A stretch of 64,000 nt of DNA from a virus. The notes below the pieces were generated by a model, which worked only from the letters and a program-made list of their open reading frames with translations, was not told the origin of the DNA and searched no databases. Location of the stretch: positions 1 to 64,000 of the IMG/VR virus record IMGVR_UViG_3300009514_000021; one strand, written 5' to 3'. Below are positions 1 through 64,000 of the stretch, piece by piece; the first letter of the stretch is position 1, and the number at the start of each line of letters is the position of its first letter. The translations under genes and the position numbers were made by a program.

Positions 1-3000
1 AAGGGTCTCGGCGGTCTGGCTGCCGGCATCTTCGCGATCGGCGCTGCGATCCTGTCGGTCGACGAAAAACAGAAGGAGTGGAACAAAGCCGTTTTCGAAG
101 GGGGTGCCCACATCGGGGACATCACCGGTGATGTCCGCAAGCTCGATGACGCCTTAGAGGAGATGACCGACATCGCAACCCAGGCTTCCGCTGCCTGGGG
201 GACGATGCCCAAGGTCCAGATGGAGGCGATGGGTGCCCTCGCTTCGGTCGGGATGGGTTACCGTAAGCTGACCAAGGGGATGGAGCACGCTGACGACCGA
301 GCCATGGCTGTTCGGGATGCTCTCAACGCGGTGAATGCCCATTCAAAGCTGATGGGCATCTCGATGAAGGAGGCCGCCGAGGTCTACAGCGAGTACATGA
401 ACGACCTGGGGCACACGATTGAGGGCGTCTCAGAGAAGTTCGCGTTGGTCCAGAAAGTCGCCATGGACTCGGGTTTCGGCGTCAAGCGCTTCTTCTCCCA
501 GGTGCTTCAGGCCACTTCGGGCATGACGATGTACAACGTCCGCCTCGAGGATGCCGCCGAGCTGCTCAAGAACCTGTCTCGGATCCTCGGCAAGAAGATG
601 GGTCAGGACATGATGAAGTCGATCTCCAAGGGCTTCGTCGACGAGAGCTACCAGCAGCGGTACAAGCGCCTGCTCCTGACGACCCAAAAGAAGTCGGCCA
701 ACCTGTTCCGTCAGGCTGCTGATAGGTCTTCCAAGGCGTTCGTCGAAAAGTTCGGTGAGCACTTCCGCAAGGAGGCTATCAGCAAGGACATCGGCAAGGT
801 CCTCAAGCAGTTCGGTGTCAAGGGCGTTGACGTCGACGCCGCGGCGACCAAGACCGACAAGGGCGCTCAAGACAAGATGGCCAAGAGCCTGGTCAAGGCC
901 ATCAAAGGGATGAGCCCGAAGAAGCAGGCTCGTTTCCTGGCCAAGTTCGGCGAGAAAGTGCCGGCCGAACTGAAGCGTGCATTGGTGCCTCTCATGGGAA
1001 TATCCAAGGCGTCCACCGGCAAAATGTCGGACATGGCCAAGGGGCTCGAGGACCTCGACCTTGGAGGCCGTTTGGCATTCACGCTGAATGCGGTCCAAGC
1101 CAAGTTTTCCAAGCCGCTTCACGAGCTGAGCGCCGAGCAGCTGATGGCGGTCGAGGCCATGACGGGATTGACCGGCCAGCAACTGTCTTCGACGCGTCGG
1201 ATGAGTATGCACCTGGTGGGCTCGTGGGACACCCTCAAGGATTCCCGGAAAGAGATTATGGGCCTGCGGGCTCAGGCCAAAGATAAGTCCAAGAGCGACA
1301 AAGAGCAGGCAGCCATAGCCGATCAACTACGAACGCGCCAGATCGAGCTGCAAAAGACACACGGGTTCGCGATCAATGCCAACGGTGAGATCGTCAAAGC
1401 GAGCATCGACATGTCACACGCCGAAGGCATGAAATTCCATGGCGACGCGATCAAAACTCGCGACCAGTTTTACGGGGCCAACGCCACGGCGTTGAAAGAG
1501 GAGGCCACCCGGATGGACCGGTATCAGGCAGCGGCGATGGCGGTCAAAGACGCCACCATCCCGATGTCGCTTCACATCAAACAGGCTGTAATGCGTCTGC
1601 TCCCCAACATCATGGGCTTCACCGAGTCGATCCTGACCTGGGTCTCTGGCGGCATGGGCACGACCGAGAAGAAGGCCAAGGCCGAGGCGATCGAGGAGAA
1701 CCGAGCGCGCACCAAGGACCTGATCGCTGAAGAGGTAAAGCTCGAACAGCAGATAGCGTTGCTCAATGAGAAGATGATGTCAGCCTCGGCGGCCGAGCAG
1801 AAGACCCTCAAAGAGGAGGTCGGCAAGACGAACACAGAGCTGGTCAAGATTCGTGGCGCCATCATGGCCTCCGAGCAGCTGACTACCGCCCTTCAGAATC
1901 TGACCCAGGGCAAGGGTGGCGTCGCCGGGTTCTTCGGCGGCGACCTCACCAAGGAAGAGATCCTCGCGAGGGCCAAGTCCCGGGCGTTCGGCGGGTTCGA
2001 CCCCACCCAGGCGGAGTACCGAACCGTGGGTAAGGGTGGGATGGTAGGTGCCATGGATGTTCGGGGTTTAGTGGAAGCCCGGGAGAAAGAGATTGGCCGC
2101 AAGTTGACTACGGAGGAGCTGGAGAAGGCTGGAATCGTAAAGATTCAGGACATGGAGGATTTCTCCAAAGAGGGGTTCCGGGACCTACGCAAGCTCTTCC
2201 TCGAGAGCCAGAAGGGAGGGCGAGGGAAGATTCGGGGAGTCGAGGCCGAGATCGAGGCTAAGCACACGGCAAGGCTCGAGGCTCGAGAGAAGAAGCTCCG
2301 TGAGGGGGGCATGGACGAGAAGGCCCTCGGAAAGTGGCGGAAGAGCCAGGAAATAGCCATGAAGAAGGGGATGCGGACCGAGAAGATGATGGCGGTCTGG
2401 GAGATGATGCAGAAGGAGATGAAGGGAACCTTCGAGCGGGCGGGCATTCAAGCTGAGAAGCAGGACGAGACCAACAAGTTGACCAAGGATGAGGGCGATA
2501 AGGTCAAGGGCATCCTCAAGAAGAAGCTGCCGAAAGAAACCGGCAAGGAGATGCTCAAGGCGCTGGATAAGCACGACCAGAAGAAGAAAATCGAGAAGGC
2601 CAAGGCGATCCTCAGTGACCTGGGCATAACCGGGTCCGGGCCGAAGATGGAAGCCCTCGCCAAGAACCTGGTGGGCGCGGCTGAGGGTCGGTCGAAACTG
2701 CACCGCGGGACAGCGGGCGCGATGCGTACCGACATCACCCGCGAAGGTAAAACGATGAAGGCCGGGGAGTGGCTCAAGACTTCGTTGGGCACCGAAGGAG
2801 GTGATTTCCTCTCGGTCATCGACCGGGCCTTGGCCAAAGGCAAGAAGAAGGACTTCATCTACCGCTCGACCGGGGGTCTCATGTCGTTCGACAGCAAGGA
2901 CGACGTGGTCGGGGCTCAGAAGGGCGGGGCCTTCGCCCAGGCGGGCGCCACTGGCGTCACCAACGTCTTCAACATCAACGGCGGGGACCCCGAGGAGGTC

Positions 3001-3069
3001 AAGCGGGTCGTCATCAAAGCGCTCCAGGTCGTCCTGGGACGTGAGCACATGGTGGGGGCGACGACGTAG
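1..3069 (+). CDS. Tail tape measure protein, 5' end missing
   Basis: The frame is open from the first base of the window, so the true start lies upstream and at least 1022 residues are encoded here; the ATG at 163 is internal. The protein is almost entirely helical, Lys/Glu/Ala-rich and has no cysteine-rich or enzymatic motif. A Gly/Ala/Ile-rich apolar stretch opens the visible part, and a strongly coiled-coil segment lies around visible residues 550-625. The C-terminus (VFNINGGDPEEVKRVVIKAL) is a short beta-like segment followed by a helix, an ending common in tape measure proteins. Tape measures run down the tail tube, set tail length and are ejected before the DNA. The next genes are hub and spike proteins, the usual order after a tape measure. 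The identity is inferred from composition, size and position. No peptidase or lytic domain is visible. Confidence 0.82.
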   Translation, partial: KGLGGLAAGIFAIGAAILSVDEKQKEWNKAVFEGGAHIGDITGDVRKLDDALEEMTDIATQASAAWGTMPKVQMEAMGALASVGMGYRKLTKGMEHADDRAMAVRDALNAVNAHSKLMGISMKEAAEVYSEYMNDLGHTIEGVSEKFALVQKVAMDSGFGVKRFFSQVLQATSGMTMYNVRLEDAAELLKNLSRILGKKMGQDMMKSISKGFVDESYQQRYKRLLLTTQKKSANLFRQAADRSSKAFVEKFGEHFRKEAISKDIGKVLKQFGVKGVDVDAAATKTDKGAQDKMAKSLVKAIKGMSPKKQARFLAKFGEKVPAELKRALVPLMGISKASTGKMSDMAKGLEDLDLGGRLAFTLNAVQAKFSKPLHELSAEQLMAVEAMTGLTGQQLSSTRRMSMHLVGSWDTLKDSRKEIMGLRAQAKDKSKSDKEQAAIADQLRTRQIELQKTHGFAINANGEIVKASIDMSHAEGMKFHGDAIKTRDQFYGANATALKEEATRMDRYQAAAMAVKDATIPMSLHIKQAVMRLLPNIMGFTESILTWVSGGMGTTEKKAKAEAIEENRARTKDLIAEEVKLEQQIALLNEKMMSASAAEQKTLKEEVGKTNTELVKIRGAIMASEQLTTALQNLTQGKGGVAGFFGGDLTKEEILARAKSRAFGGFDPTQAEYRTVGKGGMVGAMDVRGLVEAREKEIGRKLTTEELEKAGIVKIQDMEDFSKEGFRDLRKLFLESQKGGRGKIRGVEAEIEAKHTARLEAREKKLREGGMDEKALGKWRKSQEIAMKKGMRTEKMMAVWEMMQKEMKGTFERAGIQAEKQDETNKLTKDEGDKVKGILKKKLPKETGKEMLKALDKHDQKKKIEKAKAILSDLGITGSGPKMEALAKNLVGAAEGRSKLHRGTAGAMRTDITREGKTMKAGEWLKTSLGTEGGDFLSVIDRALAKGKKKDFIYRSTGGLMSFDSKDDVVGAQKGGAFAQAGATGVTNVFNINGGDPEEVKRVVIKALQVVLGREHMVGATT

Positions 3070-4019
3070 TGGCTGAACGGAGCAAAGTCATCCCGATCTT
3101 CCGGAGCGCGTTCATGCGCCCCGAGGACGAGCACAGTCAGCTCGGGATCCGACCGGTGGTGTTCGACATCATCGCGCCGGACGGGGAGACCTCCGTGCTG
3201 CCCGACGGGCTCAAGATGGTGATGCACGTCAACCCCAACACCTTCAAGGTGGCCTACTCCAAGGTCATCGAGCGACTCCAGACCAAGGGTGGGTGGGTCG
3301 AGCAGCACTGGGGAGAGGGCGTCCGGAACCTCACCTTCGACGCAGCCACAGGTGGTTTCAAGCGCCTGTACTCCGGTCTGTCGAACATCACCGGTGGCGG
3401 CTACGACGCTGGCGGCACCCGCCGCCAGACCATCGCCTACGACAAGTACCTCAACCTGCTCGCGATGTTCCTCAACAACGGCGCCATCCGCGGAGACACC
3501 GGTCAGATCGCTTTCCAGGGTATGATCAAGGTGACCTTCGACGGCGGGGTGTACTTCGGGTGGTTCGGGAGCTTCAACGTCGAGGAAGGCGCCGACAACC
3601 CCTACCAGTTCACCCTGTCGACCGACTTCACCATCTCCCACGAGATCCTTCGCCTCCGATCTGGCCCGCTTACCGAGGGGGACTTCATCGACCCGCGGTC
3701 ACCCGAGCTGAGGGCGCGCCAGGCCGAGCAGGCTGCCCTTGCCAAAGACGCTGAGCCCGCGGGCTCCGCCACAGCGGAGAGGCGCGCTGGGGCCACGAAA
3801 CCGACGATGCGGTTCTCCCAATCGGAGCAGTCGTCCAACGTCCAGCCGCCCAAGACGCCGGCGGCGACCTCACCACCGACGAGCAGTCCGAGTGGCACGG
3901 TGACACCCAAGGCCCCACCAGGCACTCGAGCGTTCCTGGAGGGCCTCTCGGCCTTCGGTCCGGATGTTCTGGAGCCAATCGACATCGAGAGCTTCCGTGG
4001 CTCGTCTGTTCCCCCGTAG
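3069..4019 (+). CDS. Hub-proximal tail/baseplate protein, paralogue A
   Basis: The GTG start overlaps the tape measure stop codon by one base, which suggests translational coupling. The 316-residue protein has a beta-rich domain at about residues 50-195 with motifs NPNT, WGE, LTFDAATGGF, FLNNG and YFGWFGSF, then a Pro/Ala/Ser/Thr-rich low-complexity tail from about residue 220. The same motif order occurs in the next gene, so the two are paralogues. The position between tape measure and hub matches small adaptor proteins such as Mu gp43-type, T4 gp53 or XkdP, which link tube, hub and wedge. I see no LysM repeat, so that equivalence is inference. A tail-tube-terminating adaptor ring is an alternative. 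Confidence 0.6.
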   Translation: MAERSKVIPIFRSAFMRPEDEHSQLGIRPVVFDIIAPDGETSVLPDGLKMVMHVNPNTFKVAYSKVIERLQTKGGWVEQHWGEGVRNLTFDAATGGFKRLYSGLSNITGGGYDAGGTRRQTIAYDKYLNLLAMFLNNGAIRGDTGQIAFQGMIKVTFDGGVYFGWFGSFNVEEGADNPYQFTLSTDFTISHEILRLRSGPLTEGDFIDPRSPELRARQAEQAALAKDAEPAGSATAERRAGATKPTMRFSQSEQSSNVQPPKTPAATSPPTSSPSGTVTPKAPPGTRAFLEGLSAFGPDVLEPIDIESFRGSSVPP

Positions 4020-4028
4020 GAGGTCTGA

Positions 4029-5423
4029 ATGACAATCAGCATCCCCGAAGGTGGGCGCGCCCGCGCTGGCAACCCTGGCGCTGCGGAAGCCAACGACCTG
4101 TCCTTGCAGGTCAGCAGGTTCATCGCAAAGCCGGCCTCGGCGGCCGCGTACAGCCAGTCGGCCGTCGGCCCAGAGACGACTGTCGAGATCGAACCCTCCC
4201 AGCACCCGGGTGTCGACGGGTCCAACAAACTCCTGCGCTCGCTGTCGCCGTTCGTCATCCGTCTCGAGCCGCCCTTGGTGTACGCCTCACACCCTGCGGC
4301 CCTGGATAAGGCCAAGACCAACGTCAATCCCGGCATCTACGACTCGGCGGCCAAGTCCGCGGGACGGGATGGGTTCTTCAGCGCTCGAGCTGCTCTGGGC
4401 AACACGGAGTTCGCGACAGCCAACTTCAACGGCCGCACCCCCGAGGAGTTCGTGGCCTCCAGCTCGGGCCGACGCTTCACCCGGGACTCCCCGGGCGCGT
4501 CCCGGGACAACGAGGGAGCCTCGTCCGGCAACTTCGGCAAGCCGACCATCGCCGACCTGTACCAGGCGATCGACATCGCGACCCAGCTCAACACCATCCT
4601 GAAAACCCCGCCCCTGGTACTGCTCATCAACCCGCAGACGCTGTCGATGAGCCGGGTGAAGATTCAGCAGTTCCAGGAGCGGACGCGGTTTGGTTACGTG
4701 TTCCAGGCCTGGGGTGAGGAGCAGCCCAAACTCAGCATCCAGGTCCGGTGCGGCGCCTTCTACTCTGCCGGGCGTGGCCTCCAGTTCGCCAGCCGTCGGG
4801 ACTCAGCTGCCTGGCAGAACACGATGGCGCTGTTCCACTTCTACAAGAACAACGGTTACTTGTACGACACCATAGGCAAGTCCAACGCGCACCACTTCGT
4901 CGGTGCGATCTCCATCCACTACGACGGTTGGTCGTATTTCGGACACTTCGAGTCGTTCACCTTCGGCCTCGACGACACCAACGTCCACGGCGGCGTCAAC
5001 TTCGACATGGAGTTCACGGTGTCTCGGATGGTCGACCACGACGAGCCCGTGGCCCCCGATGGCGAACTGGGTGTGGTCCGTCCTCTCAACTCGCCCATCC
5101 CGAACCCCAACGACCCCCGGTTCCGCGGGCCGAGTTCCCGGGCGGTGAACCCGGCCGGCGAGTTCCGTGTCGGCATCCAGGAAAGCAGCGTGGTCCTGTT
5201 CGAACAAGGCAACGTGGTCGCAGGAGGCGCGGAGGCGTCCCGTATACGCTCTCCAGACCCGGAGGTGAGCCCACCACCGCCCCCGATCTTCCAAGGCAGT
5301 ACAGGGGCGCCAGAGCTGCCCGTGGGAGGCTCTGGGTTCCGCACACCCGACGAACCTGTCGCCGATCCCCAGGCAGCTGCCGCCGCCGCGGCGACTCCAC
5401 CACCCTCACCTTTCGGAGTGTGA
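4029..5423 (+). CDS. Hub-proximal tail/baseplate protein, paralogue B
   Basis: The ATG start has a strong GGAGG at 4019-4023 that overlaps the upstream stop. The protein has 464 residues: an N-terminal region of about 190 residues without recognisable motifs, then a domain at about residues 198-337 that repeats the motif order of paralogue A (INPQT, AWGEEQPKL, GAF, FYKNNG, DGWSYFGHFESF). A Pro/Ala-rich tail ends in an Ala/Pro run. The shared core suggests two subunits of one ring or two stacked rings at the tube-hub junction. The extra N-terminal region is specific to this copy. No catalytic motif is visible. The function is inferred from context. Confidence 0.6.
   Translation: MTISIPEGGRARAGNPGAAEANDLSLQVSRFIAKPASAAAYSQSAVGPETTVEIEPSQHPGVDGSNKLLRSLSPFVIRLEPPLVYASHPAALDKAKTNVNPGIYDSAAKSAGRDGFFSARAALGNTEFATANFNGRTPEEFVASSSGRRFTRDSPGASRDNEGASSGNFGKPTIADLYQAIDIATQLNTILKTPPLVLLINPQTLSMSRVKIQQFQERTRFGYVFQAWGEEQPKLSIQVRCGAFYSAGRGLQFASRRDSAAWQNTMALFHFYKNNGYLYDTIGKSNAHHFVGAISIHYDGWSYFGHFESFTFGLDDTNVHGGVNFDMEFTVSRMVDHDEPVAPDGELGVVRPLNSPIPNPNDPRFRGPSSRAVNPAGEFRVGIQESSVVLFEQGNVVAGGAEASRIRSPDPEVSPPPPPIFQGSTGAPELPVGGSGFRTPDEPVADPQAAAAAAATPPPSPFGV
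5415..5418 (+). promoter_or_regulatory. Ribosome binding site for TTG start
   Basis: GGAG lies six bases before the TTG at 5425. No in-frame ATG or GTG lies between the upstream stop at 5423 and the first conserved residues, so this site supports a TTG start for the hub gene. Confidence 0.6.
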
Positions 5424-5424
5424 C

Positions 5425-8400
5425 TTGGGTCTAGAGCACCGGCCATTCATCGGAACGTTCCAGCTCAACAAGACGCAGCTGGTGCAGCATACGCCGGACG
5501 GCCTCGTCTACGTGAACGGGGACACTTCGCTTCCGGGATGCCCAAAGTGCAACGGCCGGATCGACATCCAGAAGTTCATCACGGAAATCAGTGTCGACAC
5601 CGGCGTCACGGCTGGCGAGGCCTCGGCCTCGATGAGCATCTCCATCCCGCTTCACCACGTTGATTCGTTCGCGCGCGACGCCCAGTACATCCTTCGGCCG
5701 GGGCTCGAGGTCCACGTCTATCTCCGTGGCTACTTCCCGGTCAACGGTATGTACGGCAACCTCGCGGAGTCCCGGGACAGGCAGGTGACCGAGCGGATCG
5801 ACTCGGAAGCCCTGGTCAGCGAGTTCGACCGCCTCAAGATCGAAAACCCCGCCAAGAGCAACCGGGCCTACAAGAGGCAGCTCGACGCGCTGTTCAAGGA
5901 AAACAAAAGGGATCTGCGGAATCGGTTCACGACCCGACGAATGCTCGCCATCGTTCAAGCGGCCGCGGACTATTACAAAATCCCGCCGGAGTGGATCTAC
6001 GGGACCATGCTGCTGGAGGCCAGCGCCGACAACGGGCGCACCTCCATCCCGGTAGGTACCTCGCCCATCTCGAAGTTCCCGGGCGACACGGGAATAGGCG
6101 TTCTCCAGACCATTCGCTCGCGGCACCGCACCAACACCAATCGTTACAACAGGTACGCCCGAAAGCACGGGTTCCCGAGCGTCTGGTGGGAGCATTCCCA
6201 GCTGGCTGACCCTCGGTTGGCCATCTGGTCCAAAGCCGGTGATTTCGCGGTGCTTCAGTCGCGCCGGAAGAACCGCCTCCTCTACGGGGAGATTGGTGCC
6301 TTACAGATGGGCCGCATCCAGTACGCCGATCCCAGCCGTCTAGGGGTTGAGGATGGCGGCAAGGTGAAAGGTCTGACTGCGGCGCAGCGCGCTCGGAGGC
6401 GGAAAACCCTAAAGCGGGTCGATAGCCGCGCAGGGTTCATGGCGCGGGCGCGGAAGCTCTTCAGGAAGGACCGATCTGGAGATCTCGAGGAAGGCGACAA
6501 CGAGTTCCCCTCCGATCCGGCGCTGGCTCAGGACGACTTTGGGTTGCCCGAGGCTCCCCCGACAGCCCCTGACGTCCGTCTGGAGGACTTCGGGCTCGGG
6601 GAGTCAGGCCTTGAAGATGTCATGGCCTACCCGTACTACCACGTCTTCCACGGGGTGATGACCCAGGTCGACCACAGCTGGAGCGGCGGGTTCTTCAGCA
6701 TCAGCGTGTCGGTCGCCTCGATGCTGCACTTCTGGCAGTACCACACGATGAGCACGAACGCGTCCCTGTTCGGCGCGCGAGCGGTCAACTCGGGGCTCAG
6801 GACCTCCCTGGTGGGCCACAACTTCACCGGGATGCACCCGTACGAGATTATCTACACGCTCCATCACGACATGGTCGGTGCCGCAGGCGGTGTGGGCGGC
6901 TACCTCAGTCAGAAAACCAACCAGACGGCCAAGACCGAGGTCCTGGGGGAGAGCCTGTTCTCCCTGAACGTCCGCTACTGGAAACGACGGTTCCAGACCC
7001 GCATGACCAAGCTCCGAATGCACGGGGCCACAGGAGAGCTGTTCAGCACGGTCCAGGCCGCGTTCCTGGGGCGCACCGGGAGCAGCAAGCTCACCCGCCT
7101 GGTCAGGCAACGGTTCGCCGACCCCAGCGCCTCGAAGAACCTCAACAAGAAGATACTCCGTACGGCCCAGTTCATCGGCCTGTTCAAGAGGGAGCGCCTC
7201 TGCGCCCTACAGAAGCGCGGGGACGCCAGAGAGGCTACAGGACAGGAAGGCGCGACTCTCGACTCCTTGGTCCAGTCGATCAGGTCGAGGCCGGCACGCA
7301 GTGGCCGCCCACGGTTCGAAATCAACATCGTGGCGATGCAGGCTTTCGTGGCCAACATCGGCAACTTCGGCCAGGTGAACCTGTTCGAGTCGACCTACGA
7401 GTCCAAGCTCGACATCGCGCTAAAGGTCTGTGAGGTCACGGGATTCGAGTTTTACCAGGATGTCGACGGCGACTTCGTGTTCAAGCCGCCGATGTACAAC
7501 CTCGACACCAGCTCGAGCCGCGTCTACCGCATCGAGGACATCGACATCATCTCGATCAGCTTCTCCGAAAAGGAGCCCGAGGTGACGTACATGACCGTCA
7601 AGAACGGTCACTTCAAGAACATGATCACCGGCGGCACCGAAAACGAGTGGGGCCACCGAGGTCAGTACATCGACTATCGCCTGGTGGCCCAGTTCGGGTG
7701 GCGTCCTGGCAGCTACGAGACCAGCTATTTCAACGACCCCAAGAGCCTGTTCTTCTCTGCGGTCAACCGGATGGACGTCCTCAACGCCCCGGTCAACTCG
7801 GCCAACGTGGTCATCCCCCTGCGGCCAGAGCTGAGGCCTGGGTACCCCGTCTACATCCGGTACCTCGATTGCTTCTATTACCTGCCGACTTTCTCGCACC
7901 AGTACAACGCCGGCGGGTCGTGCACGACGACGCTCCAGCTCACCGGGAAGCGGGCCAAGTTCTACGCGCCCGGTGACCCGTCCAAGAACGGCATCGAGGC
8001 CATCGACCTGGCCAGTACCTTGCTCCCGCGACGTCCGTTGGAGGTCCTCGACGAGCTGGGGCGCCCTCGCCTGTCGGGTTTCCCCAACGTGGTCATGGCG
8101 CTCGACCCCACACGGGTCAACCCGCTGTTCTACATCGTGGGCTCCGATCTCGACAAAATCGACGACCCGCAAGTGCTCAACTCCATCGTTCAGCAGGCCG
8201 CCGACTTCGGCATCCTCAACCCGGTGGAGTTCAAAGGTAAAAAGGCCGTCGTCTACTCTTTCACCGCCACTGCGGGCACCACCCCGGAGGGGCAGCCCAA
8301 GAAGGTCGAGTACCGTTTCTGGTTCGACCGTGTCGACATCGGGTCCGAGCCCATCGAAGCCGTCATGGCGCGTAACCGAGGGAACACCAAGACCAAGGGT

Positions 8401-10632
8401 GTCGGGATCGACCTGCGCAAGGCTTCCAAGCAGTACGCGAAAAGGGTCGCCAAGCTGTCAAAGACGTTCGCCGAGAAACGGGCGGAGGCCAAAGAGGCGC
8501 AGGCGGAAATCAACACCGGGTTCTCGACTATTCGAGGCCTCAACGAGGCGGAGACCCCGACAGGCAAAGACGCGGCGACCGCGATCAAGGAGGCCAAGAA
8601 GCAGAGAGAGGAGGCCAACAAATCGATCACGGCGGCGCGTAACAAGCAGCGCGCGCTGGAGAAACGGTTGGCCGGGGCCCAGCGAGACATCGACCGGAAG
8701 ATTCGGGAGGGCAACCCCGGCATCGCCATCCTCCTGGAGCTGATCGAGGAGGTGGGGGAGCACTTCCGGAAGAAGCACCCGGAGATCACCGACATCCAGA
8801 GCACCGCCAACCTGCTGGACATGCTCGCGGACAAGAAGGCCTCGTTCAGCAATGGTCAGCAGCCGGGAGCGTATCGCTATTACTCGGCTTCCCACCCCGA
8901 CCCAGACCAGCAGGGACAGCCTCTCATCAACTATTTCAAGGCCCAGAGCACGGACCCCCAGGCGAAGAAGGGCAGCAAGTTCGTACGCACGACCAAGCCC
9001 TCTCTGGACGCAAGGTGGCGGGGGATCCGGGTGCCAGGGTACCTGCCGTCGCGGCAGGTGTCGTCGACAGATCCCAGCTCCATTCCCCCGGAAGCTCAGT
9101 TCGGCGAGGTCGAGGTCATCAATGGGATCCGGGTAGCGGTATCGAACCCGGGGACCCCTGACGGTGAGGTGCGCCCGACCAGCGAGATCCGCGAGCTGAT
9201 GTTCTCAGTCCAGACCTCCGACTTCCGCAAGAAGCGGACCTCGGTGCAAGACAAGGCCCAGATCGTCGGGCTCGATCAAGGTACTTTCGAGGCTCTCGCC
9301 CGGTTCTTCGTGGTCAGCGTCGGCTCGGATGTCGGGGATGAAACCCCTTCGGCGCTATACGAGGGTCCTCGATGGGACAAGCTCAACGCCGCCATCACAG
9401 AGGCCAAGAAGGCTGCGGACGCCAAAGCTGGTGACACAACGCCGAAGTTCACCCTCCCGAAGTTCCCCAGTGTCATCGCCGTGAAAAAGGACAAGGTACG
9501 GAGTTCACGAAAGATTTCGACCATCAAGTCGAAGACTCCAGGCATCACCGCGCAGGCGATGGCGACAGCCATCGGGGCGGCAGTGTCTCGGGTGTACGGT
9601 AACCTGCTCGCCCGGTCGCTGAAGAGCTGGTACGACCGGATGAAAGCCAAGGCTGCGTTCATCGAGAAGTCCCGGGACATTCTCCACACGTTTCTCACGA
9701 CCTTCGGCGCGGAAGTGGGTGTCCCGCTTTCGGCTTTGTCAGGGGAGCGGACGACCAGGCAGACCCGACGGAAGGTCAAGTTCTACAGTCCCGTGTTCCC
9801 GGTATCCGACGCCCGGGGGTACGAGGTCATCGGCTCCTACCGCTACGGCCGCGACGTGGACATCGAGCCCGACGGAGTGTTCGACGTCCTGCTCAAGCAG
9901 GACCCCTTTACGGTGCTCGACAGTTACACGGCCGATCAGCTCGTGGACAACATCGTTTCGGGTCGAGGCGTGTCCAACAAGGTAGAGGTCAAGAAGATCA
10001 CCAAGAAGGGCAACGTCATCACGGACGAAGTCTCAGCCGTCAATCCCACGGCCCGGGCGGAGAGCGAGAAAAGGGTCTTGGGGATGCTCAAGCGGAACTT
10101 CACCGACGAGCAAATCATCAACCTCAAGGACGGAGGGCTGGTCCGCAACACCTCCGATCCCAACCAGCTCGAGTTCGGGCTCCGCAACTGGTTCGCCGAG
10201 GACTCCAAAGAGGGGGTTCACAAGCTCCCCATCAACAACGCGGCCTTCGCCTTGTCCGACCTCCAGCACCACACCCTGAAACGGGTGTGCGACTGCAAGG
10301 CGGCCGAGGCGGACCTGATTCTGGAAGCCTTCGGTCAGCAGGAGTTCGTCCAGTTCTCCACCCCGCGCAACCGTGAACTGGGGAGCGAGAACGACAAGGC
10401 GACGCAATGGTTGGGAGCGGTCACGGCCCGCGCAGGGGTATCGTGGCAGAGGAACGAGGAGGCGCTTCGGGGTCAGGTCCTCGACCGCGCGGGCAGCGCT
10501 CTGGTGGAGTCGTTCAGCGACCCCATCGAGAAGTTCGGGTTCAGTCAGGTCGCGCGCCGCCAAGACCAGGCCCTCGAACGTGTCGACCGGACCACACAAC
10601 GCCTGGACGAGATCCTGGACGACGAGGAGTAG
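5425..10632 (+). CDS. Baseplate hub protein with inserted lytic-transglycosylase-like domain
   Basis: This 1735-residue protein starts with TTG one base after the previous stop. Residues 1-110 form a beta-rich start that contains a CPKC pair (C39, C42) and ends in VHVYLRGYFP. Residues about 155-310 resemble a goose-type or SLT lysozyme-like fold: a helix leads to candidate catalytic Glu198 in LLEAS, followed by GIGVLQTI, equivalent to the usual GLMQ signature, then LADPRLAIWSKAGDF, equivalent to the DP-N-I-x-x-G segment. The hub fold resumes at about 395 (YHVFHGVMTQVDHSWSGG). A gpD/gp27/XkdQ-like part follows at 650-735 (LFESTYESKLDIALKVCEV, DGDFVFKPPMYN). A long C-terminal extension includes a coiled coil at about 1000-1095. 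Role: central hub ring and peptidoglycan opening. Family hubs are usually 350-500 residues, so this one is very large. Confidence 0.8.
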   Translation: MGLEHRPFIGTFQLNKTQLVQHTPDGLVYVNGDTSLPGCPKCNGRIDIQKFITEISVDTGVTAGEASASMSISIPLHHVDSFARDAQYILRPGLEVHVYLRGYFPVNGMYGNLAESRDRQVTERIDSEALVSEFDRLKIENPAKSNRAYKRQLDALFKENKRDLRNRFTTRRMLAIVQAAADYYKIPPEWIYGTMLLEASADNGRTSIPVGTSPISKFPGDTGIGVLQTIRSRHRTNTNRYNRYARKHGFPSVWWEHSQLADPRLAIWSKAGDFAVLQSRRKNRLLYGEIGALQMGRIQYADPSRLGVEDGGKVKGLTAAQRARRRKTLKRVDSRAGFMARARKLFRKDRSGDLEEGDNEFPSDPALAQDDFGLPEAPPTAPDVRLEDFGLGESGLEDVMAYPYYHVFHGVMTQVDHSWSGGFFSISVSVASMLHFWQYHTMSTNASLFGARAVNSGLRTSLVGHNFTGMHPYEIIYTLHHDMVGAAGGVGGYLSQKTNQTAKTEVLGESLFSLNVRYWKRRFQTRMTKLRMHGATGELFSTVQAAFLGRTGSSKLTRLVRQRFADPSASKNLNKKILRTAQFIGLFKRERLCALQKRGDAREATGQEGATLDSLVQSIRSRPARSGRPRFEINIVAMQAFVANIGNFGQVNLFESTYESKLDIALKVCEVTGFEFYQDVDGDFVFKPPMYNLDTSSSRVYRIEDIDIISISFSEKEPEVTYMTVKNGHFKNMITGGTENEWGHRGQYIDYRLVAQFGWRPGSYETSYFNDPKSLFFSAVNRMDVLNAPVNSANVVIPLRPELRPGYPVYIRYLDCFYYLPTFSHQYNAGGSCTTTLQLTGKRAKFYAPGDPSKNGIEAIDLASTLLPRRPLEVLDELGRPRLSGFPNVVMALDPTRVNPLFYIVGSDLDKIDDPQVLNSIVQQAADFGILNPVEFKGKKAVVYSFTATAGTTPEGQPKKVEYRFWFDRVDIGSEPIEAVMARNRGNTKTKGVGIDLRKASKQYAKRVAKLSKTFAEKRAEAKEAQAEINTGFSTIRGLNEAETPTGKDAATAIKEAKKQREEANKSITAARNKQRALEKRLAGAQRDIDRKIREGNPGIAILLELIEEVGEHFRKKHPEITDIQSTANLLDMLADKKASFSNGQQPGAYRYYSASHPDPDQQGQPLINYFKAQSTDPQAKKGSKFVRTTKPSLDARWRGIRVPGYLPSRQVSSTDPSSIPPEAQFGEVEVINGIRVAVSNPGTPDGEVRPTSEIRELMFSVQTSDFRKKRTSVQDKAQIVGLDQGTFEALARFFVVSVGSDVGDETPSALYEGPRWDKLNAAITEAKKAADAKAGDTTPKFTLPKFPSVIAVKKDKVRSSRKISTIKSKTPGITAQAMATAIGAAVSRVYGNLLARSLKSWYDRMKAKAAFIEKSRDILHTFLTTFGAEVGVPLSALSGERTTRQTRRKVKFYSPVFPVSDARGYEVIGSYRYGRDVDIEPDGVFDVLLKQDPFTVLDSYTADQLVDNIVSGRGVSNKVEVKKITKKGNVITDEVSAVNPTARAESEKRVLGMLKRNFTDEQIINLKDGGLVRNTSDPNQLEFGLRNWFAEDSKEGVHKLPINNAAFALSDLQHHTLKRVCDCKAAEADLILEAFGQQEFVQFSTPRNRELGSENDKATQWLGAVTARAGVSWQRNEEALRGQVLDRAGSALVESFSDPIEKFGFSQVARRQDQALERVDRTTQRLDEILDDEE

Positions 10633-13056
10633 ATGAAGTCTCCCTACCCACGCAAAGGGCTCGAGTGGTCAAGCCTCATCGCCAAGGCTGGGCTCGCCAA
10701 GATGCACCCCGACCGCGGTGGGTACGTCGGCGTGGCTCGGGTGACACAAATCAACTACGTCGACTTCTTCGTGAAGCTCCGCGTGGTCATCGGCTCCCAG
10801 GACATCTTCGACCGCGTCCCTGTCCCCCTGGTGTTCCCGGGGGCCGGCACCCGGCACTTCCTCGGCTCGATGCCCGAGGTGGGCGACTACTGTGTGGTGA
10901 CCTGGCAGCCCCAGGAGAGCGGTGCCGACAACAAGGGCACCAAGACGCCAGTCATTATCGGCTGGCTCCTCCCAGGCGTGTGGGCCGGCAAAGAGTGGAT
11001 GACCACCCAGGGATACCCCGTCGACGAACACGACATGGGGAGCCAACACGACCGCGAGATCGTCCGTGGGGTGTACGACCGCATCAGGCACAAGCTCCGC
11101 CACATGGAGCCCGGCAACATCGTCGCTTCGTCGGGGCAGGGCTCAGACCTGGTGTTGGACGAGGGTGTCCTGTTGGCCAACCGACGCTGCAACGAGCTGC
11201 GTCTGCGGGACCAGGACCAGGCCCTCGTTGTCCGCAGCCTCCAGCAGTTTCACGCGATGGCGGGTGCCCGCATCTACAGTGGGATGGTTCAACGGGATGC
11301 GGCGACGCTCGCGACGACCATGGTCTCCGACGGGTTCGAGTGGGACGACGACCTCCAGACGGTCTTCAACGAGCCCGTGCCCGAGGGCGACCTCCTCCCG
11401 AGCGAAGAGCCCGAGGGGTTCCTCACCCCTGCGGATCCGCTCATGCGCGGCGAGAAGGAGTCCGTCGAGGGGTTCCTGGGCACTCCGCTGTTTGGTCTGC
11501 CGCCGAACCTCGACCCGTATGTGTTCCTTCGTCGAGGCGGGTTCATCGACGAGACCGGCTACGTCGTCGACGAGCGCCACAGGTCCAATGCTGTCTACGG
11601 TGGCAAGTCGATCTTCCGCGTTGCGAGCCAGAGCGCGGACAACACGACCATCAAGGCCGACGCGGACACGCTGACCGAGTGGCGTCTCGAGATGACCCAC
11701 ACGGCGGACGGTAGGTTACCGGTCACGGAACAAACGGACATGTTCGACGCCGAGCGCCTCCCCGCGGGCGATCCCGACGTCAGCAGTCCGGTCAGCGGCA
11801 ACCCCAACCGGCCGTTCCTCCAGTTCGTCTTGGGCAGCGTCGTCGGCAACGACCCTTTCTCGCAGGTCGGGAGAACCCAGTACGGGTTCCCCCTGGTCCC
11901 CATCATCTTCGATGGCAACCAGGCGTCGCCGCGTCTGGCCCCCGCGCGTCTCATCCAGGACCCGTCTTCGGCGGAGGCGCCGACGCCCATCGGAGAGCAC
12001 GCGGCCAGCCTGTTCCAGATGTCCCCGCCGATCTCCGGCGGCGGTCCGGACACCTTCTGGTCGGTCAACAAGAAGGGGCAGCTCCGTATCTCGATCGGTG
12101 GGCCGGCGGCCGAGAACTCGGTGGAGGCTGCGCTCACAGGAGGTCTCAAGCTGTCGGTGGCGGGGTCGTTCGACTTCCTCCTCCGCGACAGCGTCCGGTT
12201 GGGGTCGGAGGCCGGCAACAGCTTCGACAACGTCGGCGCAGAAATCTTCAGCCGTCGGGGCGCCGTCCGCATCTTCGGCGGTGGGTCGGTCACTGGCGCC
12301 GAAGGTGTCCTCCAGCGTATCTCCGGTTCCGAGGAGGGGGAGAGCGACCTCCCCAGCGTGGATGTGCAGGCCCAGACCAACCTGCGGCTCCAGGCTCAGA
12401 GGAAGGCCTTGATCAAGGGCTCCTCGGCCGAAATCAACGCGGCGCGAGTCGAGGTCAAGGGCCTCCAGGATGTCGTCATCGGGTCGGCTGACCATGTCGG
12501 GATCCAGGGCAAGAAAATCGACATCTCTTCGGGCGGCAAGTGCACCTCCAGCTTCGGTGGGCCCGAGGACAACCTCCCGACCAACGCGCCGCTACACGAG
12601 GAGACCTACTCCCCGTCCATCCCGGGGCCGACGATCACGGTCCACAAGGTTTCCTACAACGGGGGCAGCAGGGAGGAGAAGTTCACCTCCGGCAACCACA
12701 CGACCGAGATCACCGTCGGCAACATGACCTACAAGACGGCGGCGGGCACTTGGGAGGCTCAGGCGGGTGGGAACAAGCTGACCATGGGGGTGTCGTCTCT
12801 GGAGGCGCGTATCGTGGGTTCCGGCGGTATCCAGCTCAACGCGGACGCCGGCGCAGCGACCCTCAAAGGCCAGCTCTCAGTCCGGGTGGAGTCCAGCGCA
12901 GGCCCGGCGACCGTCGCCGGCACCTCGGTTATCCTCCAGGCCCCGGTGGACAACAACGCGGGCGGGATCGTCTGTGGTGGCTCCATCGACCCGCTCACAG
13001 GGAACCCGTTCAGCACCTTCGGCATCGGCGCGAAGAATCACATCGTGAGTGGATGA
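10633..13056 (+). CDS. Baseplate central spike (gpV/gp5-like)
   Basis: The ATG directly abuts the hub stop. The protein has 807 residues. Residues about 30-120 look like the OB-fold domain of spike proteins (GVARVTQINYVDFFVKLRVV, EVGDYCVVTW, TPVIIGWLLPG). The middle third is loop-rich. From about residue 470 to the end the sequence becomes regular and beta-rich, with Gly/Ser/Asn turns and alternating hydrophobics (GQLRISIGG, GLKLSVAGSFDF, RLQAQRKALIKGSSAEIN, VIGSADHVGIQG), as expected for a trimeric beta-helical stalk. Such spikes cap the tube and pierce the outer layer on contraction. The gene follows the hub, as in Mu/P2-type clusters. No metal-binding HxH tip is obvious at the C-terminus, so a separate tip protein may exist. 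Confidence 0.8.
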   Translation: MKSPYPRKGLEWSSLIAKAGLAKMHPDRGGYVGVARVTQINYVDFFVKLRVVIGSQDIFDRVPVPLVFPGAGTRHFLGSMPEVGDYCVVTWQPQESGADNKGTKTPVIIGWLLPGVWAGKEWMTTQGYPVDEHDMGSQHDREIVRGVYDRIRHKLRHMEPGNIVASSGQGSDLVLDEGVLLANRRCNELRLRDQDQALVVRSLQQFHAMAGARIYSGMVQRDAATLATTMVSDGFEWDDDLQTVFNEPVPEGDLLPSEEPEGFLTPADPLMRGEKESVEGFLGTPLFGLPPNLDPYVFLRRGGFIDETGYVVDERHRSNAVYGGKSIFRVASQSADNTTIKADADTLTEWRLEMTHTADGRLPVTEQTDMFDAERLPAGDPDVSSPVSGNPNRPFLQFVLGSVVGNDPFSQVGRTQYGFPLVPIIFDGNQASPRLAPARLIQDPSSAEAPTPIGEHAASLFQMSPPISGGGPDTFWSVNKKGQLRISIGGPAAENSVEAALTGGLKLSVAGSFDFLLRDSVRLGSEAGNSFDNVGAEIFSRRGAVRIFGGGSVTGAEGVLQRISGSEEGESDLPSVDVQAQTNLRLQAQRKALIKGSSAEINAARVEVKGLQDVVIGSADHVGIQGKKIDISSGGKCTSSFGGPEDNLPTNAPLHEETYSPSIPGPTITVHKVSYNGGSREEKFTSGNHTTEITVGNMTYKTAAGTWEAQAGGNKLTMGVSSLEARIVGSGGIQLNADAGAATLKGQLSVRVESSAGPATVAGTSVILQAPVDNNAGGIVCGGSIDPLTGNPFSTFGIGAKNHIVSG

Positions 13057-13653
13057 GTGGCTTTGACCACGGCGACCATACAGGCCCAGCTGGAGCTGAG
13101 TAAGCTCGTTGGACCTTTCGCGTTCAACGGGGTGACGTTCCCCTCGTTAGCTCTGGCGATCTCCCAGGCTGTCTCCCTCTGGGGCGCCAACCAGCCCAAC
13201 AACCTGGCCCTGACGGGGGCCTCGTCAGGTACCGCAGGGGCTGGCCCGGTTCAGGGACTCAGCCTCACAGTGGCACCCAACAGCACCTTGATCGAATCAT
13301 CGCTGCGGTCTAACGGTGTGTCGGGCCAGTTGGTTCCGAGCTTGGCTTTGACGGTAGCCAACGGCATCGCGACCGCGTTCAGCCTCTCGGCTTTGTACTC
13401 GGGGACTTCCGCGGGTGTCGGGGTGGGCTCGGACGTGTCCGTCATCACCATCTCGAACCCGGGCACGTTGGTCACCGAGCTGATTACCCAGCTCAGGGCG
13501 ATTGTAGGCAGCGGCAAGGCCGTCGAGTCTCTATGCCTTGGATTGGGCTTGGGTATCGCCTCCATGCTCCTGGGATCCGCTGGGTTCGGTACTGTTACGG
13601 GTTCCCCGAGTCCTATCAGCAGCGTCGGTACGACCTTCTCGGTGGTGATCTGA
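13057..13653 (+). CDS. Small Gly/Ser/Leu-rich protein after the spike, unknown
   Basis: This 198-residue protein uses a GTG start that abuts the spike stop, with only a weak purine-rich stretch as ribosome site. The N-terminal 50 residues include FNGVTFPSLALAISQAVSLW, a likely amphipathic helix. The rest alternates small and hydrophobic residues and has a Leu/Gly/Ala/Ser-rich segment near residues 150-185 (CLGLGLGIASMLLGSAGFG). It has no signal peptide and none of the PAAR motif repeats. I do not recognise the family. Its position directly after the spike is where a tip protein or spike-associated factor would sit. That role is inference. Confidence 0.55.
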   Translation: MALTTATIQAQLELSKLVGPFAFNGVTFPSLALAISQAVSLWGANQPNNLALTGASSGTAGAGPVQGLSLTVAPNSTLIESSLRSNGVSGQLVPSLALTVANGIATAFSLSALYSGTSAGVGVGSDVSVITISNPGTLVTELITQLRAIVGSGKAVESLCLGLGLGIASMLLGSAGFGTVTGSPSPISSVGTTFSVVI

Positions 13654-16600
13654 GTGAGCTTTGATTTCAGCGGCTATGTCCTTCGTGGTGTTCGGATCTC
13701 TCCGACGAACGCGGTGGTCTCTGCCGAGCCCTCCAACGGTGTCGTCCGTGACATCCGTGCCGTCCCTGGAGCCTACGCGCTCTCCGGGGAAGCTCCCGAC
13801 CTTGTGGAAGCCGCCGCTGACCAGTACCGCGCGTCCATCCTCAACAACGCCGTCGAGAGCACCACCGAGTACCTGCTCTGGGCTGCCAACAGCGCTCAGC
13901 TCGCGGTGGTCGACGACCCCACCTGGCTCCTTTCCGAAGGCTCTGGGCGCATCCCGTTGGGCACCCTGACCGTCACCGACCTGACTCCCGACAACCTGCC
14001 GGCGGGCGAGCCCCCGCCCAAAAAATACGGGACGTTCCCCGACGGCTCAGCCCGGGTCGTCGTGACCGACAACGGGCTGAGGTCCATCGCCAACATCGCA
14101 GCCGTGGTCGTGGCTCGAGGAGACGTCGACGACTATGACGACGACGGTTGGGTGGATCCCGACGATGTCGGTCTTGGGCGCTTAGGCTCGAACCCCTACT
14201 ACGTCATCGAGTCAGCCGCGATAGACCAGGACGCCGACGCCGGCATCGTCCGCCTCACCGATGCCCAGCTCACCACCCTCGACGGTGGGTTGTCGAACCA
14301 GCGCGGCGACGAGGTCATCGAGGTGCGCTACACCTTGTCGGCTGCCCGATTCTGGTGGTCGAGGAACGACCGCCACAAGACGCGGTTCGGATGGGACGGC
14401 CGGACCCAGAAGTGGGCGCCGCTCAAGGGCGGCGCCCCCAAAGACCTGGGCGCACTGGACTTCGAGTCGACCCACCGGGTCACCCCTGTCCCAACAGGCC
14501 TCCCCGTAGGGACGACCCTGCCCGGCTCCGAGGCCGATCCCGACTCCTTCGCGATGATTCGCCTGGGCACTTCCCCCGGCGCCAGCAGCTTCCCCGTCGC
14601 CGCCGACGGCGCCTTCACCGGCATCAAGGTGAAGTTCGATTCCGACCTCGAAGGCGGGTTCGACTTCACCAAGGACCCCCTCATCGCTGGAGTCCTGGGC
14701 CGCACCAACGGCATCCTCCAGTTCAACCCGAACTTCATCGCGACGCAAGCTGGACAGACCGTCTGGTACAGCTACCTGAGCTTCGAGGAGGACTCCGATG
14801 GGCGAGTGGGTCTCCTCCTAGACGCCAAAGAGGAGCCGCTGTTCATCGCCCCTATCCCTGGGCCGACTGATCACCCCTTCATCCACATCGGGTCGCGACG
14901 CCACCTCACTGTCCAGCTGGCGGATACCGATGCCGAGCTGGCGGGGGCAACCATCCAGGAGGGGGAGGTCGGAGTGTCCCTGTCCACGGGGCAGCTGAAG
15001 TTCAGCTCGGTGGACCTGGACAAGGCAGATCCCTCGACCACCGGTTTCAGTCCCCAGTACCTCGGCACCGGCGTCAACTACGCCGGCGTCGCGCTCAACC
15101 GGGTGCCACAACCGACCAGGAAAGCTGTCCAGCTAGTAGACGACACCGGGACGCCGGTGGATGTCACCGTCGACAACGACCTGTACGTGCCGGACTTGGT
15201 GTACCTCCCCGAGGAGTTCGCTCTGGACGACCCCGTGCGAGGTCTCGGGATCTCCGGGGTCTTGGATGTCCCCGACGGGACGGGTTCCATCCCGATCCTC
15301 CCGGGAACCCCCGCCCCGGTGCGCCCAGGCGGGGAGAGCGACACCGACCCTCAGCGCGGGCGAATCCGACAGGTCGAGGACGGGGTGTCAGACACCATCC
15401 TGTTCGCGCGCCCCAAGGTCATCGAGACCCTCAACATCGTGGATCGGGAGGTCGACCTCCCGACCCTGCCGTTCAAAGTCCCCCAGGGAACAGCGTACAT
15501 CGCCAAAGAGAGGGGTCCAGGCGGCTCTCGGGTGGTCTTCAGCTCCAAGGATCGCGGCGAGTTCGTGGGTGGGCCGGCCTTCTTCCTCCAGGCCAACCTG
15601 ACCCCGTCGACCTACACGACCCGGGCTCGGCTGCTGTCCCGGGTGCGCGACATCTTCATCTTCGAGGGCGGGGAGAAGCTCCGGTTCCACATCGACGGCA
15701 CCAGCTACACCTGGGAGGCTGACACCCTCCTGACAGCCATCCCCGGACGCAACGCTTACCTCGTAGAGGAGGTGGCCGACAGCATCGACGACGCCATCAC
15801 CGGGACGGGCAGTGCTCGGGTATTCAACGGCCACATCGCGCTCGAAGCAGGGGACCTCGACACCGGCGAGGTCGAGATCGGGTTCGCCACGACCGCCGGC
15901 GAGAAGGACCTGACTGGAGCTTCCGCGCTCGGGTTTCCCCCTGGCTGGAGAGCTGTAGGAGGCGTGGTCAACTGGCTCCCTGACGCCGGCATGTCCTGGG
16001 GGCTCTACCGCAGCCCGGCGAACCTCAATGGCGAGTTCGAGCTGTCGGACTACAACTCGAGGGCGCGCATCGAGGAGCTGCCTCTGGGCACGGTTCAGGG
16101 CGTGCCGTTCGTGTTCCTCAACCCGGTGCCGCTCCAGGATGTCGCGGGGCTCGACGAGGACATCTTCTTCCAGCTGACCAACGTCATCCAGGAGGGAGAG
16201 ACGATCGAGATCGTCAACCAGGTGTTGAGGCATTTCCAGGACATCAAACACGAGTTCGACATCGGTCGGTTCGCCTGGCTCGAGGATGGTCTCATCACGC
16301 AGACGGTGGAACGTCCGGTCCTCTCGTTGGGTCTGGGCAACCAGGGGGTCGTGGCCGAGTCCTTGCTCGGGGCGCCTGGCATCGGAGGTGGCCTGGCCAT
16401 CGCCGAGACAGGGGGCTCGTTCGAGTTGCAGACCTTTGGCGACGATTTCTTGCTCCCCGACGACGGCGCCCAAGGAGTCGCCCTGCTGGTAGACCGCGTC
16501 GGCCGGCGACACACCTTGGGAGCGCGCGGGTTCTTCAGCGAGGGGTCTGATGAGTTCACCGACGCCACCGCTGACTTCTCCGAGGCCGAGCCAGGGTACC

Positions 16601-19600
16601 GGCTCAAGATCACCCGTGGGGACGCGGCGGGCTCGTATGTGCTGACCGAGGTTGTGAGCGCTACCGAGCTGCGGGTATCGCCGGCCTTCGTCGCCGACGC
16701 CGCCGACAACCCAGTGACCTGGGAGCTGTTCGAGGGGTTCACGACCGACGTCTTCGACCCGGCCATCGTCGCCGACATCACCTTCGATCTGTTCAACCAC
16801 CTGCCCAACGAGCCTTTCGTCATCCGGACGCTCACCCCGCTGGGCACCGTGGACGAGGCCCTTGTGGCGGATCCGGGCGATGCGCTGGAGAACGGACGGT
16901 TCATCCAGGTGCGGTTCGGGCTCGAAGCCCCGACCGACGACAACACGGCCTCGGTGAGCGTGCTCGGCAAGACCGAGTTGGCTACCATCGCCAACGACCT
17001 CATCGTCATCCCGACCGATGAGCCTCGGTTCTCTGAGGCCGCCTTCACTATCCGTCTCGGCCCTGCCACGCTCGTTCCTGTCGGCGTCACCTCTTTCAGC
17101 GCCGACCCTGCGGGGGTCGAGTACCTGTTGGCTGACGGGGTCGACGGGGAGAAAGGGTTGCTCAAGTTCGGGTCCGCGATTCTGTCAGGCTTCGCCAACA
17201 CCAAGGTGTACTTCGCCGAGGAGTTCCTGCCCAGCAGTGTCCTGGCCGCCGGCGCGACGGAGCTGAACCCCGACACCGGAGACCTGTCCCTCTCCGATGC
17301 GGACGTCGCCACCCACGCAGGCAAGACGGCTTACTTTGTCCAACGGATGATCACGGAGAACCGCCTGGACGTGGCGGCCAGTCCCATCGTCGGGACCTTC
17401 TATTTCAACCACCCGATCCAGGTGGACCAGTCGGTCGAGGTCGAATACTTCGAGGCCGACTTGGAGGGCAAGAAAGTCGGCGACCAGATCGTCGAGTTCC
17501 TCTCGGTGTTCATCACCAAGGAAACCGCCGAGCGGGAGTCGGCCACGAGCTACCTGTTCAACGCGTCGCTCAAGACCGTAGACACCCGCATCGAGACCTT
17601 GGTCTACGTCGGGATCTTCCAGCAAAACTTCGGGTCCCAAGATTTCGAGATCGAGTACCTGCCTGACGGCCGCGGCCGCATCAGCTTTTCCAAGAGCTTG
17701 GCCGACTCCGCCGCGGTCACCGTCAGCTACGCCGTTTTCGAGGCCAACGGCGGCGAGCGCGTCTACGAGTCGTCGACCAAGCCCGTGTACCGCCCTCCCT
17801 TCTTCATCAAAGCCGGACTCGACCAGTTCGGTGTCCGCGGGGACCGCCAGGATGAGTTCCAGGTTGGTCAAATGCTCCGCATCGGCGAGAGCTGCTTCTA
17901 CATCCGGAAGATCACCTATTTCACCGACGAGGACATCACCGCCCTGGGCATCTTCCCCTCGACCTCGGGCGAGGAGGGCAGTAGGGCTCCGGCCAATGAC
18001 ATCCTGAGCCTCATCACCACGACCCCGATCACCTCGACTGTGGATCCCGACGGGGCTCTCCCCGTCGACGTCCCCGAGGCCCCCGCAGGGTTCATGCAGA
18101 CGGTGCCCATCGCCGACGCTCCCTTCGAGCCAGTCGTGCGAGGTCAGACCAGCATCACCTTCTTGGCGGATCTGACTGGGGTCGCCGTGCCGGGCCACAT
18201 CCTCGAGGTGGGCGGGCGCCCCTTCACCATCGCCGACCTCGCGCTGTCCGAGGACGGCACGCGCACCAAGGTCTCGTTGACGGCGCCGTTCAAGGAGGGC
18301 ATCAACGTCAACACCGACCCCACCGTGAAGGTGTCCATCCGTCCGGTCTACCCGCCGGGCACGCGGACGTTCCTCGGGGTGGGTCCGGTGGTCGCTTCAG
18401 AGCCTTTGGAGCTGGTGCGGTACACCGATGGCCAGCCCGGGCGAACCCTGATTCGAGGTGTCGAGTACGACCTCGAACCTGACACCGGCATCGTGACGCT
18501 CCTCGACCCCGGGGCTGAGCCGTTGGCCGCCGGGGAGCAGCTGTACCTGGCCTACACCAAGCTGCGGACACTCGAGCCTTTCGTGCAGCAGGGGATCCTG
18601 ACGTTCCCCAGGTACACCGCCACGTACCTCTACAACACCATCCCGTCGGACGACAACGGGCTCCTGGGCGGCCTCCTCACGACGACCTATACGTTCTCGA
18701 CCCCCGACGCCTTCTATTTCAGGACGGTGCCGTTGAGGAGTTTCCTGGGTGAGGTGGTAGAGAGGGCCCAGCAGGACCTGCAAGCCAGCAACCCGGCGGC
18801 CGGTCCTCTGACGACAGCTGTGCCGGCGACCGACAACTGGGACCAGGGCAGGTTGGCCATCCAGTCTGAGCGACGGAACCTGGTGGACTTCGACCGCGCT
18901 GCGCGCGTGTTCGTCGACTTCTACAACCAGGTCATCAACGGTTTCGAGCAGATGCTCGAGACCATGTCCGGAGGTCTCATCGGGGACCGGGATGGGAAGT
19001 TTCGGTTCGAGGTTGGTCGGGGCCTCGAGTACCCGCCACCAGGCTACGAGGACGCCATCACCGGGGAGCTGAACCCGCGCAACGTTTTCGCCGATGTCTT
19101 CACGTCCAAGAACACCCGAATCGACGTCTTCTTGACGACCGACCCGATCGTGCGCCCGCCAGGTGCCCGCCTCATCGGTGGTGAAATTGACGGGGTCTTC
19201 CCAGGGTCACCGGAGATCGCCGACCTCATCGAGGAGCAGAGCGCCTTCGTCCGCAACGACGTCGATGACCTCGTGATGACCAGCCTCAAAGCTCTCAAGG
19301 GGAAGATCGACCCGGACACCCTGACGCGCGGCCTCATCGCTTCTGGGCTCTACCAGCGTCTTGCTGAGCCCTCGTTCCTGAGTCGGCTCTTCCCGCTCAT
19401 CGCTCGTGTCTTCTTTCAGACCTATCCCGGCATCGGGGCCGACCTTCTCGGCGGCGACCCCGGTCGCTACAGCTACCAGACGTCTGACCCGATCACGGGT
19501 CAGACCGTGTCGACCTACAACACGGTCATCGCCAAGCTCGGCAACCCGGTCCTCGGCGAGTTGGACAACGTCATCGAGGGCTCCCTCGAGAAGCGCTTCC

Positions 19601-22600
19601 CCCGCGCTCGTATCTGGAAGTACGAGCCCCTGGGGTTCCCGGAGATGGACGACCTCCTGACGGCGGCCGGCCTCCCGACGTTCAGCGCGACACCGCGTCC
19701 AGCTGTCATCGCCACTCCACTGCTCCTACGGGACTTCCCTATTGACCCTGAAAGGGGAGGGCCCGACGTCGACCAGCTCGTGAGTCAAGGAGGCCTATTC
19801 TCGGACCTCGAGCTGGGCGACGTCACTTTCGTCATGCCGCCTTGGGAACCTGGTCAGCAGATCGCCTGGGGAGTCCCGACGGGCGAGATCCATGCAGCTT
19901 TCCACCTGGAGTCCGATGACACCCTGACGGGCGTATTCATCGACGAGGTGTTGCTCGGCTGCATTCTCACCTTCCGTACTGAGGACCCCGCAGCTTCGCC
20001 GGATCCAGGGTTCCCCATCACCGACGGTGACCGCCTCCTCGTCGACATCGGCAACGAACTGGCGAACCCATCGGCCGAGGACTTCCCCCTCGAGCAGGGA
20101 GCCACCATCTTTGGTGTCCCTACGATCGACGCCAAGGTCACCCCTTCAGACCCGCCGACCAAGGACGACCTGGTCGCAGCCACCAAGGGCATCCAGAACT
20201 TCCGGACTGGGTTCGACCTCTCCATCAAAGGCGACGGGACTGTGGTGGATCTGTCGTGGCCGGCCGAAGAGGACCCGGCTTACCCCGTCCAGGAGCTGCG
20301 AGGACAGAACCCACCTGACCCGCTCGAGTCCCTCCAAGGGGTTGCGCAGTTTCTGCGCGGGGACCTCAGCCCTCTGCGGATCCCCGCGCTCACTGGTGAC
20401 GAGCGCGACGACTCGGGCGACCAGCAGATCCCGTTCTTGGCTACTCAGAACACCGAGCTGGACCGCTTTGGCGAGGCAGCGGTGGGTCTCGCCAAACCCA
20501 TGGAGGTCACCGACGACCTCGGCAACTATGTGTACCCCGACGAGTTCATCGGCAACGACGGCGAGATCCGCGGGGACTTCGTAGCCAACGGGGCCACGTA
20601 CAAGGAGCCAGCGGCTCTGAACACATCCCTCGACGTGCACCCCGTCGCCAACAGCGGGTTGTCCCCTGGTGTGGGCGATCTCGAGTCTTACGACCTCCTG
20701 CTTGTCGAAGTCGATGATGCTGAGGACCGTATCGTGGTCGGCAGCCAGGGGCTTCTGTCTGTGGGGCGCGCCGAGACCTCTCTGGTCAGCGGGTCGGATT
20801 ACCAGAGCGTCATCGAGCCGCCGCGGTTCGTCACGCAAAGCAACGCGGGCACGCCCATCCGGTATCGGTTCAACAACGCCATCGTGTTCACCACGCCGGG
20901 CGCCGCATACCCACCGGATCCCCAGGTCGGACCGACCCCTGCGGGAGTCCGCATCATCGAGGACACCGTCACCGGCGTCACTGCGCTTGAGTTCGATGAC
21001 CTCTCTGGGTCGCTGGCCCTCAACGACGGCGTCACGGCCGGAGGTGGTGTAGGCAACCTCAACCACCTGTGGTCCGCGGTCGGGGCCAAGTTCTACAACA
21101 AGATCACCATCGAGCTGTTCGCCCGTACCGACCCCAACATCACCACGGCTCTCGCCCCTGGTGCTCTCCCCACACCTGGGCTCCCTGTTCTGACCATCGT
21201 CATCCAGGGGACCACGGTCACGGCAACCGAGCACCAAGGCAACCCTCTGCCGCCGCCGGGGCCTGTGACCAGCGTGGTTTTCGGCACCGACTCCCCCTTC
21301 ACGCCGCTGCCGGTCGACAACAACCAGATCCGCATCACCCACGGTCCGGGGTCATGGCTCTTCGCCGGCGCGGTGCCTCCGGAGACCGACTGGTTCCTGC
21401 CGCACACGGTCGGGGTGACCAACGACAGCATCTACGGCTACGAGTTCTCCATCTCGATCGACACGTACAACTTCGACGTGCCGGTCCTTCCTGGACCCTC
21501 GTTCAAGGGCGAGTCTACCACCGCGTACATCGACCCCGACCGGCTCACCTTCCACGAGCTGTTCGACATGCGACACATCAAGGCGCGGGGATACACCCAT
21601 CCGCTTTCGGCGCACGTACTCGAGGGCCAGCTGTCCGTCTTCGAAGTCACCGTGGCGGACCCCAGCGGCGCCGGTGGGTTCGAATCCAACGTCAACCGGT
21701 TCACCAACGGTTTCTCCGGTCTGCACCCAGATGGCTCTCCCGACCCCGACCCTTACACCTTCCTGACCCGGTCGATCACCGCATCCGACCCCGGGTCCTA
21801 CCTGGCCAACTCCCCCGCCGGTGGCACCTGGGCACCTGAACCCACAGGCGGAACCATCCGGGTCATGGGTTGGGAGGGGTACCTCAACACTCCGGTTCTG
21901 ACCGGTGGCGCGGCTGTGCCGGACGCAGTCAAGTTCACCGCCATCCCGTCGTCGCTCCGAGGGCCCGACGCGACCGACCCTATCTGCACAGGCAGAGGCC
22001 TCACCGAGTCTATCGACAACACCTCGGTCACGGCAGCTGTTGCTGCTCTGGGCTCGACCGATGCGGACAACAGGCTGCTTGACATCTCGATCATCGACGG
22101 GGCCATCAGCGACATCGAGAAGGGCGACATCCTCATCATCCGGGAATCGGATGACGCGGGGTTTGCCGCCACGACCAAGGCCGGCACCTACCTGGTGAGA
22201 CTCCCCGTCGAGCCCGATGCCTTGGGTGGCCTTTGGCGCACAACGAGTGGCTTGACTGCTGCTGACCAGATCGGCGCGTGGGACGGCTGGATCCCCTCCC
22301 CGGGGTACCCCAGGCTCCTCAGCCTGACCCTCGGCGGCCCCGGCGCGTTTGAGGTCACCGACCTGGCGGGCTTCCCTCTGGCGCCAACTGTCGGAGCCCC
22401 CGCGACACCTTCGGGGTTCCCGGCGTCGGGCCGGGTCTACGTGGTCAGGGATGTCCTGGACCTGCACTCGACCGACCTCGAGGAGTTCCGTACTGCTGTC
22501 GTCAGCGTGGCCTACACCAGCATCGACACCAGCGGCGCCAACCCGGTCTTCACAGGCCTGTCCGATTACAAGGACGCGACCGACAGTGTCATCAGTGCTC

Positions 22601-25095
22601 TCGAGTTCGAGGACCTGGTCGTAGGCCCCAGCGCGCCGAGCAATGGATATCAGGTTGCGGGGATGCACTACTTCCCCATCGCCATCCCGCCTACCACCGT
22701 CACCGGGTTCGAAGCCGACATCGGGGCTGGCGTTGTGCCACCGCTGGGGATGCGGTGGGTCACCCTTTCGGGCCAAGGCGATAGTGAAGTGTTCGAGGGC
22801 GACGGTGGCGCCGGCTCCGGCAAAATCGTCAACAGCGGCTCCCCAGGTGCCGGAGAGATGGGGGTCATCGAGGACCCACCGCTCCCGTCTACGGATTTCC
22901 AGGCAGAGGATGCGACCGTGTTCTCGGGAGTCCCAGGACGGCTCGACACGTCGGCTCTGACAGACGCCCAGTGGGACCTCATCAACAACCCGTCGACCTC
23001 ACCTTCCCCGGGCACCTCAGACCTCCGCGCGATGCTCCCCCGCGGCTACTTCTTCCTCACCAACTCGAAGTCCGGACACCCCATGGAGGGTGAGCTGGGG
23101 TTCTACGCTCAGGCGGGCATCTTCCTCGAGCCGAGCTTCCCCCGTCCGGTTCTCGACCTCGACCCATCTGCGGCGCCCCTGAACCACCCCCGCGTCGTGG
23201 ACAGCGACCACAGCCTGTTGGCCAGCATCGAGATCGGGATGCGCAACATGGAAACGCTCCTGGGCATCGACCTCGACGGCGCGGGGGCGAACACGGTCAC
23301 CGCACCTACGGATCCGGAGCGGGTCAATTTCGAGGTGCGCCGCATCCGACGGTTTCACGACGTCCAGGAGATCGTCGGTCAGCAGATCGAACCTCTCCGG
23401 TACGCCTACGAGATCCGCCGGGGACGCATTACCGGCTACGACGCGTCAGCCCGTACGCTCGAGGCCGTCGGCTTCAGCATGACCTACAACGCTGACGTCC
23501 CTTCCGCTCCTTTGGCGGCCGATGTATGGAACGACGGGCAGACCTACACAGGGACCAACCTGGGGGACTTCTCCGACGAGGACGTCAACGTCAAGCCGGG
23601 AGACCTGGTCCGAGTCCTCGACGAGAACGGAGACGTGGTCGACCAGGCGACCATCCTCCGGTACGAGCTGAGTCTCTTCGGTCCCCCGGATCCCGGCCTC
23701 ATCCAGCTGGCGCCTCCAGGTCTCATCGCACTGCCGCCTGGGGACTACACCGCCGACGGGGGTATGCGTTTCGAGGTGTACCTGCGCCAGCCTGTTGTGC
23801 CTCTGGAGCAGTCGCACGAGCAGCTCCTGGGCCTCATGACCGACCGGGTCGTCCATCAGACCCGGGCCGACTACACGGCTTTGGAGGGCGGGTACGTGCC
23901 GTCCATCGCGGCGCCGGCGGAGTACCCCGACAACGTCAACAAGCTGCACGACGACCTCAACGCCTCGGGGGCCACGGCGGCGGAGACCTTTGCGGGCCTG
24001 GGGGTTCGTGAAGGCGACATCGTCATCGTCGACCCGGCGCCCACGCTTCCGCAGTCGGGCGGCCTCCCGGTTGTGCCCGAGAAGGGTGCGCGTCCTCGAG
24101 GAGACGCCGGCATCTCCGATCGCCCTGCCTCCCACATCACCGGCGAGCCGAACCCGCTCGACGACAATCGCGGTTGGTACCGCGTTCTGTCCGTGGAGAC
24201 CGATCCCCTTCCACACCTGGTGGTCTCGGGCTCGACCTCGCTCACCGGCGACCTCACCATCGACGTGGTGTTCCCCGAGGCAGTGTCGGAGCGTGCCACC
24301 CGAGGGTACACGGTCTACCCGACTGTGGGCGCCTCAACCCTCAGCGGAGGCAACGAGGGTCAGATGGACCTGCGGCCGACGGACGTCCCAGACGGGGCAA
24401 CCAACTCGTATCAGGTGGGGTCGACGCGCGAACACTCCATCCGGCCTTTCTCTTACAAGGTCATCCGCCCCTCGAGTCTGTTCGAGGATGAGACCGTCGA
24501 CCTCCTCCTGTCGAGTCGGGAACGCCTCCTGTCGATGCTCGAGCAGCTCAAGGGCCTGCTCCTGGGCACCAAGAGAGGTACCTACTTCGTCTTCCAGAGG
24601 GACAACCACGCCCACGATGTCGGTTCACCCACCGATGAGAGCGTGGGTCTCGGGGTGTTGTCGAACGCGGTCATCGAGGGTTTGGTCGGTCGGGTCAACT
24701 ACTCCCCGTTCGTCAGCGACAGCGACGGCACCTCACTGCTCGACAGGCGGTTCTGGATCCTCGACAACCGCCTGGACACCCTGTCGCCCACCGACCCCGA
24801 CCCTGGCCTGGCGAGCACGATTTCGAGCAAGGTCGCTGGGGTAGGTGACACCCCCTACACGGCCTACAACGACCTGGCGGGATCGCTGGTGAGGCCTGTC
24901 CTTCCGGACCGCATCGACATCGTCCTCGACATCGTCGACCGGTTCCGTCAGCTCCGATTCACCTGGCTGACCTACCGCACCCACCGCGTGCTGGGAACCC
25001 TGGCTGGGATAGAGAGGTTTGATGCAGAAATAGAAGCACGCCTCGAGGCTCAGAGGCAGCAGCTGTTGCAGAATGAGTCCGCAGGAGATGTCTGA
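13654..25095 (+). CDS. Giant 3813-residue baseplate/tail structural protein, unknown family
   Basis: One frame stays open for 11.4 kb from a GTG that abuts the preceding stop. Most of the protein is beta-rich with Asp/Gly/Pro turns. A short module recurs with a pattern like TNGILQFNP...AGQTVWYSYL, with copies near residues 350, 440, 1155, 1205, 1330 and 1605. A G-x-L-x-x-G-x-AGSY module lies at about 967-1013. A helical section lies at about 1695-1885, a lectin-like beta segment near 2480, and a helical, charged C-terminus at 3750-3813. There is no signal peptide, transmembrane segment or enzyme motif. Both flanks are baseplate genes, so it is very probably a virion protein, perhaps a scaffold linking wedge and fibres. 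The function is not recognised. Confidence 0.7.
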   Translation: MSFDFSGYVLRGVRISPTNAVVSAEPSNGVVRDIRAVPGAYALSGEAPDLVEAAADQYRASILNNAVESTTEYLLWAANSAQLAVVDDPTWLLSEGSGRIPLGTLTVTDLTPDNLPAGEPPPKKYGTFPDGSARVVVTDNGLRSIANIAAVVVARGDVDDYDDDGWVDPDDVGLGRLGSNPYYVIESAAIDQDADAGIVRLTDAQLTTLDGGLSNQRGDEVIEVRYTLSAARFWWSRNDRHKTRFGWDGRTQKWAPLKGGAPKDLGALDFESTHRVTPVPTGLPVGTTLPGSEADPDSFAMIRLGTSPGASSFPVAADGAFTGIKVKFDSDLEGGFDFTKDPLIAGVLGRTNGILQFNPNFIATQAGQTVWYSYLSFEEDSDGRVGLLLDAKEEPLFIAPIPGPTDHPFIHIGSRRHLTVQLADTDAELAGATIQEGEVGVSLSTGQLKFSSVDLDKADPSTTGFSPQYLGTGVNYAGVALNRVPQPTRKAVQLVDDTGTPVDVTVDNDLYVPDLVYLPEEFALDDPVRGLGISGVLDVPDGTGSIPILPGTPAPVRPGGESDTDPQRGRIRQVEDGVSDTILFARPKVIETLNIVDREVDLPTLPFKVPQGTAYIAKERGPGGSRVVFSSKDRGEFVGGPAFFLQANLTPSTYTTRARLLSRVRDIFIFEGGEKLRFHIDGTSYTWEADTLLTAIPGRNAYLVEEVADSIDDAITGTGSARVFNGHIALEAGDLDTGEVEIGFATTAGEKDLTGASALGFPPGWRAVGGVVNWLPDAGMSWGLYRSPANLNGEFELSDYNSRARIEELPLGTVQGVPFVFLNPVPLQDVAGLDEDIFFQLTNVIQEGETIEIVNQVLRHFQDIKHEFDIGRFAWLEDGLITQTVERPVLSLGLGNQGVVAESLLGAPGIGGGLAIAETGGSFELQTFGDDFLLPDDGAQGVALLVDRVGRRHTLGARGFFSEGSDEFTDATADFSEAEPGYRLKITRGDAAGSYVLTEVVSATELRVSPAFVADAADNPVTWELFEGFTTDVFDPAIVADITFDLFNHLPNEPFVIRTLTPLGTVDEALVADPGDALENGRFIQVRFGLEAPTDDNTASVSVLGKTELATIANDLIVIPTDEPRFSEAAFTIRLGPATLVPVGVTSFSADPAGVEYLLADGVDGEKGLLKFGSAILSGFANTKVYFAEEFLPSSVLAAGATELNPDTGDLSLSDADVATHAGKTAYFVQRMITENRLDVAASPIVGTFYFNHPIQVDQSVEVEYFEADLEGKKVGDQIVEFLSVFITKETAERESATSYLFNASLKTVDTRIETLVYVGIFQQNFGSQDFEIEYLPDGRGRISFSKSLADSAAVTVSYAVFEANGGERVYESSTKPVYRPPFFIKAGLDQFGVRGDRQDEFQVGQMLRIGESCFYIRKITYFTDEDITALGIFPSTSGEEGSRAPANDILSLITTTPITSTVDPDGALPVDVPEAPAGFMQTVPIADAPFEPVVRGQTSITFLADLTGVAVPGHILEVGGRPFTIADLALSEDGTRTKVSLTAPFKEGINVNTDPTVKVSIRPVYPPGTRTFLGVGPVVASEPLELVRYTDGQPGRTLIRGVEYDLEPDTGIVTLLDPGAEPLAAGEQLYLAYTKLRTLEPFVQQGILTFPRYTATYLYNTIPSDDNGLLGGLLTTTYTFSTPDAFYFRTVPLRSFLGEVVERAQQDLQASNPAAGPLTTAVPATDNWDQGRLAIQSERRNLVDFDRAARVFVDFYNQVINGFEQMLETMSGGLIGDRDGKFRFEVGRGLEYPPPGYEDAITGELNPRNVFADVFTSKNTRIDVFLTTDPIVRPPGARLIGGEIDGVFPGSPEIADLIEEQSAFVRNDVDDLVMTSLKALKGKIDPDTLTRGLIASGLYQRLAEPSFLSRLFPLIARVFFQTYPGIGADLLGGDPGRYSYQTSDPITGQTVSTYNTVIAKLGNPVLGELDNVIEGSLEKRFPRARIWKYEPLGFPEMDDLLTAAGLPTFSATPRPAVIATPLLLRDFPIDPERGGPDVDQLVSQGGLFSDLELGDVTFVMPPWEPGQQIAWGVPTGEIHAAFHLESDDTLTGVFIDEVLLGCILTFRTEDPAASPDPGFPITDGDRLLVDIGNELANPSAEDFPLEQGATIFGVPTIDAKVTPSDPPTKDDLVAATKGIQNFRTGFDLSIKGDGTVVDLSWPAEEDPAYPVQELRGQNPPDPLESLQGVAQFLRGDLSPLRIPALTGDERDDSGDQQIPFLATQNTELDRFGEAAVGLAKPMEVTDDLGNYVYPDEFIGNDGEIRGDFVANGATYKEPAALNTSLDVHPVANSGLSPGVGDLESYDLLLVEVDDAEDRIVVGSQGLLSVGRAETSLVSGSDYQSVIEPPRFVTQSNAGTPIRYRFNNAIVFTTPGAAYPPDPQVGPTPAGVRIIEDTVTGVTALEFDDLSGSLALNDGVTAGGGVGNLNHLWSAVGAKFYNKITIELFARTDPNITTALAPGALPTPGLPVLTIVIQGTTVTATEHQGNPLPPPGPVTSVVFGTDSPFTPLPVDNNQIRITHGPGSWLFAGAVPPETDWFLPHTVGVTNDSIYGYEFSISIDTYNFDVPVLPGPSFKGESTTAYIDPDRLTFHELFDMRHIKARGYTHPLSAHVLEGQLSVFEVTVADPSGAGGFESNVNRFTNGFSGLHPDGSPDPDPYTFLTRSITASDPGSYLANSPAGGTWAPEPTGGTIRVMGWEGYLNTPVLTGGAAVPDAVKFTAIPSSLRGPDATDPICTGRGLTESIDNTSVTAAVAALGSTDADNRLLDISIIDGAISDIEKGDILIIRESDDAGFAATTKAGTYLVRLPVEPDALGGLWRTTSGLTAADQIGAWDGWIPSPGYPRLLSLTLGGPGAFEVTDLAGFPLAPTVGAPATPSGFPASGRVYVVRDVLDLHSTDLEEFRTAVVSVAYTSIDTSGANPVFTGLSDYKDATDSVISALEFEDLVVGPSAPSNGYQVAGMHYFPIAIPPTTVTGFEADIGAGVVPPLGMRWVTLSGQGDSEVFEGDGGAGSGKIVNSGSPGAGEMGVIEDPPLPSTDFQAEDATVFSGVPGRLDTSALTDAQWDLINNPSTSPSPGTSDLRAMLPRGYFFLTNSKSGHPMEGELGFYAQAGIFLEPSFPRPVLDLDPSAAPLNHPRVVDSDHSLLASIEIGMRNMETLLGIDLDGAGANTVTAPTDPERVNFEVRRIRRFHDVQEIVGQQIEPLRYAYEIRRGRITGYDASARTLEAVGFSMTYNADVPSAPLAADVWNDGQTYTGTNLGDFSDEDVNVKPGDLVRVLDENGDVVDQATILRYELSLFGPPDPGLIQLAPPGLIALPPGDYTADGGMRFEVYLRQPVVPLEQSHEQLLGLMTDRVVHQTRADYTALEGGYVPSIAAPAEYPDNVNKLHDDLNASGATAAETFAGLGVREGDIVIVDPAPTLPQSGGLPVVPEKGARPRGDAGISDRPASHITGEPNPLDDNRGWYRVLSVETDPLPHLVVSGSTSLTGDLTIDVVFPEAVSERATRGYTVYPTVGASTLSGGNEGQMDLRPTDVPDGATNSYQVGSTREHSIRPFSYKVIRPSSLFEDETVDLLLSSRERLLSMLEQLKGLLLGTKRGTYFVFQRDNHAHDVGSPTDESVGLGVLSNAVIEGLVGRVNYSPFVSDSDGTSLLDRRFWILDNRLDTLSPTDPDPGLASTISSKVAGVGDTPYTAYNDLAGSLVRPVLPDRIDIVLDIVDRFRQLRFTWLTYRTHRVLGTLAGIERFDAEIEARLEAQRQQLLQNESAGDV

Positions 25096-25328
25096 TGACA
25101 ACGCGAACCCCTGAAGACCTTCTGAAGGCCCTCAAAGCCATGGGCATCGACCCCGGCGATTGGGTCGAGGCCGGCGGCAAGGTGATGGAGCCACCGTTCA
25201 TTCAGCGGCAGAAGGGGCACCTGTTGAAGTTCAAGGAGATCCTCGAACAGCAGGTGGCCGACGACCAGGAGGCTCTCGCCAAGCTCCACCAGAAGAAGAG
25301 CCGACTCCTTCACGGCGGAGGTAGCTGA
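25095..25328 (+). CDS. Small helical protein (77 aa), unknown
   Basis: The ATG overlaps the stop of the giant gene by one base, and GGAG at 25083-25086 gives good spacing. The gene ends overlapping the next ATG by one base, so translation is probably coupled on both sides. The protein is charged and helical, with a predicted coiled-coil-like second half (LLKFKEILEQQVADDQEALA) and a short Gly-rich end. The family is not recognised. Its place between two large virion proteins suggests a small linker or assembly chaperone; this is inference. Confidence 0.6.
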   Translation: MTTRTPEDLLKALKAMGIDPGDWVEAGGKVMEPPFIQRQKGHLLKFKEILEQQVADDQEALAKLHQKKSRLLHGGGS

Positions 25329-28300
25329 TGGCCGACCTTCCGCGCGAGTTCAACCAGTGGGGAACGCTCACCCTCGAGCTGCCGGACTTCCTCAAGGTCA
25401 TCCGAGACGGGGTCAACACGGCTGTCGATTTCCTCATCACGGTCATGGACCTCCTTCTGTCGGCTTTGGAGATCGTCAAGGCGTTCACGGTCGCGTACAT
25501 CAACCCCATCGAGGCCATCGTCAAGCTGATCGTCGACGAGGTCAACGCGATCCTCAAGGACTTGTCTGAGCTGGGGCTCTACATCACGGGTGACTGGGCC
25601 CTTCTTGAGACGCCGTTCGATGACCTCAAGGGCGGGTTCACCGCGTACGAGCGGCGCATGATCGCCCGTCTGACCGATAGCACCGACCCCACTCGCCCGA
25701 GCACTACCGGCAAGACCAAGGTGTTCGCGGCCTTCTTCTACCAGTCGGTCAACTTCAGTCAGATCACCCAGCTGGTCTCCTACGTCAACCGGCTGGCCAC
25801 GTTCTTCAACGTCGACACTCCAACCAATCCTGCCCTGCCTACGCCGCTCATCACCGGGGTCAAGTACGGCCTGGAGTCCATCGGGGCCGCGGGTTTCAGC
25901 GCTCTTCCCGAGGCCTTCAACACCAACCCCAATCCGCCGCGGGTTGCCAGGGTCGACTGGCAACTGTCGACCTCAAGTGCGAAGAACCCGCTCGACTCGT
26001 TCGGGTTCCCTTCTCCTCCTGGTTTCCTGGTCACCATCTCGACACGTCGCGACGGCATTCGGATCGGGTACGACCGGGCACGCAAGACCGACGGCAAGGA
26101 CGACAAGAAGGGACAGGACAAGAAAGTCCAACCGCGTGAGTCCGGCCTCATGTTCGACAACACCGGGCGGCCCTTGGTGCTCCACGGCGGCGCGGACATG
26201 CTCCGGCTCAGCTCCCAGGTGGAGTACAACGCCAACACCACCACAGACGGACCCAAGGACGGGGTCTTCCGCTCCTTCGGTGTGCTCGACCCAGGCAAAA
26301 ACGTTCTCGTCCCCCTGGAGACGCTCAAACAGGGAGAGGGCGAGGACGAGACCTACTATTACCAACGGGCCTTCTACGTCTCGTCCGCGGCCACGGCCGC
26401 CTGGCTCACCCAGACGTACTCGTTCGAGATCACCTTCGACATGCTCCCGGAGGACCCCGAAATCGAGCCCGACGGATTGGGTGGCCTAATTCCTGGGGAT
26501 GATGCGGCGACACCCAACGCAGCTTACGTGCGTATCGCTGCGGTATCCGAGAAGGTCATTGATGCTGGTGACGGCCACCAGCGGTTCCAGTACGACATCG
26601 CCGGCTCCCCGTTCCTGAAAGCCTCCGGTGTGCCGTTGGTCATGATGGGGGCTACCCCCGACGGCAAGGAAGTCCTCCTGGTTGGTCAGGACATCGGACC
26701 GTTCAGCGAGCCCGTCGAGGTAACTTTCGCCTCGGCGAACACCAACGCGTACCTCCTTGCCCTCTACACAGCCCTGGCCGTCCTGGTGTTGAGCCGGGTG
26801 GATCTCCCCACCCTCCGAGAGCTGGAAGCCCGCACCGACGCCGAGGACGATACCAACACTCTCGGCGCCGACGCCGCCAAAGAGACGGTCATCAGCGCGC
26901 TGGAAGGCAAAATCAACAAGCAGGCCTTCGCCCGCCAGCTCACCGGTCTCGAGGACTTCCGGGACATCCTCAAGCTGTTGTACCCGGACATCAAGCAGCT
27001 TGAGCGCAAGGACCTCACCGCCCCAGCGTTCCGCAAGGACCTCCGACAACGAGTCCTTCGTGTAGCGGGGGAGATGTACCGGAAGTCAGGGCCTCGGCCC
27101 GACCTTGAAGGCTCGATCGTGGCGGCCACTGAAGACCTGCGCACGATCACCTGGCGCGAGCTGTTCGAGCAGAACGACGATGCGCTGGTGAAGCGCCTGG
27201 GGGAGATCTACCTCATCCCAGATGTCGTCGAGGAAGACCCCGCCAAAATAGTTTCCGAGACCATCTGGACGTCCATTGATGACTCCGAGGAGAAGGGTGG
27301 GTTGGCCGCGAACCCTTGGGGCATTGGCCTCCCGGAGCGCGCCGCGGAGTCCTTGTTTTACGCCAAAGACGCCATCTTGGCGCGGCAGCCCCAGTTCATC
27401 GAGGCGGGTTCTTTGGAGGGCGATGAACCTTGGGACCGCATCGTCGAGGCTGCCGGGCAAGACATCGCTGATGTCCGGTTGGCTATCCCCACCCGGGCCG
27501 AGCGTAAGGTGGTCCAACGCCAGGTGGACGACGAAGGCAAAGTCACGCTCCTGCATGGGTGTCGCCCGCAGAACAGGGCCCAGTATTTCCAGACGCTTCG
27601 GGACGCCAAGCGTCTCGATGGCTCCGCGGACTCCGCGCCGGTCTTCTACCTCAACAAGGTGGCCCTGACGACGCTGTCCCCGAACGACCCGGGGGGTGAG
27701 AACGCCCTGGTCAAGCGCGGGGGCGTCGTGTTCGTACGGTCCATCTTGGGCGGGGCCTTGGACAACGTCATCTTCCGTCAGGCGCGACTGGTTCTTGGGT
27801 TCGCCTCTGCGGCCATCGGACGGCCCTCCAAGGACACCAAGTGGTTCGCTCTCCGGCCTTTCGCGTTCCTGCCCCCGCTGGGAGACGTCATGGACGTCAT
27901 CTCCAAGTGGCTCGACGCCATCCTGGCCGCGGTCAAAGGCGCCGCCAACATCATCGTCCAGTTCATCGATTTCATTGAAGCTCGGATCGTCAAACTCCAG
28001 CAGATGATTCGGGAAATCAACGCCCTCATCCAGTCGGTGTTCTCTTTCGCCTTGCCCAAGTCGTCTGGCCTCATCTTGTTGTCCAACGGCACCGATGGAG
28101 TTCTGTCGGACCTGGTCGCGGCCGAGAACAAGCCCTCGGATAGCCCGTTGGACTACGGGGGCGGGATCGCAGTCGTCATCCCCTTCATTCCAGGGGCGTT
28201 GTTCGACCTCATCGGGATGATCATCGAGATGTTCAAGGCCGAGGGAGGCGTAGACCCCGCCGACTCGACGTTGCCCGACGCCGCGGGACCCCCGGCCTTG

Positions 28301-28366
28301 TTCGAAGAGGTTCCTGAAGAGCTGGAGGCGCCAGATCCCGGCAACGGTGTCCCGGAGGTGTTGTAA
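25328..28366 (+). CDS. Large structural protein (1012 aa) of the baseplate block, unknown
   Basis: The ATG overlaps the upstream stop by one base, with GGAGG at 25317-25321. Residues about 18-80 are hydrophobic and helical (FLKVIRDGVNTAVDFLITVM). Near residue 115 is a segment GGFTAYERRMIARL followed by a Thr/Pro-rich loop and FFYQSVNFSQITQL. Residues 330-470 are mixed beta. A helical charged section lies at 490-620. A second hydrophobic helical section lies at about 850-915, and a final apolar stretch at 945-970 (VVIPFIPGALFDLIGMIIEM). The helices look amphipathic rather than classically membrane-spanning, since Asp, Lys and Glu recur. I infer a structural baseplate component because of its coupling to its neighbours. 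Tail-tip membrane contact is possible but unproven. Confidence 0.6.
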   Translation: MADLPREFNQWGTLTLELPDFLKVIRDGVNTAVDFLITVMDLLLSALEIVKAFTVAYINPIEAIVKLIVDEVNAILKDLSELGLYITGDWALLETPFDDLKGGFTAYERRMIARLTDSTDPTRPSTTGKTKVFAAFFYQSVNFSQITQLVSYVNRLATFFNVDTPTNPALPTPLITGVKYGLESIGAAGFSALPEAFNTNPNPPRVARVDWQLSTSSAKNPLDSFGFPSPPGFLVTISTRRDGIRIGYDRARKTDGKDDKKGQDKKVQPRESGLMFDNTGRPLVLHGGADMLRLSSQVEYNANTTTDGPKDGVFRSFGVLDPGKNVLVPLETLKQGEGEDETYYYQRAFYVSSAATAAWLTQTYSFEITFDMLPEDPEIEPDGLGGLIPGDDAATPNAAYVRIAAVSEKVIDAGDGHQRFQYDIAGSPFLKASGVPLVMMGATPDGKEVLLVGQDIGPFSEPVEVTFASANTNAYLLALYTALAVLVLSRVDLPTLRELEARTDAEDDTNTLGADAAKETVISALEGKINKQAFARQLTGLEDFRDILKLLYPDIKQLERKDLTAPAFRKDLRQRVLRVAGEMYRKSGPRPDLEGSIVAATEDLRTITWRELFEQNDDALVKRLGEIYLIPDVVEEDPAKIVSETIWTSIDDSEEKGGLAANPWGIGLPERAAESLFYAKDAILARQPQFIEAGSLEGDEPWDRIVEAAGQDIADVRLAIPTRAERKVVQRQVDDEGKVTLLHGCRPQNRAQYFQTLRDAKRLDGSADSAPVFYLNKVALTTLSPNDPGGENALVKRGGVVFVRSILGGALDNVIFRQARLVLGFASAAIGRPSKDTKWFALRPFAFLPPLGDVMDVISKWLDAILAAVKGAANIIVQFIDFIEARIVKLQQMIREINALIQSVFSFALPKSSGLILLSNGTDGVLSDLVAAENKPSDSPLDYGGGIAVVIPFIPGALFDLIGMIIEMFKAEGGVDPADSTLPDAAGPPALFEEVPEELEAPDPGNGVPEVL

Positions 28367-29256
28367 TGCCCTCGTTTTCCAAGATGAGCATCTGGCCTGT
28401 CGGCTACTTCCGGCGGATTTGCAGTTGGCTGCTGCGGAACCGGCGAGACGTGTCTGCCAGGGTCGCCGTCATCAACGCCGAGCTGCGCCGCATCGGGTTT
28501 GTCACGGTCTTCTACGCACAGGAAGAGCAGGAAGACGGGACGGTGCGGGCGACTGAGCGGCGTACCGGGTTCGCGGTGACACGCGGATCGTCGCTCGAGC
28601 GTCTGGTCCAGGCCTACATTGCGGGCGGTGGCAACCCGCTGGACATCTCCATGTTCCTGCACCCGGACACCGACTTCATCACCGAGCTGTCGGAGGAGTT
28701 CGACGCCCGCACCACCTCGTTCTATCCCCACGGTGGTGTGGCGGCCCCGCAGTCGGTGGAAATCAACGACCCTGTGGGGGATCCCAGCTCGTCGGGATTC
28801 GAGTCTTACCGGGGAGGGCAGATCCCATTCGACGGCAACCCTCAATTCCGTCTGGGAGCCTGGGTCGACCGAGGAGCCTGGGACGACGAGACCATCGTGA
28901 GAACGATGCACCTCATCCGGCGCTGGTCCAACCAGGGCATCCGAGAGAAGGTCAAAGACATCGAGTGGCGAGTCATCAAGCTCAGCGATCTGTACGAGCA
29001 ACTACGGCGTGAGCGCGACGAGGTGTTGGTCGAGGCCTTCGGAGATGCCCTGAACGCGCTCACGGGTTACGACAACCCGGAGGTGTTCCTGAACGCCCAA
29101 CGTATTCAGGGTCTGATGACCGAGATGTGGAAGCTGATCTATCAGCCGACCGGTGACGGACCCCTCGATAGCACCCAGGCGAACGTGGAAAACGTGGGGC
29201 TGCTGGGGTTCACGTACGAGGATCGACAGTCGGAGGAACTGCTCACCCTGTCTTGA
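28366..29256 (+). CDS. Baseplate-block protein (296 aa), unknown
   Basis: The ATG overlaps the upstream TAA by one base, and GGAGG at 28354-28358 supports it. The protein opens with a basic segment rich in Arg and Trp (residues 8-30), then a mixed alpha/beta part (AVINAELRRIGFVTVFYAQ, HPDTDFITELSEEF), and a charged helical stretch at about 175-230 (RRWSNQGIREKVKDIEWRVI, LYEQLRRERDEVLVEAFGDA). No known family is recognised. It is the last gene before the first sizeable intergenic gap and closes the unassigned block. A structural or assembly role in the baseplate is inferred from context only. Confidence 0.55.
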   Translation: MPSFSKMSIWPVGYFRRICSWLLRNRRDVSARVAVINAELRRIGFVTVFYAQEEQEDGTVRATERRTGFAVTRGSSLERLVQAYIAGGGNPLDISMFLHPDTDFITELSEEFDARTTSFYPHGGVAAPQSVEINDPVGDPSSSGFESYRGGQIPFDGNPQFRLGAWVDRGAWDDETIVRTMHLIRRWSNQGIREKVKDIEWRVIKLSDLYEQLRRERDEVLVEAFGDALNALTGYDNPEVFLNAQRIQGLMTEMWKLIYQPTGDGPLDSTQANVENVGLLGFTYEDRQSEELLTLS

Positions 29257-29301
29257 GGCGTTGCCTCGCCTATAGCTTGCCGTCTGTGAGCAAGGAGCGC
29301 G
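29257..29301 (+). promoter_or_regulatory. Intergenic region with CTATAG motif, candidate promoter
   Basis: This 45-base gap contains CTATAG at 29270-29275, 32 bases before the start codon, and AAGGAG just before the ATG at 29302. A related motif occurs in three other longer gaps. No standard -35 box is found at normal spacing, so a promoter call is tentative. Confidence 0.3.
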
Positions 29302-30480
29302 ATGAGTACAGACTTCCGACTGACCTGGCGATGCACCCACCTGACCGTGGAGGAGCGGGTCTTTCTCGAGCCCGACCGACGCACCCTCAAAGGGCAACAA
29401 GCCGTGGCTTCCGGAAACACCTGCCGCATCATGGTCAACAACGAGCTGTACATCCCCCAGGGCGGTCTCTCGACCGTGGCTCAGCTTTTCAGTACAGCGT
29501 CGGGCCCCTACGACCTGACGCCGGACACCGACGGGCTGACCATCGAGACGTCGACCGAAATCATCAACGTCTCTTTCGGGGTTACCAGTCCTACGCGGTT
29601 CCGCACCGACGAGGTGGTCAGCATCATCCGTCGCCTGGGCGCCACCAGTCTGCACGTCGAGAACGCCAATGGGCACCTTGTACTCACCGAGACAGCCAAC
29701 GTGGCCGACAAGTCGTTCCTCAAGGTCAGCGGCACCTCGGTTTTGGCGCTCGGGTACGGGGATCCCACCCGACTCAGCAACCGTCAGTACGCGGCTCGGG
29801 GGAAAAGGCTCTACCCTTCGTGGCAGCTCAAGTACGCCGACGAGGACCTTCAGTCCATCGCGGTGCTGAGTCGAACCCAGGAAGGTCTCCTCGAGGACGT
29901 CTTCGGTCGCGTCCCTGTCTTCGATGCGCCCATTCGAGGCAACCCCGTCTTCAAGCTCACGTATGGCGCGCCGCCGGACCGATGCCTTCGATGCCGCCGG
30001 ATGGGGGCAGAGAACGACATCCGGTACGACCTGGGAGGCGAGGCCATCCTTCTGGAGAACGAGGACCTGCTTCAGCAGGGGGCCCTCAAGATTCTCCTTA
30101 CCCGACGCGGGTCCAACCCCTACCACCCCTTCTACGGAACCCGCATCCAGGACCGCATCGGGCTCAAGGCCCTCAGCGGCATCACCTCCATCATCGGGGA
30201 GGACGTTCGGAGGGGCCTGGCCAATTTCCAGAACATGCAGCGGCAGCAGGGGCAGTACCAGCGCGTGACGGCGCGGGAGCGTCTCTACCGCGTCCTCTCT
30301 GTGCGCTCCAGTGACGTCGATGGGGACCCGACCATGGTCGTGGTCGAGGTGACCGTCCAGAACGGATCCTCGGAGCCCGTCTCGCTGTCGTCCCTCTTCA
30401 CGACGCCGGATGTCATCGCGTTTTTACGCGCGTCGAATGGGACACTGTCCTCGCCTAACGCGGCACAGGTGGGTCTGTAA
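29302..30480 (+). CDS. Baseplate wedge protein, gp25-like
   Basis: This 392-residue protein starts at an ATG with AAGGAG upstream. The N-terminal half has a beta/alpha module (DEVVSIIRRLGATSLHVENA, FLKVSGTSVLALGYG, about residues 95-155) of a type widespread in phage tail proteins. A CLRC pair (C228, C231) precedes a C-terminal gp25-like domain: DIRYDLGGEAILLEN, LKILLTRRGSNPYHPFYGTR, then helices and a final beta strand (PTMVVVEVTVQNG). Family knowledge: T4 gp25, Mu gp46 and P2 W form the inner wedge contacting the first sheath ring. The next gene overlaps it and encodes a gpJ-like protein, the classic partner order. The N-terminal domain makes it far longer than P2 W. Confidence 0.75.
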   Translation: MSTDFRLTWRCTHLTVEERVFLEPDRRTLKGQQAVASGNTCRIMVNNELYIPQGGLSTVAQLFSTASGPYDLTPDTDGLTIETSTEIINVSFGVTSPTRFRTDEVVSIIRRLGATSLHVENANGHLVLTETANVADKSFLKVSGTSVLALGYGDPTRLSNRQYAARGKRLYPSWQLKYADEDLQSIAVLSRTQEGLLEDVFGRVPVFDAPIRGNPVFKLTYGAPPDRCLRCRRMGAENDIRYDLGGEAILLENEDLLQQGALKILLTRRGSNPYHPFYGTRIQDRIGLKALSGITSIIGEDVRRGLANFQNMQRQQGQYQRVTARERLYRVLSVRSSDVDGDPTMVVVEVTVQNGSSEPVSLSSLFTTPDVIAFLRASNGTLSSPNAAQVGL

Positions 30481-33400
30481 TGGCGTCTGCACCGCAATTC
30501 CTGGGCCCTGACGGGGTGCTACGCGAGACCTTTGTCTTCTCCACGACCCTCCAGAACCGCTTCTTCACCGGTGTGGCCGACCCCGCCACCGTGGACATGC
30601 AGGTGCAAATCCGTGGGGGCGGGTTCAGCTCCGACCCCGACCTCATCTTTTTCGAGGGGACCTCGTTCACCATCCCCAACCCGGCAGCGTTTCCCGACGG
30701 CCTCCAGCTGTTCCCCGGATCCAACCTCATCGAGGTCCTCTCGGTCCTGACCAACGGGGACTCGACTGCGGTCTCCACGATCGACGCCAACCTGTCCTTG
30801 GAGCGCGACCTGGGCGCCCAAGAGGACTCACCCACCGGCATTTTCATCGAGCGTCTCGACCGGACCGTGCAGATTTCGGTGGACGACATCGAAGACGAGA
30901 ACTTGCAGGGGTTCCACTTCTACGCGTCCACGGAAGCGGGTGGAGGTGTGGTCGGGTACAACCGCGTCAACCCCAGCTTGGTCATTGCCGGCGAGACCCT
31001 CGAGATCCCGTCGACCATCGGCGAACTCGAGGTCGACGCGATCGTCGCCAAGAACGCGGACGGGACCCCCCAGGCGGACCCGCTTTTCGTTGCGGTGCAG
31101 GGCACCCAGCAGGATTTCGCAGAGGAGGTCCTCCAGACCGACTTCAACGAGCGCGTCGAGGTGCCCGAGACGGCTGACCGAGTTCGTACGACGGTGACCG
31201 TTGAGACCATCGAGACCACCCGTCGGTTCTCCTTCATCCACAACCGCAACGCCACGTTCAACGACGCGGTCAACCCCGCCATCCCCAACGCGTCCTTCAA
31301 CACCATCCTGTCTGAGGACCCGCTCTACTACGTCGCCACCGCGGTCTACCTCATCAACGGCGTGGAGGTGGAGTCCGAGCTTTCCCCTGAAGTCGCAGGG
31401 GCGCCGCTGATTGTGACAACCAACATCGGGGTGTTCCCCACCGTGGGCCGCCAACAGATCGTCCGGGACTTCACTCTGGCGATCCACCGGTCACAGCCGC
31501 AAATCCAGATCCACCCGGGTACAACGTTGCGGGACACGGTCGTGGACCCGTTCTCGTCGGAGGCGGCGCGAATCCGGTTCATTCTGGACTTCGCCCACAT
31601 CGCGCAGTCGTTCACGACGCTGTTGCAGATCGACGACCCAGGGTTCACCGGCGAGTCCATCCCGGTGGCTCAGTCGAGTTTCAAGCTCGCGCTCAAAAAC
31701 GCGTTCTTCCTCGAGTCCTTCGAGGCAACCCAGAACGTCATCGACAACGCTTTCGAGCGCCTTGCTTCCAACTACGGCATCACCCGCAGGGGTGGGCTGC
31801 GTGCCCGCGGCGAGGTCATCTTCTTCCTCGACTCGGCACCAGACACCTCGGTGCTCCTCGCCATCGGTCAGGAGCTGGCGGCGGGGTCGATCTCGTTCCG
31901 GACAACCTCGCCAGCCAACATCGACGCTGGCGGAGCAGGGGCTTTCTTCAACCCGGCCACCGGCCGGTACTCGACTACCGCTTTCGTCCAGGCTTCGTCG
32001 CCGGGGTCGGACGGCAACGTCGCGCCTGGTCAGATCCAGGTGGTCGTGGGTGGCATCGCCGGCCTATCGGTCACCAACGCATCCAGAACCTTCGGCGGTA
32101 CCGACGAGGAGTCCAACCGCGACTTAGCTGTCCGAGCCATGACCGCCATCGCCTCGGTGGATTCCGGTACTGCCCAGGGCTACACCAAGACATCCACGGG
32201 TGTCCCGGCCGTTCAGCAGGTCAGCATCGTCGACGCTGGTCATGTGCTCATGGCGCGGGACTACGAGCCCCTCCTGGACCGCCACCTGGGCGGGATGGTC
32301 GACATCTGGATCCGCGGGACTCAGGAAGCTCGCGTCACTGACAACTTCGTTTTCGCGTTCGAGATCGCTCGAGACGTCCAGTTCGAGCCTGTGGGTGCTC
32401 CCGAGGACCTGGTGTTCCGGGTCATCGACGACCGGGTAACCGATGACAGCCCCATCATCGAGATGATCGACCTGCCTGACCAAGGCCTCGGGCTGGAGAA
32501 CGCGACCAAGGGATATTTCTTCGACCTCACCGACGTAGAGATCCAGCAGCCCGACGTCATCCGGCTATCGACAGCAGCCAACGACCCGGTTGACATCGCC
32601 ATCACCGATGTCATCTCGGGCTCTTTCCGGTTCCGGACCACCAACCGGTACGTGTTCACCCGCCAGCCGGTGAGCAGCGTCTCTCGACTCGAGGGCGCCG
32701 TCAGCGGTGTCATCGACTCAGGCAGCTACAGCCTGTTTCACCCCAGCTCGCCGCTCATCCAGGGTCGGTCGGCCGAAGCTGGCGACTACATCCAGATCGA
32801 GCAGCCGCTCGACGATACCAGCATCCCCAGCGGAGACCCCATCGAGGTCACCGACGAGGAGCATGTCCTCCTCGACGGCATCGAGTATGTCGACAACCTG
32901 GGCGCCAATCAGCTGACCGTGCGGGTCTGGAACCTGCTCCGGACCATCGAGTACCGGGGCCCGTTCCACCCGGATGTCGGCACGGGCTCCTCGGTGCAGT
33001 TCACCATCATCGAGGGGGACGCTCACACACCTCTGGGGATCCAGGTCGTGCCGGTGGCGAGCCCCACCGACGACGACCTCAAGGTCGGCGATAGCGTGCT
33101 CGTCGACTACTTCCACGACGAGAACTTCGTCGTCGAGTACAACACCAACGGCCTCGTCCGCGTCGTCCAAGACGAGGTCAACCGGATGCGGCACATCACG
33201 GCGGATGTTCTGGTCAAGGACGCCATCCCTGTCGCCGTCGACATCTCAGCCACGATTATCCTGCTGCCCGGATACAACGTCTCCGATGTCGACTCCAACG
33301 TACGCACCGACCTGACCAACCTCTTCGACGCCCAGGTGCTCGGCGAGCCCATGCGGCAGTCCGACATCGTGCGGGTCATCGAGGAGGCCCTTGGAGTCTC

Positions 33401-34025
33401 GTACCTGATCGTGCCGTTGACCAAGATGGTCAAATCCGACGGAGCACAGGTGGTGCGGGAGCCCATTCCGACCAACCAGGCGACCGACTGGGTTCTGCTT
33501 ACCGAGTGGTCTACCTCCTCGGTGGACACCTACCTACTGACGACACCCCTGGAGTCTGCGACCACCGATGGGGGTGGCCCGGTCAACGAGTTCCGAGCTG
33601 TCTTCGACGAGCAGGACCAACTGGGCTTGCAGGTGCAGGCCCCGAGTTTCAACGGGACCCCGCTGCGCAACTCGGTGGGCAACGCCTTCATCATCGGCAA
33701 CCAGGGCCTCAACATCCCTGGCTACAGCGACGACGACACCCTCAAGGACCCCGACACCGGGCAGCCTTTTGCCACGGATGAGCAGATCGAGGAGGAGAGG
33801 CGGAACATCACGGCCGACCGAATCCTCATCACGGTCACCAAGGGAACGACTCCAGAGGCCGCGACCATCACGGTGACCTACATCGTCGGCGGCGACACCG
33901 GCACCAAGAACATCGAGGTCGGGCCCATCGAGTACCTCATCCTCGGCGACCTGGAGACGGTGTACGACGAGGACGAGGACTTCGCCACCCGACTCTCGAG
34001 CCGCGCGGCAGGTAGAGCGAAGTGA
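30480..34025 (+). CDS. Baseplate wedge protein, gpJ/gp47-like, enlarged
   Basis: The ATG overlaps the upstream stop by one base. The protein has 1181 residues. The Baseplate_J signature is at about residues 500-560 (GSDGNVAPGQIQVVV, LSVTNASRTFGGTDEESNRD, then LAVRAMTAI). It is preceded by a helical part (residues 405-440, ATQNVIDNAFERLASNYGI). The gpJ C-terminal core appears at about 920-985 (ATIILLPGYNVSDVDSNVRT, QSDIVRVIEEALGVSYLIVP). Family members such as P2 J are only a few hundred residues. Here a beta-rich N-terminus of about 400 residues, an internal insert of roughly 350 residues and a C-terminal extension have been added. Role: wedge arm that dimerises around the hub and couples to fibre-bearing proteins. 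Confidence 0.85.
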   Translation: MASAPQFLGPDGVLRETFVFSTTLQNRFFTGVADPATVDMQVQIRGGGFSSDPDLIFFEGTSFTIPNPAAFPDGLQLFPGSNLIEVLSVLTNGDSTAVSTIDANLSLERDLGAQEDSPTGIFIERLDRTVQISVDDIEDENLQGFHFYASTEAGGGVVGYNRVNPSLVIAGETLEIPSTIGELEVDAIVAKNADGTPQADPLFVAVQGTQQDFAEEVLQTDFNERVEVPETADRVRTTVTVETIETTRRFSFIHNRNATFNDAVNPAIPNASFNTILSEDPLYYVATAVYLINGVEVESELSPEVAGAPLIVTTNIGVFPTVGRQQIVRDFTLAIHRSQPQIQIHPGTTLRDTVVDPFSSEAARIRFILDFAHIAQSFTTLLQIDDPGFTGESIPVAQSSFKLALKNAFFLESFEATQNVIDNAFERLASNYGITRRGGLRARGEVIFFLDSAPDTSVLLAIGQELAAGSISFRTTSPANIDAGGAGAFFNPATGRYSTTAFVQASSPGSDGNVAPGQIQVVVGGIAGLSVTNASRTFGGTDEESNRDLAVRAMTAIASVDSGTAQGYTKTSTGVPAVQQVSIVDAGHVLMARDYEPLLDRHLGGMVDIWIRGTQEARVTDNFVFAFEIARDVQFEPVGAPEDLVFRVIDDRVTDDSPIIEMIDLPDQGLGLENATKGYFFDLTDVEIQQPDVIRLSTAANDPVDIAITDVISGSFRFRTTNRYVFTRQPVSSVSRLEGAVSGVIDSGSYSLFHPSSPLIQGRSAEAGDYIQIEQPLDDTSIPSGDPIEVTDEEHVLLDGIEYVDNLGANQLTVRVWNLLRTIEYRGPFHPDVGTGSSVQFTIIEGDAHTPLGIQVVPVASPTDDDLKVGDSVLVDYFHDENFVVEYNTNGLVRVVQDEVNRMRHITADVLVKDAIPVAVDISATIILLPGYNVSDVDSNVRTDLTNLFDAQVLGEPMRQSDIVRVIEEALGVSYLIVPLTKMVKSDGAQVVREPIPTNQATDWVLLTEWSTSSVDTYLLTTPLESATTDGGGPVNEFRAVFDEQDQLGLQVQAPSFNGTPLRNSVGNAFIIGNQGLNIPGYSDDDTLKDPDTGQPFATDEQIEEERRNITADRILITVTKGTTPEAATITVTYIVGGDTGTKNIEVGPIEYLILGDLETVYDEDEDFATRLSSRAAGRAK

Positions 34026-35419
34026 CGGACAAGCCGGAAACCAAAGACACTTTCCCGTCTTCTCTGACGCAGAACCCGTCTCTGGTAGAGCTGCCGTCCC
34101 AGGACCGGTACCAGCAGGTGCGGTCCCAGGTCGACCAGATCCTCGAGGTGTTCCTCGAGGCCCTGCCGAGCAACTACGTCAGCCAGGTCTCCGGCCCCAA
34201 CTACATCCTCCATTTCCAGGCCATCGCCGAGCAACTGGCGGAGTTCCAGATCGGCATCCAGGAGGTGTTCTCTGACAACATCTTCGCTTACACGCGCCCC
34301 GAGTTCCTCTTCCAGATACTCGGCCTGCTGGTGTTCCCCGACGGCGCCACCGACGGGATCCCTACCCTCGAAGGTGACCTGACCTACCGGGATTTCCTCC
34401 GCAAGATGGTGCGGCTGCTTCTCCAGGGGGCCACCAAGGCCACCATCGAGGAGGGCATCGGGTGCCTGACCACAGCAGACATCGAGGTCATTGAGCGAGG
34501 CCTCTTGCGGCGCATCCTGGGCGACGATTCGGCCTGGGGTCCTGGGGATCAGTTCGCCTTCGAAATCAACCTGAGCCGGATCGTCGGCACAACCGAGGTG
34601 GACGGCGAAGAGGTAGATCTTTACGGCTTCCCCGCGGAGGACCCGTTCACGTTCCAGCGGAACCTCGAGCTGGTGCTCAAGGCCCTCAAGCCGGCGCATA
34701 CGCTCTACGACCTCCGGTTCGTGTTCAAGGACAGCTTCGGGGGTGACGACGGCGAAGGTGGAGAGCTGTTCGAGGACTCCGTCAGCTGGGACCTGCGGAG
34801 CTACTACTACGGCGACTTCCGCAAGTATTGCCTCGGGGCCCAGTGCATCGCCAGCGACAACGGGGAGACCTTGACGGACCGGTCGTTGTTCTCGGACCCC
34901 ACGGTGAGCTTCGCCCTCATCGAGCCGGGCGCTGAGCTGGTCGTGTTGACCGGCGAGAACTCGATCAACGCGGAAACCGACGACAGGGGGGACATCGGCC
35001 GGTATCGGGTCGCCGAGATTCTGGTGTTCCCTGTCGGCGACGACTCGACTGCTCGAGCTTACACCACTAGCCCCACAGGTCTGACGGGCACGGCAACTGT
35101 GTCCGGCAAGATTTTCGAGGACACCGCCCAGGATTTCGGGCTCGCGGTCGAGGGAGAGATCCTCACGCTGAGCGAGGGCCCGAATGCTGGGAGCTACCGT
35201 CTTCAGGACCTCGCTGGCCTGAGCGGTGGTCCACTGGGTCATGTGTCCGGCGGCGAGCCTTATACCCGGGTGATCGCCTCCCCCAGTCTACTGCGCATCG
35301 AGCGGAGAATGCCTATCGCTACCACCGGCCAGTCGTACACCCTTACGGTAGACCGCCTCGGTATCCAGAAGCCCAACGTGGTGACCGGCGAGGACGTCTC
35401 CCAGTTCTTCTACCTGTGA
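34022..35419 (+). CDS. gpI-like baseplate protein with C-terminal beta domain
   Basis: The GTG start overlaps the gpJ-like stop by four bases (GTGA), as expected for translational coupling. Of 465 residues, the first 235 are helical and resemble gpI-type wedge/fibre-adaptor proteins (QVDQILEVFLEALPSNYV, FLFQILGLLVFPDG, YRDFLRKMVRLLLQGATKAT, LVLKALKPAHTLYDLRFVF). After an acidic linker near residue 245 there is a beta-rich second half with a small domain at about 366-400 (GEILTLSEGPNAGSYRL) that also occurs in two other proteins here. J followed by I is the canonical order in P2- and Mu-type clusters. The likely role is attaching fibres to the wedge. Confidence 0.7.
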   Translation: MTDKPETKDTFPSSLTQNPSLVELPSQDRYQQVRSQVDQILEVFLEALPSNYVSQVSGPNYILHFQAIAEQLAEFQIGIQEVFSDNIFAYTRPEFLFQILGLLVFPDGATDGIPTLEGDLTYRDFLRKMVRLLLQGATKATIEEGIGCLTTADIEVIERGLLRRILGDDSAWGPGDQFAFEINLSRIVGTTEVDGEEVDLYGFPAEDPFTFQRNLELVLKALKPAHTLYDLRFVFKDSFGGDDGEGGELFEDSVSWDLRSYYYGDFRKYCLGAQCIASDNGETLTDRSLFSDPTVSFALIEPGAELVVLTGENSINAETDDRGDIGRYRVAEILVFPVGDDSTARAYTTSPTGLTGTATVSGKIFEDTAQDFGLAVEGEILTLSEGPNAGSYRLQDLAGLSGGPLGHVSGGEPYTRVIASPSLLRIERRMPIATTGQSYTLTVDRLGIQKPNVVTGEDVSQFFYL

Positions 35420-35487
35420 GGCCTCGGGGTTAGTTCCTCTATACCTCTCCCCAGGTGAGGGTTCGGCAACCCCGGAGGACATGAGAC
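35420..35487 (+). promoter_or_regulatory. Intergenic region: CTATAC motif, hairpin and strong RBS
   Basis: This is the longest gap in the window. It holds CTATAC at 35439-35444, a small hairpin (GGGTT-CGGC-AACCC, 35459-35472) and GGAGG at 35474-35478 before the ATG at 35488. The ATG at 35481 is out of frame. It separates wedge genes from the adhesin array and may carry a promoter or set the translation level. No U-run follows the hairpin, so it is not a clear terminator. Confidence 0.35.
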
Positions 35488-37638
35488 ATGCCGGCCGTTA
35501 TCAGATCTACGCTACATGAATTTCCCGCGGGGCCAGTTGTTGGTCCTGTGTTGGTAGGGGTGAGCCGTAACGATCTGCGCAAAGGCTACCAGGTCGTCGT
35601 CGACTCCGTAGATGTCCACACGACCTACAGCTGGGAGCTGGCGTTCATCCCGACGTCCACGGGCGGCGGTGTAGATCCCCTCTACGGCATCCAGTCGGCC
35701 GCCACGTTCTTGGCCCCCGAGGGGAGCACCAGCTCGTCGGCGAAGTTCGACATCGACTACGAGGGATCCTATCTTGTCCGGCTGACCGTCGATGACGGGA
35801 TGCCCGGCGAAGACACGCAGTACATTCGACTGCGATACTTGTCGGTCTTCGGCGACATCTTTCTCGTGGCCGCCGGCGAGCGCAGAGACTCCAGTGGCAC
35901 CATTCCCGTTGATGTCGACCCGGAAGGCTGGGCCAACGAGCAGAACGCCAACCTCCAGCGGATTCTGGGGCTCGTTCGACGCAACGCAACGTCGGGGCGC
36001 GTTCTCCATGTCGACGCCAACCGTGGTCGGGACAGCACCGCCACGCCCAACGACCCCGACAACTTGGTCGATTTCCCTGGTCACGACCTTACCGACCTGG
36101 TCTCCACCGGATTCCAGGTCGGTGCCGAGGGGTTCGGCGATTTCGCGACCATCCAGGACGCCATCGACTACGCGGCTGATGCCGTCAGCCGAGGCGAGCC
36201 TGCCCTCAGCTACGCCGACCCTTATGTGATCTACATCCAGCCAGGGTTCTACGAGGAGGATCTGACCCTCGAGTCCCACGTCCACTTGATCGGTCTCGGC
36301 CCCGACCCGCTCATGGAGGTGCTGACCCAAGACGTCATCGTGGCTCCGGATGAGGCCGTAGGGACCGTGATCGTTCAGACCACAAACTCGGGTGGGGGGA
36401 CATCACATTCCTATGCGCCAGGAGACGGCCCGGACGCCGAGGCTGTCCTCCTGATGAACCTGGTTCTCCAGAACACCGACTCGGTAGTCACTACCCCAGT
36501 CTTGAGCCACACGGGCGGGCTCCTGGTGGCCCGCAACATGGCGGTTCTTCAGAAGGGCACAGGGGCCTCCCAGGGACCGGCCTACAGCTGCGTGACGGCG
36601 GATACCGCGTTCGAGCCCTACTTCGACGGACTCCGCTGCACCCTTCGGACTTTGGCTACCGACACGGGCACGTGGGCGGCCATCGTGGATGCGCCCAACT
36701 CACGGTTCTCCATCCGGGACGGGGTCATCCGGGGTGGTGGCAGTGCGCTCCGGATGAACGAGAGCCTCTACCACGATGGGGGCACAATCAACACGTTCCT
36801 GAACCTCGACCGGGTCCTGGTTCTGGGCGCAGCCGGGTACGGCTATTGGGGCTACACAGGCACCTGGTTCCTCGAGAGGTGTAGGTTCTCAGGGTCGCTG
36901 GGCTCCTGGGTCATGGATGCGTTCGGTGCTGGCCCGGCGTCCTACGGCAGTTCCATTGCCGGCGGGATGTTCCAGTCCTCGTTCACGACCTCGCCGATCA
37001 TCGACAGTGCGCCGGCGACAGGGACGTTCATTCTCCAGACGGACACCCTGGTCACTCCGGCCGGGGCGGTCGTTTTCTCTTTCCCGGGCGGCGCTCCGGC
37101 GATCTACACCCCGGGATCCCAGGCCTACACTCTTCGTTACGCTAGAGCGTTCGCAGATCCGGTGACCTTGGCGCCGGTGGTACCTCCGGCGCAGCAGCTG
37201 ACGGTGGACACCGTCCAGGAGGCCATCGACGCGCTGATTCTTGCGGACGTCGGCGGTATCGGCCTGCTCGTGACTGTCGATGTCGACTCAGGGGCCGGCG
37301 CTGGAGTTCGGTACGTGGCCGACGCCAACGACGGCTACATCGGTGTGGACACCACGACCCCGACGCCGGGGCTGGTCACCATCGAGCTGCCCAACACTGT
37401 GGCCGCAGGGGCGGTAGACGGTCGGCAAATCATCATCAAAGACCAGGGCGGCGGCATAGGTACACCTGGCCAGGAGATCCTGATCGAAGTGGGGCCGCCC
37501 CCTGGGCCGCCGCAGGGTGAGATCGACAACGTGGTCCGAGGTACGGGCACCGAGTTGACGCTCTCCAACAACGACCAGTCGGTCAGCTTGGTCTGCCGCG
37601 GCGTCTCCGGTGGTATCGCTAAATGGTACCTCGTCTAG
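35488..37638 (+). CDS. Tail fibre/spike with PKD-like and pectin-lyase-like domains
   Basis: The ATG has GGAGG nine bases upstream; the nearby ATG at 35481 is out of frame. The protein has 716 residues. Residues about 30-130 look like a PKD/Ig-type domain (TYSWELAFIP, KFDIDYEGSYLVRLTVDDG). From about residue 205 the sequence matches the entry of a pectin-lyase-like right-handed beta-helix (FGDFATIQDAIDYA, YVIYIQPGFYEEDLTLESHV). The helix body runs to about 580. The C-terminus (RQIIIKDQGGG, then LSNNDQSVSLVCRG and KWYLV) resembles trimeric fibre tips. Role: receptor binding, possibly surface-polysaccharide binding or cleavage. No catalytic residues are identifiable by eye. It is the first adhesin gene after the gpI-like adaptor. 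Confidence 0.7.
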   Translation: MPAVIRSTLHEFPAGPVVGPVLVGVSRNDLRKGYQVVVDSVDVHTTYSWELAFIPTSTGGGVDPLYGIQSAATFLAPEGSTSSSAKFDIDYEGSYLVRLTVDDGMPGEDTQYIRLRYLSVFGDIFLVAAGERRDSSGTIPVDVDPEGWANEQNANLQRILGLVRRNATSGRVLHVDANRGRDSTATPNDPDNLVDFPGHDLTDLVSTGFQVGAEGFGDFATIQDAIDYAADAVSRGEPALSYADPYVIYIQPGFYEEDLTLESHVHLIGLGPDPLMEVLTQDVIVAPDEAVGTVIVQTTNSGGGTSHSYAPGDGPDAEAVLLMNLVLQNTDSVVTTPVLSHTGGLLVARNMAVLQKGTGASQGPAYSCVTADTAFEPYFDGLRCTLRTLATDTGTWAAIVDAPNSRFSIRDGVIRGGGSALRMNESLYHDGGTINTFLNLDRVLVLGAAGYGYWGYTGTWFLERCRFSGSLGSWVMDAFGAGPASYGSSIAGGMFQSSFTTSPIIDSAPATGTFILQTDTLVTPAGAVVFSFPGGAPAIYTPGSQAYTLRYARAFADPVTLAPVVPPAQQLTVDTVQEAIDALILADVGGIGLLVTVDVDSGAGAGVRYVADANDGYIGVDTTTPTPGLVTIELPNTVAAGAVDGRQIIIKDQGGGIGTPGQEILIEVGPPPGPPQGEIDNVVRGTGTELTLSNNDQSVSLVCRGVSGGIAKWYLV

Positions 37639-37640
37639 AC

Positions 37641-37646
37641 CAGGAG
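37641..37646 (+). promoter_or_regulatory. Ribosome binding site deciding a TTG start
   Basis: CAGGAG lies five bases before the TTG at 37652. An alternative GTG at 37610 in the same frame would overlap the upstream gene by 29 bases and has no purine-rich site. The TTG also places the GGYGQDQYG motif right at the N-terminus. Confidence 0.6.
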
Positions 37647-37651
37647 TAACG

Positions 37652-40600
37652 TTGGCTGGTGGCTATGGACAGGACCAGTATGGATTGGGGCCTTACGGCT
37701 CCGTGGACATCACTGCGCCTGAACTCCTCTCGGCGATCAGCCTCGATGGTTTCCGCATCGAGATGTTCTTCTCGGAAGAGGTCGCGGACGACGCCGCACT
37801 TGTAGATACGGCTTCCTACAGCCTCTCTGATGTCGACGGGGCACCCACTACCCTGCTGTCCGTGGCTGCCGAGTCCTTCGGCCCGGATGGCGTCCTCTCG
37901 GTCATCCTGACCCACACCGGAACGACCCTGGGCGGTACCTATTCGGTAGGCGTTGTGGGCGGGATTACGGACGTCAGCGGCAATCCGATCATTCCAGCCT
38001 CGGTCAACATCTTTACCTTGGGTGACCCAACTCCGTTCACGGTAACTCCCATCTCCGGGACCGAGCTGCTCGTTGTCTTCCAGGACACCATGCTGACCCC
38101 GGGAGCTGGGAGCACTATCGACCTGCTCTCTTCGTACGGCCTCACCCAGCCGGCGCACCCGGTTGTGGCGAGCCTGACGGGGATCACCCACCCGTACCTG
38201 GCGGACAATTCCCAGGTTCTTCTGACCATTGAGGATCAGACCAACCTCGAGTACACCCTTTCGGTCAGCCCGGCGCTGGCATTCGAGTACGACGGAAGCG
38301 TCCTTCCTGACGCGGCCACAGGATTCACCGGCGTCGAGGTCAACCCAACCGGCGGTACCTCGACCATCGTGTCTAACAAGTTGTCGATGGACCGACCCAA
38401 AGACGACTTCTACGGGTGGGCCTTCCAAGACACCAGCGGCATCATTACCCCGCTCACCTCGACCCTTCGTTTCGATTTCTCTTTCGACGCGGCTGCCGTC
38501 TACACCCCTGCGCTGTCGACCTTCATTGAGCCCATCGTAGGAACACTCACTGTCGAGGACGGCCCTATCGGCGTCGGGGTGATGGCGCAGATCACCCTGA
38601 AACACAACGCCTCGGGTAACGACGCCATCCTGGTCGAGAGCGACGACTTCAGCGACGAGGTTGAGGTCGCCTGGTCGACTCCGGGAACCAACGTCCTTTC
38701 AGCCATCAGGAACCGTAAAGCGGGCTTCTGGACCTTCTTGTTCAACGGTCGTCCTTTCTTGACTACGATCGAGGCCAACATCGACGAGTTGGCCTCGATC
38801 GTAGGAGGTAACGGAGGCGCTTCTTGGGTCTTCTCTGACGAGAGCTTCGACATCGAGGGGTTCAAGGTCTGCGAGTGCAAGTTCACAGCCACGGACACCG
38901 TGTTCTCAGGCTCCTGGAACTTCCTGCACGATGAGCTGACCTTGTTCACCGGCTCCGGTGAGCTGGGGCGCAAGAGCTTCTTCACCAAGCGTGGGCCGCT
39001 GGTCAAAGGGTGGGGTGACGCGACCCCTGCGACCAACCAAGACGTGGTCGTACGTGTGGATGGCACGCCTGTTGAGGTCGAAGAGGTCAACCCGTACATC
39101 GGCAAGGTCACCCTGGCTGTAGCCCTCCCCCTCAAACCACCGGCGACTGCTTTCGCCGTCGAGGTGGACTACAAGTGGTTCCAGAACCCGATTTTCGAGG
39201 TGGGGGCACTCAACGTCGACGGGTGTGTGCTCAACCAGTGGGACCGAGACCGGGATTTCACCGAGCGAGAATTCACCCCCACATATCACCCTCGAGGTGC
39301 GCACGCGGTGTCGCGGTTCCCGATGAGCTTGGTCCTGGGACCCCTGGCGCGGCCGGAACCGCGGCTCATTGGTCACCGGTACCTGGGCTTCGAGAAGGAG
39401 TACAGCGCACTCCTCAACGATGCGACGACACTGCTCCTCAATGTCGACCCCCACCGATCAGCGTTACCGACATTTGAGCGCTCCCTCAAAGGCGTATCGG
39501 AAGCCTATGAGGGCCTCCAGGCTCCTCCGAGCGCGACGCCTTCCTGGACCCTGGTAGGCACAGACACAGGCACCACCAACGTCGGAGAGGGCGAAGGAGG
39601 TCTAGGCACCTACACCCTCATCGACGCCCAGAGCGGCGCCTACGACCCCGACAATCCTACGACGGCGTACTACTACCGAGACGCCGATCTGACTTTCCCA
39701 TCCTCACTGTTCGCGGTGGCCAGGTTGTCGATCGACGCCTCTGCGGTCGTGGCCGACGGGGTGTTCACCGGCGTCAGCTTCGGTGTCCACAACAACCTGC
39801 ACCTGTACCTGGTGGGTGCCCTGCTCATCAACGACGTCCACCACGTCGGGCTCCTTCTGGACGCCACCAGGCCTCACGAGCAGGCCTCTTGGTCTATCGG
39901 CCCGACGACCATGGCGACGGCTGAGAGCCAGACGACGCTGACGGTAGATACGGTCGACATCCCGCCCACCCTCTCTCCTGGGGATCGCTTCCAGGTCCTG
40001 ACCGGCAACCAGGCGGGCGCCTACACCATCTCGGCGATCTCGGCGCCGATCACCGAGACCCGAGCGACCTTGACCATCGAGGATCCAGGGTTTGTTGCCG
40101 ACGTGAACCTCTACGGCAACAAGTACCCCGACATCACGTTCGAGATGCGGTGGGACGACCTGGTGACCTACCGACTCGAGGTCGACCCGGATACCCAGAC
40201 GGGGCAGCTCACAGTCAGCGGCGCCAACACAGGTACGGTAGTGACCCTGGACGGCACCACCGGGATGCCCCAGCCGGCCCAGACGTCACTGCTCTTGACG
40301 TTTTCCGAGAAGGGACAGGTGTTCTGGGGCTCCTTGAGTCGGGAGGCGACCAACGCGTCCACCTGGTCGTTCTTCCGTTACGGGGTCGTGCCCGACCAAG
40401 CCACCGAGACAGCCTCGGCGATCAGGGTCGAGTCCGAGATGTCGGTCTTGCCTCAGCTGGACCCCGGCAACGAGTGGTTCACGACCCAGACGTTCGGGAC
40501 GTCGTTCATCGACACCACCGGCGACGTCATGGTCCTCAAGTCGGACTCAGCCAGCGAGACCCTCAAGTTCCTGTTCGGGTATTCTCGTGTCGAGCCCTTC

Positions 40601-42829
40601 CTGACCGACGTCGTCTCGACGGAGCTGCTGACGACCTTCCGGCTCGACAGCGGCAACCTCGGGGCGGGCGACGCCCAGGTGGTCATCAACAACAGCAACC
40701 ATCACATCGTGGTGGCGACCCTCATCTACCGGGAGTCAGCGGGGCCCATCGAGTACCGCCGATTCATCGAGATGCCTTCCATCAGCATGGCCGGCATCCT
40801 CGACCCCGCAGAGCAGGGGTGGTCCGCGTCGGCTCCTCTTACCCTCGGCGTGGATGTCCAGAACGACGTCTTGGTCCTGACCCAAGAGAGCAGCGGCACC
40901 GGCGGCTACTTCGGGAGCCTCGATCTCTCAGGCATCGACTTCACCGACACCGGTGACCGCATCATCGAGGCTCGGTTCGCGGTCAAGGAGCACACCCCAG
41001 GTGTTGATGACTACCTGGGGGTCATGTTCGGCGCCGATGTCGGCATCGGGACGTTCCGGTTCGTGGGTATGGCCTTGCGGGCGGACCCAGCGGATCCAGG
41101 TGTCCACCTGATCACCACATCCAGCACGGTCGTCACCTCGTACGATTTCGACTGGACCGACGGCGAGCAGCACACCTACCGCATCGTCGTGTCCGGTGGC
41201 GCCACCGTCACCCTGTTCATCGACGACGTCATCCAGCTACCCACGGTGAGCCTGGCCCTGTTCTCCGGTGGGGCCGGAAACACCGCGTCCTTCTTTGGGG
41301 CCTTGAACACCGACGGCACGGGGACTGTCGACGACACCAAGCGCAGCGTCGTCGAGTGGAGCGCGGTCTCGATCGTGACGGCCCCACCGGCAGATGCCAA
41401 GAGGACCATCGGCGTCTGGAAGGGAGGGGACTTCGACCACATCAACTCCTGGGAGATCCCCAGGACCGACTCCTCAACGGCGCCCAACTCGGCCGAGGTC
41501 GGCCCGGCCGTTGAGGAGATGGACTGGCGCACCGACATGGAGGTCCGTGTTCTCTACGACCCCGAGTGGGGCGCCACCGTCTTCCGGCCGGACTTACCGC
41601 TGCCTCCCTACTACGTCCCGGAGGACCCCAACACCCCAGGTACGGGTCACGCGACCGTGCTGACCGAGCCCTCGGCCGGATGGATAAACGTCGAGAGCCC
41701 GAACCTGCCCAAGCTGGCCAGTACCTGCGGATTCGTCTCCTTCGGCGCCCTCGACGCTCGGGCCATCACTCAGCAGCGTTGGGACTCGATGCGCTACCGG
41801 ATTTTCCGGCACCCGCTCGAGGACGTCATCACGCCGCGGCACATGGTGCTGAACCAGGCCAACGTTATCTCGAGCGGGGAGCTGACCCAAGACAAGGTCG
41901 CCGAGACGGTTATCGTCCAGACCACGTCCGCGACGACGCTCTCACTACGACCCACGCACCTGAACGCCTCGTACGTGATCAAGGTCGTCGACGAGGGTAA
42001 GCCGGTCGGGGAACAGATCCTGACGCCCGACTTGTGGGTCTTCAACAAGACCTACCAGACCATCACGCTGGGAGAAGACAGCGAAGGCGTCCAGGCCACG
42101 TTCTCGGGGGACAAAGTCCCGGTCACGGTGGTGTTCAAGCCCGGCAAACCGATCACCTCGACGTATCTCCAGATCCAGCCGCTTCTCGACAGCACAACGT
42201 TGCTGAACGAGGGGACCCCGCCCATCCCAAAGAGCCAGATTCTCCCCGAGACGCGCGGCCTCTTCCGCGGCTCCGACCTGGTTCCTGGAGAACCGCTGGG
42301 CGAGGAGGTCACAGGGAGTACCGGCGCTGAGGACTTCCGGTTCGTCGAGTTCGACGCCGAGTTCAACGACCTCTACGAAAGCATGTCGTTTTACCAAGTG
42401 GACAACGATGGGGAGACAGGCCTCATCACGAGCATTTGCGAGGGTCTGATCCCCGAGGGGTTCTCCGGGTTCCAGCCGGGTGAGGGCGGCGACACCATCT
42501 ACGAGCAGGGCGGGGGCGGCGCTCCCCTCGGAGCGGCCGGTTGGAGTGCCGGCCTGACCGACACCGGGACGACCGTTGGGTCGGTCACCGGTGGGCACGT
42601 GCTCGAGTTGTCGGGGCCGCCGTTCGTCGAGGAGCGTGCCGGCCTCCAGGCTGGGGCCGACGTTTATGACGGCCCCTTCTCCGGCGCCTGCTTTGTCCCC
42701 TCGGGGTCAGGGTTCTTGGGTCCGGTTCTCCCTGCCGCAGGTACCATCAACAACGGGTCCGTGCTGTTCGCCGTCCAAGACCCGGTTCCTGGGCCAACAA
42801 CCTTCTTCGTCGTGAAATCCGCCAACTGA
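37652..42829 (+). CDS. Large multidomain tail fibre with Ig-like and lectin-like domains
   Basis: A TTG start gives 1725 residues. The N-terminus GGYGQDQYGLGPYG is a Gly/Tyr-rich motif common at the start of phage fibre proteins. Residues about 20-115 form an SbsA/SwmB-type Ig-like domain (FRIEMFFSEEVADDAALVD, GITDVSGNPI), and a second, more diverged copy follows at 125-225. Several jelly-roll, concanavalin-like segments follow (for example WAFQDTSGIITPLTSTLRFD and EQHTYRIVVSGGATVTLFID). Between them, near residues 770-805, is a small domain (GDRFQVLTGNQAGAYTI) shared with the giant and the gpI-like protein. The C-terminal 250 residues are Gly/Pro-rich. Role: long host-binding fibre, probably carbohydrate recognition. 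The domain calls are by pattern only. Confidence 0.65.
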   Translation: MAGGYGQDQYGLGPYGSVDITAPELLSAISLDGFRIEMFFSEEVADDAALVDTASYSLSDVDGAPTTLLSVAAESFGPDGVLSVILTHTGTTLGGTYSVGVVGGITDVSGNPIIPASVNIFTLGDPTPFTVTPISGTELLVVFQDTMLTPGAGSTIDLLSSYGLTQPAHPVVASLTGITHPYLADNSQVLLTIEDQTNLEYTLSVSPALAFEYDGSVLPDAATGFTGVEVNPTGGTSTIVSNKLSMDRPKDDFYGWAFQDTSGIITPLTSTLRFDFSFDAAAVYTPALSTFIEPIVGTLTVEDGPIGVGVMAQITLKHNASGNDAILVESDDFSDEVEVAWSTPGTNVLSAIRNRKAGFWTFLFNGRPFLTTIEANIDELASIVGGNGGASWVFSDESFDIEGFKVCECKFTATDTVFSGSWNFLHDELTLFTGSGELGRKSFFTKRGPLVKGWGDATPATNQDVVVRVDGTPVEVEEVNPYIGKVTLAVALPLKPPATAFAVEVDYKWFQNPIFEVGALNVDGCVLNQWDRDRDFTEREFTPTYHPRGAHAVSRFPMSLVLGPLARPEPRLIGHRYLGFEKEYSALLNDATTLLLNVDPHRSALPTFERSLKGVSEAYEGLQAPPSATPSWTLVGTDTGTTNVGEGEGGLGTYTLIDAQSGAYDPDNPTTAYYYRDADLTFPSSLFAVARLSIDASAVVADGVFTGVSFGVHNNLHLYLVGALLINDVHHVGLLLDATRPHEQASWSIGPTTMATAESQTTLTVDTVDIPPTLSPGDRFQVLTGNQAGAYTISAISAPITETRATLTIEDPGFVADVNLYGNKYPDITFEMRWDDLVTYRLEVDPDTQTGQLTVSGANTGTVVTLDGTTGMPQPAQTSLLLTFSEKGQVFWGSLSREATNASTWSFFRYGVVPDQATETASAIRVESEMSVLPQLDPGNEWFTTQTFGTSFIDTTGDVMVLKSDSASETLKFLFGYSRVEPFLTDVVSTELLTTFRLDSGNLGAGDAQVVINNSNHHIVVATLIYRESAGPIEYRRFIEMPSISMAGILDPAEQGWSASAPLTLGVDVQNDVLVLTQESSGTGGYFGSLDLSGIDFTDTGDRIIEARFAVKEHTPGVDDYLGVMFGADVGIGTFRFVGMALRADPADPGVHLITTSSTVVTSYDFDWTDGEQHTYRIVVSGGATVTLFIDDVIQLPTVSLALFSGGAGNTASFFGALNTDGTGTVDDTKRSVVEWSAVSIVTAPPADAKRTIGVWKGGDFDHINSWEIPRTDSSTAPNSAEVGPAVEEMDWRTDMEVRVLYDPEWGATVFRPDLPLPPYYVPEDPNTPGTGHATVLTEPSAGWINVESPNLPKLASTCGFVSFGALDARAITQQRWDSMRYRIFRHPLEDVITPRHMVLNQANVISSGELTQDKVAETVIVQTTSATTLSLRPTHLNASYVIKVVDEGKPVGEQILTPDLWVFNKTYQTITLGEDSEGVQATFSGDKVPVTVVFKPGKPITSTYLQIQPLLDSTTLLNEGTPPIPKSQILPETRGLFRGSDLVPGEPLGEEVTGSTGAEDFRFVEFDAEFNDLYESMSFYQVDNDGETGLITSICEGLIPEGFSGFQPGEGGDTIYEQGGGGAPLGAAGWSAGLTDTGTTVGSVTGGHVLELSGPPFVEERAGLQAGADVYDGPFSGACFVPSGSGFLGPVLPAAGTINNGSVLFAVQDPVPGPTTFFVVKSAN

Positions 42830-42890
42830 GCCCTATCCGTTAGATCGCCTATCCCTACCGAGGATAGAGGGCAGAACATGCGAGGTCCTG
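42830..42890 (+). promoter_or_regulatory. Intergenic inverted repeats around CCTATCC, candidate regulatory hairpin
   Basis: CCTATCC occurs twice in direct orientation (42832-42838 and 42848-42854). Either copy can pair with GGATAG at 42862-42867: the second copy gives a perfect 6-bp stem with a 7-base loop, and the first gives a longer, bulged stem with GGGC at 42869-42872. The alternatives are mutually exclusive. GAGG at 42882-42885 serves the ATG at 42891. It may be a promoter, a processing site or a weak terminator. Confidence 0.35.
42882..42885 (+). promoter_or_regulatory. Ribosome binding site deciding between two ATGs
   Basis: GAGG lies five bases upstream of the ATG at 42891. It lies inside the competing frame that starts with ATG at 42878, which has no good purine site in front of it and encodes an Arg/Gly-rich shadow product. 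Confidence 0.55.
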
Positions 42891-43550
42891 ATGCCCCGGA
42901 TATTTGCAGAGAAAGTATGGCGGGCCCGAACCGCGGTGAAGTTCGGCATGGGGATGCGGTTTGGCGAGCCTGGGCTGCTGTTCCAGGATGCGCATGGGCG
43001 GTTCATCTTCGATATGCGGGATGCGGCCACAGGCAAGCAGCTGGCCTATTTCGAAGAGGACAACGTCATCACCAAGGACGCAGGAATCTTGGGGGCCCGC
43101 CTCTACCGGGATTCGACCGAACCGGCGGTCAGCGCCCACAACGGGCTGAAGATGCTCGCGGTAGGGACTGGCGCCACGGGGGCCATCTTGTCCCCGGACG
43201 CCCCCACCAACACCCAGCGCTCCCTCAACAACGAGATCGAACGTAAGACCTTCTCTTCGGCCCAGTTCCGCGACGCCAACGGGTTCGCGGTCACCTACCC
43301 CACCAACATCGTCGACTTCACGACGACGTACGGAGAGAGCGAGGCAGTGGGCCCTCTCAACGAGATGGGCCTGATGTTCACGGTGTCGGACAACCCCACC
43401 ATCAAGAACCCTCTTCCTGCGGGACCGGGAGGCTACGACCCCACCATCGACGTGACGACCTACGACATCATGGTGAACTACCTGACCTTTTCCGTGATCT
43501 CGAAACCGGCGACGGCCATCGTCAGCCTCACCTGGCGCCTGACGTTTTGA
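42891..43550 (+). CDS. Fibre-associated structural protein (219 aa)
   Basis: The chosen ATG has GAGG five bases upstream. The 219-residue protein has a basic N-terminus, then YFEEDNVITKDAGILGARLY, GLKMLAVGTGATG, NTQRSLNNEIERKTFSSAQF and VGPLNEMGLMFTVS, and ends in alternating beta residues (ATAIVSLTWRLTF). The order of a leading N-(V/I)-I-T segment, a G-T-G turn, an L-x-x-E-I-x-R motif and an E-(M/I)-G-L strand is typical of small phage structural proteins placed among fibres, often fibre N-terminal adaptors or baseplate decorations. That reading is by pattern. The gene is set off on both sides by 36-61-base gaps, so its expression may differ from that of its neighbours. Confidence 0.55.
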   Translation: MPRIFAEKVWRARTAVKFGMGMRFGEPGLLFQDAHGRFIFDMRDAATGKQLAYFEEDNVITKDAGILGARLYRDSTEPAVSAHNGLKMLAVGTGATGAILSPDAPTNTQRSLNNEIERKTFSSAQFRDANGFAVTYPTNIVDFTTTYGESEAVGPLNEMGLMFTVSDNPTIKNPLPAGPGGYDPTIDVTTYDIMVNYLTFSVISKPATAIVSLTWRLTF

Positions 43551-43586
43551 GCTGGGCTAACCGCACACGGACTTGGTGAGGCTTGA
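43551..43586 (+). promoter_or_regulatory. Short intergenic region with RBS only
   Basis: This 36-base gap carries GGTGAGG at 43575-43581 before the ATG at 43587. Unlike the other longer gaps it has no CTAT motif. I see no hairpin. Confidence 0.3.
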
Positions 43587-46500
43587 ATGGCGGTCAAAGA
43601 CCAAGAAAAGCACTTCGATGACCTGAGCGTTTCGGGCGATCCCGTCGTTGCAGTCCCGAACACCGTCTCCCGGCACCTCCAGCCGGGGGACCGGTCGTTC
43701 CAGCAGGTCGTGTTCCAGGTCAACAAGCCTGTCACCGACGCCGACCTGAACCTGGCCCAGGACGCCGCGGCCTTCGCCCGTCGGCTCCTGCTGTCCAAGC
43801 AGACCCCCTCGGGGTGGCTCCGCGGCGCGGGCCACCACAACGCCCTCAACGACTACGGGTTCGACGGCGTGACCCCCAACGTGTTCACCCTCCCGCGACT
43901 CGAGGCGATCGTCGGTGGGTATCCGGTCGTCATCGAGTTCACCGACACCACGACCGACGACGAGAACGTCGTCACCCTCGACATCCCGACAATCTACGAC
44001 GGGACCCCCACGACGGTGAAACGCTCGGACTTCGTCTTCCTCGAGGTCTGGCTGTCTCTTGTCGCTCCGGCCACCAAGGCCTCGGCCGTCGTGACCGTGG
44101 TCGACTCTACCTCGATTACCGCTGGCGACCTGGTCACTATCGGAGGTACTCCGCTCACTGCGGTGGCCGGGGCCCCCGCGGTCGACGAGTACACCTTTGT
44201 CTCCGGTGACGACGGGACCACTGCGACCAACATGGCGGCGGCCATCAACGACGGCGCCAACTCGTTCTCTGGGACGGTCGCGGCCCTGGCCATCGGCAAC
44301 ACAGTCGTCATCAGCGCGGTCGCCAACGGCACCGCCGGCAACGGCATCACCCTGACGGTCACCAACTTCATCGTCGGGGCCACAACAGCTTCGGGCGCTC
44401 TCGGTGGTGGTGTGGACCGCATCAACGCGCCGGACCAGGACAACCTCTACCGGCACGGCAACGTGCTGTCACCTCTCGGGGTCGCCCTCCCGGACGACCT
44501 GATCGACCCGACGCTGTCGATGGAGTCCACCCAGCGCGTCCAGGTCCAGTACCGCATCCGTGCCACCGGCGCGGCCGAGGCTGTCAACCGCAAGGCCCAT
44601 CCAGACGGGTTCTCGAACCCCCTGGGTGGTGGTCCCCCAGCAGCCATCTTGGCTCAAGGTGGTTACACGGGCCCTGTGGCCGACTACCCCTTTGTCCCCG
44701 CCGACGGGGCTTCGACATGGTTCAGCTCCGACGCCTCTGCCTACGGCATCGTCGACGACGGGCTCTGGATTGCCGGTGATGGCACGGGGACAGCTGCTGA
44801 AGACCTGGGCGCCCTCGACGGGTTCGTGTACGCCATCCCCATCGCGTTCGTGTTCCGGCGCAATGACGCCTCCGACGCGGGGGCCGCGGTCCAGGGTTTT
44901 GACCCGGTCCTCAACACCAACGGGGCCCCCGTTTTTGGGCATGGTGGCTTCGCCGGAGTTCTGGGTGCCATCCCCGCAGGACTCTCAGACCGACCCGACG
45001 GCTACTTCGCGGACATCATCGAGGCCACGGACATCCTGGACCTGCGCCGGCATGTTTCGCTGACCAGCTTCGACCTCCGAAGCGAGTTGCAGTATCAGAT
45101 CCAGTCGCTCCTGGATGGGTCGCTGCGGACTTGGGCTATCGACACCGAGGACAAGCAGACCTTGGGAACAGGTTCGGGCGACGTATCGACCCAGTTCCTC
45201 GTCTGCAACGAGATCGGGCGGCGCGCCACCGAGGGCGGAACCGCGCCGCCGACGGGGGACTCCACGGGACGAGGCGTCGCCATCCGGAACTTCGACCACA
45301 TCTGCCGCCGGTTCGCCGGCCAGCCGGTCGTCGAGCGGGTCGTGTTCGCCTTCTACCCTGGTGACAAGCCCGACCTGGTGACTCAAGGTGGGCCCGCGGC
45401 TCCGGGCATCGAGAACCCCGGCAAGTACGTCATCAAGGCCGAGGACGGTGGGGTCCCCATCGACACCCTGCTCTGGTACGAGAACGACGTCCTGCACCTC
45501 GACCTCGACATGTGGGACGCCACGACGCTGGGAGGAACCTTCCACGGCTTGACCGGCGGCGGCATCTCGGGTGTGGGCTTGCCCTCGGTGTTCTTCACGA
45601 CGTTCGCGCCTCCAGGGACCACGATCACCGACGTCCTGGGCATGTGGCACGACGATGGGGACTACACCACCCCGGTCGACCAGACAGTCAAGGCCAAGCT
45701 CATCCAGGGGCTCGGGACGCCGCACCTGGAGATCACCCTGGACGCCAACGACAACTCCGCGACGGGCGGCATCGTGGCCGCCGCGTACCGGATGGTCGGC
45801 TCGGATGTCGGCGGGGTCATCACCTCGGACGGCTCTCCCCGCCGCATCTTCGTCGAGGTGGAGATTACCTACCCCCTCGGCGTTGGCACGACCGACACCC
45901 CCGACCTCGAAGTCGATCCCGACGCGGTCTTCTACGACGGCACCATCGGCGCCGGTCCCGGGCCGATGATCGAGAACGACCTGACCTTCCGGCCCAGCGA
46001 CCTCGACGTACTTCTCGAGCCGCGGTTCCGGAGCGGGTTCCGGGAGATCCGTCTCGAGTACGTGACCAACGACACCCAGGCCCATGGTCCGCCGAGCATC
46101 GGGTCCCCCATCGGGAGCATCGTTACCGAGGAGATCGTCAGCCGCAACACGCTCGACCTGTATTTCCCCCACAGGGTGTACGGGGACGGCGGTGCGTACA
46201 CGGCCGGCATCACGGTCACCGACGTGCCCGCCGCAGCCGGCGTCACGGTGGACACGGCGGTCTCGGAGTTCGGGAGCAGTTCCCGCAAGGTCACCCTGAT
46301 TCCAGGGACGCCGCTGTCAGGTGCTGGGCACACCCTGGCGGCCATCGAATACTTCGGCCAGGACCCGATCCCTAACTACGGCCCCTCTGGTGCGGCTGGG
46401 TACCAGCTCAGCGTGTACTTCCGGAGCAACGCCCCACAGACGGCCGGCGTGAAGGAAGGCAACATCTTGACCACGGGGGACGGCGTCATCCCCACGACGC

Positions 46501-47099
46501 TCCACGTGGAGCCCTTGATGGTGTCGGCCAATCTCTGGACGGGCCAGGTAGGCATGGGATCGGTCGACCAGGCCTTCCCGTATGGTGCTCCGTTGGACCA
46601 GATTCCGACCAACGACGGACCCGCACCTTCGACGATGGAGTGGTACTTCACCGCGACGGCCTCAACCACGGTCGACGATTTCAACGCCGACACAGGCCTT
46701 ATGGCCCTCCACAGCTTCGTCCAGATCGACGGCCAGGACATCCTCGAGCTGGGGGGTGTCGGAGGCGACGAGCCTCCGCGCAAGGACGCCGAGTTCCGGG
46801 CCTATTACCCGTTCTCGGACGACGACGCCTACCGGCCGACCGCGATGTCCCAGCCGTTGTCGGGGGCTGTGCGTCACAAGGTGTTCGCGCCTGTCCTCTG
46901 CCGAGCCACCGAGGATGTCCCCGGTGTGACCGGAGGCCTCCTGTATCGGAAGAACGAGCTGCTCCTGGTGGTCTTCAGTCGGTTCGCCGAGCTGGACGAG
47001 GAGAACACGGTCCGCTTCATCGACCCCAAGGCCGACAACCGAACCGGCGCTGGGGTGTACCGAACCCGCAACATGCTGCTGGTCGTAGGAGATAGCTAG
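43587..47099 (+). CDS. Tail fibre protein, paralogue of the last gene in the window
   Basis: The ATG has GGTGAGG upstream; 1170 residues. The N-terminal block (QQVVFQVNKPVTDADLNLAQ, TPSGWL), FVFLEVWLSLV near residue 150, QVQYRIRATG near 317, ALDGFVYAIPIAFVFRRND, LDLRRHVSLTSFDL near 485 and a C-terminal VFAPVLCRATEDVPGV near 1099 recur in the same order in the gene starting at 57886. A domain of about 95 residues (about 170-270, containing VVISAVANGTAGNGITLTV) is inserted after FLEVW and is absent from that position in the paralogue. The middle (about 640-1000) is beta-rich. Role: fibre or fibre-anchoring protein. No enzyme motif is visible. The last codon overlaps the next GTG. Confidence 0.65.
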   Translation: MAVKDQEKHFDDLSVSGDPVVAVPNTVSRHLQPGDRSFQQVVFQVNKPVTDADLNLAQDAAAFARRLLLSKQTPSGWLRGAGHHNALNDYGFDGVTPNVFTLPRLEAIVGGYPVVIEFTDTTTDDENVVTLDIPTIYDGTPTTVKRSDFVFLEVWLSLVAPATKASAVVTVVDSTSITAGDLVTIGGTPLTAVAGAPAVDEYTFVSGDDGTTATNMAAAINDGANSFSGTVAALAIGNTVVISAVANGTAGNGITLTVTNFIVGATTASGALGGGVDRINAPDQDNLYRHGNVLSPLGVALPDDLIDPTLSMESTQRVQVQYRIRATGAAEAVNRKAHPDGFSNPLGGGPPAAILAQGGYTGPVADYPFVPADGASTWFSSDASAYGIVDDGLWIAGDGTGTAAEDLGALDGFVYAIPIAFVFRRNDASDAGAAVQGFDPVLNTNGAPVFGHGGFAGVLGAIPAGLSDRPDGYFADIIEATDILDLRRHVSLTSFDLRSELQYQIQSLLDGSLRTWAIDTEDKQTLGTGSGDVSTQFLVCNEIGRRATEGGTAPPTGDSTGRGVAIRNFDHICRRFAGQPVVERVVFAFYPGDKPDLVTQGGPAAPGIENPGKYVIKAEDGGVPIDTLLWYENDVLHLDLDMWDATTLGGTFHGLTGGGISGVGLPSVFFTTFAPPGTTITDVLGMWHDDGDYTTPVDQTVKAKLIQGLGTPHLEITLDANDNSATGGIVAAAYRMVGSDVGGVITSDGSPRRIFVEVEITYPLGVGTTDTPDLEVDPDAVFYDGTIGAGPGPMIENDLTFRPSDLDVLLEPRFRSGFREIRLEYVTNDTQAHGPPSIGSPIGSIVTEEIVSRNTLDLYFPHRVYGDGGAYTAGITVTDVPAAAGVTVDTAVSEFGSSSRKVTLIPGTPLSGAGHTLAAIEYFGQDPIPNYGPSGAAGYQLSVYFRSNAPQTAGVKEGNILTTGDGVIPTTLHVEPLMVSANLWTGQVGMGSVDQAFPYGAPLDQIPTNDGPAPSTMEWYFTATASTTVDDFNADTGLMALHSFVQIDGQDILELGGVGGDEPPRKDAEFRAYYPFSDDDAYRPTAMSQPLSGAVRHKVFAPVLCRATEDVPGVTGGLLYRKNELLLVVFSRFAELDEENTVRFIDPKADNRTGAGVYRTRNMLLVVGDS

Positions 47100-50000
47100 T
47101 GCCGCGCCCTGTAGACCCAGGAACCATTCGCGTTGGTCCTGGCCGGCGTTCCCCCGACGGCCAGGAAGAAGCCGTCCTGACCGGACCGGGCATGGCTGGC
47201 GCGGGCCCCAACATCGGAACCGAGGACATCACAACGTCAACGCCACCCACAGGAGGTGGCGGCGGCGCCGGCCTGGAGTCCCACACCGAATCTGGCTCGG
47301 CCCACCCGGCCTCGGCGATCACCACGGACGGACACCCAGAAACGGTGCCCGTCTCCAATGTCGAGGACGCCATCGACGCCCTTGCAGGAGCCTTGCCGCC
47401 GGAGCCGCCCAAGCTCGGGTTTCAGCATAGCCACCTGGAGTTCACCGGAATCCCCGACTGGGGCTCGCTGAAGCTCCTCGACAGCAGCCTACTGGACCGC
47501 GGGGTTGTCACGTCGGCCAACGCCGCCGCTGACATGTTCCCCTACTACTACGTGGCGCCCTCGCCGGCGCTCGACACCCCCGAGTTCCCAGTTCTGGGTG
47601 CCGACCCCCAGACGGATGTCCTGTTCAACTCCGGTCTGGCCATCACTGGTGGGTTCGGGCCCGGCAACGCCTTCGCCGGCGGCTACACTCGGCCGCCGGG
47701 CGGGCCGGATCCGGTGCCGGTCATTCCGACCTCAACTATCATCGACCGCGAGGGGTCGGCCAAACCTGTCGTGGTCTCCGGGGCCTTGTATCCAGCCGAC
47801 AGGGGTGTGCTGGCTGTTCTGCATTGGCCCGCCGGTGGAGACACCGCGGCTTTCCTTGCGCAGCCACTGCTCGACCGTTGCCCCTTTGCCATCCTCTTGG
47901 GTCGCGGCATCCTGGATGCGGACGCCGCGGGGGTTCCCTGCGACGGGGATGCAGGGGGTATTTTCACCCTGGGTACGGACCCAGACGGTAACTACGACCC
48001 CTTTGTGTTCCCGGGGCAGGCCACAGGTCAGTACGACCTTCTCGAGTTGTACTTGGGGACCTCTCTCCTGGATGGGTCGACCCTCCCCGCACCGTTCGAC
48101 GACTACGACCAGGACACGGTTGCCGGCGCCAAGCGCGTCCCTGACGCGCCTCTTCCCAGCCCGGGGCAGGTTCGGTTGGGCACAGATCCCAACGCAGGTG
48201 AGACCCCCCTCACTTACGGCATCCCGATCTTGGGGAGCCATCCGGACATGTACGATCCGCCGCCAGGAGCCACGATCGGCGACGCAGCACTCGATACGGG
48301 CAACTTCTTCCGGTACCGGCTGCCCTACCTGGACGACTACTCCCAGGCGACCGGACTCAAGTACACCCCCAGCGGGCAACCGGGAACCGAGCTGACCACC
48401 AAGGAGAAGTTCCGGTTCTTCTCGGTCCCGACAGATCCACTGGCCTTCCCGCCCAACACCGGTGTCCCCAAAGATGTGACGGGAGCGGTGACCGAGATCG
48501 ACCAGGCGGGCAACTTCCCCGACTTCCCCAAGGACCACTACCCGTGGCAAATCGCCCGGTTCCGTCAAGCCTTCTTCCTCAAGCACACAGGGGGTGGAGC
48601 GGTCTTCGAGGAGCACGGGACCTACTTCCTGGTGCACTTCAAGAAAGAGAAGGACTTCGAGGCCTTCGTGCGCGACGGTGTCGAGCCCGACGACCCGACC
48701 GACGGGTACGAGGTTTACTCGGCGTACTTCATTCCAGGTTCCACGGGGATCGACGAGCTGGACCGCAAGGTCAACGACGAGACTTCGACCGCAGTGCCGG
48801 CTCCGGCAGGGCCGGCACCTGACTACGGTTACTCGGCGCTGACGTACCACAACATCCGGGCCAACATCTTCGAGGATCCCGACGATCACCTGCTCGCCTC
48901 GGGCGATTTCACGACCACCGACTCGACCTTCATCTCGGCGTCGACTCCTGGTGTCGGATTCGAGTGGGTGGTTTGGGTTTCGGGCGTCTCGTACTTCACT
49001 CCACGGGACCACACTACGGGACTGTCAGGGACCAACCTCACGGTCGAGTTCACCGCTTCCGGGTTCTGGACCAACAGCTTCCGCACAGACGACCGGCAGC
49101 TCTCGGGCGCCCTGGCCGACACCGCTCCGGCTCTACTCTCGAGTCCGTGTCCCGCTTTCCTGGGACTGGCGCCTTTTTCCTTCGGTGATGTCCCTGGGGC
49201 CGTGTCGTATCTCCACACGACAGGAGCTGCGCCTGGCGCGTACGCGCCTTCCGATGCTTTCTTGCGGCAGCAGCGGCTGGAGATCCCCTACACCCACCTC
49301 GGGTCCAACGGCACTGGCGTGTTCTCTTCGACCAACGGCCCGCTCGCGGGTGACTCGATGGACATCCCCTCGGGCCCGCTCATCGAGTTCGCCGGCGACG
49401 ACCGCCGCCCCTCATTCTCAGCCGATGCGAAGGTACGGGCCTACTTCCGCCGCCCCTTCAATCACTACGGGCTGACCCCGACCGACACCATCCGACCGTA
49501 CACCGCGACGGACGGCCACGGCATCGTGGGTGTCGATACCGGCGGCGACATCATCCTCTTCCACTCGACCAACTTCAACCTCGTGGCCCCGTTGTCCAAC
49601 TTCGGCAACTTCCGGACGGGTGGCGCGGCTCCGACCGTCGCCTATGCCACGCTGGCCTTCCCCATCAAGGACTACCACGACCAGTTCCTAGACGAGGTCT
49701 ACCGATACGGGACGGTGGCCGACGACATCGCACCCGCGGGTCCCTTGGACGCCCTGTACGGCGCGGGAGCCGAAGCCGCTATCGAAGGCCCCGGAATCGG
49801 TGGTTGGGTCTCCGGTCCGATCGAGACCCCCATCCGCATCGGCCACGTTCCTGGCGCGAGTGTCTGGCAGGCCGTCTCGTTCGTCCAGAACGATGAGCAC
49901 CTCACCGACCTCGGAGGGACTTCATTCCTCCAGGTGGCTGGTCTCCCGGATAGGAACCCGCCGATCACCGACGGGAACCTTTTCCCATTCCCGTCAGCGG

Positions 50001-50686
50001 GCGTCCTCCTGTACCCCCACAAGGACTACTCTTCGGGGTACATCCCGGGCGCCGGCGTTCATATCGCGTCCGTGCAGCCTGACTACTCGGCCGCCGCTGG
50101 CCGGCGGTCGTACACCCGTGTCCTCGACATGACCGTGTTCACCGCGGTCGCCGCAGCGGGGGATCGGACCGCTATCCTCCGCATCGACGGCCTCCAGCTC
50201 CAGGACTACGCGTACAGCGCTCCCGGGCCGGGCGACATCACCGGAACCTCCGGTATCGCCATCTTGGTCAAGATCCCCGGGCTGACGACCTGGATGGACA
50301 TCGGCCGAACCGACGGCGACGGGCCCAGCAAACAGGATCCGGCGTTGGATGGTGCGGGATGTCAGGTCGTTGGTCCGGACACCTACGACGCTGTCGACTC
50401 CGAGACGGGCATGGTCTACTCGCACGTCAAGATTCATGTGGGGCCAACGGCCGCACTCTTCGCCATGACAGGTCTGCACGGAGCCTCGGGTATCGACGCG
50501 GCGGATGTCGGCAAGGTTCCTCTGATGGTCCAGGTACGCATGGACCCAGCGGCCGCGGCGTTCAATCTCGAGGACGAGTACGACCCCGGCAGCAAGACTT
50601 TCGCAGGTTCGCCTGGTCCCGGCATCGAGTCCGCCAAGGTTCGTGGGCTGGTCGGTATCCGAGCTATCGACCCCGCCGCGCTCTAG
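47099..50686 (+). CDS. Tail fibre protein (1195 aa), unknown family
   Basis: The GTG start overlaps the upstream stop by one base, with TAGGAG at 47086-47091. The N-terminal 65 residues are Gly/Pro/Thr-rich with a GGGGGAG run, followed by ASAITTDGHPETVPVSNVED and AIDALAGAL, an adaptor-like helix also seen near the start or joints of phage fibres. The rest is beta-rich with many Pro, Asp and Tyr residues (YRLPYLDDYSQATGLKY, FRQAFFLKHTGGGAVFEEHG, VRAYFRRPFNHYGL) and a C-terminal jelly-roll-like part (RTAILRIDGLQLQDYAYSAP, GIAILVKIPGLTTWMDIG). I recognise no catalytic motif. Its place between two fibre genes supports a host-binding fibre. Sequence alone does not show the receptor. Confidence 0.6.
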   Translation: MPRPVDPGTIRVGPGRRSPDGQEEAVLTGPGMAGAGPNIGTEDITTSTPPTGGGGGAGLESHTESGSAHPASAITTDGHPETVPVSNVEDAIDALAGALPPEPPKLGFQHSHLEFTGIPDWGSLKLLDSSLLDRGVVTSANAAADMFPYYYVAPSPALDTPEFPVLGADPQTDVLFNSGLAITGGFGPGNAFAGGYTRPPGGPDPVPVIPTSTIIDREGSAKPVVVSGALYPADRGVLAVLHWPAGGDTAAFLAQPLLDRCPFAILLGRGILDADAAGVPCDGDAGGIFTLGTDPDGNYDPFVFPGQATGQYDLLELYLGTSLLDGSTLPAPFDDYDQDTVAGAKRVPDAPLPSPGQVRLGTDPNAGETPLTYGIPILGSHPDMYDPPPGATIGDAALDTGNFFRYRLPYLDDYSQATGLKYTPSGQPGTELTTKEKFRFFSVPTDPLAFPPNTGVPKDVTGAVTEIDQAGNFPDFPKDHYPWQIARFRQAFFLKHTGGGAVFEEHGTYFLVHFKKEKDFEAFVRDGVEPDDPTDGYEVYSAYFIPGSTGIDELDRKVNDETSTAVPAPAGPAPDYGYSALTYHNIRANIFEDPDDHLLASGDFTTTDSTFISASTPGVGFEWVVWVSGVSYFTPRDHTTGLSGTNLTVEFTASGFWTNSFRTDDRQLSGALADTAPALLSSPCPAFLGLAPFSFGDVPGAVSYLHTTGAAPGAYAPSDAFLRQQRLEIPYTHLGSNGTGVFSSTNGPLAGDSMDIPSGPLIEFAGDDRRPSFSADAKVRAYFRRPFNHYGLTPTDTIRPYTATDGHGIVGVDTGGDIILFHSTNFNLVAPLSNFGNFRTGGAAPTVAYATLAFPIKDYHDQFLDEVYRYGTVADDIAPAGPLDALYGAGAEAAIEGPGIGGWVSGPIETPIRIGHVPGASVWQAVSFVQNDEHLTDLGGTSFLQVAGLPDRNPPITDGNLFPFPSAGVLLYPHKDYSSGYIPGAGVHIASVQPDYSAAAGRRSYTRVLDMTVFTAVAAAGDRTAILRIDGLQLQDYAYSAPGPGDITGTSGIAILVKIPGLTTWMDIGRTDGDGPSKQDPALDGAGCQVVGPDTYDAVDSETGMVYSHVKIHVGPTAALFAMTGLHGASGIDAADVGKVPLMVQVRMDPAAAAFNLEDEYDPGSKTFAGSPGPGIESAKVRGLVGIRAIDPAAL

Positions 50687-50728
50687 CCCGGTGGGGGGGC
50701 TATAGCCTCGGTAGGTTAAGGAGAGCGC
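50687..50728 (+). promoter_or_regulatory. Intergenic region with GGCTATAGCC palindrome, candidate promoter
   Basis: This 42-base gap contains the perfect 10-bp palindrome GGCTATAGCC at 50698-50707, with CTATAG 29 bases before the ATG at 50729, and AAGGAG just ahead of the start. It resembles the gap at 29257-29301. No convincing -35 box is seen. Confidence 0.3.
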
Positions 50729-53700
50729 ATGGCGACCGATCCTCTCGACAAAGAACGCATTGACCGGCTGGAGAAGCTGGCGGACCAGCGGTCTGCCACC
50801 AGCACGAGCCTGGAGCCCTGGCAGGAGCAGCTGTCCCGACAGACGACTGTGGCTGGCTCCAAAGCTCTTCAGGCAGCGGAGGTCATCGCGGGTCTCTCGG
50901 GCGGGTGGGCGGCGTTCTACGACTTGGGGACCAGCAGTTCGACCGAGGGCGGCATCATCGGTACGCCGACGCCCCAGGCCAAGAACACCAAGCTGGGTCA
51001 ACCGGGACTCCCTGAGATCAATTTCGTGCCGTACAACTGGGGCACGAACAAGTTCGGATCCAAGGGTCCGAGTCTTCTGGGTCACCCCATCGCCATGAGC
51101 ATCGTGGGCCCCACCGTCAAGTCACCTATCAACGACTGGCAGTGGATTGTCACCGACAACAGCTCTTCCCCGGGCGTTGGGGACGATCTAACACTCGACT
51201 CAGCTGCGGGTATCTACTCCTCCATCGGCGTCGATGTGGCCCCGGTATGCGGCACTGTCGTAGAGGCTTTCAACGCTGCCGACCCCGCCGACTTCAACGG
51301 TGGGCTCTACCTGGTCATCTCCCAGTCGGGCGAAAACGGCGCCGCTCCGACTCCCGACAGCGGGTTGGGGGACGGTTTCGTAGCCACCGGGACCGTGACG
51401 GCCGAGGCCATCACTCCGCTCAACAAGACGTCCAACTTCGAGATCTTCCGAGTCGAAAGTATCGCCGGCGACACCATTACGCTGGACCCCAACAAGAGGC
51501 TGGCCACCTACTTCTCCATCACCGCCGGACCCAACACCCCGTACGCTCGCGCGATCACGTTGTTCCAGCCTCACGCCACCCGCTTGGTGGCGGTCCCTGG
51601 ATCCGGTGGCGTAGGGGCCGAGCGGGCCTTTGTCGTGGTTCCCCCGGAGCGCGCCGCGGTTGGCGAGCACCTCCCACCCTATGACGGGTTGTCGGCCTCG
51701 GACGGTACCTGGATCCGCGGCGGGTACGACCCCCTATCGCCCACCCAGGGCGGCCACCCCACGCTGTACCTCGATGGTCCTCTTCTGCCCGTCCCACGAC
51801 CTCGGGCTCGTCTGCGAGGCCGGGCCCAGCGGGTCAGCACAGGCATCTCGTCGACGACGTTCATCGGTGGCACCTGGTGGCTCGAGGCCGACGGCCACAC
51901 CCCCAGCACCAGCGACATCGGCAGTATCGTCCGCATCTACCGGACTGAGCGTGAAGGCGACGCCGACTTCCTCCTGCCTGGCGCAGCCAGCGGTAAGCCC
52001 GCCGCCCCCGAGAGCGCCATGCTCGGGTGGTTCGAGATCCTCGATGTCGACCTGGGCGCCCCAGGAGACCGCTACCAGCTCCGCCGCATCATCGAGGTCG
52101 ACCCCTTGACGGGTGTCCCGTACTTCGGTTCTGGAGGGACGCTTCAGCTCCAGGACACGCTCGGGCCCGTGGGTGACGTCCGCGTCGAGTTCACCCTCCA
52201 CGATAGCGTCTCGGGTTTCCACGCGAGCATCTTCAGCGACCCTGACAAGCTCGCGTCGATGCGGTTGACCAACCTCATCGACCCGCTTTGGGTGCAACGG
52301 TCGGCCAAGAACCTGGGTCTGACCGAGGGGTCACTCCCGCACGCCCCGGATCGAGCCATCTGGGATACCAGCAAAGACGGCACCGAAGCCGCGGACCCTG
52401 GCAGCCTTCTCGACCTCGGGTTCCGGATGGTGTTGTTCGCCGCCAAAGAGGGTGTGGGGTCTTTCGCAGGCCAGATCGTCCCGGACTGGGACAACCCCAT
52501 CACCTCCAGAGAAGTCGTGCTCGACCCGAGCAACACGACCGAGGTCCAGCACCTCAACATCGACTACTCGTCCGGTGTCGTGACGCTGTCCCACACGCCG
52601 GTCCCCGGAGCCGGCTGTGACATCGCTCCGAACGGCATCATCAGCAGCGACAACCCCCGGGGCGAGATCGTTCTCTTTGCGGCCTGTGTCCCCTACAGCA
52701 TGGAGAAAGGCCAGCTGGGCCCCAGTGTCCGGGCTACTGCCGCGCTGCCGGTGGACTCTGACGCTGCCACCGCCGGGGTCGTGCCTCCACAAACCGACGT
52801 CTACGGAAGCCGCACCAGTCGAAGCGTCTCCCCAACGGTCAACACTTCGGGCGCGGCCCAGATAATCGACAGCGGAGTCGGACTGGTCATCGACCTCTTC
52901 GACATTGCCTCAGACTTCCCGGACTCCGGCTTCTTCGAGCTGCGCGTGGACAACGTCTACGGGGCACCAGCTCACGTGGGTCCCGCCTCCGAACCCCTTG
53001 GCCTGTACGGCTACTACAAGAAGACCGAGCTGGTTGACCCTGCTCGAGGTGGGGTCACGCACACCAGACTCGAAGGTGTCTACGGGGGTGGGTCTTACGG
53101 CGTTGATTCCATTGACGCCTCCCTCACCGGTCTTGTGGCTGTACTGCGGCGGGATATCCAGACGCCGGTGAGCCCTGACGGTATCGCGGGCACGTTCTAC
53201 GAACACGACATCAGCTACGGGTTCGCCAAGAGAGCGGAGTCCTTCCGGTTCGCCAACGCTTCTCTCCAGCCGCAGCCTGACGGCTCGGTTGTTGTCCAGC
53301 CGGAGGTCGGATTCGCGACCTCGATCGGGGACAAGATTCACGAGTGGGCGTTCTCGTCGAAGGTGCTCGACGGCGCCGTGATGTCGGTGGGCGTCGGTAC
53401 GACGATCGACCTGACCGCGGTCACGGTCCTCATCACCGGCGTCTGTACGATCCTGCCGGCCGACTCTATCGTCCTGCCGGGTGTCGACGACTTCTACTAC
53501 ATCTACCTCGACGGCACGGTGCCCGCCTTGCCCGTGTACGCTCACACGACGTCGCTACCTCTCCCCTCGGTAGAGGACGCCCTTGTAGGGCTCGTGGAGG
53601 TCACTGGCGGGGGCACCGCGGTCTCGGTCATCACCGATCTCCGGTACCCGCTCAACGACATCAACCTGCGGGACCCCATCCTTGTCGGCGTCGTGGAGCA

Positions 53701-56700
53701 CGGCGGGATGATGCCGCACTTCACCAACCTCGCCGACGCGGTCGCCTACCTTGGCGAGACGATGGACCCGACAGACGGGGACAACGGTCAGTCCCGGCGG
53801 ATCCTGGTGGTCGGCCATACCGACGAGGACAGCTCCAAGCTGCCCATCGTGATGCCGGCTGACGGCATCGTCATCGAGGGCGCATCCAGGCGCATGGATG
53901 GAGGGGCCGCGCCGCCCAACTCGCCGACTCAGATTCGATGGGACAGCGACGGCCCCCTGTTCGACCTCAACGGCAAGAACGACCTGGTCTTCCGGAACCT
54001 CCCCATCCTGTACAAAGCAGGCGCGGGCGTCCTGGACGCTTTCCCTGGCCGCATCGTCTTCGACAACACTGGCGGTGACATCTGTCGTCGATGCGTGATC
54101 GAGAACCTCCACGTGACTACCGCGGATCTTCGGCTCCACGGGTTCATGCACATGGTGGGCGCCTCCAATGGGATGGAGGACTCGGTCATCCGTGACAACA
54201 ACATCGTCACGACCGACTTCGGCATCTTCGTCAACACCACGGCATCCGAGTTCGACAACAACATCATTCAGGGCAACCGGCTCACCAACGTGGGGGCCCA
54301 GCAAGGAGTGACGTTCGGGCTGTTCGACGGCATCTCTGTCCTGGGCGCAGGTACCGACGACAACAACCAGTACGTCGACAACCTGTCGACCGGTTTCGAG
54401 CGGGCCTTCTACTTGACGGGGTCGTACCCCCAGCTGGTCCGCAACCGCATCTCCGCGACTCGAGAAGTGGCCATCCAGATCGCCGGAACCGGGGTGAGCG
54501 CGGCCGTTATCCGCGACAACGTCCTGACCTCTGTCCACACGGCCGCTCCGTCTCTCCCGGAGCGGCGAGCCATCTGGATCGAGACGGGTACCGGGAACGT
54601 GGTAGCGGACAACCACATCGACATGGACATCGGCCTGGCCGCAGACCGAGCGATCTTCACGTCGACTGCCGACAACATCGTCCGCGGCAACCGCGTAGAG
54701 AACTCCATCGAGGTCTCCTCGACCAACCAGGTCAGCGAGAACCAAGTCTCCGAAAATGTCGTGACTGCTGCCAACAGCCGGGTCCACGGCAACAAAATCG
54801 ACGGGACCTTGGCCACGGGCTCAGACTGCGAGGTGACCGGCAACGTGGTCACCGGCGCGGTGACCTTCCAGGCTGACACCATCGTCTCCGACAACGATTT
54901 CAGCTCCGACGCGACCGGCCTTTCCGCGCGGGTGCACTGGCACAACAACCGCATTGGTGGGGACCTCGATTCTTCCGCGGACAGCGAGATCACCGGCAAC
55001 AACGTCATTGGTGCCTACCTGGGTGCGGGCGCGACGGGCTGCATCATCGCCGACAACCGCATCGGCGGGGCCGCGACGTTGGACGACAACTGTGAGGTCA
55101 CAGGCAACAAGATCGCCGGCGTATTGACGGGCTCCGCCGCGTGCGTCATCACCAGCAACGAGGTCGATTCGATTACGGCGACGCTTCAGGACAACGCCAT
55201 CGTCTCCGACAACCTTCTGACCTTCAGCGGGGCCGGCAACGCGTTGTTGTGGACGGGAGTCGACTGCACCTTCGTCAACAACCGTGTGACGGGGACGACG
55301 TCGGATTACGACTTCACCGGTACTAACCTCCAGGTCACCGGTAACGCCGGCCGCCACATGGTCGTCTCCGCCTCAGACGCCATCGTCATGGGCAACAGGC
55401 TCTCCGGCGGGTTGGGTGTTGCCGGTGACCGGATGCGGGTCACCAACAACATCTTGCGCGGTGTCCAGACGATCTTCACCGGGACGGGGGCCCTGGTGGT
55501 GGATTCCGGCACCTACATGACGATCAGCGAGAATGTGATCGTCACGAGCCCCGCGGCCGATGGGGATTTCCTCTTGGGCCTGGGGGGTGACCACACCTAC
55601 CTGACGGTGGCCAATAACTACATCTCGGGCGACCTTCTCTGCAACACAGGTAACTGGGTCGCCTCGTCTTCGTTCACCGGTAACACCATCAGCGGCGAAC
55701 TGGACTTCTCCGGAATCATCCTGTTCCACGCCAACGCCTTCACCGGCAACAGCATCAGCGGCGACTTCGAGGTTCAAGGCAACGACAACACCATCGACGG
55801 TAACAACGTTGACGGGATGATGGATTTCCGCGGAGACGACAACATCATCAGCGACAACAGCGAAGCGGCCACCATTACTTTGGGCGTCGGGGCCGCAAAC
55901 TGCATTTTGACCGGCAACCGTGGTGGAGCCATCGACACCAGCCTTTCCGACGGTGGCCACAACATCTCCGACAACCAATTGCGAGTACCCGGGACCGGGT
56001 TCATCAACGCGGGCTCAACCCATGACAACGTCATCGCCGACAACATCTTGGTAGGCGGGATTACGGTCCTGGCTGGGGGTCTGCGTAACCATGTTACGGG
56101 CAACACCTGTGCGCAGCTGTTCGGGGGTGGGGGCACGGACGGTGTCATCGCCGACAACCGGTTCACGAGCACTACAGACCCGCACCTTTTCCCCAACGAC
56201 CGCAACGTGGTCACGGGCAACTATTTCCCAGCAACCACGGACGGTTCCGGCATCGTCTGGGGTGGAGATGAGTGCCGCTACACCGGCAACGTCATCCAGG
56301 ATCCCTCCACCGCGGTGCTTCTGGTCTCCTGGGAGGGCAACGAGAACACGTTCAGCGGCAACGCTTTCAACAACGGGTCGCCTACGTCCACCACCATTGA
56401 CCTTACCGGGTTCAACCACTCCATCACCGGCAACCGGGTCACTGGGTTCACGGGCGTCGACGTCAACCAGGCGACCATCACCGGCAACGTGTTCGAGCAG
56501 GACTGTACTTTCGACGAAGACTGCGTCGGCCTGACCATCACCGGCAACCAGTTCTCTTCGAGCGGCGACCTGGTTTTCAGCACCGGCGGATCTCCCGGTG
56601 GCAACCATGTCGTCTCCGACAACTTCTTCGCCACGGGGTTCCTCGACTTGGGGGACCACGACAACTGCGTGGTCAAGGGCAACAACGTGGCCCCGGACGC

Positions 56701-57061
56701 AGGCACGGGGGCCATCAAGGGCACCGGCAGCAATCACGTGGTCTCCGACAACAAGATCGTCGACGGTGGCGGGGCTCCTGCTCTCATCAACAGCATCGAT
56801 TTGCGCGGCGGGTCTTTCCACACCATCAGCGGCAACAACATCCCCGACGGATGGCTGTTGGTCGACGCGGCCTCTGAGTCCATCCTCATCGGCAACCGGA
56901 CCCGAGGCATCGGTACCAGCGCCGTAGGTGCGGGTGCAGTCGCTGGCGCGGGTATTGTTGGCGTGGGCAACAAGGTTGGCGTTGCCGGTACAGCTCCGAC
57001 GGGCTTGTACTTCACCATCAACAAGGGTACCGGCCCCGTCGACACCGGAAACGTGGAGTAG
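50729..57061 (+). CDS. Giant tail spike with ~1000-residue parallel beta-helix
   Basis: The ATG follows AAGGAG; 2110 residues. The N-terminus is a short charged helix (DKERIDRLEKLADQR) that may serve for attachment or trimerisation. Residues about 60-880 are mixed beta domains, with a fibre-type segment at about 880-1010 (VLITGVCTILPADSIVLPGV, FYYIYLDGTVPALPVYA). From about residue 1075 to 2060 nearly every 20 or so residues carry a turn of the type ITGN, VSDN, IADN or IRDN followed by two hydrophobics, the hallmark of NosD/pectate-lyase-like right-handed beta-helices. The C-terminus is Gly/Ala/Val-rich. Phage beta-helix spikes bind or cleave capsule or lipopolysaccharide; catalytic acids cannot be picked by eye in so long a helix. 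Confidence 0.75.
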   Translation: MATDPLDKERIDRLEKLADQRSATSTSLEPWQEQLSRQTTVAGSKALQAAEVIAGLSGGWAAFYDLGTSSSTEGGIIGTPTPQAKNTKLGQPGLPEINFVPYNWGTNKFGSKGPSLLGHPIAMSIVGPTVKSPINDWQWIVTDNSSSPGVGDDLTLDSAAGIYSSIGVDVAPVCGTVVEAFNAADPADFNGGLYLVISQSGENGAAPTPDSGLGDGFVATGTVTAEAITPLNKTSNFEIFRVESIAGDTITLDPNKRLATYFSITAGPNTPYARAITLFQPHATRLVAVPGSGGVGAERAFVVVPPERAAVGEHLPPYDGLSASDGTWIRGGYDPLSPTQGGHPTLYLDGPLLPVPRPRARLRGRAQRVSTGISSTTFIGGTWWLEADGHTPSTSDIGSIVRIYRTEREGDADFLLPGAASGKPAAPESAMLGWFEILDVDLGAPGDRYQLRRIIEVDPLTGVPYFGSGGTLQLQDTLGPVGDVRVEFTLHDSVSGFHASIFSDPDKLASMRLTNLIDPLWVQRSAKNLGLTEGSLPHAPDRAIWDTSKDGTEAADPGSLLDLGFRMVLFAAKEGVGSFAGQIVPDWDNPITSREVVLDPSNTTEVQHLNIDYSSGVVTLSHTPVPGAGCDIAPNGIISSDNPRGEIVLFAACVPYSMEKGQLGPSVRATAALPVDSDAATAGVVPPQTDVYGSRTSRSVSPTVNTSGAAQIIDSGVGLVIDLFDIASDFPDSGFFELRVDNVYGAPAHVGPASEPLGLYGYYKKTELVDPARGGVTHTRLEGVYGGGSYGVDSIDASLTGLVAVLRRDIQTPVSPDGIAGTFYEHDISYGFAKRAESFRFANASLQPQPDGSVVVQPEVGFATSIGDKIHEWAFSSKVLDGAVMSVGVGTTIDLTAVTVLITGVCTILPADSIVLPGVDDFYYIYLDGTVPALPVYAHTTSLPLPSVEDALVGLVEVTGGGTAVSVITDLRYPLNDINLRDPILVGVVEHGGMMPHFTNLADAVAYLGETMDPTDGDNGQSRRILVVGHTDEDSSKLPIVMPADGIVIEGASRRMDGGAAPPNSPTQIRWDSDGPLFDLNGKNDLVFRNLPILYKAGAGVLDAFPGRIVFDNTGGDICRRCVIENLHVTTADLRLHGFMHMVGASNGMEDSVIRDNNIVTTDFGIFVNTTASEFDNNIIQGNRLTNVGAQQGVTFGLFDGISVLGAGTDDNNQYVDNLSTGFERAFYLTGSYPQLVRNRISATREVAIQIAGTGVSAAVIRDNVLTSVHTAAPSLPERRAIWIETGTGNVVADNHIDMDIGLAADRAIFTSTADNIVRGNRVENSIEVSSTNQVSENQVSENVVTAANSRVHGNKIDGTLATGSDCEVTGNVVTGAVTFQADTIVSDNDFSSDATGLSARVHWHNNRIGGDLDSSADSEITGNNVIGAYLGAGATGCIIADNRIGGAATLDDNCEVTGNKIAGVLTGSAACVITSNEVDSITATLQDNAIVSDNLLTFSGAGNALLWTGVDCTFVNNRVTGTTSDYDFTGTNLQVTGNAGRHMVVSASDAIVMGNRLSGGLGVAGDRMRVTNNILRGVQTIFTGTGALVVDSGTYMTISENVIVTSPAADGDFLLGLGGDHTYLTVANNYISGDLLCNTGNWVASSSFTGNTISGELDFSGIILFHANAFTGNSISGDFEVQGNDNTIDGNNVDGMMDFRGDDNIISDNSEAATITLGVGAANCILTGNRGGAIDTSLSDGGHNISDNQLRVPGTGFINAGSTHDNVIADNILVGGITVLAGGLRNHVTGNTCAQLFGGGGTDGVIADNRFTSTTDPHLFPNDRNVVTGNYFPATTDGSGIVWGGDECRYTGNVIQDPSTAVLLVSWEGNENTFSGNAFNNGSPTSTTIDLTGFNHSITGNRVTGFTGVDVNQATITGNVFEQDCTFDEDCVGLTITGNQFSSSGDLVFSTGGSPGGNHVVSDNFFATGFLDLGDHDNCVVKGNNVAPDAGTGAIKGTGSNHVVSDNKIVDGGGAPALINSIDLRGGSFHTISGNNIPDGWLLVDAASESILIGNRTRGIGTSAVGAGAVAGAGIVGVGNKVGVAGTAPTGLYFTINKGTGPVDTGNVE
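53960..56900 (+). repeat. Protein-level repeat region: beta-helix coils
   Basis: This region of the spike gene encodes more than 25 degenerate coils with Gly-Asn or Asp-Asn turns (motifs ITGN, VTGN, VSDN, IADN, ISGN). At DNA level only short stretches such as accggcaac and tccgacaac recur, so the repeats are old and diverged, not a recent tandem expansion. Confidence 0.7.
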
Positions 57062-57064
57062 TAG

Positions 57065-57874
57065 ATGCGCATTCTGGTCGACCTGGGCAGCCACATCACT
57101 GGGGATCCGCAGATCACCCAGGTCGAGCGCGTGCCGCCTATCGGGGTCGAAGGCCAGACAGCCATCAACGGCAAGTACCTGATCCCCGTCACCCCCGGCG
57201 CCAATGTCAAGGTGGACACCTCCTCGTACGTCCTTGACGGAGGCGGGGAGATCGACGGGGGCGACGTCGCCAGCCAGTCCTACGCCTGGCTTCTGGCCAT
57301 GTTTCCGCAGTTCGAGAACATCTACTTCAATCCGTTGCTGACTGAGGACCACGTCCTCGAGCTGGACTTCACGCAGGGCTGGAACACTTTCCCCACACGG
57401 GCTCAAACAGGCCGGGAGACGGGCGCACCTTCAGGGTTCGTCGAAGGGCAAGCGCCCAACATGACCGCCATCTTGCCGGTCAACGACTCGATGACACCTT
57501 CGCGACCAGGGGTCTTGGTCACCGACCTGATCGACATCGGGCCGTTCACCCTCGATGCCGGGGGCGACCCGGTCGGGACCGACGAGTTCCTCATCTACTG
57601 GAAACTCTACGACTTTACCACCACGCACGACGTCTACGCTGAGGACGGCGCGCTGGTCGGGTCGAATACCCCGGCTATCAAATACGCATTGGAGGTGGAC
57701 CAAGAGCCTGCGGATTTCGAGGTCTACTTCTCACCCGACGACGGGGTCCATTGGATCCAGGTAGGACTGCTCGAACCTGTGGCTTTCTGCGAAAAGACAA
57801 CGAGTTTCCGGCTCGCTTTCGTGAACCACTCGTCCACGAAGGTCTACTTGGCCACCTTTGGCGTCCTGTTCTGA
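57065..57874 (+). CDS. Fibre-associated structural protein (269 aa), unknown
   Basis: The ATG lies three bases after the spike stop, with GGAG at 57055-57058 inside the spike gene. The protein has 269 residues. The N-terminal part is beta-rich (RILVDLGSHITGDPQI, YLIPVTPGANVKVDTSSYVL). A compact second half at about 140-265 (FLIYWKLYDFTTTHDVYA, FEVYFSPDDGVHWIQVGLLE, FRLAFVNHSSTKVYLATFGV) looks like a jelly-roll/galactose-binding-type beta-sandwich. It has no signal peptide or enzyme motif. It may cap or attach the preceding spike or bind sugars; both are inference. Confidence 0.55.
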   Translation: MRILVDLGSHITGDPQITQVERVPPIGVEGQTAINGKYLIPVTPGANVKVDTSSYVLDGGGEIDGGDVASQSYAWLLAMFPQFENIYFNPLLTEDHVLELDFTQGWNTFPTRAQTGRETGAPSGFVEGQAPNMTAILPVNDSMTPSRPGVLVTDLIDIGPFTLDAGGDPVGTDEFLIYWKLYDFTTTHDVYAEDGALVGSNTPAIKYALEVDQEPADFEVYFSPDDGVHWIQVGLLEPVAFCEKTTSFRLAFVNHSSTKVYLATFGVLF

Positions 57875-57885
57875 GAGGCTGATTC

Positions 57886-60800
57886 ATGGCTGAAGACTTC
57901 GGACCCAATGTTTCCCGCACACTCGACGCCCAGTGGCGTCAGTTCGGTGGCATCATCTGGCAGAAGCAGCGTCCGCCGCTCGACGCCGAGGCCAACCTCC
58001 GGGACCAGGTCAACACCGAGAAGAATCGGCTCGCCTCCAAGGTCATGATGCCCTCGGGGTTCGTCCTCGACCCCACCCGCGCTCAGGCTGACTACCAGTT
58101 CGACAAAAACTGGTCGAACTTCTTCGTGCTGGCCAACCCCCGCGTCGACGACGCCGTTTGGACCTACGAGAAGGACCCGGCCATGTGGGCCGTGGTCAAC
58201 GGCTGGGTCCTGCCGATCATCGGCACCAACATCACCAGCGACGACGACACCCGCAACATCATCAAGCTCTTCCCGTCACCGGAGTCCGACAGTCGGGTGG
58301 ACTTCATCTTCCTGGAGGTCTGGCAGGCGCTGATCAACCCGAACCCCTCGGAGGTCAACAAGCCGACGGCCGACACGCTCTACAAGTACGGTAACGTCAA
58401 GTACACCGGCACGCAGCTGGTCGACGACCTCGAGGACCCCGCAAAGGGCTACGAGACCGCCAAGCGCACCCAAGTCCAGTACCGCATCCGGGTCTTCGGT
58501 GAGGGCTCGGGCCTGGGATCGGGCGTCGCCCTGGATGTGTACCCGGACGGCCTCGACGACCCCAACGTGTTCGGCCAGGGGACCTCGACGACGCCCCTGA
58601 CGGGCGGCGGTGCGGTCATGAACTTCGCCAACATGCGCGAAGAGATGGGGGATCCCTCTCTGTGGCGCGCCGGCGACGGAGACCCCGACAACGACCTCGG
58701 CACCATCGACGGCTACAGCTACGCCATCCCCATCTGCGCGGTCTTCCGCCGCAACTCCAACGTGTTCGTCGCGGTCGAGAGCGCGGGCAACGCCAACCAG
58801 AACGGTGCGTTCAGCCGCAACCCGGGCGCAGGGGTCCTGCCTAACCCCTTGGACGGTGCCAAGACCCTTCTGACGGCCACCCTGACGGACTTCCTCCCGT
58901 ACGACGGGACGGGAACCATCGACATCACGAACATGAACGGGTCGGGCCTCGAGGACACCGCCTTGGTGCTCGACAGCACCTTCCTGGTCATCGAGAACGA
59001 AATCATCGGCATCTCGGCTGTCGACGCAATCAACGAGACCATCACGATCAGCTCCCGAGGCCGCTACGGCACCGACGCGGTGGGCCATGCTGAGGGATGC
59101 GAGGTCCTGTTCTTCAACAGCCGACCCGACAACCTCTTCGCCGACGAGGTCGCCCAGGCCGATGTGTTGGACCTGCGCCGCGGCATCAACCCCGGCGACT
59201 GGGACTTCAAGCGCATCCTGCTCCACAACGTCGGCGCGCTCGTCAAAGGCGACCTACGCACTGCTTGGAAGCAGTCGAGCCCAGGCGACACCGAGGGACC
59301 GGTCGTCACCGAGGTCGACTACCTCCTGTCCGATGGTGGCACAGCGGTGCCGAACCAGACGGAAGCGCTTGACGGCGCCGACGGGATCCGCACCGTCTGG
59401 TCGGACGCGTCGGTGTACCACCCCGACGTGACCCTGCTGCTCGACAACGAGACCGCGGTCGACTCCGACAACATCACGACCGTGCCCCTGGACAGCGGCG
59501 CCGAGTGGGACGTCGGCGCCGATTTCAAGCCGGGAGCTTTCTTCAACACGGGCCCGGGCAACCCTGCCGAATCATGGACCAACGGTTCCATGGTGTTCCT
59601 GCACATCGGTGGTGATGACGGATCGGGGGGTGCCCGGACCACTTTCCGCGACGGCGGGGAGCGTGCTGTCCGTTTCGTGACGCCCAAGGAGTATTGGAAG
59701 GCGGGGTTCCCCCAGATCGACCCGGCAGGCGGCAACCAGTACCCGGTGACGCTCCGGTTCCTCGACCAGCGCTCCCATGAGCCGGTGGAGCCCATCGTGA
59801 CTCCGGCGACGCTTGATGCCGAGCTGCCCAAACACCCGGGCCCGATGTACCCGTGGCGCGAGCTGAACTTCGAGTCGCCGTTCATCGTCCTGGGCGGCCT
59901 TCTCCGCTCGGACCTCAAGACCAGCATCGCCGCGACGGACCTGAGCAGCGCGATCCCGTTCGTCATCATCGACACCGGCATCGACTTCGACTTGGCTGGG
60001 AGCTTCTACACCAAGGACGCCAACGGCGAGTTCGTCAACGACCCCACTGTGGTCTCCTCGCCTCTGCTGCGTGGCCAGCGGACCCTCTACGACATGCTCA
60101 CCGACGGTGGCCGGGACCGCACGGGCAACTCCTCCGAGGTCTACGTCATCCTGTACGGTGACGCCGACTCTTCGGAGAACAACGGCTGTTTCCGGGTCGT
60201 CGCCGCAGGTACCACCGGGTACACCTATACCAACGCGCCCGACGCGACCTCGATCATCACCGTCCCGCTGTCGGCCGACGCGACCAGCATCGTGAGCCCA
60301 GGCACCGGCAACACTCTGACGCTCGAGTTCCGCTCCCAGTTCACCAACGCCGAAGACGGCACGGGCGCCTCGGCGTCCGACCCTGCCATGGTGGTCGTCC
60401 TGACCGACATCGGTGGCGAGGACGCGAGCATCCCCTGGGCCCGCGTAACTCTGGATACCCTCGGCATTCCCACTTCCGGGGTCGGCGAGGACAAGGTCGC
60501 GGTCGCCAGTAAAATGGTTCTGTCCACAGCCCTGCTGTACCACCCAGGGCGTGGCGGGACGGCCCGTGTGGCCGATCAGATTACCCGGGTGGCGCTGCGT
60601 CAGGCGGCTACCAGCACGTACCTGCGCCAGGCTCCTGGTGCCCTGGACACGGACTTCCCGGCGTTCTCGGGTATGCCGGCCGACGAGATCTTCTTCGACC
60701 CCTCGCACGTGCAGACCTGGAACCGCCTCGAGAGCCTGGGATGGCACGCTCCTGACGCTCCGGGGTACGGCGGCAAGGTCATCGGGTTCACCGAGCAGGA

Positions 60801-63800
60801 TCGCGAGTCGGAGCTGTTTGTCGACAAGGGCTCCAAGACCGTCATCTTCCGTCCCCTGCGGGACAGGCAGATGACGCTCCAGGGTCAGACCACGATCGCA
60901 GACCCGAGCCTCATCGGCGAGCTGGAGTATCCGAGCACGGTCGCCAAGGACAGCCTGGCTCTGTGGACCGGAGGTGCCGGCGCCGGCAAGCTGATGGGCT
61001 TCCCGGTGCCTCGGGAGTACATGCCTCGGTTCGGTCGTCAGGACATCCCCTTCTATCCTGTCGCCGATGCCTCGGGGACCTTCCTGTTCGGCATCAACCA
61101 CCTGTTCCTCGACAGCACTGACGGAACGCGTCCGGTCTTCAGCGTCGTTGGCGGCGAAAGCAACACGATCGGCGGAGGCGTCAACGTCAGGCCTCTGTTC
61201 TTCATGACCGACGACGCAGCCGGCACAGTGGACTACGGCGAGAGCACGACCATCGTGTCGCCGTCCGGGACGGTTCCGGCCTACGTCGCACGGAAGAGCA
61301 CCAACATCGCCGGCACGTTTGCTGCCCAGGCGGACGACATCATCGCACGTCTCAACGCGGTCCAGAGTTCCGACCTGGGCGCCGGCCTCAAAGGCATCAT
61401 GCTGCCGCCGTATCACGGCGTCGCACGCGTCTATGGCGTCTATGACAAGCGCGACTACGACGCCAAGGGTGGTCGGACGTTCAAGGCCGACCGTGTGACC
61501 CCCGAAGACGACCCGGCCACCAACCTGCTCCGGCAGGATGTGGACAAGCAGTCGCTGTTCATCTTCCAAGGCGGAGCAGCGGACTTCACCGACAACGTCG
61601 ACGACCACACCTACATCATTCCGCTCGACGCGATCGACTTCACCAAGGCCCCCGACTGGGTCGACACCGAGGTTTTCGAAGACTTCGAGTTCATCGTGGA
61701 GATGGTCGGGTTCGGGTTCGCCCAGGGCTTCATCAACAAGAACAACTTCGTCTTGGTCCGTCGCGTCGACGGCGAAGGCGTGGAGCAGACCTCCGGGTCG
61801 GATCCTGAGCTGGAAGGGATCCACATGATTCTCCCCGCACCTGCGGGCGTCTCAGACGGCCTCTACACGGCTTACAACCGCACGGTCTACCAGGGTGACC
61901 CCTTCATGACCCGCGCGGGAGAAACGCGTACGGTGACCGATTACGAGCACCGCTACGGTCAGATCCCGACGGCCTCGGCCCACGAGGTCGGCACCCCCAT
62001 CCAGCAGTTCGACATCAACACGGTGCTGGATGAAGACTGCAACATCATCAGCAACATCGGCGGCATCGCTGTCGAGGCACCCAACGGCCGGGCCTTCCAG
62101 GTCCTCGCCGCGCTGGACTTCTACACGACCCTGGGCACCGGCAACATCGGCGGCCGTTCCTTCCCTGGAACGCCCCTGGATGTCGGGTTCACCGAGAACA
62201 CCCCCGAGGGCTCGACCCGCATACCGGACGGCCCAACAGACCCCGCCTGGCGTGTCCTTACCCGGACGTTCAGCGAGGGCCAGAAGACCAGCGACAGTAG
62301 GGCTATGGCGGTCCTCGAGATCGTCGACAACGACCTCCTGAACCCAGCGTCCCTCGACCACGCGATCGTGCGCCTGGGCTTGCTCGACGGCACAGTTCTC
62401 GACCTGTTCGCCTCGACTGCGGCGAACGAGTCAGTGCTGACCACTGCGGGGGCCAGCACTGACGACATCTTCACCGTCGACGTGGACTCGGCCGCGGTCT
62501 CCAAGACCGAAACGATCGCCGACGGGTCACTGCTGTTCCCGACACCATTCACAGCAGGTGGCGCGGACCAGACCCAGACAGCGGCTATCGCCTCTGGCAT
62601 CATCGCCGATGCTGAGGTGGGCGATGCCCTTAGCGTCGTTCCGTCCGCCGACATCAGCAACACCTACGGGTCGTTGTCGTTCCACGCCTGGATGTCAGGT
62701 GCGGGCGTCGCCACCGTGGTCGGCACCTACACGTTGAGCCCGCACGCTTTCGAGGACCTGGTCCCAGCTGGAGGCACCAATGTCCTGACGATCGCAGGAG
62801 CGCTGCCAGGTATCCTCCCGGCTCACGGTGGCGCGGGTGTCATCAACATCGCGTTCCCAGGGACAGCCTTGGGAGACGTCATCTTGGTCGGTCAGACGGG
62901 TGGTGCCGCGCCGTGGCCCAGTGTCTCGGTGACTGGGCGGGTGTCTGCGGCCGGGTTCGTCGACTTCACTTTCACGAACCAGCTCGGTGTAGCCAACGAC
63001 CAATCGGTCGGACCCGGGGTCGATTTCACAGCTGTCGCGCTCCGAGACGGCACGCTGCCCGACCTCTCCGTGCCGGCTGTCCCCTTCGTTGTCTCGACGC
63101 ACACGACGAGGTCCGACCCAGAGGTCACGGCGCAGAACCTGGTCACCCTCATCAACGGTCACGACCGGCTCAAGCGCTCGGTCACAGCGTACAGCCCGGC
63201 GACGACACAGGTTGTCCTCGAGGCGGTGCCCACTGGCGAAGAGGGCAACAATCTCTCGCTGTCCATACGTCACAGAGAGATTGACCCCGGAGCGCCCCTG
63301 AGCGAGGTCGGACCTTCTGGCACGGCGATCGAAACCGCGCTGCGGATCCGGGTGCCGACCAACAACGACACCGCCTTCGTGGGGACGCACCCGAGTTTCG
63401 GGGCGCACAACATCACGTTCACCCAGTTCCGTGGCGGGGTGAACAGCGCCGTCAACGCGGGCAACGGGACCACCCAGCTCCGCCTGACAGGTATGACCGA
63501 GCGTCTCCCCTTGGGGATCCTTCTCCAGGATTCCGACTTCCTGGGGGAGAATCCCCTCGGGGACGACGCCACGGCTCTGAAGACGAGCCCTGCCGGTATC
63601 CGACCCGTACAGACCCTTCTCCCGCTGACCAGCGGCGGGGAAGAGTTCACGAGGTTCCTGGGTGAGCCTGGGGCCCTGGTTGCGATGGCCGACGGCAAGA
63701 TCCTCGGGTACGTGGCCTTCACCGACGCCACCCCGACGGGCTCGAGACGGTTCCGTCTCTACCGGGGTGGTGGCTCCGCGTTCGTCCTCAGCGGCATCAA

Positions 63801-64000
63801 CCCCGGTGGTCCTATCGACTGGGTCTCCGAGAGCTTCCCCGAGACGCTGGATCCGGTGCTCAAGGGTGGGGTGCTGGCGTGCAAGGCCCTCTTGGTCCGC
63901 AACTTCCCCGAGGCGCCGTTCTCGACGCCTGTCGTGGTCTCGGAGGGTGACGAGATTCAGATGATCGTCATCACCCATGGGCTGTTCGGCAACGGCCGGA
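57886..64000 (+). CDS. Very large tail fibre protein, 3' end missing
   Basis: The ATG follows GAGAGG at 57873-57878, and the frame has no stop to the window edge, giving at least 2038 residues. The N-terminal block (QFGGIIWQKQRPPLDAEANL, PSGFV), FIFLEVWQALI near 140, QVQYRIRVFG near 195, IDGYSYAIPICAVFRRNS, LDLRRGINPGDWDF near 428, and VLACKALLVRNFPEAP near 1996 repeat the motif order of the 1170-residue gene at 43587, so the two are paralogues. Near 390-410 is a small beta module (SSRGRYGTDAVGHAEGCEV). A domain at about 1713-1822 (VVLEAVPTGEEGNNLSLSI) matches one inserted in the other paralogue. About 900 extra residues are inserted mid-protein. Role: host-binding fibre. Confidence 0.7.
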   Translation, partial: MAEDFGPNVSRTLDAQWRQFGGIIWQKQRPPLDAEANLRDQVNTEKNRLASKVMMPSGFVLDPTRAQADYQFDKNWSNFFVLANPRVDDAVWTYEKDPAMWAVVNGWVLPIIGTNITSDDDTRNIIKLFPSPESDSRVDFIFLEVWQALINPNPSEVNKPTADTLYKYGNVKYTGTQLVDDLEDPAKGYETAKRTQVQYRIRVFGEGSGLGSGVALDVYPDGLDDPNVFGQGTSTTPLTGGGAVMNFANMREEMGDPSLWRAGDGDPDNDLGTIDGYSYAIPICAVFRRNSNVFVAVESAGNANQNGAFSRNPGAGVLPNPLDGAKTLLTATLTDFLPYDGTGTIDITNMNGSGLEDTALVLDSTFLVIENEIIGISAVDAINETITISSRGRYGTDAVGHAEGCEVLFFNSRPDNLFADEVAQADVLDLRRGINPGDWDFKRILLHNVGALVKGDLRTAWKQSSPGDTEGPVVTEVDYLLSDGGTAVPNQTEALDGADGIRTVWSDASVYHPDVTLLLDNETAVDSDNITTVPLDSGAEWDVGADFKPGAFFNTGPGNPAESWTNGSMVFLHIGGDDGSGGARTTFRDGGERAVRFVTPKEYWKAGFPQIDPAGGNQYPVTLRFLDQRSHEPVEPIVTPATLDAELPKHPGPMYPWRELNFESPFIVLGGLLRSDLKTSIAATDLSSAIPFVIIDTGIDFDLAGSFYTKDANGEFVNDPTVVSSPLLRGQRTLYDMLTDGGRDRTGNSSEVYVILYGDADSSENNGCFRVVAAGTTGYTYTNAPDATSIITVPLSADATSIVSPGTGNTLTLEFRSQFTNAEDGTGASASDPAMVVVLTDIGGEDASIPWARVTLDTLGIPTSGVGEDKVAVASKMVLSTALLYHPGRGGTARVADQITRVALRQAATSTYLRQAPGALDTDFPAFSGMPADEIFFDPSHVQTWNRLESLGWHAPDAPGYGGKVIGFTEQDRESELFVDKGSKTVIFRPLRDRQMTLQGQTTIADPSLIGELEYPSTVAKDSLALWTGGAGAGKLMGFPVPREYMPRFGRQDIPFYPVADASGTFLFGINHLFLDSTDGTRPVFSVVGGESNTIGGGVNVRPLFFMTDDAAGTVDYGESTTIVSPSGTVPAYVARKSTNIAGTFAAQADDIIARLNAVQSSDLGAGLKGIMLPPYHGVARVYGVYDKRDYDAKGGRTFKADRVTPEDDPATNLLRQDVDKQSLFIFQGGAADFTDNVDDHTYIIPLDAIDFTKAPDWVDTEVFEDFEFIVEMVGFGFAQGFINKNNFVLVRRVDGEGVEQTSGSDPELEGIHMILPAPAGVSDGLYTAYNRTVYQGDPFMTRAGETRTVTDYEHRYGQIPTASAHEVGTPIQQFDINTVLDEDCNIISNIGGIAVEAPNGRAFQVLAALDFYTTLGTGNIGGRSFPGTPLDVGFTENTPEGSTRIPDGPTDPAWRVLTRTFSEGQKTSDSRAMAVLEIVDNDLLNPASLDHAIVRLGLLDGTVLDLFASTAANESVLTTAGASTDDIFTVDVDSAAVSKTETIADGSLLFPTPFTAGGADQTQTAAIASGIIADAEVGDALSVVPSADISNTYGSLSFHAWMSGAGVATVVGTYTLSPHAFEDLVPAGGTNVLTIAGALPGILPAHGGAGVINIAFPGTALGDVILVGQTGGAAPWPSVSVTGRVSAAGFVDFTFTNQLGVANDQSVGPGVDFTAVALRDGTLPDLSVPAVPFVVSTHTTRSDPEVTAQNLVTLINGHDRLKRSVTAYSPATTQVVLEAVPTGEEGNNLSLSIRHREIDPGAPLSEVGPSGTAIETALRIRVPTNNDTAFVGTHPSFGAHNITFTQFRGGVNSAVNAGNGTTQLRLTGMTERLPLGILLQDSDFLGENPLGDDATALKTSPAGIRPVQTLLPLTSGGEEFTRFLGEPGALVAMADGKILGYVAFTDATPTGSRRFRLYRGGGSAFVLSGINPGGPIDWVSESFPETLDPVLKGGVLACKALLVRNFPEAPFSTPVVVSEGDEIQMIVITHGLFGNGR

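Follow-up and report, generated by a model that had tools for sequence, protein, structure and literature searches.

What is a protein of 3813 residues and of unknown family doing among the genes of a phage baseplate? The gene that raises this question, here called BIG, lies in the window, a stretch of 64,000 nt of IMGVR_UViG_3300009514_000021, which is itself a 67,277-bp IMG/VR virus fragment. BIG starts with GTG and has zero internal stops over its 3813 codons, where ~99 stop codons would be expected by chance from the base composition of the window (P ~1e-43), and its GC content by codon position (0.65/0.47/0.83) is a strong coding signature. The encoded protein has a mass of 408 kDa, a pI of 4.35, and 3 Cys. 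The upstream gene c198 ends at 13653 and directly abuts the start of BIG, and the 3′ end of BIG overlaps the next gene by 1 base. The original prediction of one uninterrupted frame with abutting or overlapping neighbors holds in both respects. The genes of the cluster are listed below.

163-3069, tape-measure-like (TMP-like) frame at the start of the cluster
5425..10632, + strand, baseplate hub, with homologues in phage G (gp185) and Tunturi_5 (gp254, a "tail protein with lysin activity")
10633..13056, + strand, candidate for the central spike, homologous to Tunturi_5 gp253 (profile E 2.9e-7), weak DUF2345
13057..13653, + strand, c198, conserved and Gly-rich, upstream of BIG, no family
13654..25095, + strand, BIG
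25095..25328, + strand, s77, small protein, the usual 3′ neighbor of BIG
25328..28366, + strand, d1012, conserved partner gene of BIG
28366..29256, + strand, e296, conserved gene in the interval between d1012 and gp25
29302..30480, + strand, gp25-like sheath initiator (phrog_975, E 5e-4), homologue of phage G gp187
30480..34025, + strand, gp6/J baseplate wedge protein (phrog_6, E 4.8e-25), homologue of phage G gp188
34022..35419, + strand, I465, candidate wedge partner, whose counterpart in phage G is the N-terminal part of gp189
35488..57874, + strand, g716-h1739-i219-j1170-k1195-l2110-m269, putative fibre/appendage block, so called from size, repeats, and position

BIG is a single gene and not a fusion artefact, because 49 aligned full or near-full homologues span its entire length. 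It is kept as one polypeptide of 3446-4168 aa in dozens of contigs, and an assembly artefact was ruled out by these many independent intact copies. Searching IMG/VR with a five-member alignment, we confirmed 197 relatives, the complete copies of which share 34-48% identity with the BIG of the window. Exceptions to the intact form are split copies in L064 (2192 + 1593 aa; L064:9992-21126) and L050 (2017 + 692 aa). A further contig, L060, carries an intact BIG that is apparently near-identical to that of L064, and its neighboring genes give the same identities as those of L064, which suggests that the split in L064 is a sequencing error or a recent lesion.

In a tblastn search of 50,697 phage records, BIG had a single match, LR745208.1, over its full length, and a divergent member of the family used as query again returned this record alone; no cultured phage of the family came to light. 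LR745208.1 is an unannotated 485-kb uncultured phage, the same genome as IMGVR_UViG_3300025030_000038, and its homologue is full-length (3642 aa, ~36% identity) and adjoined by s77 and d1012. The long contigs of the family range from 222 to 485 kb, several of them with a match to phrog_2, which we take to be the large terminase subunit. The plasmid collection gave no match to BIG, and in the genome collection BIG was found in three metagenome-assembled bins only (Terriglobia, Actinomycetota, and one unnamed). Since these are probably phage contigs that were binned together with bacteria, we do not call a host from them. The BIG-bearing contigs from the Terriglobia and Actinomycetota metagenome assemblies (genome_contigs L078 and L080), together with a cultured relative of gp6 in the Acidobacteriota jumbo phage Tunturi_5, give a weak hint of the hosts.

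Family searches agree with the prediction that BIG is of unknown family and has no enzyme motif. Neither the protein nor its profile matched Pfam or PHROGs, including any enzyme or protease family, and a PDB sequence search with either gave nothing beyond chance. PDB profile searches with the five-member alignment and two sub-alignments returned chance matches only (plastocyanin, SprA, mS31, and a microcompartment protein). BIG matched neither phrog_6 (gp6/gpJ) nor a related profile, the phrog_6 gene of the cluster being a separate one, and it had no sequence-profile match to adaptors of the gp10/XD type. A whole-length match to an annotated fibre or enzyme family would have spoken against the original prediction, and Pfam, PHROGs, and PDB-sequence searches gave none, nor any match to a depolymerase domain. 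BIG has no annotated relative, its sole match among annotated phage records being the unannotated LR745208.1, and literature searches found no description of the protein. A paper on the moraphage lineage (PMC12619734) covers mainly Bacteroidota phages and is not taken here as related to the BIG lineage. Baseplate structural proteins are a known kind; new to the libraries searched are the BIG family, the size of its protein, and its place as a component added in an entire lineage.

The place of BIG in the genome is the first line of evidence for its role. More than 50 contigs show the same order, as far as each reaches: b316-b464-hub-spike-c198-BIG-s77-d1012-e296-gp25-gp6/J-I465. The predicted baseplate character of these neighbors is borne out for gp6/J by its profile match and, with weaker profile support, for gp25 (E 1e-3 against PF10934, under the curated cut-off), while the identities of hub and spike rest on homology to genes of phage G and Tunturi_5. 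I465 matches phage G gp189 with E 3e-12, and by profile with E 5.8e-16. Beyond I465, the block g716-h1739-i219-j1170-k1195-l2110-m269 is largely syntenic in the eight standard-arrangement contigs that were followed further. Within this block, i219 (42891-43550, + strand) has clear homologues in phage G gp190 and Tunturi_5 gp222 (phrog_5417, unknown function), and so represents a small tail-cluster protein common to very distant huge phages. The l2110 gene (50729-57061, + strand) had no PHROGs match and contains long repeat runs of the N-x-I/V-x-x-N type, typical of parallel beta-helix, as in tailspikes. An open frame (57886-63999, + strand), 2038 codons long or longer, runs out of the window and by eye resembles j1170 (43587-47099); L094 has a j1170-like frame of 1912 aa at the equivalent place. 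Two minus-strand ORFs (59572-61824 and 62695-63978) are antisense to this frame and look mechanical.

Comparison with distant huge phages indicates what is shared in this cluster and what is added. The tail cluster of Bacillus phage G (gp183-gp190) has homologues of most genes and shares the backbone order TMP-184-hub-186-gp25-gp6-189-190, with counterparts of b316/b464, hub, gp25, gp6, I465, and i219 in the same order, and Tunturi_5 has homologues of hub, spike, gp25, gp6, i219, and j1170. However, phage G is without BIG, d1012, and c198. Profiles of BIG and d1012 had no match in the whole genomes of either phage G or Tunturi_5, while positive genomes in the same searches confirmed that both profiles work. 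BIG-s77-d1012-e296 is therefore an addition between spike and gp25, and gp25, gp6, and the following gene are all retained beside it.

Four rearranged genomes are the exceptions to this order. The gp6 gene lies ~25 to 60 kb from BIG in three of them (G001, G006, and G010) and was not detected in G002; in G001, which is LR745208.1, the distance is ~25 kb and gp6 is on the other strand, unlike in the standard cluster. Despite the displaced or undetected gp6, s77 and d1012 are still beside BIG in G001, G002, and G006. In G010, BIG adjoins the fibre genes g716 and h1739, and d1012 lies at another place in the genome; d1012 is thus present in all four genomes checked and beside BIG in three. The c198 gene adjoins BIG in nearly all contigs, and in LR745208 (L002) it is near BIG on the opposite strand.

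The divergence of BIG also follows that of the baseplate. Pairwise distances of BIG correlate with those of gp6 (r = 0.96), d1012 (0.95), b464 (0.92), e296 (0.92), and spike (0.90), and its own rate of divergence is close to that of these core genes. Because shared ancestry is also contained in such correlations, they indicate co-inheritance and not contact. This pattern would be the behavior of an integral part of a machine, whereas from a host-range module one would expect recombination and faster divergence. Aside from the four rearranged genomes, BIG thus has a fixed position and is co-inherited with hub, spike, gp25, and gp6.

The second line of evidence is predicted structure. AlphaFold2 models were made for residues 1271-2470 (47 natural sequences) and 2614-3813 (43 natural sequences), about two thirds of the protein. 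In the first model (pLDDT 72.6, pTM 0.45) the domains are good and their mutual arrangement is not; the second has pLDDT 78 and pTM 0.71. Each consists of small beta domains in a chain, with a few helices, the longest of 37 residues. The parts that can be described are as follows.

17503..17748, + strand, residues 1284-1365, Ig-like/beta-sandwich domain (AlphaFold2 model, VIA-align)
18085..18345, + strand, residues 1478-1564, small beta-barrel resembling tail and tailspike proteins (VIA-align)
18349..18555, + strand, residues 1566-1634, jellyroll resembling a tail-fibre N-terminal or gp10-XD adaptor domain (VIA-align)
18859..18969, + strand, residues 1736-1772, longest helix of the middle third, beside the most conserved stretch of BIG (1751-1800)
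21004..23103, + strand, residues 2451-3150, most variable part, mostly beta
23101..25092, + strand, residues 3150-3813, conserved C-terminal region with a terminal helix (3782-3812)

In VIA-align comparisons, the barrel at 1478-1564 matched the K1 lyase tailspike 7w1d_D (Z 11.0; 75 aa, 1.8 A), a Mystique tail protein (9n71, Z 8.4), the JBD30 baseplate (Z 8.2), and T5 Dit (Z 7.6). The jellyroll at 1566-1634 matched the Carin1 tail/fibre chain 8ck1_B (Z 6.7, 24% identity), LME-1 9efk_AE (Z 6.0, 22% identity), and XD3 of CBA120 TSP4 (7rfo, Z 5.5), and is the only such module in the modelled parts. Values of Z <8 are common by chance, and neither small barrels nor Ig folds are confined to phage proteins; the top rows for these two domains are mostly phage tail proteins, and it is this predominance, not Z alone, that would give the predicted likenesses their weight. 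The Ig-like domain at 1284-1365 resembles the P1 baseplate chain 9vzk_Y (Z 5.5), the T4 baseplate chain 5iv5_B (Z 4.9), and pilin Ig domains, at middling Z values that indicate fold class only. Residues 3247-3388 are modelled as a barrel like EF-Tu domain 2 and lambda gpJ (8k35_A, Z 7.6; 77 aa, 2.8 A), for which EF-Tu and ATPase barrels score nearly equal to lambda gpJ. Self-comparison of the BIG profile revealed degenerate internal repeats, with 25 pairs at >=30% probability against 1 in the reversed-profile control. Of the structure-model search that had been proposed at the outset, the Foldseek part, run with the 1200-residue models against PDB and BFVD, gave nothing below E 0.001, and the single-domain likenesses to tail proteins come from VIA-align. 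Several top BFVD rows were named as baseplate or virion structural proteins; their TM was below 0.12, so we did not use them as evidence.

BIG had also been predicted to have no long coiled coil and not to be a second tape measure, which holds for the modelled two thirds. A tape measure was rejected on these beta-rich models, and the TMP-like frame at 163-3069 is separate.

The systems that BIG may best be compared with are small-beta-jellyroll adaptors that bind fibres, at the baseplate periphery or in branching: T4 gp10, the XD1-XD3 anchor of CBA120 TSP4 (PMC8825819), and RaK2 gp528 (PMC10253068). XD2 and XD3 are the domains through which gp10 and TSP4 attach to other trimeric tail proteins (PMC8825819), and gp528 is predicted to branch fibres by five XD domains (PMC10253068). 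As modelled, residues 1566-1634 of BIG resemble TSP4 XD3 and tail-fibre N-terminal domains. However, gp10 (~600 aa) and TSP4-N (~335 aa) are both trimeric and far shorter than BIG, which has no sequence match to either, and the XD domains of the solved cases work as trimers. The T4 gp6/gp7 wedge core (gp6/J being phrog_6) offers another comparison, given that BIG is in the same gene cluster and co-inherited with gp6. The BIG phage keeps its own gp6 and a separate next gene, I465, in addition to BIG, which has no sequence match to the wedge proteins. The idea of a fused gp6/gp7/gp10 fails for gp6, since a separate gene encodes it; equivalents of gp7 and gp10 could be remote ancestors of BIG.

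Our best explanation, which we consider rather probable, is that BIG is a virion structural protein in a lineage of huge phages with contractile tails, and an obligatory extra scaffold on the periphery of the baseplate that connects the gp25-gp6 wedges with the giant fibres encoded downstream. The half of this model that rests on the tests made here is that BIG belongs to the baseplate cluster as an obligatory addition; fibre docking is suggested by analogy of fold and by gene order. The virion-type character originally predicted is supported, and presence in virions would follow from cluster and fold. We infer the location, wedge contact, fibre docking, and copy number (stoichiometry) of the protein. 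In the assembly that we propose, the hub-spike and the gp25-gp6-I465 wedges would assemble first, and BIG, a ~400-kDa chain of beta-sandwich, barrel, and jellyroll domains, would then join the wedges with s77, d1012, and e296. The large scaffold would offer adaptor modules on which the giant fibres h1739, j1170, k1195, and l2110 may dock, much as gp11 and gp12 do on T4 gp10 or branched tailspikes do by XD domains. More tentatively, and with somewhat less than even chances, several copies of BIG with d1012 and e296 may form a megadalton outer baseplate layer carrying at least four giant fibre types, a new architecture of this lineage that is absent from T4, phage G, and Tunturi_5. The predicted scaffold forming an extra baseplate layer is supported in kind, as an addition to, rather than a replacement of, canonical wedge genes, of which a separate layer would be one possible form. 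A peripheral scaffold or fibre platform would say more than an extra layer and fit the data just as well, because the only modelled stretch with recognizable domains points to adaptor-type modules.

BIG could instead be a central tail-tip device, a long fibre or sleeve in the centre that extends or encloses the spike and hub and is the first part to touch the membrane. In most contigs BIG directly follows spike and c198, and its barrels have matches in lambda gpJ, Dit, and tail-tip proteins of Chi, all on the tail axis. However, spike and hub are away from BIG in G001/LR745208 and in G010, while s77-d1012 stay in G001, the modelled parts are without a long coiled coil or an obvious thin-fibre pattern, and the module like XD or fibre N-terminal domains is of an adaptor type used at the periphery. 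We consider this device unlikely. Less probable again is a receptor-binding fibre or tailspike-like adhesin with residues 2451-3150 as its variable host-binding region. Such a protein might well be large and beta-rich, with one third clearly more variable and some domains like those of tailspikes, but the divergence of BIG follows gp6 closely and nearly its whole length is conserved (near-evenly over residues 200-2450 and 3150-3800), in which typical host-range modules differ; in addition, there are separate fibre genes downstream, and no parallel beta-helix, lectin, or depolymerase domain was recognized in BIG. Least probable of all is that BIG is not a permanent part of the virion (an assembly platform, or an injected or packaged protein, its gene in the cluster by chance), for though it has no recognized whole-length fold and its family is known from gene sequences, this is opposed by its strict synteny with structural genes, its tail-type beta modules, and the lack of any enzyme or protease family.

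Taken as a peripheral scaffold or not, BIG is an ancient, near-4000-residue predicted structural gene in scores of huge-phage contigs, and because it has no Pfam or PHROGs entry and no annotated relative, the tail tips of this lineage have in effect yet to be described. Should it indeed be an extra scaffold, baseplates would grow by adding an entire new part to a gp25-gp6 core that stays unchanged, and BIG would be a marker gene for the lineage.
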